DNA of 64,000 nucleotides from NCBI RefSeq assembly GCF_021513215.1, contig NZ_CP090975.1, positions 985,501 through 1,049,500 on the forward strand, in the 5' to 3' direction. Made by a program: the position numbers and the translations under genes. The notes under the pieces were generated by a model. It had not been told where the DNA came from, ran no database searches, and saw only the letters and a list, made by a program, of their open reading frames with translations. This DNA comes from Suttonella sp. R2A3 (GTDB lineage: Bacteria > Pseudomonadota > Gammaproteobacteria > Cardiobacteriales > Cardiobacteriaceae). This document shows, piece after piece, positions 1-64,000 of this stretch (position 1 is the stretch's first letter; the number at the start of each line of letters is the position of its first letter).

Positions 1-292
1 CGTGCTCGGCGTCAATAAACGCTGCGGTTCCGCCTTGTTTTTGCGCTTCAGCGATCACTTGTAGGGTAAGCGTAGTTTTACCCGAAGATTCTGGGCCGTA
101 GATCTCGACAATGCGCCCTAACGGCAACCCACCAATCCCCAAAGCAATATCCAAACCCAGCGAGCCAGTCGAAACTGCTGGAATATTGGTTTGCGCCGGC
201 TGGTCACCCAAACGCATCACCGTGCCTTTGCCATATTGCTTATCAAGCTGCTTAAGCACCGCATCAAGCGCTTTTTTCTGGTCGTCGTTCAT
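1..292 (-). CDS. recA: RecA recombinase, N-terminal part (runs off the left edge)
   Basis: The complement encodes the start of RecA, the DNA-dependent ATPase of homologous recombination and the SOS response. Visible are the N-terminal helix ([16 protein letters not shown]), the [10 protein letters not shown] segment, [12 protein letters not shown], and the Walker A motif GPESSGKTT at about residues 66-74, followed by AFIDAEHA. About 97 residues are present and the rest lies outside the window. I chose the ATG at 292 because it matches the usual RecA N-terminus and has AGGA about 8 bases upstream. In-frame ATGs at 322 and further upstream would add an unusual extension. I see no convincing LexA box between this gene and the divergent mevalonate operon. 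The family call is certain; the start is likely. Confidence 0.96.
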
Positions 293-475
293 TGCTTCAA
301 TCCTGATGGTTGCAGGCGTCATACACGCCAAATTCATAATCATAACACACTCTCAATCGAGACAATAAGCTGAGCTATATTAATTCAAAAAAAACTTAAC
401 AATCGTTTGTTTAATCGAAAAAATAACCCATTTTTAAACGACATAAAACACTATAAAGATCCACTTAGCTCACCC

Positions 476-504
476 TTACTCGCCATGGTCAACAATGTTA
501 TAAT
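476..504 (+). promoter_or_regulatory. Putative sigma-70 promoter of the mevalonate operon
   Basis: A perfect TATAAT lies at 499-504, with a weak -35 candidate (TTACTC, 476-481) 17 bases upstream. Transcription would begin near 511, leaving a leader of only about 20 bases before the HMG-CoA reductase start at 534. That start has no visible Shine-Dalgarno sequence. The -10 box is seen directly; its use is inferred. Confidence 0.45.
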
Positions 505-533
505 TAACCCTTTAAATGTAAACACGCACGCCC

Positions 534-1574
534 ATGCCCACACCGCATCAAACGCCTATTCCCACTCAATGGGTCGGTCCTATTCATATAATTGGTAACG
601 CGATTAACGACGAAGTACGCGTACCGCTTGCGACTTACGAAACCCCACTCTGGCCATCCACTGGTCGTGGCGCAAAAATATCACGTCTTTGTGGCGGCAT
701 TCGCGCCACAGTGGTTGATGAACGTATGACCCGTTCGATTGTCCTTGAAGCGGCTAACGCACAAGAAGCCTACGACGCTTTACAAGCGATCCAAGGCAAT
801 CAGGCTTTATATACTGAGGCGGTTGCAGAAACCAGCCGTTTTGCGCGTCTACTCGATATGCACAGCCAGATCGTTGGCAACCTATTATTCCTGCGCTTTG
901 AGTGCGCCACCGGCGATGCCTCAGGACACAATATGGTCACCAAGGCTGCCGATGCCTTAATTGCGCTGATTCTTGAGCGCCACCCTGAGCTAGGCTACGG
1001 CTCGATTTCCGGTAATTACTGCATTGATAAAAAAGCCAGTGCGGTCAATGGTATTTTGGGTCGTGGTAAAAATGTGGTTGCTGAAATCACGATTCCCCGT
1101 GAGATATGCGAAAAACGCTTACGCACCACGCCTGAAAAGATGCTGACACTCAACACGCGCAAAAATCATATTGGTAGCAATATCGCCGGCAGTTTACGCA
1201 GCGCGAACGCCCATTTTGCCAATATGTTGCTCGCGTTTTATCTTGCCACTGGACAAGATGCCGCCAATATCATTGAAGGCTCACAAGGAATTGTGCACAC
1301 TGAGATTCGCGACGACGCGCTCTATTTTTCCTGCACCCTACCCAACCTGATTGTTGGCACAGTCGGTAATGGCAAAGGACAGGGGTTAGAAATCGTTGAA
1401 GATCACTTAACTGAGCTTGGCTGTCGTGAAGCACGCGAACCCGGCGCGAATGCCCGTCGTTTAGCCGCCATTTGCGCCGCCACTGTCCTTTGTGGTGAAT
1501 TATCTTTACTCGCTGCACAAACTAATCCCGGGGAGCTGATGCGTTCACACATCGCTATGGAGCGCCACGGATGA
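534..1574 (+). CDS. mvaA: Class I hydroxymethylglutaryl-CoA reductase (NADPH type)
   Basis: Reduces HMG-CoA to mevalonate, the committed step of the mevalonate route to isoprenoids; cytosolic. The 346-residue protein is the soluble catalytic domain without membrane anchor. Class I hallmarks are visible: catalytic Glu36 in PLATYETPLWPS, the GDASGHNM motif near 127-134, the GNYCIDKKASA motif with catalytic Lys166/167, NAHFANM followed by GQDAAN with catalytic Asp242, and catalytic His339 in the C-terminal ELMRSHIA. The DKK motif region resembles eukaryotic and archaeal class I enzymes more than the NADH-using class II enzymes of many bacteria. The ATG at 534 has no clear ribosome binding site but is close to the likely transcription start. 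The stop overlaps the next start (ATGA). First gene of the operon. Confidence 0.93.
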   Translation: MPTPHQTPIPTQWVGPIHIIGNAINDEVRVPLATYETPLWPSTGRGAKISRLCGGIRATVVDERMTRSIVLEAANAQEAYDALQAIQGNQALYTEAVAETSRFARLLDMHSQIVGNLLFLRFECATGDASGHNMVTKAADALIALILERHPELGYGSISGNYCIDKKASAVNGILGRGKNVVAEITIPREICEKRLRTTPEKMLTLNTRKNHIGSNIAGSLRSANAHFANMLLAFYLATGQDAANIIEGSQGIVHTEIRDDALYFSCTLPNLIVGTVGNGKGQGLEIVEDHLTELGCREAREPGANARRLAAICAATVLCGELSLLAAQTNPGELMRSHIAMERHG

Positions 1575-2602
1575 GTATTGCGGCGCGCAAACGTGAACAC
1601 ATCGCCGCGCTTGCTCGCGATGCAGAGATAGAACGCCACGCCAGCGGCTTTGATCGTCTGCAATTCACCCATCGTGCGCTGCCACAATGTGCACTCGATG
1701 ACGTTGATACGCGCGTCGATTTTTTAGGCAAAACTTTACACTTCCCACTACTGATTTCTTCGATGACCGGTGGCGACGGGGAAACCATTCGCAAGGTCAA
1801 TCAGCATCTTGCTGAAGCGGCAGAGGCGTGTGGTGTGGCGATGGCAGTCGGCTCACAACGCATCATGTTAAGCCACCCTGAAACCTCCACAAGCTTTGAT
1901 GTACGCCGTTACGCGCCCAACACCGTGTTGCTCGCCAATTTAGGCGCTGTTCAACTCAACACTGGTTTTGGTATTGATGAAGCCCAACAAGCAGTTGATG
2001 CCCTTAAAGCCGATGGCCTGTATTTACACCTGAACCCGTTACAAGAAGCGGTACAGCCAGAAGGTGATACCAATTTTCGCGCTTTAGACCGCAAGATTGC
2101 CGCGCTCACTGGTGCTTTAGATGTGCCGGTACTGCTGAAAGAAGTCGGTTGCGGCCTCTCACCGGACGATATTGCGCTAGGCAAGCAAGCCGGTGTGCGC
2201 TATTTTGACGTTGCAGGTCGTGGCGGCACCTCATGGAGCCGCATTGAACATCACCGTCGCAGTGACCCACACGATGATATCGGTTTAGTCTTCCAAGATT
2301 GGGGACTCACCACCGTTGAAGCGCTCAATTTAGCACACGCTGCACACCCTGATGTTACCTTGATTGCCAGCGGCGGCATCCGCAACGGCATCGACATCGC
2401 CAAAGCGGTAGCGCTCGGTGCACACGTCTGCGGCATTGCCGCGCCACTGCTCAAACCAGCGCTTCATTCTACCGCTGCGGTGATTGAAGCCATCGAACGC
2501 TTGGCACGCGAATACCGCACCGCATTATTTTTACTCGGCTGTACGCACACAGATGCCTTACGCCATCAAACCCATTTATTACATTCACGAGACGCATCAT
2601 GA
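1571..2602 (+). CDS. fni: Type 2 isopentenyl-diphosphate delta-isomerase (FMN-dependent)
   Basis: Interconverts isopentenyl and dimethylallyl diphosphate using reduced FMN; cytosolic. The 343-residue protein has the family signatures in order: an N-terminal RKREHI segment, SSMTGG near residue 65 (FMN phosphate region), LHLNPLQEAVQPEGD near 153-167 (substrate and metal site), LLKEVGCGLS, DVAGRGGTSW, and the TIM-barrel end ASGGIRNGIDIAKA. It starts inside the HMG-CoA reductase stop (ATGA) and ends overlapping the HMG-CoA synthase start, so it is probably translationally coupled to both. The type 2 enzyme is the usual partner of bacterial mevalonate pathways. Confidence 0.96.
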   Translation: MSIAARKREHIAALARDAEIERHASGFDRLQFTHRALPQCALDDVDTRVDFLGKTLHFPLLISSMTGGDGETIRKVNQHLAEAAEACGVAMAVGSQRIMLSHPETSTSFDVRRYAPNTVLLANLGAVQLNTGFGIDEAQQAVDALKADGLYLHLNPLQEAVQPEGDTNFRALDRKIAALTGALDVPVLLKEVGCGLSPDDIALGKQAGVRYFDVAGRGGTSWSRIEHHRRSDPHDDIGLVFQDWGLTTVEALNLAHAAHPDVTLIASGGIRNGIDIAKAVALGAHVCGIAAPLLKPALHSTAAVIEAIERLAREYRTALFLLGCTHTDALRHQTHLLHSRDAS

Positions 2603-3756
2603 CCTTAGCCATCGGCATTGACCAACTCAGTTTTTACATTCCCCAATATTATCTCGACCTGGCCACATTGGCTGAGCGACAAGGTATTGATGTCAATAAG
2701 TTTCATCGTGGAATTGGTCAAGAGCAGATGGCGATCCCACCACACGACGAGGATATTGTGACTTTGGCAGCAAACGCGGCACTGCCTTTGCTTGAGCACA
2801 CCGATACCAGCAAAATTGACACTGTAATGCTCGCCACAGAAACCGGTATCGACCAGTCTAAGGCCGCCGCGGTGTATGTCCATCAGTTGTTAGGACTGCC
2901 TGCAAACTGCCGTGCGGTCGAACTCAAACAGGCCTGCTACAGCGCCACGGCCGCCTTACAAATGGCCTGCGGGCATGTTGCACGTCACCCAGACCGTAAA
3001 GTGTTGGTGATTGCCAGCGATATTTCGCGCTACGACCTCGACTCACCCGCCGAAGCTACCCAAGGCAGCGGTGCAGTGGCGATGTTGGTCAGCGCGAACC
3101 CGCGCACGCTCATTTTAGATACCGCCAGCGGTACCTATTGCGAAGATGTGATGGATTTTTGGCGACCCAATTACCGCAAAACCGCGCTGGTGGACGGTAA
3201 GTTTTCCACGCAAATGTACTTACGCGCACTGGAACACGCTTGGACCGATTACCAAAGCCACGGTGGACGTGAATATAGCGATTTTGTCCATTACTGCTAT
3301 CACCTGCCCTTTTCGAAAATGGGTATTAAGGCCCACCAACACCTCGCGAAGTTTAACGATCATCAAGCGCAAGCCGAAGATACCGATAGCGGGATGATCT
3401 ATAACCGTGTGATTGGCAACAGTTACACTGCCTCACTCTATTTAAGCCTCATCTCGTTGCTTGATAATCGTGATGATCTCGCCGGCAAAGCCATTGCGTT
3501 ATTTAGCTACGGTTCTGGCTGTGTTGCTGAGTTTTTTAGTGGTGTGGTGGCGCCTGAGTATCAATCCACACGCTTTAAAGAGCGCCACCAATGCTTAATC
3601 AGTGAACGTGACGCGCTGGATTACGATACCTATCGTGAATATTGGCACCAACCTGACCCGATCGATGGCAGCAGCGTGGCCATGCCAGAGCACAATCGCG
3701 GCACATTCCGGCTGAGCGGTATTGATCAGCATCAGCGCCGCTACACACGCTGCTAA
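2599..3756 (+). CDS. mvaS: Hydroxymethylglutaryl-CoA synthase
   Basis: Condenses acetyl-CoA with acetoacetyl-CoA to HMG-CoA, the step before HMG-CoA reductase. The 385-residue length is typical of bacterial MvaS. The catalytic triad is visible: Glu81 in ATETGIDQSKA, the nucleophile Cys113 in ELKQACYSATAALQ, and His235 in HYCYHLPFSKMG. The thiolase fold pattern continues with FSYGSGCVAEFF near residue 300. The start overlaps the fni stop by four bases and the next gene follows directly. The acetoacetyl-CoA thiolase that must supply its substrate is not in the operon; only a thiolase remnant is present, at 62.1 kb. Confidence 0.96.
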   Translation: MTLAIGIDQLSFYIPQYYLDLATLAERQGIDVNKFHRGIGQEQMAIPPHDEDIVTLAANAALPLLEHTDTSKIDTVMLATETGIDQSKAAAVYVHQLLGLPANCRAVELKQACYSATAALQMACGHVARHPDRKVLVIASDISRYDLDSPAEATQGSGAVAMLVSANPRTLILDTASGTYCEDVMDFWRPNYRKTALVDGKFSTQMYLRALEHAWTDYQSHGGREYSDFVHYCYHLPFSKMGIKAHQHLAKFNDHQAQAEDTDSGMIYNRVIGNSYTASLYLSLISLLDNRDDLAGKAIALFSYGSGCVAEFFSGVVAPEYQSTRFKERHQCLISERDALDYDTYREYWHQPDPIDGSSVAMPEHNRGTFRLSGIDQHQRRYTRC

Positions 3757-3759
3757 GTG

Positions 3760-4818
3760 ATGAACTACTGCGCCCGCGCACCTGGAAAAATCATTCTCAG
3801 CGGTGAGCATAGTGTGGTGTACGGCGCGCCAGCAATAGTCGCAGCGCTCAGCTGCTATACCACAGTTCGCTTTACCCCGCTTCATCGCACAAAAGGCATT
3901 CGTACCCTGTTTAAAGGGCTGCCACGTGGGCCAATCTATCCACTACACGCGCTTCATCATTTTAAAAACAAGCTTGATGAACGCTTTGAGCAATTCAGTC
4001 GTGGTGAGCGTCCGGTACAACACATCCTCAATCGCCCTGATGATTTAGTGATGTACACGCTCGCCTCACTGTTTCAACATCTTCCCCTCCCAGGACGCAC
4101 CAGCACTCATCACTTACCCATGCCTGGACGACTTTCCAGCGAATCCGATTTGCCACTCGGTGCTGGTATGGGATCTTCTGCAGCAGCGATTGCCGCGACG
4201 TTAGTGCTTTATGAACACTTACTCGAGCGACCAATGAGCGCGCACGAGCGCTTCGAGCGCGTGCGGTTTTGCGAACGCTTGCAACATGGCAAAGGCAGCG
4301 CTATTGATGCAGCGGCAGTGACTTATGGCGGCGTGCAAATACTCAATGAAGGTGAGGCGCAACCACTTGATACCTCACTTGAGGATAATGGCTATTGGTA
4401 TTGGTTATTACAGGGCTACCCTGAAGTCAGCACTGGTGAATGTGTAGTGCATGTGCGAGCGCAACATGGGCAAGATAGTGCGCTATGGCAGGCCTTTACG
4501 ACCTGTAGCGAAGCGCTACGGGAGGCCCTGCTTACCCACAAAAACCCTGATGAGGCATTAAAAGAAAATGCCCGGCTACTGGCGCATATTGGTGTGGTTC
4601 CTGAACGTGCTCAGCAATTGATCGCCCAGGTTGAAGCAAACGGTGGCAGCGCAAAAATCAGTGGCGCCGGCGCGCATCGTGGCGAAAGTGGTGGTATTAT
4701 CTTGATACACCACCACGATAGCGAGGCCATCCCTAAGCTATTGAATGGCCTGCCTTATCAATGGGGACCTCTACACGTTAGCACACAAGGCGCTGCGTTA
4801 TGCTCGATCAAGGAATGA
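3760..4818 (+). CDS. mvaK1: GHMP kinase, probable mevalonate kinase
   Basis: Probably phosphorylates mevalonate to 5-phosphomevalonate. GHMP-kinase motifs are clear: N-terminal ARAPGKIILSGEHSVVYG, the ATP loop SDLPLGAGMGSSAAA near residue 130, and the motif HGKGSAIDAAAVTYGG, which resembles the HGxxSxID element of mevalonate kinases and carries the likely catalytic Asp. A C-terminal KISGAGAHRGESGG glycine loop follows. The length is 352 residues from the ATG at 3760; a GTG three bases earlier, directly after the mvaS stop, is an in-frame alternative. A second GHMP kinase lies at 9164-10075. I assign this one to mevalonate because of the HGxxSxID-like motif, but the two roles could be swapped. 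Confidence 0.72.
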   Translation: MNYCARAPGKIILSGEHSVVYGAPAIVAALSCYTTVRFTPLHRTKGIRTLFKGLPRGPIYPLHALHHFKNKLDERFEQFSRGERPVQHILNRPDDLVMYTLASLFQHLPLPGRTSTHHLPMPGRLSSESDLPLGAGMGSSAAAIAATLVLYEHLLERPMSAHERFERVRFCERLQHGKGSAIDAAAVTYGGVQILNEGEAQPLDTSLEDNGYWYWLLQGYPEVSTGECVVHVRAQHGQDSALWQAFTTCSEALREALLTHKNPDEALKENARLLAHIGVVPERAQQLIAQVEANGGSAKISGAGAHRGESGGIILIHHHDSEAIPKLLNGLPYQWGPLHVSTQGAALCSIKE

Positions 4819-4820
4819 AT

Positions 4821-5708
4821 ATGATCAAACGGATGTTGTGTCTACTATGCGGACTCTACGCATTGTCACTCTTTGCCGCTGAACCAGCGAATGATGATCT
4901 CAGCGCACCTTTTGGCTTAACCGTTGGGCAAACGACCTGGCAAGAAGCCGAAAAAGCATTTAGTCAGTTTGAATATTGGCTGGGCGAAGACCCTTCTGTG
5001 CAATTCTATCGTGCCATCAGCATAGAAATGCCAGGATGGACAACCTATGATATTAGCCTTGACCAATCAGGTTATGGCATCAACTTAGCTCAAGCTGGAT
5101 ATGCTATAGACTTTGATCAATCAGGAAAAAAAGCCCTATTGAGCATGGCTTCAACCCTCCGCCTCTGGGTTGACGAACAGGGCATTATTCAAAGAATGGC
5201 GCTTTATTTTGATCCTATAGATGATCATCAGGCCAACCGAATGTATGTGTTATTGAGCCACACCATTAAACAGCAGGCGGAGCTTGATTCTCAAGGTAGC
5301 TTATTTGCCACAGAATATGGCACGAGCTTTATCATCTATGATCAGGCAACCGAGTCGTATTATGCAGAGATCACCCAAGCTATCGATACTTATCGCAGCA
5401 ATCAACACACGAACTTTTTGCTCTATAAAGGCTATGGTGGTGATATAGAAACGTTACCAGAAGGCATAACGCTTCAAGAATATGGCGATGATCAATTGCC
5501 TTATACAGAACTTACCACCCTTCCCGAGCTCACTTGGATTGATGATTTCAACCCATCTTGGTCTGTCTCGCTAGACATAACCAGCGACGCGTATCAACAG
5601 TATTTCTATGGCAACCTCGTGCGCGCGCGCACATTAGATACGCTAACCCCAAAGGCTAAAGCCATGCTCGATGAGGATTTGCAAAGAGCCGCAACCAGTA
5701 AGCCTTAG
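4821..5708 (+). CDS. Exported protein of unknown function, paralog 1 of a five-gene array
   Basis: I do not recognise the family. The 295-residue product begins with a typical signal peptide (MIKRMLCLLCGLYALSLFAA, cleavage after AA likely), so it is exported to the periplasm or beyond. There is no lipobox. Motifs shared with the four genes that follow, in order: PFGLTVGQTTWQEAEKAF near 34-51, GEDPSVQFYRAI ending in EMPGW, DEQGIIQ near 122, TNFLLYKGYGG, LPEGITLQEYGD, and a C-terminal TSDAYQQYFYGNL. I chose the ATG at 4821 because AGGA (4811-4814) is correctly spaced; ATGs at 4800 and 4815 are less likely. It starts two bases after the mevalonate kinase stop, so it is cotranscribed with that gene. 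It carries a longer insertion (about residues 75-110) than its sisters. Confidence 0.85.
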   Translation: MIKRMLCLLCGLYALSLFAAEPANDDLSAPFGLTVGQTTWQEAEKAFSQFEYWLGEDPSVQFYRAISIEMPGWTTYDISLDQSGYGINLAQAGYAIDFDQSGKKALLSMASTLRLWVDEQGIIQRMALYFDPIDDHQANRMYVLLSHTIKQQAELDSQGSLFATEYGTSFIIYDQATESYYAEITQAIDTYRSNQHTNFLLYKGYGGDIETLPEGITLQEYGDDQLPYTELTTLPELTWIDDFNPSWSVSLDITSDAYQQYFYGNLVRARTLDTLTPKAKAMLDEDLQRAATSKP

Positions 5709-5775
5709 TTAGTCTGTAGTCCGCAAGATATTGAGGGTTGATCGATTTAACAGGCGCAATGACACAGGAGCTCTA

Positions 5776-6597
5776 ATGACTAAGTTTATCACACTCGCAT
5801 TATCGGCTTTGGTCTCAGGGCTATTATTGGCCCAAGAAAAACCAAGCGGAGATATCACACGACCTTATGGCCTGGAAGTCGGCCACAGCACGCTACAACA
5901 GGCCGAACAAACCGTTGAAGACGGACATGATACCTTTGATGTTATCGAGGATCCGGCGCAGCTATACTATCGCGCAATCACTTTAGACATCCCAGGTTGG
6001 CAAAAACATCAAAGATCTCTTGGTCGGTTTGCCGATGACGGAATCTACTCAGATACCGTATTTCTTGATCTGTTGGTGGATGAACAGGGCATTATCCAAA
6101 GCCTTAATATCAGCTTTACATTGGAAACAAACCAAGAAGCCAGAGCGCTATACGAGAAAATAGATCAAGCACTACAACAAAAGGCAACACCAGACAAGCA
6201 ATTCCGCCTAGCTGAGGAGAATTACCAACATAATTTTATCATTGACGACCAAAGCGACGACTTTTTATACCCGTCATACGCAGAAATCACTCAAGCAGTA
6301 GTGGTTTATCGCCATGAGCACACAAATTTCTTGCTTTATCAGGGTTATGGAGACGATTTATCCGAGATACCTCAGCAAATCACCTTAAAAGATTATGGTG
6401 ATATGCAACGCTACGCTGAGTTCGCTACAAGACCAAAGCTTGCCTGGGTAAGTGATCAGCCTTCGTGGTATGTCATGTTGATCATTTCCAGCGACACGTA
6501 CCAACAATTATTCGATGACCTGCTTGCCAAATATGCCACCTCGGGTGATTTAATCGATGCAGAAAAAGTCATGTTAGATGAGGCGTTAGGTAAATAA
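5776..6597 (+). CDS. Exported protein of unknown function, paralog 2
   Basis: The 273-residue protein has the signal peptide MTKFITLALSALVSGLLLAQ. It shares the array's motif order: PYGLEVGHSTLQQAEQ, EDPAQLYYRAITLDIPGW, DEQGIIQSLNISF, HTNFLLYQGYGDDLSEIP, ITLKDYGD, ISSDTYQQLFDDLLAKYA. I set the start at 5776, behind AGGAG at 5766-5770. Upstream in-frame codons from 5731 would put basic residues ahead of the signal peptide without a better ribosome site. The 67-base gap after paralog 1 is the largest inside the operon. Its closest sister is paralog 4, with long stretches identical at the DNA level, which points to recent duplication or gene conversion. Function unknown. Confidence 0.85.
   Translation: MTKFITLALSALVSGLLLAQEKPSGDITRPYGLEVGHSTLQQAEQTVEDGHDTFDVIEDPAQLYYRAITLDIPGWQKHQRSLGRFADDGIYSDTVFLDLLVDEQGIIQSLNISFTLETNQEARALYEKIDQALQQKATPDKQFRLAEENYQHNFIIDDQSDDFLYPSYAEITQAVVVYRHEHTNFLLYQGYGDDLSEIPQQITLKDYGDMQRYAEFATRPKLAWVSDQPSWYVMLIISSDTYQQLFDDLLAKYATSGDLIDAEKVMLDEALGK
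6484..6537 (+). repeat. 54-bp exact direct repeat shared by paralogs 2 and 4 (second copy 8224-8277)
   Basis: The 54 bases from 6484 are identical to 8224-8277, and flanking stretches (for example around 6376-6404 and 8116-8144) are nearly identical. Third-codon positions are conserved as well, so selection on protein alone does not explain it. Such repeats allow RecA-dependent loss or gain of the intervening 1.74 kb, which contains paralog 3. Confidence 0.8.
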
Positions 6598-6624
6598 ACT
6601 TAGAACACAAACCCTTAAAGTACT

Positions 6625-7500
6625 ATGATGAGAACGATTGCGTTATTTTTTTGCTGGTTAATACCGAGTGCGCTACTTGCCGAGAATGAAGGGTCATGGT
6701 CGATAACAGAGCCTTTTGGTATCAGCATCGGTAGCAGTACACTCCAAGATGTACAACAACGTTTTAACTATCAGAAAATCTGGTTCTCTGAAGAACCGGC
6801 GCAACCTTTTTTCCATGGTGTTTATGTGGCTATGCCGGGGTGGAATATCTATAGTAACTTGATCCCGCCCTCAGAAGACAGTTTACTTAATAAAGCTGGC
6901 TCTATTAGCTTCTGGATCGATGATCAAGGTGCCATCGGGCAGATAGCTTTGGCCTTTCATAGCGAAACAAGCAGCCAAGCCAATGAACTCTATCAACAAC
7001 TCAATCAGCGACTCAAGCAACAAGCCACCTTAGACCAGCCAAAAAGCTTGTATGAAGCATACTATTTAACCAATTATATTATCTATGACCCATGGCCAAG
7101 GATCGATTATTCGAGTCCGGACGGTGTGCGTAGCCCAACTGCTTATGATGAAGCACCGCCACTGGCTGAAGCCTATATCACAGAATCTCTCGCTGCTTAT
7201 CACCAGAATCACTTGAGCTTATTGCTGGTTAAAAAATATTACGGTTATTTAGACAGTGAAAAAGCGCTCCCAGAGCACATTGCTTTACAAGATTATGGTG
7301 AGCTGTACTACGCAGAATTTGCAGCACCAGCGCCCTTACCTTTCAAAGATGACCCAGCGTATATGATTGGACTCGTCATCAGCAGCGATGCTTTCCAACA
7401 ACCCTTTGCCGATAACGTTCAGCGGGTTGCCGCATCCGGTAAACTTAACGAAATAGCACAAGTGACATTCAACAAATTACTGCAAAACCTTAATGATTAA
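6625..7500 (+). CDS. Exported protein of unknown function, paralog 3
   Basis: A 291-residue protein with signal peptide MMRTIALFFCWLIPSALLAE; the start is the ATG at 6625 or the one directly after it, with a poor ribosome site. It is the most divergent of the middle members. It keeps PFGISIGSSTLQDVQQRF, EEPAQPFFHGVYVAMPGW, DDQGAIGQIALAF, a central tyrosine-rich segment, LPEHIALQDYGE and ISSDAFQQPFADN. An insertion of about 20 residues (roughly 155-175, rich in Pro, Asp and Ser) precedes the ITESLAAYHQNH segment. It lies 27 bases after paralog 2 and 27 bases before paralog 4. Family and role are unknown. Confidence 0.83.
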   Translation: MMRTIALFFCWLIPSALLAENEGSWSITEPFGISIGSSTLQDVQQRFNYQKIWFSEEPAQPFFHGVYVAMPGWNIYSNLIPPSEDSLLNKAGSISFWIDDQGAIGQIALAFHSETSSQANELYQQLNQRLKQQATLDQPKSLYEAYYLTNYIIYDPWPRIDYSSPDGVRSPTAYDEAPPLAEAYITESLAAYHQNHLSLLLVKKYYGYLDSEKALPEHIALQDYGELYYAEFAAPAPLPFKDDPAYMIGLVISSDAFQQPFADNVQRVAASGKLNEIAQVTFNKLLQNLND

Positions 7501-7527
7501 TACCACCCATAGTGAAAAGGAGCCCAC

Positions 7528-8337
7528 ATGCACAAGTTCATCGTTGCATTATGCTTTGGATTGATGCCAGCCACACTACTTGCCGAACACGACAACGATT
7601 GGTCCATCACGAACCCTTTTGGCTTGGAGGTTGGTTTTAGCACGCTACAGGAAGCTAAAAAGACCATTGAAGACACTCACGGTAGCTTTGATTTCGTCAA
7701 GGATCCGGCGAAGATATATTATCGCGCAATCACTTTAGATGTCCCAGGTTGGCAACAACACCAGAAATTTCTTAGTCAGTTTACCGCTAACGAAATCAAC
7801 GCAGACAACGTATTTCTTAACCTGTCGGTGGATGAACAAGGCATTATCCAAAGCCTTGCTCTCAGCTTTAGATTGGAAACAAACCAAGAAGCCAAAGTGC
7901 TATATGAGAAAATAGATCAAGCGCTACAAGAAAAGGGAACACCAGACAAGCAATACCGCCTAGCTGAAGAGAGCTATCATAATAATATTATCGTTCACAA
8001 TAAAAACTACGGCAGTCTGTCCGCAGAAATCCCGCAATCAGTTGCAGTTTATCGCCATGAACACATAAACTTCTTGCTTTATCAGGGTTATGGGGGCGAA
8101 CTATCAGAGATCCCTCAGCAAATCACCTTAAAAGATTATGGTGATATACACTACGCTGAGGTCGCCACACGACCGAAGCTTGCTTGGTTAAATGATCAAC
8201 CTTCGCGGTATGTCATGTTGGTTATTTCCAGCGACACGTACCAACAATTATTCGATGACCTGCTTGCCAAATATGCCGCCTCGGGTGATTTAACTGATGC
8301 AGAAAAAGCTATGTTAGACGAGGCATTACAAAGATGA
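7528..8337 (+). CDS. Exported protein of unknown function, paralog 4
   Basis: A 269-residue protein with signal peptide MHKFIVALCFGLMPATLLAE, behind a strong AAGGAG seven bases before the ATG. Motifs: PFGLEVGFSTLQEAKK, KDPAKIYYRAITLDVPGW, DEQGIIQSLALSF, INFLLYQGYGGELSEIP, ITLKDYGD, ISSDTYQQLFDDLLAKYA. It is very similar to paralog 2 along its length. Its stop overlaps the start of paralog 5, so the two are probably translationally coupled. The strong ribosome site suggests re-initiation in the middle of a long transcript. Confidence 0.85.
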   Translation: MHKFIVALCFGLMPATLLAEHDNDWSITNPFGLEVGFSTLQEAKKTIEDTHGSFDFVKDPAKIYYRAITLDVPGWQQHQKFLSQFTANEINADNVFLNLSVDEQGIIQSLALSFRLETNQEAKVLYEKIDQALQEKGTPDKQYRLAEESYHNNIIVHNKNYGSLSAEIPQSVAVYRHEHINFLLYQGYGGELSEIPQQITLKDYGDIHYAEVATRPKLAWLNDQPSRYVMLVISSDTYQQLFDDLLAKYAASGDLTDAEKAMLDEALQR

Positions 8338-9167
8338 TCATGAAAAGCCGCATAATATATAAAGCCATAGCCATACTTTTAGGTTGGCTATTTCCACTGG
8401 TTTTGTTGGCTAATAGCCCATTGGGCTCAAGCTTCACACAACCCTTTGGTTTGCAAGTGGGGCAATCAAACCTGGCGCAACTTGAGCAGCAGTTTAGTGA
8501 TGAAGAAATTCACATCCTTGAAGATCCTGCGCGACAATTATATCGCGGCATTGCCCTTGATATGCCTGGATGGCGAATGATTGAACTCGTCACCGATAAA
8601 CCAACAACTAACGCATTTTGGAATGAATTTTCAATTTATATCACCATAGATGAACAAGACATCATTCAAAGAATTCAGGCTTTTTACTCTGACAAAGAAA
8701 CTGCTTATCGAAGCAATTATCTATTCATGCTTGTCAGTCGTTATCTACGCAAGCACGCCACGCGCGACCATCAATTTCGTTTATTTGAACAACAATATAA
8801 TGACGATGTTGTGATGGCCCTCCAAGATCGGTCGTTTTTACACGCATCAATCACAAAATCGCTTGATATCTACCGCCATAATCAGACCAATTATTTACTC
8901 GGTACCGGCTATGGCGGAGAAGTGACGCGACTACCAGAAGGCTTAATGTTGCGAGAGATGGGTGATATTGGTTACACTGAGCTACCAGCATCGTCAACCG
9001 ACTTGGCTTGGGTTGAAGATGATCGGTTGTGGGTTTTTTCGTTGATTATCACTAGCAATCGCTACCAACAAGTCTTTCGCGACAACCTCGCTAAAGCTGT
9101 TGAATCTGGTAAAGTATCTGGCGAAATCAAAGCCCTCCTCGAGAAAGATTTAGCACAACCTCTATGA
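8334..9167 (+). CDS. Exported protein of unknown function, paralog 5
   Basis: A 277-residue protein with a basic n-region and hydrophobic core (MKSRIIYKAIAILLGWLFPL, from the second ATG at 8340), ending near LLAN, consistent with a Sec signal peptide. Motifs: PFGLQVGQSNLAQLEQQF, EDPARQLYRGIALDMPGW, DEQDIIQRIQAFY, TNYLLGTGYGGEVTRLPEG, LREMGDIGYTEL and ITSNRYQQVFRDNL. Its stop overlaps the start of the following GHMP kinase (ATGA), which ties the array translationally to the mevalonate pathway. Function unknown. Confidence 0.84.
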   Translation: MIMKSRIIYKAIAILLGWLFPLVLLANSPLGSSFTQPFGLQVGQSNLAQLEQQFSDEEIHILEDPARQLYRGIALDMPGWRMIELVTDKPTTNAFWNEFSIYITIDEQDIIQRIQAFYSDKETAYRSNYLFMLVSRYLRKHATRDHQFRLFEQQYNDDVVMALQDRSFLHASITKSLDIYRHNQTNYLLGTGYGGEVTRLPEGLMLREMGDIGYTELPASSTDLAWVEDDRLWVFSLIITSNRYQQVFRDNLAKAVESGKVSGEIKALLEKDLAQPL

Positions 9168-10075
9168 TTCAAAGCTCAGCTCCCGGCTCCATCATGCTCA
9201 GCGGCGAACACGCTGTGGTGTATGGACATCAAGCGATCGTCTGCGCGATCGAGCAACGCATTCATGTAACGCTTAGCGCCAACGAAGATAACTGCGTGCG
9301 CATTGACAGCGCATTAGGACAATACGAAGCGCCCTGTGATCACCTCAAACCTGATCCGCGCCTACGCTTTGTGCTTGCCTGCATAGAGCGATACCCACAC
9401 AGCGGCGGTGTGAATATCCAGATTGACAGCGAGATTGACCCTACCTTAGGTTTGGGTAGCTCGGCTGCGGTGACTATCGCCACCCTCGGCGCCTTAGCAC
9501 GCCATACCGCAAACCCGGAAACGCCCTTGCTAATACACGAACAAGCCCTTACCATCATTCGCAGTTTGCAAGGTCGCGGTAGCGGTGCTGATTGTGCAGC
9601 CAGCTTGTATGGTGGCCTAATCAGCTATCGGTATTTACCCCAAACCGAAATCACCGCCTTACCCACACCACCGTGTGACGTATTTTTACGCTACGCAGGC
9701 TATAAAACGCCCACCGCCGAAGTGCTTGCGCATATCGCTGCGTGTATGGCAGACGATCCTGATAAATACGAGAGTCTATACGAACAGATGGGTGAGTGCA
9801 CCGACACAGCGATTAAAGCAGCAAACGATGCAGACTGGCCGGCCTACTACGCCGCGCTTAATCACTACCAAAGCTTGATGGTCGAGCTAGGGGTTAGCGA
9901 CTCGACCCTAGGCACCATCATTGATAAAGCACGACAGCACCCCGACTGCCACGTCGCTAAAATCAGCGGTAGTGGGCTCGGCGACTGCGTGGTTGCTCTC
10001 AGCGAGACCGCCCCAGCACACTTCACTGCTACACCGATTGCTAACCAAGGATTGATGATTAATGAACGAGCGTAA
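9164..10075 (+). CDS. mvaK2: GHMP kinase, probable phosphomevalonate kinase
   Basis: Probably converts 5-phosphomevalonate to 5-diphosphomevalonate, the one pathway step not otherwise filled. GHMP motifs: APGSIMLSGEHAVVYGHQAI at the N-terminus, the ATP loop PTLGLGSSAAVTIAT near 97-111, QGRGSGADCAASLYGG near 135-150 with the likely catalytic Asp, and C-terminal KISGSGLGDCVVA. At 303 residues it is shorter than the first kinase. The N-terminal half also resembles mevalonate kinases, so assignment between the two rests on context and on the GRGSGAD element. It starts in the stop of paralog 5 and overlaps the decarboxylase gene by 14 bases. Confidence 0.65.
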   Translation: MIQSSAPGSIMLSGEHAVVYGHQAIVCAIEQRIHVTLSANEDNCVRIDSALGQYEAPCDHLKPDPRLRFVLACIERYPHSGGVNIQIDSEIDPTLGLGSSAAVTIATLGALARHTANPETPLLIHEQALTIIRSLQGRGSGADCAASLYGGLISYRYLPQTEITALPTPPCDVFLRYAGYKTPTAEVLAHIAACMADDPDKYESLYEQMGECTDTAIKAANDADWPAYYAALNHYQSLMVELGVSDSTLGTIIDKARQHPDCHVAKISGSGLGDCVVALSETAPAHFTATPIANQGLMINERA

Positions 10076-11051
10076 AGCGCAATTTTTTAATGCCCACCTG
10101 CCTAACACCTTACAGCCAAATTCATGCGGCGAAGCCTTTGCACCGAGCAATATTGCATTGGCGAAATATTGGGGTAAACGCGATTATGAGCTGAATTTAC
10201 CGACTAACGGTAGCTTGTCGATTTCTTTAGGCACCTTGGGCACACGCACCACCCTCAAACCTGCTGATAAAGACAGCGTATCGCTTAACGGCAAGTCGCT
10301 CTCACTAGACACACCATTTGCGCAAAAAGTCATTGCTTTTATCGATTTATTTCGCCGCAGCCAACCGCTGCCGCTGACCATCGAGACCCACAACACCATT
10401 CCAACCGCTGCTGGCCTGGCCTCTTCCGCTTCCGGGTTTGCCGCGCTCACCTTAGCGATCAATGATCTATTTAACCTTGATTTAGCACAAACCACCCTCT
10501 CCGCGATGGCACGAATTGGTAGTGGCAGCGCGAGTCGTTCGCTTTGGCATGGATTTGTTCAGTGGGATAAAGGCGAACAAACTGACGGCAGCGATTCTAT
10601 CGCGCAACCGATTGCCAGTAATTGGCGTGATTTACGTGTCGGCTTATTAGCCTTAAGCCACGCAGAAAAACACACCACTTCACGTGATGGCATGACCCAT
10701 ACCGCCGAAACCAGTCCATTATTTAGCGTCTGGCCAGCCCAAGCTGAACGCGATAAGGCGCAAATCCATCAAGCGATTGTTAATCAGGATTTTCATGAGC
10801 TAGGTGCAACGGCTGAAGCCAATGCATTAGCGATGCACGCCACGATGCTTGCGGCACGTCCGAGCCTGACCTATTTCCTGCCTGAAACGCTGGCAACGAT
10901 CGCCGCAGTACAAAAAGCGCGCGCAGATGGTTTACCGGTTTATTTAACCATCGACGCTGGGCCAAACGTTAAGCTACTTTACCTTGCTAAGGACGAAGCC
11001 GACATCCGCCACACATTTGCTGGAGTGGCGTGCGTTAACCCATTCCAATAA
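10062..11051 (+). CDS. mvaD: Diphosphomevalonate decarboxylase
   Basis: ATP-dependent decarboxylation of mevalonate 5-diphosphate to isopentenyl diphosphate, the last step before the isomerase. The 329-residue protein has the family motifs: NIALAKYWGKRD near residue 30, NLPTNGSLSISL, the ATP loop NTIPTAAGLASSASGFAAL near 107-125, IGSGSASRSLWHGFVQW, and TIDAGPNVKLL with the conserved Asp near 295. It is the last gene of the mevalonate operon. The hairpin directly after its stop has its T-run on the other strand, so it serves mainly the facing gene. Confidence 0.95.
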   Translation: MNERKAQFFNAHLPNTLQPNSCGEAFAPSNIALAKYWGKRDYELNLPTNGSLSISLGTLGTRTTLKPADKDSVSLNGKSLSLDTPFAQKVIAFIDLFRRSQPLPLTIETHNTIPTAAGLASSASGFAALTLAINDLFNLDLAQTTLSAMARIGSGSASRSLWHGFVQWDKGEQTDGSDSIAQPIASNWRDLRVGLLALSHAEKHTTSRDGMTHTAETSPLFSVWPAQAERDKAQIHQAIVNQDFHELGATAEANALAMHATMLAARPSLTYFLPETLATIAAVQKARADGLPVYLTIDAGPNVKLLYLAKDEADIRHTFAGVACVNPFQ

Positions 11052-11053
11052 AA

Positions 11054-11085
11054 AAGCGGTAAACAGCCGAGGCCATTTACCGCTT
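11054..11085 (-). terminator. Rho-independent terminator of the RRM protein gene
   Basis: Perfect 10-base inverted repeat AAGCGGTAAA (11054-11063) and TTTACCGCTT (11076-11085) with a 12-base loop. Read on the minus strand it is followed by TTTTTTA, so it terminates the RNA-binding protein gene whose stop is at 11103. It may also slow transcription leaving mvaD, but there is no T-tract on the plus strand. Confidence 0.8.
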
Positions 11086-11102
11086 GAATCCAGATAAAGT
11101 GC

Positions 11103-11390
11103 TTACCAGCGCTTATCGCGGTTGAAGCTACGACGTGGACGGTCTTCTTTAGGACGTGCTTCATTAACGCGCAAATTGCGTCCACCAAGCTCTGCACCAT
11201 TAACCGCTTCAATCGCTTTTTTAGCGGCTTCAGCATCAGGCATTTCAACAAAGCCGAAGCCTTTAGAACGCCCGCTATCGCGGTCAGTGATGATATTGGC
11301 ACTGCTTACTTCACCATGAGCGGAAAAGATATTGCGCAATTCATTTTCATCTGTTTGGTAGGAAAGGTTCCCTACATAAATATTGGTCAT
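11103..11390 (-). CDS. Small RRM-domain RNA-binding protein
   Basis: A 95-residue protein made almost entirely of one RNA recognition motif: RNP2 as NIYVGNLSY at residues 3-11 and RNP1 as KGFGFVEM near 43-50, followed by a short basic tail (EARPKEDRPRRSFNRDKRW). It binds single-stranded RNA; bacterial members are often cold- or stress-related, but the target is unknown. I set the start at 11390 (MTNIYVGN) with AGGT upstream; an upstream in-frame codon would add 17 residues that the family lacks. It is a single-gene unit with its own terminator, convergent with the mevalonate operon. Confidence 0.92.
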   Translation of the reverse strand: MTNIYVGNLSYQTDENELRNIFSAHGEVSSANIITDRDSGRSKGFGFVEMPDAEAAKKAIEAVNGAELGGRNLRVNEARPKEDRPRRSFNRDKRW

Positions 11391-11644
11391 AACGATACCT
11401 ATGGTTCTTGCGTTGAAAAAACTACAACTCTCGGAACTCAACGCAATGAATTACGACAGCGATTTGCTGGTAGGCAAATACGTCTAGCGGAAACAGGCCG
11501 AGACACGCTAAACGTTCACAACACCAAACCGCATTAGGATAATTATAGCCTAAATTTGAATTTTGTCAGCAATTCTTGTGCTTTTTTATCAAAAAAAACA
11601 AAGCACAGTATTTTAGCTGATTCAGGCTATTGAAATAAGCAAAC

Positions 11645-11718
11645 TGGAGCGGGCGAAGGGAATCGAACCCTCGTCGTAAGCTTGGGAAGCTTCTGCTCTA
11701 CCATTGAGCTACGCCCGC
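11645..11718 (-). tRNA. tRNA-Gly with anticodon CCC
   Basis: The complement folds as a 74-base tRNA: acceptor GCGGGCG paired with CGCCCGC, D-arm GCTCAATGGTAGAGC, anticodon loop TTCCCAA giving anticodon CCC, T-arm with GGTTCGATTCC, and an encoded CCA end. The first pair of the anticodon stem appears to be a mismatch (G with A); the rest pairs. It reads GGG codons. It stands alone between the RRM gene and the TonB receptor, and I see no duplicated 3' end that would mark an integrated element. Confidence 0.93.
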
Positions 11719-11916
11719 TAGTGCCGCGCATTATACCGTTATCTGCATTAAAAACCTATCCTATTAAAATTATCTTTCATGGCATAACTAACTCATGCTT
11801 AGTGCAAATGACACCGATAACAAACCGATACAATTAACGAATTATCAATATTGAACAACCCAATATATTTTTGTCATTACAGAAAACACCTAAGAAATAT
11901 TTATAAAACAATAAAC

Positions 11917-11940
11917 TATAATAATAATGATTCCTATTAA
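11917..11940 (+). promoter_or_regulatory. Candidate promoter and Fur-like box upstream of the TonB receptor
   Basis: An AT-rich stretch has TATAAT at 11917-11922 overlapping a sequence like half of a Fur box (AATAATGAT followed by TATTA), with TAATA/TATTA as a short inverted repeat. Iron-regulated outer membrane receptors commonly carry such sites, but the match is partial and no clear -35 is visible. Confidence 0.3.
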
Positions 11941-11997
11941 AAATAAATTAGGTTAGGATGCCCAACTTTAATTTTTGTTTATCTTTGGAGTATAGCT

Positions 11998-14912
11998 ATG
12001 TCTTCTTGTGATTGCTGCAAGAATAAGCCGACCATGCTTGTTCTTGCCATTTCTCTCGCCCTGTCGTCTATACCTGCTCTCGCACAGACCAATGATACGC
12101 CAAAAAAATCACCGCATCTGATCAGGATCAACCTTCACGTAAAGTATCTAACTTAGATGACATTATGGTTTTAGGCGCTGGCGACAACAACCGCGGCGCA
12201 GTGAGGGATGCGAAAGGCTATAACGATGTCTATGCCTTGGACATCTCCACCACCTACGCCGGGTTTGAAGAAGTGCAGCGCTTTAAAGGCACCACCCCGG
12301 CAGATATCTTTAATGGTATGGTCGGCGTTTCTAGTGGTGATGCACGTAATGGTGGTGCGATTGATCCTAATGTTCGTGGCGTTCAAGGCGAGGGACGTGT
12401 ACCTGTTATTATCGATGGCGGGGAACAGGCTGTCACTGTTTGGCGCGGCTATAACGGCGCCAACAACCGTAACTACATTGACCCCATGCTCATCGGCGGT
12501 TTGCAAGTTGAAAAAGGCCCTTCGCTTACCCGTGGCGTTAATAGTTCTGTGGGCGGCGCTGTGGTCATTAACACGATTGATGCCGACGACATCATCCCCG
12601 AGGGGAAGGATTTTGCAGTCAATGTGATGGTTGAAGGCAGCAATAATTCAGTCAAGCCCCGCCTACCCAATTTAGTCGCCGGACAAAATATTTATGACAT
12701 CCCGGGTAATGACCTATTTAAAATGACCCAAGAGGAACTGAGTAAATATAACGCAGCAAATGGAACCAACCACAAACCCGTAAACTATGGCTTATTTTTT
12801 GGCCACATTGACCCGGAAGTACTAAAGTATCCTAATGCGAATGGTAAAAATAAATTTGGTGACGATTATGCTTTCCGTATTGCGGCAGCCAAACGCTGGG
12901 AAAATTTTGATCTTATGGGTGCTGTTGTCAAACGCCAGCGAGGAAACTATTTCGCTGGCAAAAATGGTTGGCAAGCATACTATTCTGATAAGCCTAACGC
13001 TATAGATGTTAGCGCTTATAACACAACCTCTAAGTTAGCCAATATATTCGGCCCTGAAGCTGAAATATTTAACACATCAAGTGATACTACTTCCTACTTA
13101 GGCAAAGCAACATGGCGACCTAATAATGATCATGTTTTTCAATTAGGCCTACGGCATAGCACTTCTAAATTTGGCGATATTTTACCTACTCGTTTAGATT
13201 ATTATATAGGCAGCAATCTTCGCCATGAAGGAAAACTACCCCAATGGACCTTAGGTGATGCTAAAACATCTGCCAGCACATTGGAATGGCGTTGGAAGCC
13301 AGAAAACCCGCTCATCGACCTCAACGCTAAGTTATGGGGAACCTATAACGACCTAAATACCAATACATCGGGTTCAGAACCACGCACAGCTTATACCATT
13401 CCCGCAGGCATTTACGAGCCACGACGCAAATATCTCAATCCTTTTTGTGAGAATTTCCCACCTGCAACGATAGAAAATAATCCGCAGTTAATAGCAGGAT
13501 GTAAAGGGCAATGGGCATATTTTAAGTGGCTACAAAAAAATGGCGCTGGGATGCTTTCCGCGGAACAAAAAGCCGCATTGGATAAATACCTCAGTTACGA
13601 GGACCAAATCAAACTGATCAATACAACTCAAACAGGAACCTCCATCACAAATTCAAAAGAAACCCGCCTTGGGCTAAATCTGAGTAATAAATTCCAGTTA
13701 AATAAACGTCTCGATTTAACCGTTGGCGCCAGCTACCAATACGAACGCTTACGTTCTGATGATAACTGGTGGAGCGGAGGGCGACTCAATGGTTATAACA
13801 CAGCGGCTGAAGAATTCGCTAAAGCCATGGGTGGTGGGGCTGGTTCCGGACAGAATATCAGAATAACGAATGCTTATGTTCGCACGCACCCACGTGAAGG
13901 GACACGCCATTATGTTGAAGCTAACGCCAAATTTGACTGGCGACCGACCAATTGGGCAGAACTCAGCGCCGGTTTACGCTTTAATTATTACAACGCTTTC
14001 GATGATCATATAGCAAGAATGAAAAAAGAGGGTGTGGATACGTTTGCTTCGTTCAACGATCCTAAAAAATGGCACAATAGCGGCTGGGCACCTATGTTAT
14101 CCGGCGCCGTATGGCTCAGCGACAGCACCCGTGTTTATGCACGCATGGCTCAAGCTGTACGCCATCCAAGCTTATTCGAGAGCACGTGGGGGTTTAGTGG
14201 TTTTACCACTAGTACCAAATATGATATCCAGCAGCTGAAATCCGAACGCAGCACCAACTACGAAATTGGTATTGTGCAAGAAATCACCCCTTTCTTACCT
14301 AACGCACGCTACGCCGATGTCAAACTGAGTTGGTACCACAACACCATCAAAAATGTATTTGAGCGTGATGAAAGCTTTAATTTCACCAATATGGACAAAC
14401 AAATCAACAGCGGCATCGAACTACAGGCTCGCTACGATAGCGGTAAGTTTTTCGCTGATTTGTCTGGTTCTTATGCGCTTAAAAACCAAGTATGTGATGC
14501 GAAATCTGCAGCATTGAACCGCGGTATCGATTGGGCGATAACCGATTTACATGGTGACTGTGCTGATGGCGGCTTCCCTAATGGTTATTTACAAAATACT
14601 GTTCCACCTAAATACACATGGGGATTAGGACTGGGTACACGGTTATTTGATGAAAAACTCACCATTGGCGCACGTATCAATCATCACTCCAAACCTCGTC
14701 ATAACACCGAGTTCCGCTCAAACTTTAACAGTCCACTATTCTGGAGCTCTGCCACCATTACCGATGCTTATATCCAATATAAAGGCAAGGACTGGAGCAC
14801 GGAATTAACCGCCACCAACCTGACCGATGAATATTATCTCGACCAATATAACCGCACCATGGTGCCAGCGCCTGGAAGAACGATTAAATTGAATTTTAAT
14901 AAAACTTTTTAA
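11998..14912 (+). CDS. TonB-dependent outer membrane receptor (frameshift near its start)
   Basis: Outer membrane gated channel for a scarce substrate, probably an iron complex. The start at 11998 has GGAG at 11986-11989. The N-terminus holds a CDCC cysteine cluster, then a signal peptide (LVLAISLALSSIPALAQ). The mature part begins KVSNLDDIMVLGAG, the plug continues with NVRGVQGEGRVPVIIDGGEQ and VEKGPSLTRGVNSSVGGAV, and a beta-barrel follows, ending in the aromatic strand TIKLNFNKTF. The first frame stops early: seven As at 12102-12108 must be eight to join signal peptide and plug in one frame. Without correction the largest frame starts at 12165 and lacks a signal peptide. The substrate cannot be told from sequence alone; the receptor has no linked transport genes here. 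Confidence 0.85.
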
Positions 14913-14941
14913 TTATTACTTCCTTTTCTGGGGTTAATATT

Positions 14942-14981
14942 TAGCTATGAATAGTTATTTCACGATAGCCATTCATAGCTA
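14942..14981. terminator. Inverted repeat between convergent genes, possible terminator
   Basis: TAGCTATGAAT (14942-14952) and ATTCATAGCTA (14971-14981) form an 11-base perfect stem with an 18-base loop, 30 bases after the receptor stop. There is no T-run on either side, so termination is uncertain. Confidence 0.4.
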
Positions 14982-15085
14982 TCTTGTTAGATAATCAGAT
15001 AATCTCAAGATATTTACCCCAAAACCACCACCCACCTGCATACTGATTATCGATACGTCTCGAATCGTTACGTATTTTTTGCAAA

Positions 15086-16255
15086 CTAAGGATTAAGCCT
15101 GCCCCTCTGTCCAGCAAACCACCCGGTACTCATTAGAATGATCGTCACCGCCAACAATCCGTAAATAGGCAATGTCCAGCCACCGCTACTTTCCAGCAGC
15201 CAACCGACGGTAAATGGACCAAATGCAGCGATCATATAACCAACGGTTTGCCCCATCCCGGAAAGTGCCGCTGATTGAACGGCGTTTTGCCCACGCAGGG
15301 CAAAAAGCATCAAACAAAAGGTAAAGCTCGCACAAGCGCCAATCCCTAAAACGATCACGCACAGCCATAACCACTCAACTGGCATATACCACACGCCTAG
15401 TAGCCCTATAAACATCATGCTACCGGCAGCAATCAGCAAATGGTGCATATGCGGATAACGCTCAGCAAGCGGGGTAATAAATACCACCGTCGGCAGCGCG
15501 ATTAACTGAAATAAGGTGTTATACAACCCGGCTTCGGTTTCGCTAAACCCACGCGCTGCAACGATCGTCGCAAGCCAGGTCACCATCGAGTAAAACAGCA
15601 TCGACTGCAGCCCAGTATACGCACTGATTTTCCACGCAAGCACACTGCGCCAGATATTAAATGTCGCCTCGCTTGGATTAACCACTGCCGCCGTATGTGG
15701 CCCACGTCTGCGCCGCATACGCCACCAAACAACAAAAGCTGGAATACTACACACACTCCAAATACCCAAAGCAAACTGCCAGCCAAGCGTTTTAGCCAAT
15801 GGAACCGCGAACGCCGAAGCAATCGCTGAAAGAATACTAAAGGAAAACATTTGCAGCGCGGTCATTCGCTCGATATGGTTGGGCTGATCACGTTTAATCA
15901 CTGCAGCGAGTAACACATTGCCCATTGCAATCCCTGCACACAGAATCACTGTGCCGACCATAATCATCAGGCTATCGGCGCGCATCGAGCGCACAAAACC
16001 ACCCACACCAATCAACACCAGTCCAAAAAGCAGGACATTTTCTAAGCCAAAACGGCGCGCCAGTTTAGCAGCAAAAGACGAACACGCCGCAAACGTCAGT
16101 ACAGGCAGCGTACCAATCACGCCCATAACAGTCGCGCTACTGCCGGTTGCTTGAATAATTTCTTCGACCAATGGACCAAAAGCAACAATAGGCGCACGCA
16201 GGTTGGCCGCGAGTAATATAATGCCGATAATAAATAATGCCGGTTTGTGGTTCAT
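15086..16255 (-). CDS. MFS transporter of the CynX/NimT type
   Basis: A 12-helix major facilitator superfamily permease of about 389 residues (start ATG at 16255; a TTG at 16261 is possible). The N-terminal NLRAPIVAFGPLVEEI segment is characteristic of the CynX/NimT/YeaN group, exporters of small organic compounds such as cyanate or nitroimidazoles. Hydrophobic segments run the full length with a basic central loop (WWRMRRRRGPH). The substrate cannot be inferred. Single gene, divergent from the MarC-like gene. Confidence 0.85.
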   Translation of the reverse strand: MNHKPALFIIGIILLAANLRAPIVAFGPLVEEIIQATGSSATVMGVIGTLPVLTFAACSSFAAKLARRFGLENVLLFGLVLIGVGGFVRSMRADSLMIMVGTVILCAGIAMGNVLLAAVIKRDQPNHIERMTALQMFSFSILSAIASAFAVPLAKTLGWQFALGIWSVCSIPAFVVWWRMRRRRGPHTAAVVNPSEATFNIWRSVLAWKISAYTGLQSMLFYSMVTWLATIVAARGFSETEAGLYNTLFQLIALPTVVFITPLAERYPHMHHLLIAAGSMMFIGLLGVWYMPVEWLWLCVIVLGIGACASFTFCLMLFALRGQNAVQSAALSGMGQTVGYMIAAFGPFTVGWLLESSGGWTLPIYGLLAVTIILMSTGWFAGQRGRLNP

Positions 16256-16359
16256 AAACAAAACTTGCGCAAGGTTAAGGTTGTGCGAGAATATATTCGC
16301 GACGATAACCGACCATCATACGCACCCCTTTGGGGAATTGATAGAGCATAAGGAAACCT

Positions 16360-16956
16360 ATGGAAGTTTGGGCGACAGCAGTCACGCTATTTTTGATTAT
16401 GGACCCTTTTGGCAACCTGCCAATTTGGATGAGTGTGCTCAGCCATGTACCGCGTGAACGTCGCCAGCGCATTGTTGCCCGCGAGTCGCTGATTGCACTC
16501 ATCATCATGCTCTTTTTCCTCTACAGCGGCCCGAGCATTTTACGCGTGCTCAATTTATCGCGTGAAGCGCTGGCGATTGCTGGTGGCCTGGTACTGTTTA
16601 TTATCGCGATGCGGATGATTTTCCCCTCGCGTGGCGGGGTTATGGGCGATGATGACGATGATAGCGAACCACTCATCGTGCCGCTTGCGATGCCGCTCTT
16701 TGCCGGCCCATCGTTACTCGCAATGCTGATTTTATTGGTCGAAGGCGACCCACAACACATGCAGCGCTGGCTGATTGCTGTGTTAGCTGCCTGGGCAGCA
16801 GCGAGCGTCATCCTCATCAGCGGTTCGTATTTTTATCGCTTTCTGGGCAACCGCGGCTTAAAAGCAATCGAACGCCTGATGGGGATGATTTTGCTCAGTA
16901 TTTCTGTACAACTGCTGCTCAATGCAATCAGCACCTATGTGCAGCAAATAATCTAG
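16360..16956 (+). CDS. MarC/YhgN family integral membrane protein
   Basis: A 198-residue inner membrane protein with about six hydrophobic segments. The start region LFLIMDPFGNLPIWMSVL and the central PLAMPLFAGPSLLAMLIL are signatures of the MarC (UPF0056) family. An acidic run (GDDDDDSEP) lies in the cytoplasmic loop near residue 105. The cellular role of the family is not established; despite the name, the related protein MarC was not confirmed as a resistance determinant. Single gene between two minus-strand genes. Confidence 0.88.
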   Translation: MEVWATAVTLFLIMDPFGNLPIWMSVLSHVPRERRQRIVARESLIALIIMLFFLYSGPSILRVLNLSREALAIAGGLVLFIIAMRMIFPSRGGVMGDDDDDSEPLIVPLAMPLFAGPSLLAMLILLVEGDPQHMQRWLIAVLAAWAAASVILISGSYFYRFLGNRGLKAIERLMGMILLSISVQLLLNAISTYVQQII

Positions 16957-16977
16957 GCCTAGGTAGTTTCAACGGCT

Positions 16978-18618
16978 TTAATTGGCAAGTAAAGACTGCA
17001 TCGCTTTGCTGAGCTGCTCAATAACTGCTCTCGCCTCGGCCTGTGTCTCCCCTTTGGCATCTGAATAGATTTTGACCTTCGGCTCTGTACCTGATGGGCG
17101 AATGATCACGCGTGCACCGTTATCCAAATGAAAAACCAGAATATTACTGCGACGATCGGTTTGCTGGTGATCGATAAATTCTTCTACCGCATAATCAGCA
17201 ATTTTTTGTGGTGGAGCGCTGCGAAAACCACGCATCAGTTCGCCAATCTTGGTCAGTTGATCAACCCGAATAGAGACTTGCCCGCTGGCGTACGCACCAA
17301 TAAGCTGGTCACATTCGTGGCGAAAATCAGCAAGCCTTCTACCTTGCGCTTTCAATTCCAGCAGCAGATCCAAAAAGACGATCGCCGCAGAAATCCCGTC
17401 TTTATCATGCACTTTCTTCGGATCCACCAGATAACCGAGCGCTTCTTCGTAGCCGAATAACAAGTGCGTAATACGCCCAATCCATTTAAACCCGGTCAGT
17501 GTTTCATGAAAATCCAGGCCATAGTGTGCGGCAATCTTGCCCAACGCGGGGCTTGATACCAGCGAACACGCCAATGCGCCGTGTTGCCCTGTTTTCTGGG
17601 CGCGTTGAGCAATCGCAAGCCCGAGCAATCGACCGATTTCATTGCCGTGCAAACTTGCCCACACGCCGTGTTCATCAGCCACAGCTACTGCTAAACGATC
17701 GGCATCAGGATCGTGGGCAATGATGCACTCAGCGCCCTCTTGTTTCGCCTGCGCAATCGCCAAATCGAGCGCACCCGGCTCTTCCGGATTAGGAAATTCT
17801 ACCGTAGGAAAACGACCATCAGGGCGACACTGCTCGCTGACCAAGGTTGGTTTCGCCAGGCCAGCTGTCTCTAAGGTTCGTAAAAATGTGTCGCAACCCA
17901 CGCCATGCATCGCAGTGTAGACATAATTAATCGGGGCAAGCGGTGCGCTGCGTAGTGCGGCGGTTTGCGCAATATAGGCCTCGATGACTTGATCATCGAG
18001 TTTTTGATAATCGTCACTGCGCGGTAGGGTATTGACGCACTGCGACGCCGCCACCGCATCAATCGCCTCAGCAATCGCTTGATCAGCTGGTGGCACGATT
18101 TGCGCGCCACCATCGTCACCACCCAAATAGACTTTATAGCCGTTATCTTGTGGTGGGTTGTGACTCGCGGTCACCATCACACCCGCACTGGCATCAAGAT
18201 GACGAACGGCAAATGCCAATACCGGTGTTGGCCCTTGTTCAGGTAAGAGCATCGCTTTAACCCCAGCAGCTTGCATGATTTCAGCGGTATCACGCGCGAA
18301 TACATCGGATTTATGGCGTGCGTCATAACCAATCACCACACTCGGCTGGCTCATATTGGCCAATAAATAATCAGCCAAACCACGTGCGGTTTGCGCAACC
18401 AATACCCGATTCATCCCTTGCGGACCAGCTTGCACTGGCCCACGCAAACCCGCAGTACCAAACGCCAAACGCCCTGTAAAATGTGCTTTAAGATCGCGCT
18501 GCGCGCTAACCTCCCCAGAGCGCGCTGCTTCAAGTAGCGCAGAAAGTTCAGCGCGTGTTTCGGGATCAGGATCTTGTGCAAGCCATGCTTCGGCTTGGGT
18601 GTACATATCGACGCTCAT
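16978..18618 (-). CDS. Phosphoglucomutase/phosphomannomutase family protein
   Basis: Alpha-D-phosphohexomutase of 546 residues that moves phosphate between C1 and C6 of a hexose (or C1 and C5 of a pentose). Domains in order: N-terminal GTAGLRGPVQ, the phosphoserine loop VTASHNPPQDNGYK (active Ser near residue 150), the metal-binding DPDADRLAVA near 300, the sugar-binding HGNEIG loop and the C-terminal phosphate-binding RPSGTEPKVKIY. The length and the GTAGLRG start are those of the PGM2-like class of about 550 residues, so glucose-1-phosphate, mannose-1-phosphate or pentose substrates are all possible. TTGGAG precedes the ATG. Confidence 0.93.
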   Translation of the reverse strand: MSVDMYTQAEAWLAQDPDPETRAELSALLEAARSGEVSAQRDLKAHFTGRLAFGTAGLRGPVQAGPQGMNRVLVAQTARGLADYLLANMSQPSVVIGYDARHKSDVFARDTAEIMQAAGVKAMLLPEQGPTPVLAFAVRHLDASAGVMVTASHNPPQDNGYKVYLGGDDGGAQIVPPADQAIAEAIDAVAASQCVNTLPRSDDYQKLDDQVIEAYIAQTAALRSAPLAPINYVYTAMHGVGCDTFLRTLETAGLAKPTLVSEQCRPDGRFPTVEFPNPEEPGALDLAIAQAKQEGAECIIAHDPDADRLAVAVADEHGVWASLHGNEIGRLLGLAIAQRAQKTGQHGALACSLVSSPALGKIAAHYGLDFHETLTGFKWIGRITHLLFGYEEALGYLVDPKKVHDKDGISAAIVFLDLLLELKAQGRRLADFRHECDQLIGAYASGQVSIRVDQLTKIGELMRGFRSAPPQKIADYAVEEFIDHQQTDRRSNILVFHLDNGARVIIRPSGTEPKVKIYSDAKGETQAEARAVIEQLSKAMQSLLAN

Positions 18619-18679
18619 GCGTGCTCCAAGGATGCTTATGATAAAACCGCTACTCTATCATAAACCCCTTAGAGAAGGC

Positions 18680-19906
18680 TTAAGCGCTTTTTTGGCGATG
18701 CGGTAAAATCAGATTAAGCACGATCGCACAAATCGCCGATAAACCAATACCTTGTAAATTAATTGGACCAAGCTGGATGACAACATTGCCAAGGCCGATA
18801 ACCAAAGTTACCGCAATAATGATGACGCTGCGCTCGCTGCTCAAATCTGTGCGCGAATCAAGCAAAGAACGCGCGCCCATCGCGGCGATTGTGCCGAATA
18901 ACAGCATCATAATCCCACCCATGATTGGGGTTGGCATATTGCTTAAAAAAGCGGCTAATTTACCGGAGAAGGCAAGAATAATCGCGGTAAATGCGGCATA
19001 AATCATAATCCGCGCCTGTTTCGCACCAGTTATCGACACCGCACCTGTGACTTCTGAATAGGTAGTGACCGGCGGCCCACCGAGCATACTGGCAATCGCA
19101 ATAGCCACCCCATCACCGGCCATCGTGCGGTGCAAGCCAGGTTTTTTGAAAAAGTCTTTCTCACAAACTTCACTAATCACCGCCACATCACCAATGTGCT
19201 CAATCGCTGGCGCAATCGCAATCGGGATCAGAAATAGCATCGCCTCAAAGTGAAAGCTTGGCAGCGTCACTGGCGGTGCGGCAAACCATTTCGCCTGTTG
19301 CACGGCGCTAAAATCGGTAATTCCAAGGGCAAAAGCAGCAACATACCCAGCAACAATCCCGGCAAAAACGGCCAACATACGCGTCAGGCCTTTGGTATAA
19401 AGTGCGACAATAATCGTCGCCAGCAACGCGATAAACGCGGTAATCATCGCCGGCGCTTTACTCACCAGCTCAACGCTGCCATCGCCAGTCAAGCCCATCG
19501 CCATATTCGCCGCCACCGGCGCCAACGACAAACCAATCACCATAATTACTGGCGCGACCACAATCGGCGGGAATACACGCTGAATAAAGCCAACACCCAG
19601 TACCCGAATCAACAGCGCGAGCACCAAATAAACGGCAGCGACCGCTAGAATCCCGCCTTGAGTCGCTGCGAGCCCCCATTGGTCAATCGCAATGGTTAAT
19701 GGCGCGATAAAAGCAAACGATGAGCCAAGAAAAATTGGCACGCTAAAACCGGTAAACCATTGAAAAAATAGCGTGCCAATACCGGCAGAAAGCAACGCCA
19801 CTGATGGGCTGATACCGGTTAACAGCGGTACAAGCACCAAAGCACCAAAAGCGACAAAGAGCATTTGTATGCCAACGAGAATTTCTTTAAAAGATACGCG
19901 GGTCAT
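18680..19906 (-). CDS. uraA: Uracil/xanthine permease, NCS2 family (UraA-like)
   Basis: Inner membrane nucleobase:proton symporter of 408 residues. The N-terminal QMLFVAFGALVLVPLLTG, the PIFLGSSFAFIAPL segment, the AIEHIGDVAVISEV motif near residue 240 (with the Glu that binds base in UraA) and GGPPVTTYSEVTGAVSITGA are characteristic of UraA/RutG-type carriers. AGGAACCTGCC precedes the ATG. The gene is transcribed away from hom. Uracil is the most likely substrate. Confidence 0.93.
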   Translation of the reverse strand: MTRVSFKEILVGIQMLFVAFGALVLVPLLTGISPSVALLSAGIGTLFFQWFTGFSVPIFLGSSFAFIAPLTIAIDQWGLAATQGGILAVAAVYLVLALLIRVLGVGFIQRVFPPIVVAPVIMVIGLSLAPVAANMAMGLTGDGSVELVSKAPAMITAFIALLATIIVALYTKGLTRMLAVFAGIVAGYVAAFALGITDFSAVQQAKWFAAPPVTLPSFHFEAMLFLIPIAIAPAIEHIGDVAVISEVCEKDFFKKPGLHRTMAGDGVAIAIASMLGGPPVTTYSEVTGAVSITGAKQARIMIYAAFTAIILAFSGKLAAFLSNMPTPIMGGIMMLLFGTIAAMGARSLLDSRTDLSSERSVIIIAVTLVIGLGNVVIQLGPINLQGIGLSAICAIVLNLILPHRQKSA

Positions 19907-19995
19907 GGCAGGTTCCTAAATAAAATCTTCTAAATTATAAACGATTGTTAATGAACTGTGAATGTGTTTATCCTTAGACGAGACAGACAGCGGAT

Positions 19996-20025
19996 TTGCT
20001 GTGCACACGATAAGCGCTATATACT
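19996..20025 (+). promoter_or_regulatory. Putative sigma-70 promoter of hom
   Basis: TTGCTG (19996-20001) and TATACT (20020-20025) are separated by 18 bases, about 40 bases before the GTG start of hom at 20066. AAAAGGGG at 20051-20058 is the ribosome site. No attenuator-like leader peptide was seen. Confidence 0.5.
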
Positions 20026-20065
20026 GGTTTATTGTATTGAAATTAAGTTTAAAAGGGGTTGGGCA

Positions 20066-21377
20066 GTGAAGGATATTGCCATCGGGTTGATTGGTTATGG
20101 CACCGTCGGGCAAGGCGTGGTCGAGGTCTTAGAAGAAAATGCGGCAGAAATTGAGCGTCGCTGTGGTTACCGCCTCAGCGTTGTAGCTGTTGCCAAGCGC
20201 TCATGGCAAGGCACCGATACCGAACATTTACCATTCACCTGTCTCACCGACGGCATGGCTGTCGCTACCGACCCGAAAATCGACATACTCATCGAACTTG
20301 CTGGTGGCGAACATCCAGCCAAAGAATTCATCGAGGCCGCGCTTGATCATGGTAAACACGTGATCACCGCAAATAAAGCGTTGATTGCCAAACACGGCCA
20401 AGCGCTGTTCGCCCGTTCACGCGAAAAAAGGCTTGGAGCTCGCCTACGAAGCGGCTGTTGCTGGTGGTATCCCGATTATCAAAGTGCTCCGCGAAGGGAT
20501 GAGTGGCAACGCGATCAGCGAAGTCGCGGGTATCATCAACGGCACCGGCAATTTCATTCTCAGCGAAATGTCTGAAAAAGGCCGTGAATTTTATGATGTG
20601 CTTACCGAAGCACAAGCGCTAGGTTACGCTGAAGCCGACCCAACCTATGATGTTGAAGGGATTGATGCGGCGCACAAAATCACTATTCTTGCCTCGATTG
20701 CGTTTGGCATCCCCTTGCAATTTGATAAAACCTATATCGAAGGTATTTCACATATCACACCGCTCGATATCGAAATTGCTGATGAGCTGGGCTATGCAAT
20801 CAAGCATTTAGGCCTCGCTGTACGACGCAAAGATGGGGTGGAGATTCGCGTGCACCCAACGCTCATTCCTAAACACGCCCTGCTCTCGAGCGTTAATGGC
20901 GTGATGAACGCGGTGCAGGTTAAAGGTAATGCGATCGGCAACAGCCTGCATTATGGCCCAGGCGCGGGTAAGCACCCTACCGCTTCTGCCGTTATTGCCG
21001 ATTTAATCGACGTGGTTCGAGAGCTCAACCTCGCTCAAGAAGACCGCTTAGCAGAATTTGGCTTTCATCAGCTCTACAGCGATGAAGAACTGCCCGTGCT
21101 CCCACCGGCGCAATTTTTCAGCGCGTATTACTTACACCTTGATGTCGAAGACCGCAGCGGTGTACTTGCGGATGTGACGCGCATTTTAGCCGAACACGAT
21201 ATTTCCATCCGCTCAATGATTCAAAAAAATGCCTTAAAGCACGATGATACTGTACCGCTGATTTTCTTAACTGAAGCGGTTGAGGAAGCGCAAATGGATC
21301 ACGCGATCGCAGCGATTGCCCAGCTCGATTGCTTACGCCACGCGATTAAGCGCATTCGTGTCGAAGATATTGAATAA
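20066..21377 (+). CDS. hom: Homoserine dehydrogenase (frameshifted)
   Basis: Reduces aspartate semialdehyde to homoserine on the way to threonine and methionine. The N-terminal NAD(P)-binding motif GLIGYGTVGQG follows the GTG start at 20066. The catalytic domain carries VITANKALIAKHG, then AVAGGIPIIKVL, NGTGNFIL, and the Asp/Lys region AEADPTYDVEGIDAAHK. A C-terminal ACT domain begins near YYLHLDVEDRSGVLADV, usual for feedback control by threonine. The frame breaks at the A-run 20424-20429: six As are present, while five restore the join REKGLELAYEAAVAGG. As printed, the gene gives a protein truncated after about 120 residues. The thrC gene lies 11 kb away, and recJ starts 10 bases downstream. 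Confidence 0.9.
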
Positions 21378-21386
21378 GCGATAGGC

Positions 21387-23060
21387 ATGCTGCTTAAAGA
21401 CCGTCCTCAGCGCATTGACCCCAACGCGTTGCCACAGGCGTGGCATCCGTTGGTGCGCCAAATTTATGCCAGCCGCCTAGATGATGCAGAGGCTTACGAT
21501 AAATCGCTGGCCGCCCTAGCCCCGCCTCAAGGCTTGTGCGATATCGATGCGGGTGTGACGCGCATCATCGAAGCGCTCGACTACCGAGAAAATATCCTGA
21601 TCTACGGTGATTATGATGTCGATGGCACAACAGCCACTGCATTAATGGTGCGCGTATTACGTCGCTTACACGCTAAAGTGGATTGGTTTTTACCCGATCG
21701 ACGCATCCACGGCTATGGGTTAAGCATTGCAGGCATCGACGCACTCAATAAACGCCCTGATTTAATCATTACCGTGGATAATGGCATCCAAAGTCACGCA
21801 GCCGTTGATTACGCACGCGAAAAAGATATTGATGTGTTAATTACTGACCATCATTTGCCGAGCGAGACCCTGCCCAATGCGTGTGCGGTAATTAACCCAC
21901 AACGTACTGACAATACCTTCAACGCACCCAACCTGTGCGGCGTTGGCGTGGCGTTTTATCTTTTATTAGCATTGCGTCGCGCTTTATTAACCCGTGGCGA
22001 CTGGGATAAACGCGTGGTATTAACCGATTACCTTGATCTGGTAGCGCTCGGCACGATTGCCGATGTCGTTCCTCTGACCCAGACCAACCGTATTCTCGTC
22101 CATGCTGGCTTACAACGCATCCGCAGCCGCCAAGGTAACGCCGGCATTTTAGCGCTATGCGCGATTGGTAATATCGATACCACGCACATCAGCGCACAAG
22201 ATATCGCCTTCGCCATCGCACCACGGCTAAACGCTGCTGGACGCATGGGGGATATGCGTGATGGCGTCGCCTTATTGCTTAGCGATGACTGGCAGACCGC
22301 ACACGAATTCGCTAATGCCTTTGACATAGCAAACCGTCAGCGCAAGGCGGTTGAAAGCGAAATGCTCCAGCAAGCGCTTTATTTAGCCGACCGTCAGCAA
22401 GCGGTGGTGTGCGTTCATCACCAAGACTGGCATGAAGGCGTAATCGGTATTGTTGCCGGACGCCTTAAATCGCGCCTCAACAAACCCGCGCTCATTGCCA
22501 CCGACGCACAAGATCCTGAGTGGCTGAAAGCTTCCTTGCGTTCGGTCGAAGGGGTTGATATTAAGGCACTCCTCGATATCGCGGCAGCACAGCTCCCAGC
22601 AGAAGCGTTGCAATACGGCGGACACGCAATGGCTGCCGGACTTTCAGTAAAACGCAGCCAATTCAGCGCGTTGACTACCGCACTCAATCAAGCTTTTGCA
22701 TCAACGATCGGCGAACACCCTCAGCCTTATTGTTATATTGACGGGGCGCTGGATCCGTCTTTGATGCAGGTAGATTGGGCAAATTACCTCAACCAGCTCG
22801 AACCGTGGGGGGCAGAGCTGCCACAACCGACCTTTTGTAACACTTTTGATGTGCTGGAATGCCGCATTTTAGGCAGCAACCACTCACGTCTGAGTTTGCG
22901 CGAGCCGCAAAGCGGACGCACCCTCACAGCGGTCTGGTTTTTTAATCAAGCCGATTATGCTTACGGCACACGGGTGCGCGTCATTTACGCGCTACAAGTC
23001 AGCCGGTTTTACGGAGATGAGCGCCTGAATTTACTCATTGAGCATATTCAAGCGCTCTAA
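21387..23060 (+). CDS. recJ: Single-stranded-DNA-specific exonuclease RecJ
   Basis: 5'-3' single-strand exonuclease used in RecF-pathway recombination and mismatch repair. The 557-residue protein has the DHH-family motifs: IYGDYDVDGTTATALM near residue 75, VDNGIQSHAAVDYA, the DHH motif TDHHLPSETLPNACAVINP, GTIADVVPL, and RLNAAGRMGD, followed by the DHHA1 domain with HEGVIGIVAGRLKSRLNKPA and GGHAMAAGLSV. The length is normal for RecJ. It sits 10 bases after hom and is convergent with the cytochrome gene, with three bases between the stops. Confidence 0.95.
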   Translation: MLLKDRPQRIDPNALPQAWHPLVRQIYASRLDDAEAYDKSLAALAPPQGLCDIDAGVTRIIEALDYRENILIYGDYDVDGTTATALMVRVLRRLHAKVDWFLPDRRIHGYGLSIAGIDALNKRPDLIITVDNGIQSHAAVDYAREKDIDVLITDHHLPSETLPNACAVINPQRTDNTFNAPNLCGVGVAFYLLLALRRALLTRGDWDKRVVLTDYLDLVALGTIADVVPLTQTNRILVHAGLQRIRSRQGNAGILALCAIGNIDTTHISAQDIAFAIAPRLNAAGRMGDMRDGVALLLSDDWQTAHEFANAFDIANRQRKAVESEMLQQALYLADRQQAVVCVHHQDWHEGVIGIVAGRLKSRLNKPALIATDAQDPEWLKASLRSVEGVDIKALLDIAAAQLPAEALQYGGHAMAAGLSVKRSQFSALTTALNQAFASTIGEHPQPYCYIDGALDPSLMQVDWANYLNQLEPWGAELPQPTFCNTFDVLECRILGSNHSRLSLREPQSGRTLTAVWFFNQADYAYGTRVRVIYALQVSRFYGDERLNLLIEHIQAL

Positions 23061-23063
23061 TTA

Positions 23064-23621
23064 TTAGGCAACGCGTTTACCCAGGATACGCTTCATCGTA
23101 CCGTCTTTATCGACAAAGTGGTGTTTATACGCACCAATAATATGCAAGATGATTGCGATCGCCATAATTGGTAGCAACCAACCGTGCACACTGCGCGCGA
23201 AACTCGCAATACCACCATTGAGCGCCTCACGTTTACCATCGGCACCGATATTAGCCGCGACGAGTTCTAAGCCAAAGAAGCTCAACCCGCTACCGCCAAA
23301 ATAAGACATGATCATCCCAGATAAGGGGAATAATACGGTGCCGAGCAACATCACGAGCACGACAATTTTCGCTAAGATGTTCTCTATTTGGCTGTATTGG
23401 CCAACATGAGTGAGCGGGCCTTGCTTAATCCGCCAAACCACGCGCCATAAAATGAAGATAAACAATAAAGCGCCCACCGATTTATGAATGGGATAAATCG
23501 CATACAGCTCGTTTTTAGCCATAACAAAACCTACGATCATCGCCACTATCACGCCTACCCCAACAATCCAGTGCAAGACAACCGTCGTCAGCGACAGCTT
23601 TTCTCTCGTATCTACAGACAT
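23064..23621 (-). CDS. Cytochrome b561 family protein
   Basis: A 185-residue inner membrane di-heme cytochrome with four hydrophobic segments. Candidate heme histidines: VVLHWIVG near residue 17, IYPIHKSVGALLF near 46, VHGWLLPIMA near 145 and ILHIIGAYKHHFVDKDGTM near 160. It transfers electrons between the quinone pool and periplasmic acceptors; the partner is unknown. GAGGTTGTT precedes the ATG at 23621. Confidence 0.92.
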   Translation of the reverse strand: MSVDTREKLSLTTVVLHWIVGVGVIVAMIVGFVMAKNELYAIYPIHKSVGALLFIFILWRVVWRIKQGPLTHVGQYSQIENILAKIVVLVMLLGTVLFPLSGMIMSYFGGSGLSFFGLELVAANIGADGKREALNGGIASFARSVHGWLLPIMAIAIILHIIGAYKHHFVDKDGTMKRILGKRVA

Positions 23622-23932
23622 AACAACCTCATGATTGATTTTTTATTGACTCATCACCACTTACGGGCAATTGCTACATTTTCATATAATAAAAATGTTA
23701 TCTGATTATACACAGAAACGGTAGAAGAACACCCTTAATTCGTAAAAAGTCAGCCGCATTTTGTTCATCGATCTCACGATCGATCACCGTCTCTAGTTAA
23801 ATCCTAACAACAGAGCAAAACCTGAATAAATTTAGGGAAATCTTTTCTACGCATCGCCTACTGATATATAGTTTTATCAGGCAAAACACGATAAAATAAT
23901 ACGTTTTGCACGAATAACTTAAGAGCAGTATT
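23622..23932. other. Intergenic region between the cytochrome b561 gene and argS
   Basis: 311 bases without a supported gene, AT-rich and between divergent genes, so promoters for both should lie here. TAAAAT at 23892-23897 could be the argS -10 element, but no good -35 accompanies it. No convincing hairpin or small ORF was seen. Confidence 0.5.
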
Positions 23933-25711
23933 TTGAAACAAGAGATTGAACAAGGCTTGTCATTGGCGCTATTAAGCCTCGCAGGCTTACATGAAATCAA
24001 TGAATCCGCGCTACCCAAAGAGATAGAGGTTAGCCGCACAAACAATCCCGAACATGGTGATTTCCAAAGTAATATCGCTTTAAAATCCGCCAAAGCTTTT
24101 TCGATGAAACCACGTGAATTAGCGGACTTAATCGTGGTAACGGTGCCACTGATGGAATGCGTTGCCGGCATGGAAGTGGCCGGACCGGGATTCATCAACA
24201 TCCGCCTGTCACGCGACAGCGAAACAGCCGTTTTGAGCGAGATTGTCCATAAAGGTGATCTCTTTGGACACCATCAGCCTGATAGTCCGCAAAAGGTGCT
24301 TATCGAGTTTGTTTCCGCCAACCCAACCGGGCCGCTACACGTCGGGCACGGTCGAGGAGCAGCCTATGGGGCAACGCTTGCTAATGTGTTGCGCGCTAAC
24401 GGCCATGAGGTTGACTGCGAATACTATGTGAACGACGCCGGCCGGCAAATGGATATTTTGGCACTGAGCGTCTATTGGCGTTATCTTGAGGCCAACGATG
24501 CGGCAGAAGCCCTGCCGTCAGGGCTTTATCAAGGTGAATATGTGCGCGATTTAGCTGCTTCTGTACAGCAACGCTTCAATACATCTTTAGTGCACACGAC
24601 TGATCAGTGGCTCAGCGAAGCGCCACGCGCCTGGAGCCAAGAAGAAGCCGATAACGGTACGCGTGATCAATGGATTGACCAAGCGATTGCTGATATGAAA
24701 GCGCTTTTGGGCGCCGATCAATACCGCGCAGTGTTTGATATTGCACTCAACCTCGTACTCGATGATATCCGCGACGATCTGGCAGAGTTTGGCGTCCATT
24801 TTGACCGCTGGTATAGCGAGCGTTCGCTGTTTGAGCACGATTTGGTTAAAAAAACGCTCACGTATTTAGATAAAGAAGGCTTTTTATACGAAGATGAAGG
24901 TGCCACATGGTTCTGCGCTACCGAATTTGGCGATGAAAAAGACCGCGTGGTACAGCGCGATAATGGCGCACCTACCTATTTTGCCTCTGATATTGCCTAC
25001 CATCTTGATAAATATGAGCGTGGCTACGATCAGATGATCGATATCTTTGGCGCCGACCACCATGGGTATATGGCGCGCGTGCGAGCTTCTCTTGCTGCGC
25101 TTGGCCTTGAGCCCAGTAAATTAACGATTGCTTTGGTGCAATTTGCTGTGCTCTATCGTGGTGGCGAAAAAATGCAGATGTCGACACGCTCAGGGCAATT
25201 TGTCACCCTGCGCGAGCTCCGCGACACCGTCGGTAACGATGCTGCGCGCTTTTTCTACGCGATGCGCAAACCCGAACAGCATCTGGATTTCGATTTAGAT
25301 TTGGCGATGTCACATAGCAAAGACAACCCGTTTTATTATGTGCAATACGCTCATGCGCGGACTTGTCGTATGCTCGCTCGCGCTCAAGAAGAACACATCG
25401 AATTTTCAGCTGAAGCCGCTTTGCCCCACCGTCGACTGTTAAGCACAGAAGCCGAACGCGCAATCATCCGTGAATTAGCGCGCTTTCCAGAGGTGGTTGC
25501 ACATGCTGGTATTCAATACACCGCACACGGTGTGGTGAATTATCTGAAAGACCTTGCCAGCGCATGGCATCAGTTTTACGATGCTGGTCATAAAGTATTA
25601 CACGATGATGAGGCATTACGTGCTGCTCGTTTGTTGCTCACCCAGGCAACACAACAGGTGTTACGTAATGGTCTGGCAATTATTGGCGTTGATGCCTTGG
25701 AGCGGATGTGA
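23933..25711 (+). CDS. argS: Arginyl-tRNA synthetase
   Basis: Charges tRNA-Arg with arginine. The 592-residue class I synthetase has the N-terminal Add-1 domain, the HIGH-like motif ANPTGPLHVGHGRGAAYG near residue 130, YVNDAGRQMD, the KMSK-like KMQMSTRSG near 425, and the DALR anticodon-binding domain ending in the usual GVDALERM. The start is the TTG at 23933 (KQEIEQGLSLALL follows) with a weak AAGAG upstream; no ATG lies suitably close. Its stop overlaps the likely GTG start of the SPOR-domain gene, a neighbourhood common in proteobacteria. Confidence 0.95.
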   Translation: MKQEIEQGLSLALLSLAGLHEINESALPKEIEVSRTNNPEHGDFQSNIALKSAKAFSMKPRELADLIVVTVPLMECVAGMEVAGPGFINIRLSRDSETAVLSEIVHKGDLFGHHQPDSPQKVLIEFVSANPTGPLHVGHGRGAAYGATLANVLRANGHEVDCEYYVNDAGRQMDILALSVYWRYLEANDAAEALPSGLYQGEYVRDLAASVQQRFNTSLVHTTDQWLSEAPRAWSQEEADNGTRDQWIDQAIADMKALLGADQYRAVFDIALNLVLDDIRDDLAEFGVHFDRWYSERSLFEHDLVKKTLTYLDKEGFLYEDEGATWFCATEFGDEKDRVVQRDNGAPTYFASDIAYHLDKYERGYDQMIDIFGADHHGYMARVRASLAALGLEPSKLTIALVQFAVLYRGGEKMQMSTRSGQFVTLRELRDTVGNDAARFFYAMRKPEQHLDFDLDLAMSHSKDNPFYYVQYAHARTCRMLARAQEEHIEFSAEAALPHRRLLSTEAERAIIRELARFPEVVAHAGIQYTAHGVVNYLKDLASAWHQFYDAGHKVLHDDEALRAARLLLTQATQQVLRNGLAIIGVDALERM

Positions 25712-26264
25712 GTCGGGCAAAAAGAAAAAAACCGGTGGCATGAACCAATTAGGCGCACGCATCATTGGTATGATCTTGATGGCCTTTATTGTGGTGGTTT
25801 TAGTGCTGATTGTGTATCGCTTTATACAGGCGATGGATGGTGAGCCCAAACCGAACAGACCAGCCACCCCACCGACCACGCGGCAGCAACCCCCACCAGA
25901 ACAACCTAAGAACACAGATCAAAACAACGACGCCCGTTATGATTTTTATCAGGAGCTCGCCCACCGCCGCGCTGAAGTCGATGCAGAAATTGAGCGCAAA
26001 ACCGAAGAAACGAATGTCATCACCGACATGGAAGGGAATTATTTTCGCGTTCAGGTTGGTGCTTTTCGTGAAAAAGAACAGGCTGATCGCATGCGCGCGC
26101 GGATGATTTTGCGCGATTATCCGGTAACCATCGTACAAAGTGGGCAATTCTATTTAGTCCAGGTTGGGCCTTACCAGGAAAAAGCCTACGCACAAACGAT
26201 TCAAAAGCGCCTACAGCGTCAAGGCGTCGACACACTACTAAAAGCCTACGTCAAAAGCCAGTGA
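25708..26264 (+). CDS. SPOR-domain membrane protein (FtsN-like), probable frameshift at its N-terminus
   Basis: Single-pass inner membrane protein with a periplasmic C-terminal SPOR domain, which binds denuded septal peptidoglycan. From the ATG at 25740: a hydrophobic helix (IIGMILMAFIVVVLVLIVYR), a Pro/Gln-rich linker, an acidic helical stretch, and the SPOR domain from YFRVQVGAFREKEQADRMRA to the end. The downstream ATG has a poor ribosome site. A GTG at 25708 overlaps the argS stop (GTGA), and with one extra A in the A-runs at 25719-25731 it would give the basic start MSRAKKKKTGGMNQLGAR expected of this class. A frameshift here is therefore likely but unproven. Confidence 0.82.
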
Positions 26265-26273
26265 GGTTGAAAA

Positions 26274-27029
26274 TTGGATTGGTTTGACTACAGCTTACTG
26301 GCCACCCTCGGGGTTGCTGCAGGCATCATCAATATGATGGCCGGTGGCGGGTCGAATCTGATTTTACCCGCGCTGATGATCATGGGTGTCCCACCCGATG
26401 TCGCTAATGGCACAAACCGCGTAGGGGTATTTTTGCAATCGGTAGTTGGCATTCGTCAATTCCATCGCGCAGGACGCATGCCCTTAGGTGATTTACCGCT
26501 GATTTTACTACCTACTTTGATCGGATCGTTAGTCGGCGCACTACTTGCAGCCTTCGCACCAAATAGCATTCTAAAACCCACCTTACTGCTAACTATGCTC
26601 GCGATGGCCGCTTTAATGCTCTTTAGACCCAGCATTGTCATGCCTTCCCCCGACACTCCACCAAACGCGATGCGTGACACACCAAGTGCTTGGTATTGGC
26701 TGTTTTTAGCCGGCGTTTATGGTGGGTTTGTTCAAGCGGGCGTTGGTTTTGTATTGATTACTGCACTTGCCGGCTCTCTACGCTACAATCTGGTTAGCGC
26801 CAATGCACTGAAAGTGGTGTGCACACTATTTTTTACCTTTGTCGCGCTGATTATCTTTATTTGGCAAGGTCAAGTTTGGTGGATAGCCGGACTGATCCTT
26901 GCTGCAGGTAATATGCTTGGTGCGGTCATTGGCGTTAAAATCGCGATTAGTGTGAGCACGCGCACCCTAAAATGGCTATTATTTACCATGACGCTTGCGG
27001 CAGTCGTGGCTGCATTATTTTCTGATTAA
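26274..27029 (+). CDS. TauE/SafE family sulfite/organosulfonate exporter-like permease
   Basis: A 251-residue inner membrane protein with about eight hydrophobic segments. The N-terminal AAGIINMMAGGGSNLILPAL and NGTNRVGVFLQS motifs, and their repeat in the second half (GVYGGFVQAGVGFVLITAL and SANALKVVCT), are typical of the TauE/SafE/YfcA family. The TTG start at 26274 has GAGG seven bases upstream. The substrate is unknown. Confidence 0.88.
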   Translation: MDWFDYSLLATLGVAAGIINMMAGGGSNLILPALMIMGVPPDVANGTNRVGVFLQSVVGIRQFHRAGRMPLGDLPLILLPTLIGSLVGALLAAFAPNSILKPTLLLTMLAMAALMLFRPSIVMPSPDTPPNAMRDTPSAWYWLFLAGVYGGFVQAGVGFVLITALAGSLRYNLVSANALKVVCTLFFTFVALIIFIWQGQVWWIAGLILAAGNMLGAVIGVKIAISVSTRTLKWLLFTMTLAAVVAALFSD

Positions 27030-27052
27030 CGGTTTTACTACAAGGAGATCCT

Positions 27053-27829
27053 ATGCCCCCACAAATTCATTGGCAAAAACAACTTCCTCAAGAGGCGATT
27101 GACGTATTCTCACAAGAAGGTGGGTTATTGGTTTGTCCAACCAAAGTTGGTTACATCATCATCACCACCGACCGCAAAGGCCTAGAACGTAAATTCGACG
27201 CTAAAGAGCGTAACCGTAACAAGCCAGGGGTGGTTCTTTGCGGCAGCATGGAACAACTGCGTGAACTCGCGCAAATGACCCCGGAAATCGATGAGCTGTA
27301 CCAACGTCATTGGGATGAGGACATCTTACTCGGCTGTATCCTACCGTGGCGCGAAAATGCCAAAGCCAATCTGGTTCAAGATGGCCGTGAAGAGTTGATG
27401 ATGGACAAACGCGGCACCAGCTGTTTTGTTATCCGCTTCGGTACACCGGGTGAGCAAATCGCCGCCCACCGCTGGGAACAAGAAAAACAATGCGTGTTTG
27501 CCAGCTCTGCCAACCCATCAGGTAAAGGAAATCGTGGCTTAGTTGAAGGGATTGGTGAGCGCATCGCCTCACACGTTGATTTAATCATCGAAGCCGATGA
27601 TTATGTCGCCTCGATTCAGCCCGATAAAACGATTGATACCCGTTATGAGCAAGGGGTGATGGTTTCCATGGTTGATAAAAACGGCAAATTAATCCCCGAA
27701 CAACATGGTGAGCGCTCGATCTCACCAGCGCCAGTGCTAATTCGCAAAGGGTTGGATGTCGATAAAATCATGATGCATTTATCAGACATTTTCCCAAGCT
27801 GGGACTACCGTCACGGCGAATACTATTAA
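27053..27829 (+). CDS. Sua5/YciO/YrdC family protein
   Basis: A 258-residue protein of the YrdC fold, the family that includes threonylcarbamoyl-AMP synthase TsaC, which prepares t6A37 of tRNAs. Visible elements are the N-terminal LVCPTKVGYIIITTD, the basic KERNRNKPGVVLC, and SSANPSGKGNR, the Ser-Ala-Asn signature, near residue 150. The TsaC KxR signature is altered, and the C-terminal third (from about 190) is not the usual TsaC end. It may therefore be a paralog rather than the cell's essential TsaC. A strong AAGGAG precedes the ATG. A bidirectional terminator follows. Confidence 0.78.
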   Translation: MPPQIHWQKQLPQEAIDVFSQEGGLLVCPTKVGYIIITTDRKGLERKFDAKERNRNKPGVVLCGSMEQLRELAQMTPEIDELYQRHWDEDILLGCILPWRENAKANLVQDGREELMMDKRGTSCFVIRFGTPGEQIAAHRWEQEKQCVFASSANPSGKGNRGLVEGIGERIASHVDLIIEADDYVASIQPDKTIDTRYEQGVMVSMVDKNGKLIPEQHGERSISPAPVLIRKGLDVDKIMMHLSDIFPSWDYRHGEYY

Positions 27830-27841
27830 GCAAAACCTGAA

Positions 27842-27875
27842 ATAAAAAAGGTAACGCGACCGCGTTGCCTTTTTA
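27842..27875. terminator. Bidirectional rho-independent terminator
   Basis: AAAAAGGTAACGCG and CGTTGCCTTTTT form a GC-containing stem flanked by an A-run on the left and a T-run on the right, so it can end transcription from both the YrdC-like gene and the convergent bacteriohemerythrin gene. Confidence 0.88.
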
Positions 27876-27885
27876 CCGTCAGGAT

Positions 27886-28338
27886 TTAAGAAAATATCCG
27901 TTTGTACCAAGGTTTGTTTTTACCAATCCCTTGCTCGATAAGAAACCGACCCAACTTAACATCAGTATGCATGATGTGGTTAACCAACCATTTACGCAAA
28001 TAAATCAACAAATCGCTGTTAATGTGGTGTTCACCCGCTTCCACACGCAGCATCACTTCTTGTAATTCTTCGACGAGCTGTCTGTGCTGTTCCTTATGCA
28101 CTTCATAATCTTCATACCCAAAAATACGCATTAAGCTTTCTTCCACACTAAAATGCGCAATGGTATAGATTTTTAGATCATCAAGAATTTTTGGCCCTTC
28201 TGATTGTGCCGTACGATCAACAATCGCCTGATAGAGGCGGTTCATAATATTAACCAGCTCTTGATGCTGGTAATCAATATCTTCAACCTTAATCGAGAAG
28301 CGATCATCCCATTCAATAAATGTTCTTGGCAATGCCAT
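27886..28338 (-). CDS. Bacteriohemerythrin
   Basis: A 150-residue four-helix di-iron oxygen-binding protein, cytosolic, with no fused sensor domain. The iron ligands are visible in the family spacing: His in DIDYQHQELVNIMNRLY near residue 24, IAHFSVEESLMRIFGY with His and Glu near 61-66, HKEQHRQLVEEL near 80, and HIMHTDVKLGRF with His and Asp near 120-125. It may store or sense oxygen or NO. AGGG precedes the ATG. Confidence 0.95.
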   Translation of the reverse strand: MALPRTFIEWDDRFSIKVEDIDYQHQELVNIMNRLYQAIVDRTAQSEGPKILDDLKIYTIAHFSVEESLMRIFGYEDYEVHKEQHRQLVEELQEVMLRVEAGEHHINSDLLIYLRKWLVNHIMHTDVKLGRFLIEQGIGKNKPWYKRIFS

Positions 28339-28569
28339 TTATATCTACCCTGAGTTTAATTTTAAAAAATTATTATCGTGATTGGCTCGACATTTTAACA
28401 AAGCGTTAAAGTAAAAGCATGCCTTTAACCAATAATTTTCTCCATTTCAATCAACTGTTCAACGCGTTCATCTTTACGACCACAATTGCCATAATCCTCT
28501 AGCTGAGAAACCGACAAACCACGTTAAAATCCGCTACACTGTGTGGGTAAAGTTTGCTGGAGTGATTGC

Positions 28570-30116
28570 ATGTCTGATACCAAATTATTAACCCGTTCAA
28601 AGCCGTTATCACGCGCGCATCCCGACTATTTGCGTGCGCTTGCGCGCTGGTTTGGTCTCGACGCAGCGCCAGCAGAACACGCTCATGTGTTGGATATCGG
28701 CTGCGGTTATGGCACGCATGCGCTGATGCTCGCTGCCTTCAACCCCAATATGCGTATTATCGCGATTGACCGTGACGAAGAAGCGATAGCGCTGGCTAAA
28801 GAAGTCGCTGAGAAATTGGCGCTTAAAAATGTGCGTTTTATCTGCCAAGACATCGCTAAACTCGCACCCAAACAAGCCAGCGTCGACTACTTAATCTGTC
28901 ACGATGTGTTCAGCTACCTTGATGAGGATGAGCGTCACGCATTGTTTAAGCTCACTAAATCGGCGTTAAGCGAGCGTGGCGTGGCCTATATCACCTATAG
29001 CACCTACCCTGGCTGGAAGTTATTAGAAGGCTATGCCGATATGATTGAGTATCGTTTAGAGCAACCCGCTGAGGGCAACGCCCAGGACGACTTAGCGCGG
29101 GCGCACAACTTCCTAGCGCTTTTACAACAACACATTCAAGAAAACCACCCGTTAAAGCCGGTTCTTGCCCTCTATAATCAGGAAATATTGAGTTTAGAGC
29201 CGCAAAAAGCGCATCTCGATTTCATCGCGAAAAAAATCATCCCGTGTATTTCCATGAATTTATGGCCCAGGCCCAAGAAGCCGACTTAGCGTTTATTGGT
29301 GAAGCACAATACGAATCGATTTTAGCACCAGCCACCGATGATGACCTTGCTGCCATGCTTGAGCAAGAGTGCGCTGGTGATGTGCTCGCCAAGCAGCAAT
29401 ATCAGGATTTTCTCAATTATCAAAACACCCGGCAAACGCTACTCACGCATCAGAGCAATACGCCCTTCCATGATGTGAATTCAGGGCTTAAAAATGATGC
29501 TTTGCTCAGCATGTATCTTCAAGGCGGCTTTCGCCCACCAACTGAAGAAGCCCCAGTGTGGCAATCGTTACAAAATCCAGCTGTCCAGGTTAAAGACAAT
29601 GCGATCAGCCGCTTGGTCTGCGGGCAATTGAACCAAGCGGGATTATCCAATGTGCTGGCTGGTGATATCGTTGAAAGCGCGCCCTCAGAGCAACGCCAGG
29701 ATACGATGAGAATGATTCTGCTGCTGGTCGCCAATCAAACGGTGATGGTTCGTGCTTCAGCGCTGCATATCGAAAATATTCGACTCACCGATAAACCGAA
29801 GCTGCATCCTATTTTGGCAGAAATGGTTGCCGCACGTGCCGCACACCCAGGTTGCTTTGGTTTAAGTAACCGCTGGCATCAAGAATTGGTCGTTAGTCCG
29901 TCGCATGAAGCGGTCATGCAACTTCTTGATGGCACACACGACCGCAACGCTTTAATTGAAGCGCTCAGTAATGCTTGGCAAAATGGTCACGTCACCCCGC
30001 CTCAAGAAGTCGACCCGCAAAATACCACCACGATTGGTGAGCACGCAGAGCTCGTGGTCAAACAAACCCTTTCTTTATTAAGCGCGCAGGGGTTATTAGA
30101 GGAAGAGGCAGCATGA
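28570..30116 (+). CDS. SAM-dependent methyltransferase with C-terminal regulatory domain (frameshifted)
   Basis: The N-terminal half (start ATG at 28570) is a class I methyltransferase: motif I VLDIGCGYGTHAL near residue 40, the acidic IIAIDRDEE, and FICQDIAKLAPKQASVDYLI. The next part reads NHPVYFHEFMAQAQEADLAF, characteristic of the methyltransferase regulatory domain, and the C-terminus holds a PqqD-like or winged-helix-like segment (MQLLDGTHDRNALIEAL). As printed, the frame breaks at the A-run 29230-29236; eight As instead of seven join the halves. The protein would have about 515 residues. The substrate is unknown; members of this type often lie beside uup-like genes. The stop overlaps the uup start. 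Confidence 0.8.
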
Positions 30117-32038
30117 GCTTACTCATCGCACAGGAGCTAACCCTCGCTTTTGGCCTACAACCGCTGTTAGATCACGTATCGTTTAGCGTTAAAGCCGGTG
30201 AACGCATTGCGCTGTTAGGCCGTAACGGTGAAGGAAAATCGACCTTGCTGAATGTGTTGCGCGGTGAACAGACGCCTGACGATGGTCAACTAACCATCCG
30301 CGATGGCGTGCGGATTGCCTATTTACCGCAAGACCCGCCTAACGCGGATGACAGCACCGTGCGCGAAGTCGTTGCTGGTGGTTTAGCGGATATTAACGAA
30401 CAATTATTGGCTTATCAGGCGTTATTAGACGATTTTTCTGTCGCGCATGCTGCGGAGATGGAGCAGCTGGAAGCGCAAATAAACGCTGCTGATGGCTGGC
30501 AAATCGACAGTCGAATCGATGCCATCCTAACCCAATTTGAGCTAGACGGCACAACGGCAATGGCTGATTTATCCGGTGGCTGGCGACGTCGCGCCTGGCT
30601 GGCACGCGTACTGGTCGCGCGTCCGGATGTTCTACTCCTCGACGAACCCACCAACCACCTCGACCTGGCCGCGATTGCGTGGCTCGAGCAAACGATTAAG
30701 CAATTTACTGGTGCCGTCATTTTTGTCACCCACGACCGAGCATTCATGCACCAGACTGCAACACGCATTTGGCATCTGGATCGCGGCCGTTTAACCGATG
30801 TGGTCGGAACTTACGAACGTTTCTTACGCACCCGTGAAGAACTCTTGCACGCCGAAGCTGAAGCGAACGCCAAATTTGATAAGAAACTTGCCGAGGAAGA
30901 AGTTTGGATTCGTCAAGGCATTAAAGCCCGCCGCACACGCAACGAAGGACGTGTCCGCGCGCTGAAAGCGATGCGCGCAGAGCGTGCCACACGCATCAAA
31001 CAGCAAGGTCAGGCTAAACTGCGCTTAGACAGCGGTGAACGCTCGGGCAAACAAGTGATCGTTGCCGAAGACGTTCATTTCACCCACGAACAAGGCGTAG
31101 ATATCATTCATGATTTTAACGACATCATCGAGCGTGGTGAAAAAATTGGCGTAATTGGTGCCAATGGTGTCGGCAAAACCACCCTACTTAATGTGTTACT
31201 CGGTAAACTCACCCCGCAACAAGGCACGGTCACCCATGGCACAAAACTCAGCGTCGCCTATTTTGATCAATTACGCGACGCACTGGATGAAACACAAACC
31301 CTACGCGAGAACCTTGGTCAAGGTAAAGATTACGTCGAGATCAACGGCCAACGTAAACACATTGCTAGCTATTTACAAGATTTTCTTTTTTCTCCACAGC
31401 GCTGGCAAACGCCGGTTTCCGCGCTTTCAGGCGGGGAACGCGCTCGCCTGTTGCTGGCTAAATTATTCGCACAACCAGTCAATGTTTTGGTGCTCGACGA
31501 ACCAACCAACGATTTGGATATCGAAACCTTAGAGCTGCTTGAAGAGGTACTTGATACCTACACAGGCACTGTGCTTTTGGTGAGCCACGACCGCCATTTT
31601 CTCGATGAAGTAGTGACGCGTTCTTGGGTATTTAACCAAGCCAAGGGAATAATAGAGCATGTGCCGGGTGGTTTTGACGATTGGTTACGCCAAGGTGGGC
31701 GCGTCGAACAACTTGCACCAATCAATGAAGCAGCAGACAATACTCTTAAGAAAACAGCGGCAAAAACCTCAGCGCCAGCAAACAACACCATGAAGAAAAA
31801 AACGCCAAAACTCAGCTATAAATACCAGCGCGAACTTGAGCAACTGCCTGAGCTTATTAGCGCAGCTGAAGCTGAAGTGGAGCGATTAAACACAAAAATA
31901 GCCGACCCCGCTTTTCATCAACAAGATCACGAGACGCAATCGCGCACTTATGAAACGCTACAATTTGCGCAAAACGACCTTGATGAGCTGGTGCAACGCT
32001 GGATTTTCCTCGAAGAAGGCGATGTGCCTGATGAATAA
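30113..32038 (+). CDS. uup: ABC-F ATPase Uup
   Basis: A 641-residue soluble tandem ABC ATPase that acts on ribosomes and is linked to precise excision of transposons. The first domain has Walker A GRNGEGKST near 38, signature LSGGWRRRAWLA and Walker B VLLLDEPTNHLDL. The second has GANGVGKTT near 350, LSGGERARLLLA and VLVLDEPTNDLDI. The inter-domain linker is basic and charged (RQGIKARRTRNEGRVRAL), and a C-terminal coiled coil (SYKYQRELEQLPELISAAEA onward) is the Uup hallmark. The start lies in the methyltransferase stop (ATGA). Confidence 0.94.
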   Translation: MSLLIAQELTLAFGLQPLLDHVSFSVKAGERIALLGRNGEGKSTLLNVLRGEQTPDDGQLTIRDGVRIAYLPQDPPNADDSTVREVVAGGLADINEQLLAYQALLDDFSVAHAAEMEQLEAQINAADGWQIDSRIDAILTQFELDGTTAMADLSGGWRRRAWLARVLVARPDVLLLDEPTNHLDLAAIAWLEQTIKQFTGAVIFVTHDRAFMHQTATRIWHLDRGRLTDVVGTYERFLRTREELLHAEAEANAKFDKKLAEEEVWIRQGIKARRTRNEGRVRALKAMRAERATRIKQQGQAKLRLDSGERSGKQVIVAEDVHFTHEQGVDIIHDFNDIIERGEKIGVIGANGVGKTTLLNVLLGKLTPQQGTVTHGTKLSVAYFDQLRDALDETQTLRENLGQGKDYVEINGQRKHIASYLQDFLFSPQRWQTPVSALSGGERARLLLAKLFAQPVNVLVLDEPTNDLDIETLELLEEVLDTYTGTVLLVSHDRHFLDEVVTRSWVFNQAKGIIEHVPGGFDDWLRQGGRVEQLAPINEAADNTLKKTAAKTSAPANNTMKKKTPKLSYKYQRELEQLPELISAAEAEVERLNTKIADPAFHQQDHETQSRTYETLQFAQNDLDELVQRWIFLEEGDVPDE

Positions 32039-32100
32039 TCAAGAGCGCTTCTACCCTCACTATCAACACCTTATAACCAATGACGCTTAAGGATGACACC

Positions 32101-33519
32101 ATGAATTACGTTTCGACTCGCGGCGGCGCGTCACTGGGACAGTTTTGCGATGTTTTATTATCTGGCTTAGCGCCGGATGGCGGTTTGGCGATGCCAGAGC
32201 GCATTGTTCAAATTTCCCACGAGGATTTAGCACATTGGCGCACACTATCGTATGCGGATTTAGCCTATGAAGTCATGCGGCCCTATATCAGCGACATCCC
32301 AGCTGAGGATTTACGCGCCATCGTGCATAAAACCTATCGTGAAGACGTCTTTCACAGCGCAGATATCGCCCCGCTCACCCGCTTAGGTGAAGACGAACTG
32401 TATTTACTTGAGCTTTCCAATGGTCCGTCACTGGCCTTTAAAGACATGGCGATGCAGTTTTTGGGTCACGCCTTTGAATATGTGCTCGAGCAACGCAAAC
32501 AGACGATTAATATTCTCGGCGCCACTTCTGGTGATACCGGTTCGGCGGCAGAATATGCGATGATTGGCAAAGATAATGTACGTGTCTTCATGCTTTCCCC
32601 TCATGGACGCATGAGTGCGTTTCAACAGGCGCAAATGTTTAGCATTGATGAAGCCAATATTCACAACATCGCCCTGCGCGGTGTGTTTGACGACTGCCAG
32701 GACTTAGTCAAAGCGGTTAACGCCGATGCCGCGTTTAAGCGTGAACACCATATCGGTGCGGTTAACTCGATTAACTGGGCGCGCGTGTTGGCACAAGCAG
32801 TGTATTATTTCAAAGCGTATTTGGCGCTAGATATCGCTATTGGTGAGCCGGTTGATGTCTGCGTCCCATCGGGTAATTTTGGCAATATCTTTGCCGGTTA
32901 TCTCGCCAAACAAATGGGGCTGCCGCTCGGCAAACTACTGGTTGCGACTAACGAAAACGACGTGTTACATGAATTTTTCACCCACGGTGTGTACCGCATT
33001 CGCCCATCCGCTGATGTGGCGAAAACCTCCAGTCCATCAATGGATATCGGCAAAGCGTCGAACTTTGAGCGCTATTTGTATCTTATTAGCGGCAACAATG
33101 GCGCACAAGTGGCGCAGTGGTGGCAAGCGCTCGAGCGTCAAGGCGAGATCGATTTGCGCGGAACGCCCTTTTGGCAAGCAGTACAAACTTCTGATTTCGC
33201 CTCTGGTCGCTCCACACATGCACAGCGTTTGACCACCATCCGTGAAACTTATGCGCGTTACGATCGACTGATCGACCCACATACCGCTGATGGTGTGTTT
33301 GTGGCACAACAACACCGCGCGAATATAATAACAACCCATCCAATGATCTGTTTAGAAACCGCGCTGCCGGTCAAATTCACCGATACGGTTATCGAAGCAG
33401 TCGGTGAAGCGCCGCCTCGCCCAGCACGGTTTGCCAATATAGAAGACGCGCCGCGCCATGTCGATGTGCTCGATAATGATCTCGACGCCCTAAAAGCGTA
33501 TATCAAACAACGCGTGTGA
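32101..33519 (+). CDS. thrC: Threonine synthase
   Basis: PLP enzyme that converts O-phosphohomoserine to threonine. About 472 residues from the ATG at 32101, chosen because AAGGATG is well placed upstream and MNYVSTRGG is the usual start; an ATG at 32080 would add seven residues. Visible: the PLP lysine motif GPSLAFKDMAMQ near 109, GATSGDTGSAAEYA, SINWARVLAQAVYYF, and VPSGNFGNIFAGYLA, the phosphate-binding loop. It lies apart from hom. The 80 bases to the next gene separate it from the APE cluster. Confidence 0.95.
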   Translation: MNYVSTRGGASLGQFCDVLLSGLAPDGGLAMPERIVQISHEDLAHWRTLSYADLAYEVMRPYISDIPAEDLRAIVHKTYREDVFHSADIAPLTRLGEDELYLLELSNGPSLAFKDMAMQFLGHAFEYVLEQRKQTINILGATSGDTGSAAEYAMIGKDNVRVFMLSPHGRMSAFQQAQMFSIDEANIHNIALRGVFDDCQDLVKAVNADAAFKREHHIGAVNSINWARVLAQAVYYFKAYLALDIAIGEPVDVCVPSGNFGNIFAGYLAKQMGLPLGKLLVATNENDVLHEFFTHGVYRIRPSADVAKTSSPSMDIGKASNFERYLYLISGNNGAQVAQWWQALERQGEIDLRGTPFWQAVQTSDFASGRSTHAQRLTTIRETYARYDRLIDPHTADGVFVAQQHRANIITTHPMICLETALPVKFTDTVIEAVGEAPPRPARFANIEDAPRHVDVLDNDLDALKAYIKQRV

Positions 33520-33599
33520 TGATACGATCATTAAATGTTTTCTTTGCAAGTCATGGTCGCAATCGATAGAATTAATTTTATTTAATATGGAACGTTTGT

Positions 33600-34325
33600 T
33601 TGAACCTACACTTTGATATCGTTAATTGGTGCGCAGTAAGCGATAGATTGCTCACACAATCGCAGTGGCAGTTATGGGCCGAAGGCAAACTAAACCACAC
33701 CGACTTACCGATAAGCAAACCCGATTTAAGCTTTATCCCGCCAAACAAACGCCGGCGTTTGTCTGCACAGGCTCGGATGATGTTGGCCGCCTTATGGCCG
33801 CTAACCTCCGCACATGCCGCTTATCCGCTGGTGTATGTATCACATGATGGTGAAGTAAACCGTAGTTTTGCCATGTGGTTAGAACTATTGGGTGAAAGCT
33901 CTGTATCGCCGATGGCTTTTGGTTTATCAGTTCATAACGCATTACCCGGTCAATGGTCGATACTACAGCACAATCACCAGGAAATTAGCGCATTATGCGC
34001 TTCAGAACAATGCTTAGAAACCGGAATTATTGAGGCAATGAGCATGCTTCTTGACGGTGCAAAGGATGTATTGTTGCTTATCAGCGAGGACCCGCTTAAA
34101 CCCGAATACGATGTCAATGCACGACGTGCACCATTTCCCTTTGCCCTGGCGATGCATCTACGCCTCGGGCATCAGTGGCAAATTCACCAGGTAGCTTCAG
34201 CAGATCCAGGCGCACCACCACGATACTGGCAAAGCCTGAATTGGATAAAACATGTGCTGCGCCAAAATCGCGCTTGGCAGCACGACTATCAGTACAACAC
34301 TTGGCATTGGCAACATCATGAGTAA
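33600..34325 (+). CDS. Short beta-ketoacyl synthase-like protein, first gene of the aryl-polyene cluster
   Basis: A 241-residue protein resembling the stand-alone beta-ketoacyl synthase N-terminal-like family that opens many APE clusters. Visible: DIVNWCAVSDRLLTQSQW, FIPPNKRRRLSAQARMMLAAL near 43-65, YVSHDGEVNRSFAMWLELL and SPMAFGLSVHNALPGQWS near 105-120. The catalytic Cys-His-His set of a full ketosynthase is not present, so it is probably structural or a chain-length partner. The start is TTG at 33600, with GGAACG about eight bases upstream. Its stop overlaps the next start. Confidence 0.8.
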   Translation: MNLHFDIVNWCAVSDRLLTQSQWQLWAEGKLNHTDLPISKPDLSFIPPNKRRRLSAQARMMLAALWPLTSAHAAYPLVYVSHDGEVNRSFAMWLELLGESSVSPMAFGLSVHNALPGQWSILQHNHQEISALCASEQCLETGIIEAMSMLLDGAKDVLLLISEDPLKPEYDVNARRAPFPFALAMHLRLGHQWQIHQVASADPGAPPRYWQSLNWIKHVLRQNRAWQHDYQYNTWHWQHHE

Positions 34326-35101
34326 ATTAGTCGCTCGAATAGGCAGTCGACTGGCCTTTTTTATGGCGCAGTTTTTATACCGCATTTGGTTACGGCTTTT
34401 TTGGTTTGGCTGGTTTAGTACTGCGTGTGCTTTTACCGTGGATTTTGCGTCATGAGTCGCCGGGACTAGCACGGACGATGCGCGCCAGAGCGATTGTTGC
34501 CTGGGTATGGAAACGTTTTTTACACATCATGCGCTTCGGTGGTGTACTCAACTATCGTGTGCATGGTGGTGAACGACTCGGCAAAGAAGGGCAACTCATT
34601 CTTGCCAATCATCCTTCACTGCTTGATGTCGTTTTCCTACTATCACTGTCGCCAAGCAGTAATTGTATCGTCAAACATAAATTAATGACTAACCCTGTTT
34701 TACACAAAGCCATTGAGCTGTGTGGATTCATTCCCAACGATGAAAGCATGGAGACCTTTGAACAAGCAACCGAGGTATTGCGCACAGGACAATCATTAAT
34801 GATTTTCCCTGAAGGATCGCGTACCGGTGCCGATGGAGTGATTGATTTTAATCGCGGTGCGGTATCGATCGGGCTACATGGTGCCAAAGTCATCACCCCA
34901 GTGGTGATTCGTATGCGCCCTAGAGGTTTAATGAAGCACCAACCGTGGTATTATATTCCACCAACGCGCTACGAATACGAGATTATTGTCGGTGAGGACA
35001 TTGATCCACAAACTTACCTGCAAAACTCTCCATTACCAATTGCCGCGCGCCTGTTAAACCGTGAATTAATAGACTACTTCCAGAGAGAAAGCCAATGTTA
35101 G
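34318..35101 (+). CDS. 1-acyl-glycerol-3-phosphate acyltransferase-like protein of the APE cluster (frameshifted)
   Basis: Membrane-associated acyltransferase of about 260 residues. The PlsC motifs lie in the second frame: LILANHPSLLDVVFL (the NHxxxxD catalytic motif), GFIPNDES, and IFPEGSRTGADG. The N-terminal amphipathic and membrane part (MSKLVARIGSRLAFFMAQFL) lies in the first frame, from the ATG at 34318 overlapping the previous stop. The frame breaks at the T-run 34397-34402; five Ts instead of six join LRLF to GLAGLVLRVLLPW. Without correction, a start at TTG 34406 would still give the catalytic domain. It probably acylates the glycerol-phosphate anchor or a lipid intermediate of the pigment. 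Confidence 0.82.
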
Positions 35102-35361
35102 ACGCACTAAAAAACGAATTAAAAGAAATGATTATTGACAAACTCGGCTTAGAGGATGTTAATCAAGAAGATATCGAAAACGATGCGGCTTTATTTGATG
35201 ATAGCGGCTTAGGTTTGGATTCAGTGGATGCGCTTGAGTTGGGTCTCGCGGTGCAAAAACGTTATGGCATCAAAATGGATAACGAATCTACGGAATTACG
35301 CGCACATTTTTACAGCATAAATGCGTTAGCTCAGTGGATTCATCAAGAAGGAACAGCATGA
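35095..35361 (+). CDS. Acyl carrier protein 1 of the APE cluster
   Basis: An 88-residue acidic acyl carrier protein. The phosphopantetheine serine is in GLGLDSVDALELGL near residue 43. The start overlaps the previous stop. It carries the aryl starter or the growing polyene chain during type II polyketide synthesis. The second carrier protein follows with an ATGA overlap; paired ACPs are typical of APE clusters. Confidence 0.93.
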   Translation: MLDALKNELKEMIIDKLGLEDVNQEDIENDAALFDDSGLGLDSVDALELGLAVQKRYGIKMDNESTELRAHFYSINALAQWIHQEGTA

Positions 35362-35639
35362 TGGATAAGCAGCAACCATTGGACCGAGCACAGATTCTGG
35401 CGCTGATGCGTGAAGCAATGCAATCATTGTTTGAAATCGAACCTGAACACATTGTCGGCGATGCCCATCTCTACAATGATTTAGAAATCGACAGCATCGA
35501 TGCGATTGATTTGATTGATTATATTAAACGACAAACCGGTCATAAATTGGTGGCTGATGACTTCCGTAGCGTACGAACAATTGACGATGTAATCAATGCA
35601 GTGATGAATAAGCAGGCACAAACGCAAACGGATGCGTAA
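35358..35639 (+). CDS. Acyl carrier protein 2 of the APE cluster
   Basis: A 93-residue carrier protein with the modification site LEIDSIDAIDLIDYI (Ser near residue 40). The start ATG at 35358 overlaps the previous stop and has AAGGAA upstream. It differs clearly from ACP1 in sequence, so the two are not a recent duplication and probably have different loads (starter and extension chain). Confidence 0.93.
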   Translation: MMDKQQPLDRAQILALMREAMQSLFEIEPEHIVGDAHLYNDLEIDSIDAIDLIDYIKRQTGHKLVADDFRSVRTIDDVINAVMNKQAQTQTDA

Positions 35640-36216
35640 ACTGCTGGGCGCATTAATTGCCGCACTCACACTCAGCTACCCTTTTTTATGGTATTTTGGC
35701 CAACAGCATGGCTATTTGCGCTTATTGTCCATACTGATGCTGCTGGTGTGTGCCGCACGTGGATGGTTTGCACAAATAATGTTCTGGCGTCTTGTTGCCT
35801 GGACCGGTGCGTTATTTTTTGCTTTGATTGCTGCGCTAGATACACCCTTGCTGATGATGGCTTATCCTTTATTGGTCAACACAGCAATGTTGGTCATTTT
35901 TGCCGCTTCATTATGCCACCCACCGAGTGTCATTGAGCGTTTGGCACGAATTAAAGAAGCAGATTTACCAGCAGCTGCTGTGCGCTATACACGTCGCATC
36001 ACACAAATGTGGTGTGCATTTTTTGTATGCAATGGACTAATGATTATTGTGTTAATGTGGCTTAATCGCCCCTCATGGTGGACACTTTACACCGGCGTCA
36101 TTGCTTATATACTCATGGGAATATTATTTATTGGAGAATGGTTATTTCGACCATTTTGGCAGCAGCACTGCAACCAACACACAGCAACATCGTCAGAACA
36201 TAAGCAAGAACAATGA
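35632..36216 (+). CDS. Integral membrane protein of the APE cluster (COG4648-like)
   Basis: A 194-residue protein with about five hydrophobic segments: LLGALIAALTLSYPFLWYF, LLSILMLLVCAARGWF, ALFFALIAALDTPLLMMAYP, the ITQMWCAFFVCNGLMIIVLM stretch, and ITG-like C-terminal helices ending at IGEWLFRPF. The central PAAAVRYTRRITQMW motif and gene position between the ACPs and the adenylation gene match the conserved membrane protein of APE clusters. The role is not established; it may scaffold the biosynthetic enzymes at the membrane. It overlaps both neighbours by a few bases. Confidence 0.75.
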   Translation: MRKLLGALIAALTLSYPFLWYFGQQHGYLRLLSILMLLVCAARGWFAQIMFWRLVAWTGALFFALIAALDTPLLMMAYPLLVNTAMLVIFAASLCHPPSVIERLARIKEADLPAAAVRYTRRITQMWCAFFVCNGLMIIVLMWLNRPSWWTLYTGVIAYILMGILFIGEWLFRPFWQQHCNQHTATSSEHKQEQ

Positions 36217-37907
36217 GTGCTTCAACAAACCATCAATTGATGATTTTTTTACCTCAAGTACCGGATTTAGAAGGTCGTTTATTTTGTGCCCCGTACACCT
36301 ATGCACAATTGATAGCAACGGCGCAATTAAGTGCATCACAGCTACAAGGCCACACATTAGCTTTTATTGATAGCGATGATGCGCTTATTACCGCCTGGGC
36401 TGTGCTGGCATGCACATTTTCTGGCATCAATATGGTGTGGGCAGCTAATGGTAGCGATAACGCCGCACAACACGCAAGTCGTGGTGCAGATATTCGTTTG
36501 GCAGATTTAACCCTAAATAATCAAACCACACTGCCAACGCTCTCTCCCGACTGGTCAGCAAGCAAACACGTTGATTTGCCAACACATTGTCACGATATCA
36601 CATTAACGCTACACACCTCCGGATCAAGCGGTCATCCTAAAGCAATCACCCGGCAATTAAGCAGCATATTTGCTGAAGTGGATGCTATCAGCACCGAACT
36701 AACGCCGACCACTGCCGTGCAAATTGGCAGTGTCTCTGTGCGGCATCTATATGGTTTAACGTTTAGGGTCTGTTACCCACTACGTCATGGCATGACGATT
36801 GACCAACAATTATGCCGTTTTCCAGAAGATGTTATCAGGGCTTTAGCACGCTATGAGCGCGTACAATGCATCAGCAGCCCAACCATGCTGAGTGCGCTCA
36901 GTCGCAGCCAGGTACTCGATACACTTGATGAGCGCATCGAAACCATTACTTCGGCAGGTGGATTGTTGTCTGATGCTGTCCGCGAAAAGATTAATGCACG
37001 GCTGTCTTCGCCAATTCTTGACGTTTATGGTTCTACGGAAACCGGGGTAATTGCCTGGCGACGACACACAGATTGGCGGGCTTTTCCCAAAGTGGAGATA
37101 CACCTTAATCCACAACAGCGACTGGTGGTGCGTTCACCGTGGTGCGCAGAAACATTTACAACCGCTGACCTCGCGTACGAAACAGCTCATGGCTGGCACT
37201 TGCACGGACGCGCCGACGCCGTGATTAAATTAGCGGATAAACGGGTTTCACTCGTCGCACTGAATAACGACATATCAGCCGATTCTTTCGTTGATGATGT
37301 CCATTGCTTTGTCCCCCAAGGCCACCAACATATCGCAGCATGGGTGGCACTGAATACTGACGGGGTTCAAGCACTCTGCGAGCATGGACGTAACGCATTA
37401 ATCACCAAGTTACGTCAACGAGTGAGTCAGACCCATGACCGCGTGGTCATACCAAGATATTGGCGCTTCGATCTGACTTTGCCGCGCGACGCTCAGGGAA
37501 AGCTAAGCCAAAAAATCGTTGAACATCGATTTAATCAACCCATCCGTGCACCCGAATGGTATGAGCATCAACATCAACAACAGCAACAGCCGTACGAAAT
37601 CACATTACACGCCACCATACCACTGGATTTATTCTATTTTAATGGCCATTTTGATCGTTTTCCGATTGTACCTGGGGTCGTACAATTACATTGGGCACTG
37701 GAACATGCGCAACACTATTTCACACTACCATCATCGCTATTGAGCGTAGAAAACCTTAAATATCAAGAAATGCTGCGCCCTGCTGCTGAGATATGTCTAA
37801 GCATCGCACATGATCATGCTCGTGATAAAGTCTCGTTTGTCTATCATGATAGAACATCGCAACAAAAATACGCCTCGGGACGTTTGGTTTTTGGGATACG
37901 AACATGA
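36213..37907 (+). CDS. Acyl-AMP ligase fused to a hot-dog dehydratase domain (APE cluster)
   Basis: A 564-residue two-domain protein. Residues 1 to about 440 are an ANL adenylating enzyme: LTLHTSGSSGHPKAITRQLS near 127 (P-loop), DVYGSTETGVIAWR near 268, the HLHGRADAVIKLADKRVSL hinge near 330 and the catalytic-lysine end LPRDAQGKLSQKIVEHRF. Residues from about 460 form a hot-dog 3-hydroxyacyl dehydratase-like domain, with FYFNGHFDRFPIVPGVVQLH carrying the catalytic His. The adenylation part would load an aryl acid on an ACP; the dehydratase part would form double bonds in each elongation round. In other APE clusters these activities can be separate genes. Confidence 0.87.
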   Translation: MSASTNHQLMIFLPQVPDLEGRLFCAPYTYAQLIATAQLSASQLQGHTLAFIDSDDALITAWAVLACTFSGINMVWAANGSDNAAQHASRGADIRLADLTLNNQTTLPTLSPDWSASKHVDLPTHCHDITLTLHTSGSSGHPKAITRQLSSIFAEVDAISTELTPTTAVQIGSVSVRHLYGLTFRVCYPLRHGMTIDQQLCRFPEDVIRALARYERVQCISSPTMLSALSRSQVLDTLDERIETITSAGGLLSDAVREKINARLSSPILDVYGSTETGVIAWRRHTDWRAFPKVEIHLNPQQRLVVRSPWCAETFTTADLAYETAHGWHLHGRADAVIKLADKRVSLVALNNDISADSFVDDVHCFVPQGHQHIAAWVALNTDGVQALCEHGRNALITKLRQRVSQTHDRVVIPRYWRFDLTLPRDAQGKLSQKIVEHRFNQPIRAPEWYEHQHQQQQQPYEITLHATIPLDLFYFNGHFDRFPIVPGVVQLHWALEHAQHYFTLPSSLLSVENLKYQEMLRPAAEICLSIAHDHARDKVSFVYHDRTSQQKYASGRLVFGIRT

Positions 37908-38623
37908 GCACGCCAAGAACCGTTGCCCTAATTCCGCACTATCGTCATCACAGTACGATTAGTGATGTCGTGGCGAAGCTGCGTGACTATGGGCTGCATT
38001 GTTTGATTGTCGATGATGGTTCGGGAGCAGTGTCGCAAGAAACGCTAACCAATCTAGCCACACAAAAAGGGGTTTCGGTATTGTGGCGTGAAATAAACGG
38101 TGGCAAAGGCGCAGCTGTTTGCGATGGACTGATCTGGGCAAACGCTCAAGGCTATAGTCATGCGCTACAAGTTGATGCAGATGGTCAACATCATTTGGAT
38201 GATGTTCCGCGGTTAATCAAAGCCGCAGAAACAGCACCACAGGCACTAATTTGCGCACGCCCTATCTACAACGAAGACGCGCCGAAATCTCGTCTTTATG
38301 GACGAAAAATCACTAATTTCTGGATTTGGGTGAACACCGGTTCACGTCATATTTATGATGGCATGTGTGGTTTTCGTGTGTATCCGCTGGCATCAGCCAT
38401 AGCGCTGATTCAGAATAAATATATAGGCAAACGTATGGACTTCGATACAGAAATCCTTGTGCGTTTACATTGGCAAGGCGTGGAAATGGTGTGGATAGAT
38501 AGTCGTGTATCTTATCAACCTGAAGGGGTATCACATTTCCGACTCTGGCGAGATAATGCGTTAATCAGCTGGATGCATACCCGTTTATTTTTCATCGGAT
38601 TATGGCGGCGCATATGGCGCTAA
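37904..38623 (+). CDS. Family 2 glycosyltransferase of the APE cluster
   Basis: A 239-residue GT-A fold glycosyltransferase: ALIPHYRHHSTISDVVAKL at the N-terminus, LIVDDGSGAVSQET near 35, REINGGKGAAVCDGL, the DXD-like HALQVDADGQHH near 87-98 and the acceptor region DGMCGFRVYPL. No membrane segment, so it is a peripheral cytosolic enzyme. It may transfer a sugar or a polyprenyl-phosphate-linked group to the pigment. It overlaps the next gene by 22 bases. Confidence 0.88.
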   Translation: MSTPRTVALIPHYRHHSTISDVVAKLRDYGLHCLIVDDGSGAVSQETLTNLATQKGVSVLWREINGGKGAAVCDGLIWANAQGYSHALQVDADGQHHLDDVPRLIKAAETAPQALICARPIYNEDAPKSRLYGRKITNFWIWVNTGSRHIYDGMCGFRVYPLASAIALIQNKYIGKRMDFDTEILVRLHWQGVEMVWIDSRVSYQPEGVSHFRLWRDNALISWMHTRLFFIGLWRRIWR

Positions 38624-39543
38624 AGCATCAACAGCATTGGGCGACACAAAAAGAACGCGGCAATCGCTTTGTACTCTTAATTAGCGCCTGGATGGCGCGT
38701 ACATTGCCGTTGTGGTTACTCAAACCTTTTATTCATCTCATCGCATTTTATTATTACCTAAGCGCACCCTCGGCCCGACGACATATTACCGCCTATCAAC
38801 GGCGTTTATCGCACCACTTCCCCGACCTTCACTTACCACCCCGCTCGGTTTGGCGACAATTCGCCGCGTTTGCACAAGCCATCAGTGATCAGTTTGCGGT
38901 ATGGCAACAACGCATTGTCTACGCCGATTTATCGGTTGAAGACCCTGACAACCTGTATGCGCGAATGAATAACCCGCATCAGCGTGGAGAATTACTTATT
39001 TGCGCACATTTGGGTAATAATGATGTGTGCCGCGCTTTAGCCAGTCATCATCGTCATTTTAAGCTCAATGTCTTAGTCTATCACCGCCATGCTGTACTGT
39101 TTAATCAAGCATTAAATCGTGTTGGTGCCGATAAAATACGCCTGTTTGAAATCAGCACGCTCGACGCGGCAACGATGTTTGATTTGCAGGCGCGGTTAGC
39201 GCGTGGCGAATGGTTGGCAATTGCTGCAGATCGTGTTCCGGTCAAAGGAGACAAAACGGTTTCAGTACCATTTCTAGGCGACGAGTCACTATTTGCTCAA
39301 GGCCCTTGGTTATTGGCCGGATTGCTGGATGTGCGCGTAAATGTATTGTTCTGTACACGCCAACATGGGCGTTATCATTTACAATTAGAGGCATTTGCCG
39401 AACGCATCCACTGGTCGCGCAGCACACGCGAGCAGGTCATCAAAACATGGGTGGCGCGCTACAGTGAACGGTTGGCACAAGCGTGTGCGCGTACGCCGTT
39501 GCAATGGTTTAATTTTTATGACTTTTGGGGGGATAATGTCTGA
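38602..39543 (+). CDS. Lysophospholipid acyltransferase (HtrB/LpxL-like) of the APE cluster
   Basis: A 313-residue member of the LABLAT/LpxL superfamily with an N-terminal membrane-associated region (ISAWMARTLPLWLLKPFIHLI), the ICAHLGNNDVCRALASHH segment with a catalytic-type His near residue 135, and EWLAIAADRVPVKGDKTVSVPF near 205. In lipid A synthesis such enzymes add secondary acyl chains; here it probably joins the polyene or a fatty acid to the lipid anchor. It is the second acyltransferase of the cluster and of a different family from the PlsC-like one. Confidence 0.85.
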   Translation: MAAHMALKHQQHWATQKERGNRFVLLISAWMARTLPLWLLKPFIHLIAFYYYLSAPSARRHITAYQRRLSHHFPDLHLPPRSVWRQFAAFAQAISDQFAVWQQRIVYADLSVEDPDNLYARMNNPHQRGELLICAHLGNNDVCRALASHHRHFKLNVLVYHRHAVLFNQALNRVGADKIRLFEISTLDAATMFDLQARLARGEWLAIAADRVPVKGDKTVSVPFLGDESLFAQGPWLLAGLLDVRVNVLFCTRQHGRYHLQLEAFAERIHWSRSTREQVIKTWVARYSERLAQACARTPLQWFNFYDFWGDNV

Positions 39544-39970
39544 GCCATCGCTGATTGAATTTGCCTACGACTGTCGCGTACCGTTCTATGATGTCGACAG
39601 CATGAATATTGCTTGGCATGGTCATTATGTTAAGTATTTCGAGCAAGCACGGTGTGCGTGGCTGGAATGGATTGACTACGATTATGTGCAAATGCACACA
39701 GATGGCTTTGCTTGGCCGGTTGCTCAATTACACATTAAATATATCCGACCAGCCACATTCGGACAGCATTTACGGGTTTGGGTCTCTCTACGAGAATATG
39801 AAAGCTGCCTTAAATTGGATTATCGCATCACCGATCGCGACAGCGGTGAGGTGTTAACCAAAGGCATGACCATGCAAATAGCGGTACGTATTGCCGATCA
39901 AGAAACGCAATTTCAAACCCCGCCATCATGGCAACAGAAAATCAGAGCACGCATGGGTAGAGAATCATGA
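39536..39970 (+). CDS. Hot-dog thioesterase of the 4-hydroxybenzoyl-CoA thioesterase type (APE cluster)
   Basis: A 144-residue thioesterase. The motif VPFYDVDSMNIAWHGHYVKY near 16-35 contains the catalytic Asp in the family position, with YVQM and VAQLHIKYIRPATFG following. I set the start at the ATG at 39536, which overlaps the previous stop; a longer frame beginning inside the acyltransferase gene is not needed. Expected role: release of aryl acids or misloaded chains from CoA or ACP. Confidence 0.9.
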   Translation: MSEPSLIEFAYDCRVPFYDVDSMNIAWHGHYVKYFEQARCAWLEWIDYDYVQMHTDGFAWPVAQLHIKYIRPATFGQHLRVWVSLREYESCLKLDYRITDRDSGEVLTKGMTMQIAVRIADQETQFQTPPSWQQKIRARMGRES

Positions 39971-40557
39971 AAAGACGCTTGAGTGTGTTTGTACTGTGGT
40001 TTTTCTGCCTTATTGCACAAGCAATCACCGCGGAAGATATCGCCCAGCAATTGCATCAGCCATCTATCAGCGGTCATTTTACGCAAACCCGACAGTTACA
40101 CTTGAGCGGCTTGAGCATTGAAAGCGAGGGGATATTTTCCCTTAACAAAAACGGGCTGCTGTGGTGGTTACAGAAACCTTTTGATGTGCGCACACGTATT
40201 TATAATGAGCAATGGGGGCAATGGCAAAACGATACACAATCCTGGTTAATCCAACCACAACAGGCATTGGGGCGAGAACAAACGGCCTTGATGATGCATT
40301 TATTGCGCGGAGAGTGGTCGGCATTAACGCAATGGTTTGACCTTGAAGCCACAGGAAATCAACAAGCATGGACACTAACGCTCACGCCAAACAGCGCGAT
40401 AATGCGCAATATTTTTACCGATATCGTTCTACAAGGTGGGCAAATACTGACAAGTGTGACCCTTAGAGAAACACAAGGCGATGTGAATACCATACGATTC
40501 TCTCTACAGCCTCTCCCACCAGAACAAGCACGTTTTATTAGTGATGCCTTGGAGTAA
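39967..40557 (+). CDS. LolA-like outer membrane lipoprotein carrier protein (APE cluster)
   Basis: A 196-residue exported protein with signal peptide KRRLSVFVLWFFCLIAQAIT. The mature part shows the LolA-like pattern: ISGHFTQTRQLHLSGLSIES near 35-54, IFSLNKNGLLWWLQKPFDVR and a C-terminal SVTLRETQGDVNTIRFSL. It would carry the lipid-like pigment or an accessory lipoprotein across the periplasm to the outer membrane. Next to the MMPL exporter, the two make up the export branch of the cluster. It is not the general LolA of the cell. Confidence 0.85.
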   Translation: MKRRLSVFVLWFFCLIAQAITAEDIAQQLHQPSISGHFTQTRQLHLSGLSIESEGIFSLNKNGLLWWLQKPFDVRTRIYNEQWGQWQNDTQSWLIQPQQALGREQTALMMHLLRGEWSALTQWFDLEATGNQQAWTLTLTPNSAIMRNIFTDIVLQGGQILTSVTLRETQGDVNTIRFSLQPLPPEQARFISDALE

Positions 40558-42877
40558 AAAGCACACCATTTATTGGTGGGTTATTGCCGCTGTTTTCATC
40601 TTGTTGTGCGTCATCTGGCGAACTTCTCACAGCCCACAAGCCATACTGTCCACGGAAATGGATACTTTACTGCCCAAAGTGCGTCCACACGTTGCTGGAC
40701 AAAGCGAGGCCATTGATGCCACACAACGTCGCCAAGACCAGCAAATCATCATGTTCATCACCTCACCAGAGGAGGCATTCACTCGCCAAATGAGCATTTC
40801 CTTAGCACAACAATGGCGCGATAGCGGTCTGTTTAGTGATGTCTTGCTAAAACAAGACATTCGCCTTGATCAGGTGCGCGATGAAATGCTCAAATGGCAA
40901 TGGCGCTTACCTTCTCAGAAACAATGGCAGATGTTAACCTCCCATCCAAGGCAATATATTGAACAGCGCGTGGGTGAGTTATTGACCCCAAGCGCACCCA
41001 CCGGACTACTCCCGCTGGAACAAGATTGGCTGGGCTTCTCTCGCTATACACCACAACCCCCTTTGCCTGATGCCTTAAGCTGGCATAGCGATGATCAAAT
41101 GCTCTGGTTTGACGCAGACGGTGCGTCAGGGGTTTTAGTACGCGCCACCCTGGCTGATCCAGCATCGCTTTCACACACCTCACAACGGTTATTAACCTTG
41201 CTGGCGGATACTCGCGCGAATGCTAACAAAAATGATGGGGCAGTTGCTTTTGTTGGTCGTGCTATTTTTAATGCTGAGGGACAACGTAGCGCACAATTTG
41301 AGAGTATGTGGATGTCGCTGACCAGCATCAGTTTGATTATTGTCTTGCTGGGTGGACTACTCGGTGGCCGCACTGTACTATCGCTAACCATATTGGTGTT
41401 TGTGTCGCTGCTATCCGGCGTGGCAGCAGTATTATTGGTGTTTTCGCAAATTCATGTCCTCACCCTGGTGTTAGGAACGAGTTTGATTGGCCTGGTACTT
41501 GATTTGCCTTTGCATTGGTTGATTGCCGGACGTTGCGACGCCGACTGGTCACCCCATCGATCCCTCAAAATACTGCAACAGCCGTTTTTGCTGAGTTTAG
41601 CGGTCACGTTATTGGGTTATATTGCCTTGTTATTCAGTGGCCTGCCTTTATTGCGTCAACTGGCTGTATTTTCGATGGCAGCACTACTATGTGCCTGGGT
41701 CATCAGCCGCCATATACTCCCTAATGCATTGCACAATCTATCGCTACAGCCATCGCCATTATTACAACGCGTAATTCAACGGACTTTACACCTACTGCGC
41801 ATGCCGTTAGCTCTACCTAAGCCTTTGATCATGATTGTATTAACAGCATTCATCATCAGCGGATTAATGCGTGGTAACTGGCATGAAGATATTCGTAACT
41901 GGATTAGCCCTCGTGCCGAAACACTCGCGGATGCGCAGCGTTTGCAGCAAATCAGTGGGCAGGATTCCGGCGCTTTTTTATTAGTACAAGCCGCCACTGA
42001 CGAACAGTTACTCATACGTGAGAAACAAGCACGCCAATGGCTTGACGCGCAGCAAGCTCTTGGCGTACCAACCCGCTATTGGGCGCTCGGCGATATCGTA
42101 CTCAATACCTCAGCTCAAGCCCAACGTAAAGCAACACTACGGCGTTTCGCAGACGAACAGCCACTTTGGCAACCACTATTGAATATCGGTGTAGCAGCAG
42201 AAACATTGCAACAATATACCCAACAATTATCAACGCAACCGATTTGGTCGCTCCAGGACTATCTGGCTTCGCCGCTGCTCAATCCATGGCGCGATTTATA
42301 CGGACAAAATGAAGCTGGTGTTTATGCGATTATCCGCTTACTTGATGGGACAGATATCAACGTATTAATGAATCAGTCATTACCAGAAGGCGTAGCGCTG
42401 ATTTATCCACGTCATGAATTATCCCAAGGATTTGCTTTGGTGCGTGATCGTGCGCTATGGCTCAAAGTGGCATCTTATCTGGCTGCCTGGTTGATGTTGA
42501 TGGCGATGTTGGATTGGCGCCGCGCGTTATGGGTTATTGCCATCCCAGTATTAGCCAGCTTATGCACAGTAGCCAGCCTTGGCTGGCTTGGATTGCCGGT
42601 GAGCGTATTTGCCGTGTGCGCTTTGCTTATTGTCGCAGCACTAGGCGGAGACTATGCCGTATTTATATTATGTGCACAGACTTGGACTTTAGGTAAAATA
42701 GCTGGTGTATTGATAGCGGCAGCAACAACCGTACTTACATTCGGGCTATTGTCACTGAGCACCACGCCAGCAGTAGCCACATTTGGTTTGACTGTGGCAC
42801 TCGGCGTGGGCTTTAGTGTGTTATTGAGCAGTTGGCTCCCCATACTTATCGATAAAAGGAATACTCATGGATTATGA
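40544..42877 (+). CDS. MMPL/RND-family exporter of the APE cluster
   Basis: A 777-residue membrane protein (ATG at 40544; a GTG three bases earlier is possible). One N-terminal helix (IYWWVIAAVFILLCVIW) precedes a periplasmic domain, then five helices from about 255-400, a second periplasmic domain (about 445-620) and five C-terminal helices, the standard MMPL arrangement. The MMPL core is seen in LVLGTSLIGLVLDLPLHWLI and LLIVAALGGDYAVFILCAQT. Related members in APE clusters are thought to flip or export the finished lipid pigment from the inner membrane. It overlaps both neighbours. Confidence 0.88.
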   Translation: MPWSKKHTIYWWVIAAVFILLCVIWRTSHSPQAILSTEMDTLLPKVRPHVAGQSEAIDATQRRQDQQIIMFITSPEEAFTRQMSISLAQQWRDSGLFSDVLLKQDIRLDQVRDEMLKWQWRLPSQKQWQMLTSHPRQYIEQRVGELLTPSAPTGLLPLEQDWLGFSRYTPQPPLPDALSWHSDDQMLWFDADGASGVLVRATLADPASLSHTSQRLLTLLADTRANANKNDGAVAFVGRAIFNAEGQRSAQFESMWMSLTSISLIIVLLGGLLGGRTVLSLTILVFVSLLSGVAAVLLVFSQIHVLTLVLGTSLIGLVLDLPLHWLIAGRCDADWSPHRSLKILQQPFLLSLAVTLLGYIALLFSGLPLLRQLAVFSMAALLCAWVISRHILPNALHNLSLQPSPLLQRVIQRTLHLLRMPLALPKPLIMIVLTAFIISGLMRGNWHEDIRNWISPRAETLADAQRLQQISGQDSGAFLLVQAATDEQLLIREKQARQWLDAQQALGVPTRYWALGDIVLNTSAQAQRKATLRRFADEQPLWQPLLNIGVAAETLQQYTQQLSTQPIWSLQDYLASPLLNPWRDLYGQNEAGVYAIIRLLDGTDINVLMNQSLPEGVALIYPRHELSQGFALVRDRALWLKVASYLAAWLMLMAMLDWRRALWVIAIPVLASLCTVASLGWLGLPVSVFAVCALLIVAALGGDYAVFILCAQTWTLGKIAGVLIAAATTVLTFGLLSLSTTPAVATFGLTVALGVGFSVLLSSWLPILIDKRNTHGL

Positions 42878-44095
42878 TGCAATTGTGATTGGCGGTGGTC
42901 CTTCTGGCGCAGTATGTAGTGCACTATTACAGCGTTCAGGGCAAAAGGTTTTGTTGTTGGAAAAAACGCATTTTCCTCGCTTTGTGATTGGGGAGAGCCT
43001 TTTACCTGCATGTATGCCGATCATTGAGTCCGCTGGACTTTCAGCAGCATTTAATCATGTCCCTCCATTTCAAAAAAAATTGGCGCGGCATTTACTTGGC
43101 GTGAGCATAATACTGAGTTTGATTTCCATGATAAATTCAGCGAAGGTCCAGCCGAAACCTTCCAAGTCAAACGCGCCATATTCGATCAGGCGTTGCTTGA
43201 AGAGGCAATAAAACAAGGGGTTACCGCACGCTTTGGTCATAGCGTCACCGCCTATCATGAAGAGGATGATATGGCGAGGTTACACGTTGATGACCCTGAT
43301 GGTGCGTCTTATCATGTGCGTGCACGCTTTGTGTTTGATGCCAGCGGCTATGGCCGCGTTTTAGCACGATTACTCGATTTGGAGAAACCCTCGACCCTGC
43401 GTCCACGCATTGCGATTTTCACCCATATTCGCGACCACATCAACGCCACAGATTATGACCGCGAAAAAATCCTCATCTCAACACACCCCGAACATCGCGA
43501 TAGATGGTCATGGCTCATTCCGTTTGCCGATGGAACGTCCTCCATTGGCATGGTCGCGCCACTGGATGATTATCACGCGAAAGACGATCACGCATGGCTG
43601 AGAGAAAGCTGCTTGGAAGTGCCGCGTTTGGCACAATTATTACCCGATGCCGAATGGGATATTGGCATGAAGACACAGCGTTTGAGTCAATATTCTGCAG
43701 ACGTTAACACCATGTACGGCAAACATTTCGCCCTGCTAGGCAATGCTTCGGCGTTTCTTGATCCGGTTTTTTCTTCTGGATTAACGGTTGCCATGGTCGG
43801 CGCACAATTAGCCGCACAAACGTTTTTACGCCAACAACAAGGACAATCTGTTGATTGGCAGCGCGATTTCGCCGAGCCATTAATGATTGGCATAGATACG
43901 TTTAAAACTTACGTGATGGGTTGGTACGATGGTTCTTTTCAAGATGTTATCTATAGCAATCCGGACAATCCCACAGTACGGTCCATGATTTGTTCTATCC
44001 TGGCCGGTTATGCCTGGGATAAGAACAATCCCTATGTGGATAAAGCAGAACGGCGTTTGCACGCTTTGGCAGAATTATGCAACAACATCGAATAA
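42867..44095 (+). CDS. FAD-dependent oxidoreductase, tryptophan-halogenase-like (APE cluster, frameshifted)
   Basis: The N-terminus has the FAD Rossmann motif YDAIVIGGGPSGAVCSALL and the VIGESLLPACMP loop; the second frame has ARFVFDASGYGRVLARLL, the WSWLIPFADGTSSIG segment and LLGNASAFLDPVFSSGLTVA, all typical of the geranylgeranyl-reductase and flavin-halogenase superfamily. The frame breaks at the A-run 43072-43079: nine As instead of eight give a continuous protein of about 410 residues, joining FQKK to IGAAFTWREHNTEFDFHDKF. As printed, translation stops soon after residue 110 and the FAD site is separated from the rest. The likely role is oxidation or reduction of the polyene or its head group. 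Confidence 0.82.
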
Positions 44096-44579
44096 CCGTG
44101 CGTTGGTGGTATTGGCTGGTATTAGGAGGACTTTATGCCTGCCAATCAATGCCACAGCCTGAGATACTGCCGCCACCTGGTGAGGTTCGCCAGTATCATT
44201 TGCGTGCACTAGATGAGACGAGTAATCCTACACAATTTATTGTGGTTTCTGAACGAGGCGTGCAAAATCAATGGCGCTGGTTATTATTAGACGCACTGGG
44301 CGCACCACGCACACGGCAAATTTATCTTAACGGACGTTGGCAAAATGATGGTTTTTTACCCCTGATCGAGCGACAAGAGAGCTGTTTAGTGTATTGATGG
44401 CATTGAATAAACAGACGGTTTTTTCCACTTTGCGTGAAGAACAGCAAGGCCATGAACGTATCTATTATTTCGATAATAAACGCTGGTTTAGCGTGCGTCG
44501 CCATCCTGAAACAGGCACACAATATCTATTATTGGCAGATGGGCGTTCATTTGTATTGAAAGGCCTCTCGGATGAATAA
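44077..44579 (+). CDS. DUF3261-type lipoprotein of the APE cluster (frameshifted)
   Basis: Outer membrane lipoprotein of about 167 residues. The signal peptide ends in the lipobox GLYAC near residue 21. The body reads LRALDETSNPTQFIVVSE, RGVQNQWRWLLLDALGAPRT and NGRWQNDGFLP. The frame breaks at the C-run 44359-44362: five Cs instead of four restore GFLPPDRATRELFSVLMALN and continue to the end at 44579. This family is recurrent in APE clusters and may dock the pigment in the outer membrane; the function is unproven. It overlaps the flavoprotein gene by 19 bases and the ketosynthase start by eight. Confidence 0.75.
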
Positions 44580-45773
44580 CTGTTTCTTACACCCCCCGGG
44601 GTTGCGAGTGCATTAGGTCACGGCTTAGCCGCGCATCTTCACGCACTGATGAACGCGCAAGCAAGCGATACCTTGTGCGAAAGCAATCAATGGCTGGCTG
44701 ATCGCACATTATGGGTAGGACAATATCAAGAATCATATCATCCTTGGCCGGAAACCATACCAGAGCAGTTACGTAGTCGTAACAACGCATTACTGTGCCA
44801 AGCTCTATGGCAGATTGATTCACACATTCAGCACGCTATAGCGCGTTATGGTGCTGATCGTATTGCCGTAGTGATGGGCACATCAACCACGGGTAGCGAT
44901 GAAAACATTCCCGCTTATCGGCGCTATCTCGCAGGAGAACCTTGGTCTGAGGTGCAATTTTCGCAAGCACATCAAATGCTGTGCGCACCAGCAGATCTTA
45001 TCGCGCAACACTATGGCTTACACAATAATGCCTGCTACGGTATTTCTACCGCATGTACCTCTGGTGCAAGAGCACTGATAAGCGCCGCACGATTGCTGCG
45101 TGCCAATATGTGTGATGCGGTTATCTGCGGTGGCGTAGATACACTATCCATGCTCACCATTAACGGCTTTGCTTCGTTGGAAGTCCTTTCTCAAGGAATC
45201 GCGCGCCCGTTTGCGTCAACACGTGACGGCATCAATATCGGTGAAGCGGCGGCTGTTTTTGTGATGAGTCGTGAACCCTCAGCAGTGGCATTATGTGGCT
45301 ACGGCGCCAGTAGTGACGCATGGCATATGTCTTCACCACACCCTGAGGGAAAAGGTGCCGAGCTGGCGATGCGCCAAGCGCTTGAAAAAGCACAAATTGA
45401 CGTATCCACCGTGGGTTGGCTCAACGCGCATGGCACCGGTACGCGACTGAACGATGACATGGAAGCCGCCGCCATTGAACGTTGCTTAGGCCAAGATATT
45501 CCGGTGACCTCGACCAAACCACTTACCGGACACACATTAGGTGCCGCAGGTGCGCTTGAGGCGGCGATTTTATGGATGGTGATTGACCGACAGCTTAATC
45601 CGCAAGGGCGCCTACCCAGCCAAAGAATGACTACGGCAGATGCCCCATCTGACTTACCCATCCGCCTTAGTGATGAACAAAGCCATTGGCCATCGGGAAG
45701 ACGTGTAGGCATGAGCACCTCATTTGCTTTTGGCGGCAATAATACCGCGTTAATTTTGGGGGAAGTATGCTAA
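44572..45773 (+). CDS. 3-oxoacyl-ACP synthase (ketosynthase) of the APE cluster, frameshifted near its start
   Basis: Condensing enzyme of the type II polyketide system. The catalytic set is complete: Cys in GISTACTSGARALISAARLL, the first His in NAHGTGTRLNDDMEA and the second in LTGHTLGAAGALEAA. The C-terminus has MSTSFAFGGNNTALIL. The ATG at 44572 overlaps the DUF3261 stop and gives MNNCFLHPPG, but six Cs at 44592-44597 put it out of frame; seven restore PPGVASALGHGLAAHLHALM. Otherwise translation would have to begin at the ATG at 44649, losing about 26 residues of the first fold unit. Confidence 0.87.
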
Positions 45774-46219
45774 ACAGACCCATTCAATCCGCACATGAAT
45801 TATTACCGCATAGCGGAAAAATGGCACTTATCGACCATGTTGAAACATTTGATGAAACCTCTTTACACGCCATTGCCCATATCACCCCGGAACATGTTTT
45901 TGTCCACGATGGAATGCTGCCTAACTGGGCATTTGTTGAGATTATGGCACAAGGAATCGCCGCGTTAGCAGGCTGTCACGCCAAAGCGGCTGGAGAAGAC
46001 ATTCGCCTGGGATTTTTGTTGGGTTCTCGACGCCTGTTATTGGCAGTGGATGCAATATTTGCACCAGCTTGCTTACGTGTAAGTGTGCAAGAATCGCTTA
46101 AAGACGAACGCGGCTTTGGTGTCTATGATTGTCGATTGCTTAACACCACAGATAATGCGTTATTGGCCGAAGCTGCATTGAATGTATTTAGTCCGCCGCA
46201 AGGAATCAACCATGGATAA
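45767..46219 (+). CDS. 3-hydroxyacyl-ACP dehydratase-like hot-dog protein of the APE cluster
   Basis: A 150-residue hot-dog protein. Visible are ELLPHSGKMALIDHVETFDE near residue 12, HVFVHDGMLPNWAFVEIMAQ near 50-69, and the C-terminal DCRLLNTTDNALLAEAALNV. It matches the small dehydratase that is paired with the adenylation-linked dehydratase in APE systems, so the two hot-dog proteins may form a hetero-complex (inference from the family). Overlaps both neighbours by seven or eight bases. Confidence 0.86.
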   Translation: MLNRPIQSAHELLPHSGKMALIDHVETFDETSLHAIAHITPEHVFVHDGMLPNWAFVEIMAQGIAALAGCHAKAAGEDIRLGFLLGSRRLLLAVDAIFAPACLRVSVQESLKDERGFGVYDCRLLNTTDNALLAEAALNVFSPPQGINHG

Positions 46220-46940
46220 AACAGTCTTAGTGACAGGGTCCAGTCGCGGTATTGGTCGAGCCATTGCCCTCAACCTTGCCCAAGCTGGTTATGACATTGT
46301 CCTACACTGTCGTAACAATATATCTGCCGCAGAAGAAACGCTCTCACAAATTAAAACCTGTGGTGTGCAAGCACGAATACTGCAGTTTGATGTGGCAGAT
46401 CGAGAGACGAGCAAAGCTGTCTTATTGGCAGATATTGACACACATGAGGCTTATTATGGCGTGGTACTTAATGCAGGCGTGACACACGACAACGCCTTCC
46501 CCGCATTAAGCGATAACGACTGGGATGAAGTTATCCATACCAACTTAGATGGCTTTTACAATGTGTTACATCCGATCATCATGCCGATGATTCGCCGTCG
46601 TCAGCCTGGGCGTATTGTGTGTATGGCCTCAGTATCAGGGTTGGTCGGCAACCGTGGACAAGTCAATTACAGCGCCTCTAAAGCCGGTTTGATTGGTGCG
46701 GCAAAGGCCTTGGCAATTGAATTAGCCAAACGCCGTATTACCGTAAATTGTGTGGCCCCGGGATTAATCGATACAGATATGGCTCATGAAGATTTGCCGC
46801 TCGAGCAGATGCTGGCAATGATCCCTATGCAGCGAATGGGCACCCCAGAAGAAGTCGCCCATGCAGTCCGTTTTCTCATGGACGAGCAGGCACAATATAT
46901 CACGCGCCAAGTCTTAGCAGTCAATGGAGGATTATGTTGA
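46212..46940 (+). CDS. 3-oxoacyl-ACP reductase (FabG-like) of the APE cluster
   Basis: A 242-residue short-chain dehydrogenase. NADPH-binding TGSSRGIGRAIA near residue 8, LNAGVTHDNAF near 90, catalytic Ser in MASVSGLVGNRGQVNYSASK with the YxxxK motif, and the C-terminal GTPEEVAHAVRFLMDE. It reduces the ketoacyl intermediate in each extension round. The start at 46212 overlaps the previous stop. Within the window no fatty-acid-type enoyl reductase exists, consistent with polyene rather than saturated product. Confidence 0.94.
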   Translation: MDKTVLVTGSSRGIGRAIALNLAQAGYDIVLHCRNNISAAEETLSQIKTCGVQARILQFDVADRETSKAVLLADIDTHEAYYGVVLNAGVTHDNAFPALSDNDWDEVIHTNLDGFYNVLHPIIMPMIRRRQPGRIVCMASVSGLVGNRGQVNYSASKAGLIGAAKALAIELAKRRITVNCVAPGLIDTDMAHEDLPLEQMLAMIPMQRMGTPEEVAHAVRFLMDEQAQYITRQVLAVNGGLC

Positions 46941-48160
46941 ACAGAGTAGTTATTACCGGTATCGGTGGCGTCACCGCCTTTGGACATGATTGGGCAAGCA
47001 TTCGCCAACGCATGCTGACTTATGAAAATGCCGTGCAACATATGGATAGCTGGGCGCAATACCAGGCGCTCAATACACGCTTAGCGGCGCCCATTACCGA
47101 CTACCAAGTCCCTTCTCATTGGCAACGCAAGCAATTACGCAGCCTAGGGCGCGTCTCGCAATTCTCCGTTGATGCGGCAGAGCGCGCATTGGCAGATGCC
47201 GGACTGCTTAATGACCCCTGTATTACAACGGGTCAAATGGGGGTTGCCGCCGGTTCATCAACCGGATCAACACACGATATTTGTCAAATGGCAAAACTAC
47301 TTATGGAAGGGCAATCCGAAGGTGTTAATGCCAATACCTACATCCGGATGATGCCTCATACCATCGCGGCCAATGTAGCGATTTTTTTCGGCCTCAAAGG
47401 ACGTGTCATCCCCACCTCCTGCGCTTGTGCGAGCGGCTCTCAGGCGATTGGCTACTCTTACGAGGCAATCCGCCATGGCTCCATTGATATGATGCTTGCT
47501 GGTGGTGGTGAAGAGCTATGCCCTTCTGAAGCCTATGTTTTTGATTCTCTTTATGCCACGAGCATTAAAAATGACGCCCCAAAAACCACACCAGCTCCTT
47601 ACGACGCTGCGCGCGATGGTCTGGTGATCGGCGAAGGCGCGGGCATGATGGTGCTGGAGAATTACGATCATGCGTTGGCACGTGGCGCACGGATTTATGC
47701 TGAAATCGTTGGCTTTGCTACCAATGGCGATGGCACACATGTAACACGCCCGGAGCGCGATACTATGCAGCGCTGTATGGAAATAGCCATAAACGACGCC
47801 GCCCTATCACCACAGGAAATTGGGTATGTTGATGGTCATGGTACCGCCACCGAACAAGGCGATATTGCCGAAACACAAGCCACTCACGCGGTATTTGGCG
47901 ATCGTGTCACATTCAGCTCACAAAAAAGCTATTTAGGACACACCTTAGGTGCCTGTGGAGCCTTGGAATCATGGTTTGCGATTGCGATGATGCACGATCA
48001 GTCCTTTATGCCAACCCTCAACCTTAACCAGGTGGATCCACGCTGCGGTGCGCTTGATTACATCATCGGCGAAGCACGTTCATTAGACACCACATACGTG
48101 ATGAATAATAACTTTGCTTTTGGTGGGATCAACACCTCATTGATTTTTAAGCGTGTATAA
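46934..48160 (+). CDS. Beta-ketoacyl-ACP synthase II-like ketosynthase (APE cluster)
   Basis: A 408-residue ketosynthase with the full triad: Cys in PTSCACASGSQAIGYSYE near 165, His in YVDGHGTATEQGDIAE near 300 and His in SYLGHTLGACGALESWF near 335. The N-terminus reads VVITGIGGVTAFG as in FabF. It probably carries the chain elongation or initiation step; together with the other full ketosynthase it gives the complement found in APE clusters. The stop overlaps the 3' end of the convergent phosphopantetheinyl transferase gene by 14 bases. Confidence 0.93.
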   Translation: MLNRVVITGIGGVTAFGHDWASIRQRMLTYENAVQHMDSWAQYQALNTRLAAPITDYQVPSHWQRKQLRSLGRVSQFSVDAAERALADAGLLNDPCITTGQMGVAAGSSTGSTHDICQMAKLLMEGQSEGVNANTYIRMMPHTIAANVAIFFGLKGRVIPTSCACASGSQAIGYSYEAIRHGSIDMMLAGGGEELCPSEAYVFDSLYATSIKNDAPKTTPAPYDAARDGLVIGEGAGMMVLENYDHALARGARIYAEIVGFATNGDGTHVTRPERDTMQRCMEIAINDAALSPQEIGYVDGHGTATEQGDIAETQATHAVFGDRVTFSSQKSYLGHTLGACGALESWFAIAMMHDQSFMPTLNLNQVDPRCGALDYIIGEARSLDTTYVMNNNFAFGGINTSLIFKRV

Positions 48161-48758
48161 AATTATAAGGACAATTACTCAGCATATGCCGCCAATCGCG
48201 ATGCGTGGTACCGATCACACGAATGGACAAAGCACTGGCGTGCGGCTGTACGATACTCACCATAAAATGCGTGCTTATTTGTGCGCTAAAATAAGCACAA
48301 GACACTGGCGACAACAATCTCTGTCCTTGAATATCTGCAAAACCGACCTGTGTTAATCCCCCGGGAAAATCCAAATCAAATGCCTTAATCAGCGCCTCTT
48401 TGAGTGTCCACAGACGATAAAAGGCCAGTAAGTCGTCTTGTTGTTGCGCCAACCATTGTTGCTCCACATCACTTGCAAATACAGCACTAAGATCACGAAC
48501 ATCGCGCGCCTTAATCCATTCAAGGTCCACGCCGGGCTTGTGTGGTGTCGCACTCGCCAACACACACAGACCATGTTTATGGCTCAAAGAAAAAGGCATA
48601 TTCTGATAACGCTGTTTAAGCAACAGACTGCTCTCATGCTCAATGCAGCGCCTATTTCCCCGGTCAAGCAGAGGAGCATGTTGTAAACCACTTCCTGCAA
48701 AATGTAATGTGAGTGAGGATAAAGCTTGAGATGTCAACACAGGCGTATTAAAATTCAT
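48147..48758 (-). CDS. 4'-phosphopantetheinyl transferase (Sfp type)
   Basis: Transfers the phosphopantetheine arm from CoA to carrier-protein serines, here very probably to the two ACPs of the cluster. A 203-residue protein with the superfamily motifs: LPFSLSHKHG-type segment (MPFSLSHKHGLCVLA), GVDLEWIKARDVRDL with the Mg-binding acid residues, and FYRLWTLKEALIKA near 118-131, the WxxKEA motif. It is the only minus-strand gene in the cluster. Its overlap with the ketosynthase 3' end shows tight packing. Confidence 0.92.
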   Translation of the reverse strand: MNFNTPVLTSQALSSLTLHFAGSGLQHAPLLDRGNRRCIEHESSLLLKQRYQNMPFSLSHKHGLCVLASATPHKPGVDLEWIKARDVRDLSAVFASDVEQQWLAQQQDDLLAFYRLWTLKEALIKAFDLDFPGGLTQVGFADIQGQRLLSPVSCAYFSAQISTHFMVSIVQPHASALSIRVIGTTHRDWRHMLSNCPYNFIHA

Positions 48759-48789
48759 TTAGTTTTATCGTTTAATCAGGAGCCATTTC

Positions 48790-49212
48790 ATGAATAAGAG
48801 CCGTAAAATCGTCGCCATTTTGGCGGTATTGTTGTTGAGTGCGGGTTGCGCGCGTAACACCACGCATTATATCTCAATCGATGAAGCACTCAATTCACCA
48901 CAAGCCAAAGAAGTCCTCGATCCAAATATTAAGCTATATTTCGCTCGCGGGGCTGGAAATGCCATTAAATCGGGCTTAGTGAGTAATAAAAAAACCAACA
49001 GTGCTAACAAAACCGACCGTGAAGCCTGTATTTGGGCGTTCCTCTCTGCGGTCAAACAATTCCAAGAACGCGCATATGATATGGGTGGTACAAAAGTAAC
49101 CAATCTGATTAGCTTCTATAAAAAGCAGCCTTATAGCAGCCAAGAAAACTTTGAATGCCATGCAGGCACAGTTATTACTGGTGTAGCGCTAAAAGGTGAC
49201 ATTGCTCGTTAA
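48790..49212 (+). CDS. Small lipoprotein at the end of the APE cluster
   Basis: A 140-residue lipoprotein: signal peptide KIVAILAVLLLSAGC with the lipobox SAGC, then a mature part with ACIWAFLSAVKQFQERAYDM, GGTKVTNLISFYKKQP and a C-terminal GTVITGVALKGDIAR. Similar short lipoproteins, often misnamed as excinuclease subunits, accompany APE clusters in enterobacteria; the match here is from memory of that pattern and not tested. The gene has its own ribosome site (AGGAG at 48778-48782) and stands between the cluster and the ribosomal operon, so it could also be independent. Confidence 0.78.
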   Translation: MNKSRKIVAILAVLLLSAGCARNTTHYISIDEALNSPQAKEVLDPNIKLYFARGAGNAIKSGLVSNKKTNSANKTDREACIWAFLSAVKQFQERAYDMGGTKVTNLISFYKKQPYSSQENFECHAGTVITGVALKGDIAR

Positions 49213-49237
49213 ACGTGGTCAGCGGCAAATATCCCTC

Positions 49238-49266
49238 TTGAATCAATGGGAATAAATTGCTAGAAT
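49238..49266 (+). promoter_or_regulatory. Promoter of the rpsF operon
   Basis: TTGAAT (49238-49243) and TAGAAT (49261-49266) with exactly 17 bases between them, each one or two bases from the sigma-70 consensus. It lies 80 bases before rpsF. Confidence 0.8.
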
Positions 49267-49275
49267 GCGCCGCCT

Positions 49276-49328
49276 TGCCGAATATCGGCAACTCCTTGCC
49301 ATTACCAAAATGCGTAATGGCTGTTTTT
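49276..49328 (+). promoter_or_regulatory. Structured rpsF leader RNA, candidate S6:S18 autoregulatory element
   Basis: Two hairpins lie between promoter and start: TGCCG-AATAT-CGGCA (49276-49290) and GCCATTAC-loop-GTAATGGC (49298-49321), the latter followed by TTTTTC. Many bacteria carry a leader upstream of rpsF that binds the S6:S18 complex, with a CCG element; the CCG in the first hairpin fits. The second hairpin also looks like an attenuator. The AAGGAG ribosome site lies just downstream at 49336. Structure seen; function inferred. Confidence 0.55.
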
Positions 49329-49347
49329 CATCCATAAGGAGCACATT

Positions 49348-49677
49348 ATGCGACATTATGAAATTGTATTTTTGGTTCATCCGGACCAAAGCGAGCAGGT
49401 CAATGCGATGGTTGAGCGCTATCGTAGTCTGATCGAAGGCAATGATGGCCAAATCCACCGTTTTGAAGATTGGGGCCGCCGTGTGTTGGCTTACCCAATC
49501 CAAAAACTGGTTAAAGCACACTACATTTTGATGAACATCGAATGTAACGGCGACACCTTAGCTGAATTGGAAAGCAACTTCCGTTTCAACGACGCGGTAT
49601 TGCGTCACCTCACCATCCGTCGTGAAGAAGCTATCACTGATGCTTCTGCGATGATGCAAGAAAGCAACAAGAAATAA
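49348..49677 (+). CDS. rpsF: Ribosomal protein bS6
   Basis: A 109-residue small-subunit ribosomal protein that pairs with bS18 at the platform of the 30S subunit. The N-terminal [18 protein letters not shown], the central [20 protein letters not shown] and [18 protein letters not shown] match bS6 closely. AAGGAG precedes the ATG. priB, which stands between rpsF and rpsR in many enterobacteria, is absent here; rpsR follows after 10 bases. Confidence 0.98.
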
Positions 49678-49687
49678 GGAGTTCATC

Positions 49688-49900
49688 ATGGCCCGTCGTA
49701 GAACCTGTCGTTTCACAGCCGAAGGCGTGAAAGAAATCGATTACAAAGATCTCGATACATTAAAATCATACACCACTGAAGTCGGCAAGATCGTCCCTGC
49801 ACGCATCACCGGCACAAACGCCTATTATCAGCGTCAGTTAGCAACAGCGGTTAAACGCGCACGTTTCCTCGCTTTGCTGCCATACTCTGACCAACATTAA
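49688..49900 (+). CDS. rpsR: Ribosomal protein bS18
   Basis: A 70-residue protein of the 30S subunit, partner of bS6. The sequence carries [20 protein letters not shown], the [20 protein letters not shown] segment and [15 protein letters not shown], the standard bS18 end. AAGGAG precedes the ATG. It is followed after 11 bases by rplI. Confidence 0.98.
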
Positions 49901-49911
49901 GGAGGCAAACC

Positions 49912-50361
49912 ATGAATATTATCTTACTCGATCGCGTGGTTGGCTTGGGTGAGTTGGGCGATAAAGTGTCGGTTAAATCCGGCTACGCGCGTAACTACCT
50001 GATCCCTCAAGGGAAAGCTACTGAAGCAACCAAAAGTAATATCGAACAATTTGAAGCACGTCGTGCGGAACTTGAGCGCCAGCAAGCTGAGCGTTTAGCT
50101 GCCTCACAAACCCGTGCTGAATCGTTAAACGGTAAAGTCCTCACCATCTTCTCAAAAGCTGGTGATGAGGGTAAATTGTTTGGTTCAGTTGGCACCCAGC
50201 AAATTGCTGACGCTGCTGAACAGCAAGGCCTAGAGCTTGAGCGTCAAGAAATCTTGATGCCTAATGGCACCATCCGTGAGCTGGGCGAATACGAAATCGA
50301 CTTACAGCTTTATGGTGATATTGCTGCGCAAGTCCTCGTACGTGTGGTATTAAGCGCCTAA
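49912..50361 (+). CDS. rplI: Ribosomal protein bL9
   Basis: A 149-residue 50S protein that binds 23S rRNA near the L1 stalk. MNIILLDRVVGLGELGDKVS and VKSGYARNYLIPQGKATEAT are the bL9 signature; a long central helix rich in Glu, Arg and Ala follows, then the C-terminal domain with AGDEGKLFGSVGTQQIADA. AGGAGG precedes the ATG. It is the last gene of the ribosomal operon. Confidence 0.98.
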   Translation: MNIILLDRVVGLGELGDKVSVKSGYARNYLIPQGKATEATKSNIEQFEARRAELERQQAERLAASQTRAESLNGKVLTIFSKAGDEGKLFGSVGTQQIADAAEQQGLELERQEILMPNGTIRELGEYEIDLQLYGDIAAQVLVRVVLSA

Positions 50362-50380
50362 TCTGTCGCTAAACCAACAC

Positions 50381-50407
50381 AAAACCCGCCATTTGGCGGG
50401 TTTTTTT
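50381..50407 (+). terminator. Rho-independent terminator after rplI
   Basis: ACCCGCC and GGCGGGT form a strong GC stem with a small loop, followed by seven Ts at 50401-50407. It ends the rpsF-rpsR-rplI transcript 20 bases after the rplI stop. Confidence 0.93.
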
Positions 50408-50492
50408 ATGCCTAAAACATCCCTTTCTCATCATACCCTGGAAGTTGCACTGTGGTACATTATGTGCTTACCCCTTTGTATTGATAAATGCT

Positions 50493-54555
<4,063 letters not shown>

Positions 54556-54561
54556 CAAGAG

Positions 54562-54598
54562 AAAAGCGGTGTTCGCGTTAAGTGAACACCGCTTTTTT
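54562..54598 (+). terminator. Rho-independent terminator after leuS
   Basis: AAAAGCGGTGTTC (54562-54574) and GAACACCGCTTTTTT (54584-54598) make a long stem with a nine-base loop and a T-tail, seven bases after the leuS stop. The A-run on the left makes it workable from the other direction too. Confidence 0.92.
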
Positions 54599-54727
54599 AA
54601 TCTCCGCTAGCCATCTTATTATTACACCTAGTGTTTTTCTTAAATATAGCAACCTCGCTAGCAAAACTCTTCTTTACCGCTATTTATCCCCAAATTAATA
54701 ACGCCCTAACAAGTATCAAAAAAACAC

Positions 54728-54784
54728 TTGCATAAAAAAATAATCATGATAATTTGTATGCGCAACTTATTAGCCTGGCTAATA
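54728..54784 (+). promoter_or_regulatory. Candidate hut promoter with a 17-bp palindromic operator
   Basis: TTGCAT (54728-54733) and TAATTT (54750-54755) are 16 bases apart. Directly downstream lies TATTAGCC-T-GGCTAATA (54768-54784), a perfect eight-base inverted repeat with one central base, where a repressor would block transcription start. hutU begins 44 bases later. No hut regulator gene (hutC or similar) is in the window, and this half-site is unlike the TTGTATA-type HutC operators I know, so a different regulator may bind. Confidence 0.5.
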
Positions 54785-54828
54785 CAATTATTTAGAAAAA
54801 CTATATTTATCTTTATCAGGAACTGGTC

Positions 54829-56562
54829 ATGAATACTACTAATGAAATAAACACTGGGTGCATCAGCAAGAATAATACGTTTACTCGTCGTGATGAAAAT
54901 CGCAACATTGCGGCACCAACTGGTAGCAAATTAAACTGCAAAACTTGGCTGACAGAAGCACCTTATCGTATGATTCAAAACAACCTACATCCCGATGTTG
55001 CTGAAAATCCTAAAAGCCTGGTTGTTTATGGTGGTATCGGCCGTGCCGCACGCAATTGGGAAAGCTACGATCAAATCCTAGCCTCACTCAAAGATCTAGA
55101 AAAAGATGAAACACTACTTATACAATCAGGCAAACCTGTTGGTATTTTCCAAACCCACGAAGATGCACCTCGTGTATTGATTGCTAACTCCAACCTCGTA
55201 CCACGCTGGGCCACTTGGGAACATTTTAACGACTTAGATCGTAAAGATTTATTTATGTATGGACAAATGACCGCAGGTAGCTGGATTTACATTGGCACCC
55301 AAGGCATTGTTCAAGGCACTTATGAGACCTTCGCCGAAGCTGGTCGCCAACATTATAATGGCGATTGGAGTGGGCGATGGATTTTAACCGCAGGACTCGG
55401 TGGCATGGGTGGTGCACAACCATTAGCTGCAACCTTCGCTGGCGCAACCTCCTTAAATATTGAATGTCAACAGTCAAGTATCGATTTTCGCCTACGTACT
55501 GGTTATGTAGACAAACAAGCAGATAATCTTGATCATGCTTATGAACTGATTAAGCAGCATACCGCTGCGGGCGAGGCTATTTCTATCGCTCTATTAGGTA
55601 ATGCTGCTGAGATTCTACCTGAGATAGTAAAGCGTGCGAAAGCTGGTGAAATAAAGCCTGATCTAGTCACAGACCAAACCTCTGCTCACGATTTAATAAA
55701 TGGGTATTTGCCAAAAAACTGGACTGTAGACGAATGGAAAGCAGCACAAGAAGACCCCACACAGCATAATACCCTAACCAAAGCAGCTGCAGCCTCTTGC
55801 GCTATTCACGTGCGCGCCATGTTGGACCTACAAAATATGGGCATTCCAGCAACAGATTATGGTAATAACATCCGTCAGGTGGCTTTTGATGAAGGAGTAA
55901 AAGAGGCTTTTAACTTCCCGGGGTTTGTTCCTGCTTACGTCCGTCCACTATTTTGCCAAGGTAAAGGGCCGTTTCGTTGGGTTGCATTATCTGGTGATCC
56001 TGAAGATATTTATAGAACAGATCAAAAAATCAAAGAACTGTTCCCTGAAAATAACCACGTTCATCGATGGCTTGATATGGCAAAAGAGCGAATTCATTTC
56101 CAAGGGCTTCCAGCACGCATTTGCTGGTTGGGTCTGGGTGAACGCGACAAAGCTGGTCTCGCATTTAATGAAATGGTTAAAAACGGCGAATTAAAAGGCC
56201 CTATTGTTATTGGTCGCGATCACTTAGATACAGGCTCTGTCGCCAGCCCGAACCGCGAAACAGAAAGCATGAAAGATGGTACTGATGCTGTATCCGATTG
56301 GGCATTACTCAATGGCATGCTCAACGTAGCAGGTGGCGCGACTTGGGTCTCATTGCATCACGGTGGTGGTGTAGGAATGGGCTATTCACAACACTCTGGC
56401 ATGGTTATCGTTGCCGATGGAACTGATGCAGCAGCTAAACGTCTAGCAAGAGTATTAGTCAACGACTGTGGCTCAGGTGTGATGCGTCATGCTGATGCGG
56501 GCTATGAACTAGCCATTAAAACTGCCAAAGAATATGGTCTCAACCTACCAATGATTAAATAA
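54829..56562 (+). CDS. hutU: Urocanate hydratase
   Basis: Second step of histidine degradation: urocanate to imidazolone propionate, using tightly bound NAD as electrophile. A 577-residue protein. The conserved parts are [15 protein letters not shown] near 64, [19 protein letters not shown] near 143, [18 protein letters not shown] near 190, and the active-site region VDLQ-like [19 protein letters not shown] near 464-482. Compared with the usual 555-560 residues it has an N-terminal extension of about 20. AGGAAC precedes the ATG. First gene of the hut operon, an order (hutU before hutH) common in bacteria. Confidence 0.97.
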
Positions 56563-56603
56563 CTTATCCCATGCACCAATAACATTTGATTAAGAGAAAC
56601 ACA

Positions 56604-57965
56604 ATGATTGAACAAAAAACAACAAATCCTAATGATAGAACAATAGAGGCCTCATCAAAAAAACTACTGTCTAAACCAATAGCATTCATTCAGCTTATTG
56701 CGTTTAGTACGTTTGGGTTAGTGATGTTTTTTGTACCATTCACTATTGGCGGAAAACGAACAATTTTTTTTGATCACGCTGCAAGCTATTTAGTTAAACA
56801 GCAACATAATCTTTCTGTCACTTTATTGTTCTTATTAATGATATTTGGTGCAATCAAACCATTTATGGATGGTTCTTGGCAAAAAAACCTCACTCAAAAG
56901 ATTTTGACTATTTTTAAAGTGATCGGTTTAATTTTAGCTGTCATGTACATAACCGGTATTGCGCCAGGCTTTATAATGGAAAAGGATATGATGCCATTTT
57001 TATTTGAGAAATTGGCATTACCTGTCGGGATGATTGTACCGATTGGCGCATTAATTTTGGCATTTTTGGTAGGATTTGGCTTACTTGAGATGGTTGGTGT
57101 GCTAATGCAACCAATCATGAGACCAATTTGGAAAACGCCTGGTTCATCAGCAATTGATGCGGTAGCTTCCTTTGTTGGTAGCTACTCTATCGGGCTCCTT
57201 ATCACCAATCGAGTCTACCTACAAAAACAGTATTCGGCACGCGAAGCGATTATCATTGCGACTGGATTTTCCACAGTATCGGCAGCATTTATGATTATTG
57301 TGGCTAAGACTTTAAACTTGATGGAGTTTTGGAATATCTTCTTCTGGTCCACGCTAGTAATCACTTTCATTGTCACTGCCATCACTGCCCGTATTCCTCC
57401 TATCAGCCTTTTTGATGATAACGCTGAACGTGTGGCTCTTAATAATTTACGTGGCAGAAGATTAGCGGCAGCTTTTGAGGCGGGTTTATCTACTTCACGC
57501 CAAGCTAGTAACTTTAAAAAAATTTTATGGTCTAACTTCCAAGATGGGCTGATCATGACAGCTGCAATTATACCTTCAATTATTGCAGTCGGATTGACTG
57601 GTCTTTTATTAGCTAAATATACACCTGTATTTGACGCTTTGGGTTTGTTACTTTATCCGTTTACATGGTTAAGTGGGTTATCAGAACCTCTTGTTGCTGC
57701 CAAAGGCATGTCAGCAGGTCTAGCTGAAATGTTCTTGCCTGCCTTATTACTAAACGAAGCAGATGTATTAACGCGCTTTGTTGCGGGAGTCATTTCTATT
57801 AGTAGTGTGTTATTCTTTTCTGCCATGATCCCTTGTGTGTTAGCAACACAAATTCCTGTTTCTGTTGGAAAAATGGTCATCGTATGGTTTGAACGAGTAG
57901 TATTCAGTATCATTCTCGCAGCCGCTTTTGGTCATTTGGCCATGTACTTTAATTGGATTAGCTAG
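56604..57965 (+). CDS. YjiH family membrane protein with nucleoside-recognition (Gate) domain, possible histidine transporter
   Basis: A 453-residue inner membrane protein with about ten hydrophobic segments. The PIGALILAFLVGFGLLEMVG and SAIDAVASFVGSYSIGLLIT segments belong to the Gate/YjiH family. It stands between hutU and hutH, and the same family occurs inside hut operons elsewhere, so uptake of histidine or urocanate is the obvious hypothesis, unproven. I set the start at the ATG at 56604; a TTG at 56586 is in frame. The DNA is more AT-rich than that of its neighbours. Confidence 0.8.
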   Translation: MIEQKTTNPNDRTIEASSKKLLSKPIAFIQLIAFSTFGLVMFFVPFTIGGKRTIFFDHAASYLVKQQHNLSVTLLFLLMIFGAIKPFMDGSWQKNLTQKILTIFKVIGLILAVMYITGIAPGFIMEKDMMPFLFEKLALPVGMIVPIGALILAFLVGFGLLEMVGVLMQPIMRPIWKTPGSSAIDAVASFVGSYSIGLLITNRVYLQKQYSAREAIIIATGFSTVSAAFMIIVAKTLNLMEFWNIFFWSTLVITFIVTAITARIPPISLFDDNAERVALNNLRGRRLAAAFEAGLSTSRQASNFKKILWSNFQDGLIMTAAIIPSIIAVGLTGLLLAKYTPVFDALGLLLYPFTWLSGLSEPLVAAKGMSAGLAEMFLPALLLNEADVLTRFVAGVISISSVLFFSAMIPCVLATQIPVSVGKMVIVWFERVVFSIILAAAFGHLAMYFNWIS

Positions 57966-58028
57966 AACCTAAACCAATTAAAATATCGATACATTGTTTC
58001 CAGGAATGAATAATTAACAAATACCACG

Positions 58029-59606
58029 ATGACTAACAATAACATTACTTCTATCAAAAAACTTACCCTGCAACCTCGCCAACTAAGCTTTGAGATGTTG
58101 CGCGATATTTACAATCATCCAGTTAATCTGACCTTGTCTTCCAGCGCTTATGAGGCGATAGATGCTTCTCATGAGAACGTCCGCACCATTATTGGGCACG
58201 ATAAGAGCGCTTATGGCATTAACACCGGTTTTGGTTTATTAGCAAAGACCCGTATTAGCGATGACCAGCTTGAGTTACTTCAGCGTAACCTTATCATTTC
58301 TCACGCTGTCGGCACAGGTGAGGCGTTACCAGAGAATGTCGTACGCTTAATCATGGCCATGAAAGTAGCCAGCCTCGCTCAAGGTGTATCTGGTGTGCGC
58401 CGTGTGGTGGTCGATAGTTTACTCGGTCTAATTAACAATCAAATTACGCCCCATATCCCTGCCAAAGGCTCAGTGGGCGCTTCAGGAGATCTTGCTCCTT
58501 TATCGCATATGACACTGGCAATGATGGGCGAAGGCCATGTTTTTGTTGCTGGTCAAAAAGTCCCTGCTTCTGAGGCGCTAGCACAATGTGGTCTTGAGCC
58601 CATTACCCTAGCAGCCAAAGAAGGTTTAGCGTTGATCAATGGCACTCAAGTTTCTACGGCATTGGCATTACGTGGCTATTTCTTATCACGCGATTTACTT
58701 GAAACAGCTACTATCGTTGGTTCTATGTCAATTGATGCCGCCAAAGGTTCGGACGCACCATTTGATGCGCGAATTCATGAAGTGCGCGGTCATCATGGGC
58801 AAATTGAAATTGCCAAAGCTCATCGCCAACTAATAGGTGGCAGTGCTATTCGAGATTCTCACAATAACGAGCAAGATGATAGAGTGCAAGATCCTTATTG
58901 CTTACGTTGCCAACCACAGGTTATGGGTGCTTGTCTTGACATCATCAATCAAGCAGGCAATACGTTATTAATTGAATCCAATGCCGTAACCGACAACCCA
59001 CTGATTTTTAACAACGATGATGGCCCGGTTGCTATCTCTGGTGGAAACTTCCATGCGGAGCCGGTGGCCTTTGCTGCTGATATGCTTGCTTTAGCGATTG
59101 CTGAGATTGGCTCGATGTCTGAACGCCGTGTGTCATTACTGATTGATGCAACCTTGTCAGGCGGATTACCGCCCTTCCTTGTTGACAATGCAGGCGTCAA
59201 CTCTGGATTTATGATTGCACATGTGACTGCAGCAGCACTGGCCTCAGAAAATAAATCTATCGCACATCCAGGCAGCGTTGATAGTATTCCAACCTCTGCT
59301 AACCAAGAAGATCATGTATCGATGGCAACCTACAGCGCGCGCCGGTTATATGAAATGGCGCACAACACTGCTACCATTATCGGGATTGAGCTATTAGCGG
59401 CGGGGCAAGGTATTGATTTTCATCGTGGCTTAAAAACCTCAGAAGCATTAGCAACAGCACATCAGAAATTGCGCGAACAAGTGGCTTTTTATGACAAAGA
59501 TCGCTACCTCGCTTCTGATATTGAAACAGCCAAACAATTGGTATTAAATGGGGCTCTTACCAAACACTGGCAGTCATTGCGTAGTGATTGGTATCTATCT
59601 AAATAA
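58029..59606 (+). CDS. hutH: Histidine ammonia-lyase
   Basis: First step of histidine degradation: deamination to urocanate. A 525-residue protein. The MIO prosthetic group forms from Ala-Ser-Gly in [15 protein letters not shown] near residue 152. The N-terminal [15 protein letters not shown] with catalytic Tyr, the [15 protein letters not shown] region near 204, the [14 protein letters not shown] segment and [11 protein letters not shown] are all present. No ribosome site is clear ahead of the ATG. The genetic context (hutU, hutG, hutI) makes this a true histidine lyase and not the tyrosine or aryl lyase of APE clusters. Confidence 0.97.
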
Positions 59607-59645
59607 GCAATTATTGATTAAAACCATAATAACGAAAAGGATTCA

Positions 59646-60707
59646 ATGATGACCACAATGACTGTTCACCACAGCGCTGCTGATATGGGTCGATGGACAG
59701 GCCGCACAGAGCATTTTGAGACAGCTCGCGCCTGTTACTGGTATCAGCTGGCACAACCTTATCAACAGCAACATATTGGGCTGATTGGCTTTGCTTGTGA
59801 TCAGGGCGTTAAACGTAATCAAGGGCGTGTGGGCGCCAAAGCCGCACCTCCTCTGATTCGTCAGGCATTTGCAACGCTGCCCGTTACTGCGAATCTACAG
59901 CAACGCTTTGATGATACATTGCAAACCCTACTAGGCGATATCGGTGACATTCACTGTGAAGATAATAATGGTTTTGCTGAACATGCTCTCGAACAGGCGC
60001 AAAAACTATATGCTGATAAAGTGAGCCATACTATTCAGCAAGGCAGTCTACCTATTGGACTTGGCGGTGGGCATGCCATTGCTTATGGTAGTTTTCTGGG
60101 GTTATGGCAAGCGCTGTTAGCAGCAAAAACCAATCCTACCAATAGCACCTGCAATACCGATAATAATATCAATACAATGCCCACTATCGGGATCATTAAT
60201 TTTGATGCTCACCTAGATATTCGCCAATCTGATGTTGCAACCTCTGGTACCCCATTTCGCCAAATTGCCGAACATCTCAAAGGCGAGAATCAGTCATTTA
60301 ATTATTGTTGCATCGGTGTCAGCCGATTTTCCAACACTGTGGCTCTCTTTGATCGAGCTAGCCAGTTAGGCATAGAAATGATCAGTGACGAAGATTGCAC
60401 AAATAAAACCTGGGAAAATATTGCAACTCAAATAGAAACCTTTATTAACAAAGTTGATGCGCTCTACTTAACCATTGATATGGACTGTTTACCTGCCAGT
60501 GTCGTTCCTGGCGTCAGTGCACCAGCAGCGTACGGCATTGAGCTTAGTTTCGTTGAACGCGCTATCAAACTTATTATGGCATCAAATAAAGTAAAGGTAG
60601 TTGATATTGCAGAAATCAACCCAACCTTTGATATTGATGGACGCAGTTGTAAAGTGGCCGCCCGCCTACTAGCAACTGTTATTGAGCAGCACTTATTGAC
60701 TGTATAA
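59646..60707 (+). CDS. hutG: Formimidoylglutamase
   Basis: Last step of the short hut branch: formiminoglutamate to glutamate and formamide. An arginase-superfamily protein of 353 residues with the binuclear manganese site: GLGGGHAIAYGSFLGLW near 138, INFDAHLDIRQSD near 184, and LTIDMDCLPASVVPGVSAP near 277. The usual length is about 310-320; the surplus is mostly an Asn/Thr-rich insertion near residues 160-178. AAAGGATTC precedes the first of two adjacent ATGs. The residues of the active site distinguish it only weakly from agmatinase; context decides. Confidence 0.92.
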   Translation: MMTTMTVHHSAADMGRWTGRTEHFETARACYWYQLAQPYQQQHIGLIGFACDQGVKRNQGRVGAKAAPPLIRQAFATLPVTANLQQRFDDTLQTLLGDIGDIHCEDNNGFAEHALEQAQKLYADKVSHTIQQGSLPIGLGGGHAIAYGSFLGLWQALLAAKTNPTNSTCNTDNNINTMPTIGIINFDAHLDIRQSDVATSGTPFRQIAEHLKGENQSFNYCCIGVSRFSNTVALFDRASQLGIEMISDEDCTNKTWENIATQIETFINKVDALYLTIDMDCLPASVVPGVSAPAAYGIELSFVERAIKLIMASNKVKVVDIAEINPTFDIDGRSCKVAARLLATVIEQHLLTV

Positions 60708-60754
60708 TAAATTTACATGCTTATCTGACTACTGATATTAAGCAGGAGCTTACG

Positions 60755-62095
60755 ATGAAAAACTCTGGTACCCAGGTACTTGACGACTCCCATATTACAT
60801 CTTTTGATCACATCATCATCAACGCACACCTCGCAACATTTTCAGCACATTATGGCTTTAACATTCATGCGAGCACCCATGCAGATAGTGAAAATAATAA
60901 CTCATCCATAGCAGGTAACACAGCAGTACCCGTTACACCTTACGGTCAGATGGAAAATGCTGCTGTGGGCATCAAAGACGGTAAAATTGCATGGATTGGC
61001 ACACACCAGCACATCGCACCGTACCTCTCTCATTATAATAATAATCAAATCACAGACGCTGATGGCAACTGGGTAACACCCGGGCTCATAGATTGTCATA
61101 CCCATATTGTTTATGGGGGCAACCGCAGCAATGAATTTGAAGCGAGACTGCATGGCGCCAGCTATCAACATATTGCCGCACAAGGCGGTGGCATTATTGC
61201 AACGGTCAGTGCCACTCGAGAAGCTGACTTTGAAGCACTATTTCATCAAAGTGAGAAACGCCTACTTGCACTCATTCAAGAAGGCGTAACCAGTATCGAA
61301 ATTAAATCTGGTTACGGATTAGATATTGATACTGAAAGAAAAATGCTAAAAGTTGCCCGTGCACTTGGCCGTAAGCACAACATCCATGTCAGTACAACAT
61401 ATTTAGCGGCCCATGCCATACCTCTTGAATACAAAGAACGTGCCAACGACTATATTGAACAAGTCTGCCAGTGGTTGCCTATTTTGCATAATGAAGGCTT
61501 GGTTGATGCGGTCGATGGTTTTTGTGAAAATATCGCTTTCAGTAGTAAGCAAATTAAGCGAGTCTTCGATGTAGCACAATCACTTTCTCTACCAATAAAA
61601 CTACATTCCGAACAACTATCGAACATAGGTGCTAGTGCTTTAGTCGCAGAATATCAAGGACTATCAAGCGACCACCTTGAGCACTTAACTGAAAATGACA
61701 TCAAAAAAATGGCAAATAGCGGCACAGTTGCCGTGCTCTTACCAGGTGCTTTTTATACCCTGCGTGATACCAAGCTGCCACCAATTGGTGCGCTACGTAA
61801 GCATAAAGTTCCGATAGCAATTTCAACAGATTGCAACCCAGGCACCTCACCACTCACCTCTTTATTACTAGCAATGAATATGGGCTGTACACTATTTTAT
61901 CTTACGCCTGAGGAAGTGTTGGCAGGTGCAACGGTTTATGCAGCACAAGCCTTAGGTCTGGACAAAAAAGGGAAAATAGAAATAGGCTGCGATGCTGATT
62001 TGGCATTATGGGATATCACCCGCCCTGCCGATCTTGCCTATCAGATAGGACTAAATCCTATTGGAGGTACTATGGTTCAAGGGCAGTGGCGTTAA
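60755..62095 (+). CDS. hutI: Imidazolonepropionase
   Basis: Third step of histidine degradation: imidazolone propionate to formiminoglutamate. An amidohydrolase of 446 residues: metal ligands in [19 protein letters not shown] near 112, [25 protein letters not shown] with the central His, [11 protein letters not shown], and [16 protein letters not shown] with the metal Asp near 350. The usual length is about 400-410; the N-terminus has an added Asn/Ser-rich stretch near residues 40-60. AGGAGC precedes the ATG at 60755. Last hut gene; downstream lies a thiolase remnant. Confidence 0.95.
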
Positions 62096-62099
62096 TCAC

Positions 62100-62288
62100 A
62101 GCAAAAATTTGGGGATCTCCACTTCTAATGGTGGCGCAATCGCGCTTGGCCACCCACTTGGTGCTTCTGGAGCACGCCTTGCAGGGAGTGCCCTACACGA
62201 CATCAGTGGTAAACCAGGCCAAAAGGCCTTGATTACGATGTGTGTTGGCGTTGGACAAGGGATTGCTATGGCGATAGAAGCCGTATAA
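62100..62288 (+). pseudogene. C-terminal remnant of an acetyl-CoA acetyltransferase (thiolase)
   Basis: About 60 codons in one frame read [20 protein letters not shown], with the catalytic His of GHPLG, followed by [18 protein letters not shown] with the catalytic Cys: the last 60 residues of a biosynthetic or degradative thiolase (normally about 390). No thiolase sequence precedes it; the hutI stop lies directly upstream. It is therefore a fragment left by a deletion or rearrangement. Its boundary with hutI is sharp, at about 62100-62120. Confidence 0.85.
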
Positions 62289-62447
62289 AACGCCATTCGT
62301 ATTATTAGTAAACCCTGCGCTGCCGGATTTATAGCATAATTCGTGCAGCGCGTTAATCTCACTGAACCTTTAACCATGAACAGGCTGTCATCCCGCTTTC
62401 ATAGGTCATTACCTGCGATATACTGAGGTTTTTGAGCCTAGGGCATT

Positions 62448-63263
62448 ATGAAACCACTGACGCCTGAAATTGTTTTTTTCGATATCGACGAAACCCTGCA
62501 CCGTAAAAAAACGCAGTATATGCCCGAATCTGCCGTTGATGCGATTAAAGCCTTACATGAGCGCGGGATTCATACTGCGATCGCCACTGGTCGTGCACAA
62601 GTTATTTTACCACCGCACATTAATCACCTGTTTACCAGCGGGATTATGGATACGTTGATTAGCATTAACGGCCAATATAACTGTCGTTTTGACGACGGCG
62701 AGCGCGTCACCCTATCGCATCATCCGCTTGATCCTGCCATGGTTGAGCGATTGATCACACTACTGCGTAAGCGCGATTTTGCTTATGCCGCGATTGCGCC
62801 TGATGCAGTAGCGCTATCTACAGATCATTCACGTATCGACGCGGTGTTAGACGGCATTAGCGGTCAGCATATTGACCCAGATTACGCGCTAAACAACCCG
62901 ATTTATCAAATGTTGTTGTTTACCGACGAAGCAGAGACTCAAGCGTTGGTAGATGATGAAGCGATTGCGCCAAACCTCGACCTGATACGCTGGCATCAGT
63001 ACTGTACCGATGTACTCAATACCAATGGCGCTAAAGCGCGCGGCATACGCGATGTCTGCGCCGCGATGAATATCCCTTTAGAACGCACGATGGCTTTTGG
63101 TGATGGTTTTAATGATATTGAAATGATGCAAACGGTGGGCTTTGGAGTGGCAATGGGCGATGCGCGTGATCCTGTGAAAGCAGCTGCGAACTACATCACT
63201 GGTACAGTCGAAGAACACGGCATCGCCAACGCTTTATACGACCTAGGTGTGCTAAATAAATAA
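62448..63263 (+). CDS. Cof-type HAD-superfamily hydrolase
   Basis: A 271-residue HAD phosphatase with a type IIB cap. Motif I is IVFFDIDETLHRKK near residue 9, motif II AIATGRAQVILP near 41, motif III around LNTNGAKARGI near 190, and motif IV MAFGDGFNDIEMMQTVG near 215, with AANYITGTVEEHGIANAL at the end. Such enzymes dephosphorylate sugar phosphates, FMN or thiamine intermediates; the substrate cannot be chosen from the sequence. It has its own 3' terminator. Confidence 0.94.
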   Translation: MKPLTPEIVFFDIDETLHRKKTQYMPESAVDAIKALHERGIHTAIATGRAQVILPPHINHLFTSGIMDTLISINGQYNCRFDDGERVTLSHHPLDPAMVERLITLLRKRDFAYAAIAPDAVALSTDHSRIDAVLDGISGQHIDPDYALNNPIYQMLLFTDEAETQALVDDEAIAPNLDLIRWHQYCTDVLNTNGAKARGIRDVCAAMNIPLERTMAFGDGFNDIEMMQTVGFGVAMGDARDPVKAAANYITGTVEEHGIANALYDLGVLNK

Positions 63264-63294
63264 AAAAGGGTGATCAACATCACCCCTTTTTACA
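63264..63294. terminator. Bidirectional rho-independent terminator
   Basis: AAAAAAGGGTGAT and ATCACCCCTTTTT form a stem around a four-base loop, with an A-run and a T-run on the two sides, between the convergent HAD and NSS genes. Confidence 0.9.
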
Positions 63295-63307
63295 GATAAT
63301 GAACAGA

Positions 63308-64000
63308 TTATTGAACGGGTCCAGCGAGCCATTGCCAAACTTGATCGAGTATGCCAATTTGACCGGCGAAAACTAACACCACAGACAATGGCGCAATCAC
63401 TTTCACCACTAGCTGCCAAAGCGCCCACCAAAAGCCGTTTAAATTCAACTCCTGTTTGATGCTTTGCTGACGCATAAACCAGCCTAAGAAAATAATCGTT
63501 GCGAGGCCGGTGAGTGGCAGCATGATATTCGAGGTGAATTTTTCCAAGAAATCAAAGATATCCAAATCGAATAGTTTAATATCGGCCCAACGGTTCTGTG
63601 ACAACAACGCCGCCACACCCAGTGCCCAGATCGCCACCCCAGAGGTTAACGTACTCATCGCACGATTAAGGATCGTTTTTTCCTCTAAAAATTCAACCAC
63701 TGGTTCCATCAGTGACATCGCTGAAGTGATCGCCGCAAAGGTCAGTAATAAGAAAAAGAGCGCGCCTAAAATGACCCCGCCACTGATTTGGCCAAAGGCA
63801 ATTGGCAAAGTGATGAAGATTAGACTGGGTCCTTGATTAGTCTCTAGACCATTAGCAAAAACAATTGGGAAAATCGCCAACCCGGCAGCGATGGCAATTA
63901 CAGTATCCATCACAATCACAACGCCAGCGGTGCGTAACAGGTTCACTTCTTTGCCTAAATATGAGCCATAGCTCAGCATAACCCCCATCCCCAAAGAAAG
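63308..64000 (-). CDS. Sodium-dependent NSS-family transporter, C-terminal part (runs off the right edge)
   Basis: Sodium:neurotransmitter symporter family permease; bacterial members carry amino acids or related compounds. The visible 230 residues start within the protein: LSYGSYLGKEVNLLRTAGVV, FITLPIAFGQISGG, FAAITSAMSLMEPVVEFLEE (the Na-binding region of helix 8 in LeuT-type carriers), and the C-terminal helices. The N-terminal half, with the substrate-binding helix 1, lies beyond 64000. The stop is at 63308, next to the terminator. Confidence 0.9.
   Translation of the reverse strand, partial: LSLGMGVMLSYGSYLGKEVNLLRTAGVVIVMDTVIAIAAGLAIFPIVFANGLETNQGPSLIFITLPIAFGQISGGVILGALFFLLLTFAAITSAMSLMEPVVEFLEEKTILNRAMSTLTSGVAIWALGVAALLSQNRWADIKLFDLDIFDFLEKFTSNIMLPLTGLATIIFLGWFMRQQSIKQELNLNGFWWALWQLVVKVIAPLSVVLVFAGQIGILDQVWQWLAGPVQ

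Follow-up and report, generated by a model that had tools for sequence, protein, structure and literature searches.

An apparently species-restricted array of five paralogous, predicted exported proteins between the two kinase genes of a mevalonate operon in Suttonella sp. R2A3

The window analyzed here is a 64,000-nt stretch of the Suttonella sp. R2A3 genome (contig NZ_CP090975.1, positions 985,501 to 1,049,500), whose DNA has a G+C content of ~48%, compared with 39% in Suttonella ornithocola (PMC5313612). It contains a mevalonate operon with the gene order mvaA-idi-hcs-K1-[array]-K2-mvd, in which K1 and K2 are GHMP kinase genes and the array consists of five paralogous open reading frames (ORFs), A1 to A5, at window positions 4821-9167. 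All five lie on the + strand and encode products of 269-295 amino acids (aa). The features of the operon are as follows:

534..1574, + strand: mvaA, HMG-CoA reductase (NCBIfam TIGR00533, E 1.5e-85, below the model's curated cut-off)
1571..2602, + strand: idi, type 2 IPP isomerase (TIGR02151, E 2.6e-111)
2599..3756, + strand: hcs, HMG-CoA synthase (TIGR01835, E 2.4e-158)
3757..4818, + strand: K1, GHMP kinase, assigned as mvk from the gene order (TIGR00549, E 2e-38, below the cut-off)
4821..5708, + strand: A1, 295 aa, predicted exported; alternative start at 4815
5776..6597, + strand: A2, 273 aa, predicted exported; AlphaFold model with pLDDT 80
6628..7500, + strand: A3, 290 aa, predicted exported; 291 aa with the ATG at 6625
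7528..8337, + strand: A4, 269 aa, predicted exported; body A2-like from codon ~46
8340..9167, + strand: A5, 275 aa, predicted exported; 277 aa from 8334; AlphaFold model with pLDDT 79
9164..10075, + strand: K2, GHMP kinase, assigned as pmk from the gene order (TIGR00549, E 1.4e-47, narrowly under the cut-off)
10062..11051, + strand: mvd, diphosphomevalonate decarboxylase (TIGR01240, E 6.5e-85)
11054..11085, - strand (as given by the scan): terminator-like hairpin of 14 pairs directly after mvd (terminator scan)

The mvaA product is 86% identical to its ortholog in G001, a genome of the same genus. K1 and K2 both scored best with the mevalonate kinase model; since the order of the six enzyme genes equals that of the Paracoccus zeaxanthinifaciens mevalonate operon (mvaA-idi-hcs-mvk-pmk-mvd; PMC6742980), K1 is probably mvk and K2 is probably pmk. 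In the Paracoccus operon and in 20 other loci, some of them without idi, the kinase genes are direct neighbors, whereas here they are separated by 4.3 kb and five genes. Because no gene for DXP reductoisomerase (DXR) was found in the complete genome, in a search whose control was positive in 10 of 14 genomes, the operon is probably the sole isoprenoid route of this organism.

Elsewhere in the window, positions 35632-48758 look like a cluster of the aryl-polyene type, with an AMP-binding/ApeI-like fusion and two ketoacyl synthase genes detected by Pfam and acyltransferase-like, glycosyltransferase-like, and exporter-like genes recognized by reading. A probable histidine utilization cluster, also recognized by reading, occupies positions 54829-62095 (urocanase, histidine ammonia-lyase, formimidoylglutamase-like, and imidazolonepropionase-like genes). 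At positions 28543-30116, a methyltransferase domain and a MethyTransf_Reg/PKMT part (Pfam) lie in two overlapping frames, which suggests a frameshift, or an error in the sequence, within a single gene, and at 19958-21377 a homoserine-dehydrogenase-like protein is split over two overlapping frames in a frameshift-like manner.

A preliminary description of the locus had reported five tandem paralogous genes of 269-295 codons between the GHMP kinases, and both the coordinates and the lengths of the ORFs agree with it. So does profile recovery: when the complete 1.99-Mbp genome was searched with a five-member profile, its only matches were the five array genes (E 1e-120 to 1e-134); the profile was made from these five, and single-sequence searches gave the same outcome. 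Pairwise protein identity between the members is 31-41%, with the exception of A2/A4 (68%). The ordered motifs described as common to all five proteins are indeed shared but are degenerate in A3 and A5, A3 being the copy whose motifs are furthest from the rest.

Translation of the array had been described as continuous with that of the operon. This applies to its downstream end, where the A4-A5 junction is tight (a 2-nt gap, or an overlap if the earlier A5 ATG is used) and the A5 stop overlaps the K2 start by ATGA, as reported, but not to the interior, where gaps of 67 nt (A1-A2), 27-30 nt (A2-A3), and 27 nt (A3-A4) occur. At the upstream end, the A1 start at 4821 lies 2 nt past the K1 stop, as originally stated, but an in-frame ATG at 4815 would overlap that stop (ATGA), and A1 may be coupled to the upstream kinase through it. 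No convincing forward-strand terminator was found between K1 and K2 by the terminator scan, and promoter-like matches in the same interval were at chance level in the promoter scan.

The G+C content of the array genes (0.43-0.45) is lower than that of the flanking operon genes (0.51-0.54). For the A2/A4 pair, dN was 0.19 and dS was 0.48 (NG86), and the dN/dS ratio of ~0.4-0.6 varied with the method; in the other pairs, dN was 0.58-0.73 and dS was saturated or very high. Judging by these values, the array genes are coding sequences under constraint, though diverged. A2 and A4 form a mosaic pair. Their nucleotide identity is 84% from codon ~46 onward and 53% in the first 45 codons, where A4 is no closer to A2 than the background level of the other copies. 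Since nucleotide identity drops to background in this 5′ part, recombination or partial conversion is a better explanation than fast protein evolution.

All five proteins have a hydrophobic leader with a core of 2.1-2.5 (Kyte-Doolittle, 11 residues) and lower hydrophobicity downstream, and in each a cleavage site is proposed at LLA or LFA. These Sec-type leaders, called from sequence features alone, agree with the signal peptides reported earlier. There are no cysteines in the ~1300 mature residues of the array, versus 2-10 per protein in four operon enzymes, which fits an extracytoplasmic location of the array products. The proteins are acidic (pI 4.2-4.9). A lipobox is absent: none of the five proteins has a cysteine at its proposed cleavage site or beyond it; no obvious surface-anchoring motif was seen in them, and their invariant residues include no obvious catalytic set.

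Searches of the array proteins against Pfam, NCBIfam, PHROGs, PADLOC, and PDB sequences returned chance-level matches only, none of them significant. Even with the threshold relaxed to E≤10, the array profile matched nothing in G001 or in the ten remaining relatives within the bacterial family, and a search of additional relatives was likewise negative. The array family was likewise not found in 368 other Gammaproteobacteria (six weak partial matches) or in 397 other genomes of the phylum (one weak match, rejected), and no relative was detected in GTDB contigs and viral contigs by pattern scan or in plasmids by tblastn. A weak match in G187 (L051) was rejected as an array homolog since it is the leader of an SGNH-type hydrolase, and another in G496 (L135) was rejected since its frame holds a stop and overlaps a glycosyltransferase-like gene; the remaining weak matches among the 368 Gammaproteobacteria were short, partial, and in other frames. 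The profile search, which the preliminary description had set as a check, thus led to no well-described family and no homolog, and the array stands as an undescribed family by its lack of matches in the searched libraries; the further designation as a "system" exceeds the evidence. We conclude that the family appears species-restricted, on the basis of genome sets that overlap and are samples, in which near records may be left out, and of pattern scans, which miss distant relatives. It need not be young, since the older paralogs are saturated at synonymous sites; loss in relatives and acquisition from an unsampled source are equally possible.

The junction between mvk and pmk was compared across genomes. 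The two kinases sit side by side at 21 other loci where they occur together; in G006, the downstream kinase start overlaps the first kinase. Four genomes of the family (G004, G005, G007, and G009) carry the two GHMP kinases at separate places; in these, the mevalonate operon is broken while both kinases are kept. Something lies between co-located kinases only here and in G001, where the same junction of the otherwise conserved operon holds a single DUF695-like gene (L040:5312-6343, - strand), and a TTG overlapping the stop of this gene can serve as the start of the downstream kinase. The match to DUF695 is weak (E 1e-4, 23.0 bits, with the cut-off at 23.1). The encoded protein of 343 aa lacks a leader, unlike the array proteins with their predicted leaders. 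In a search of 40 genomes, its sole matches were distant (24% identity) and came from two members of the order. Profile comparison gave no support for homology of this gene with the array (probability 0.4%). Two unrelated inserts at one junction within one genus suggest that mvk|pmk is a permissive insertion site, which counts against a pathway-specific role of the inserts. Together with the absence of homologs from the searched sets and the 21 loci with adjacent kinases, the unrelated insert in G001 supports one of the two possibilities raised at the outset, a lineage-specific expansion that hitchhikes on the operon.

Structure prediction, proposed initially for each member, was run on A2 (pLDDT 80, pTM 0.81) and A5 (pLDDT 79, pTM 0.79); the two models use one common alignment and are not fully independent, the members being ~36% identical. 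Foldseek returned nothing at E≤0.001 for either model. The top VIA-align match of both was the DUF4309 protein YjgB of Bacillus subtilis (PDB 4ygt), with Z 6.5 (rmsd 4.1, 127/148 residues) and Z 6.8 (rmsd 4.2, 128 residues), ahead of the next match by Z >1; the guide value is Z 8, below which chance arrangements occur and all fold matches reported here lie. Later matches shared by the two models, at Z ~3.5-5.1, were PknH, TiME, DcrB, YfeY, MTC28, LpqN, PsbP, and Mog1p. Many of these belong to the Mog1p/PsbP/DcrB type (DcrB 6e8a, YfeY 2qzb, the PknH sensor 4esq, TiME, LpqN, and PsbP), several members of which are exported or membrane-associated. They have no sequence relationship to the array, DcrB has a lipobox whereas the array proteins do not, and at Z <8 the likeness may reflect a common arrangement. 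YjgB, the best fold match, is yet only 9-10% identical in sequence, and membership in DUF4309 was rejected at the sequence level: none of the five proteins gave a PF14172 match in Pfam at E≤10. Neither this genome nor 368 other Gammaproteobacteria yielded a PF14172 match, while the control was positive in B. subtilis. Little literature on the DUF4309 family was found (one incidental mention).

The models thus provide a weak, reproducible, and suggestive likeness to DUF4309 and to exported proteins of the Mog1p/PsbP/DcrB type, which does not establish membership in either. The initial statement that no domain of known function is recognizable stands at the sequence level and is qualified by this likeness at the level of predicted fold. 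A precedent is PA1624 of Pseudomonas aeruginosa, a 268-aa periplasmic protein without detectable sequence homology to known structures that was found to hold a DcrB-like domain (PMC7716261). Two other candidates were rejected. A chorismate-lyase-type fold, which would provide a link to quinones, scored Z 4.9-5.1 with A2 and 3.8-4.1 with A5, tied with unrelated matches, and the array proteins look exported. The START lipid-transfer domains returned by Foldseek were rejected as evidence because of a TM score of ~0.14.

We consider it somewhat better than an even chance that the array is an orphan family restricted to one species, inserted at mvk|pmk and expanded in tandem, whose products are soluble periplasmic proteins with a binding or scaffold role and are co-expressed with the operon by position. 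Having entered the junction, the family would have grown in place through tandem duplication and recombination. Each protein would be exported by Sec, the leader being cut at LLA or LFA, and the mature chain is predicted to form one alpha+beta domain of the general Mog1p/PsbP/DcrB or DUF4309 type, in which helices pack against a large antiparallel sheet. Domains of these types mostly serve in partner binding, not catalysis. The array proteins most likely act as binders or scaffolds within the cell envelope, and the paralogs may have diverged to suit distinct partners or ligands. Expression would be what ties them to mevalonate, with the array using the operon transcript and A5 probably coupled in translation to the kinase start.

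An alternative is that the array encodes secreted or surface-exposed proteins for interaction with a host or with competitors, which diversify by duplication and recombination. The strong divergence and species restriction, the mosaic A4 with its A2-like body and different first ~45 codons, and the acidic, cysteine-free composition of proteins predicted to be exported are all consistent with it. We nevertheless regard it as unlikely, since the proteins show no lipobox or recognizable surface anchor and the family occupies a single locus with no further copies in the genome.

It is distinctly unlikely that the array proteins bind, carry, or sense polyprenyl lipids or quinones in the periplasm and are kept in the operon so that their dose tracks isoprenoid output. 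The position inside what is probably the only isoprenoid operon (no DXR was found) points this way, as do the START lipid-binding domains that head the Foldseek matches of A5 (E 0.006), but with a TM score of ~0.14, and the mycobacterial Mog1p/PsbP-type proteins LpqN and TiME among the VIA-align matches. However, none of the other mevalonate operons seen contains the array family, an unrelated, leaderless gene fills this slot in G001, and the fold matches are weak and partly contradictory. Position is the one piece of positive evidence for the earlier proposal that the proteins work with isoprenoids. We know of no precedent for a family that physically ties isoprenoid supply to the envelope, and we give very little credence to a new periplasmic family of this kind, with its dose fixed by where it sits in the mevalonate operon.

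The least probable account is that the array encodes periplasmic proteins giving immunity to toxins from rival bacteria: tandem, divergent, exported paralogs, as found here, are typical of orphan immunity arrays, and the Eag chaperones SciW and EagT6 fall in the same loose fold class, but there is no TssB (PF05591) in the genome (control positive in E. coli), which is compatible with orphan immunity without a T6SS of its own, no PADLOC match, and no toxin gene recognized beside the array.

On the preferred reading, that of an orphan family co-expressed by position, the array is probably ordinary in kind, being a species-restricted tandem family with a fold of a known type. Species-restricted exported families are a known phenomenon, of which the array is an unusually clean example. 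Its five paralogs share a single locus, their entry point into the probable sole isoprenoid operon of the genome is exact, a relative from the same genus carries a different insert there, and recombination between copies is visible. The array lends itself well to asking how orphan genes come to be expressed by settling into a core operon, and whether being placed there has a function.
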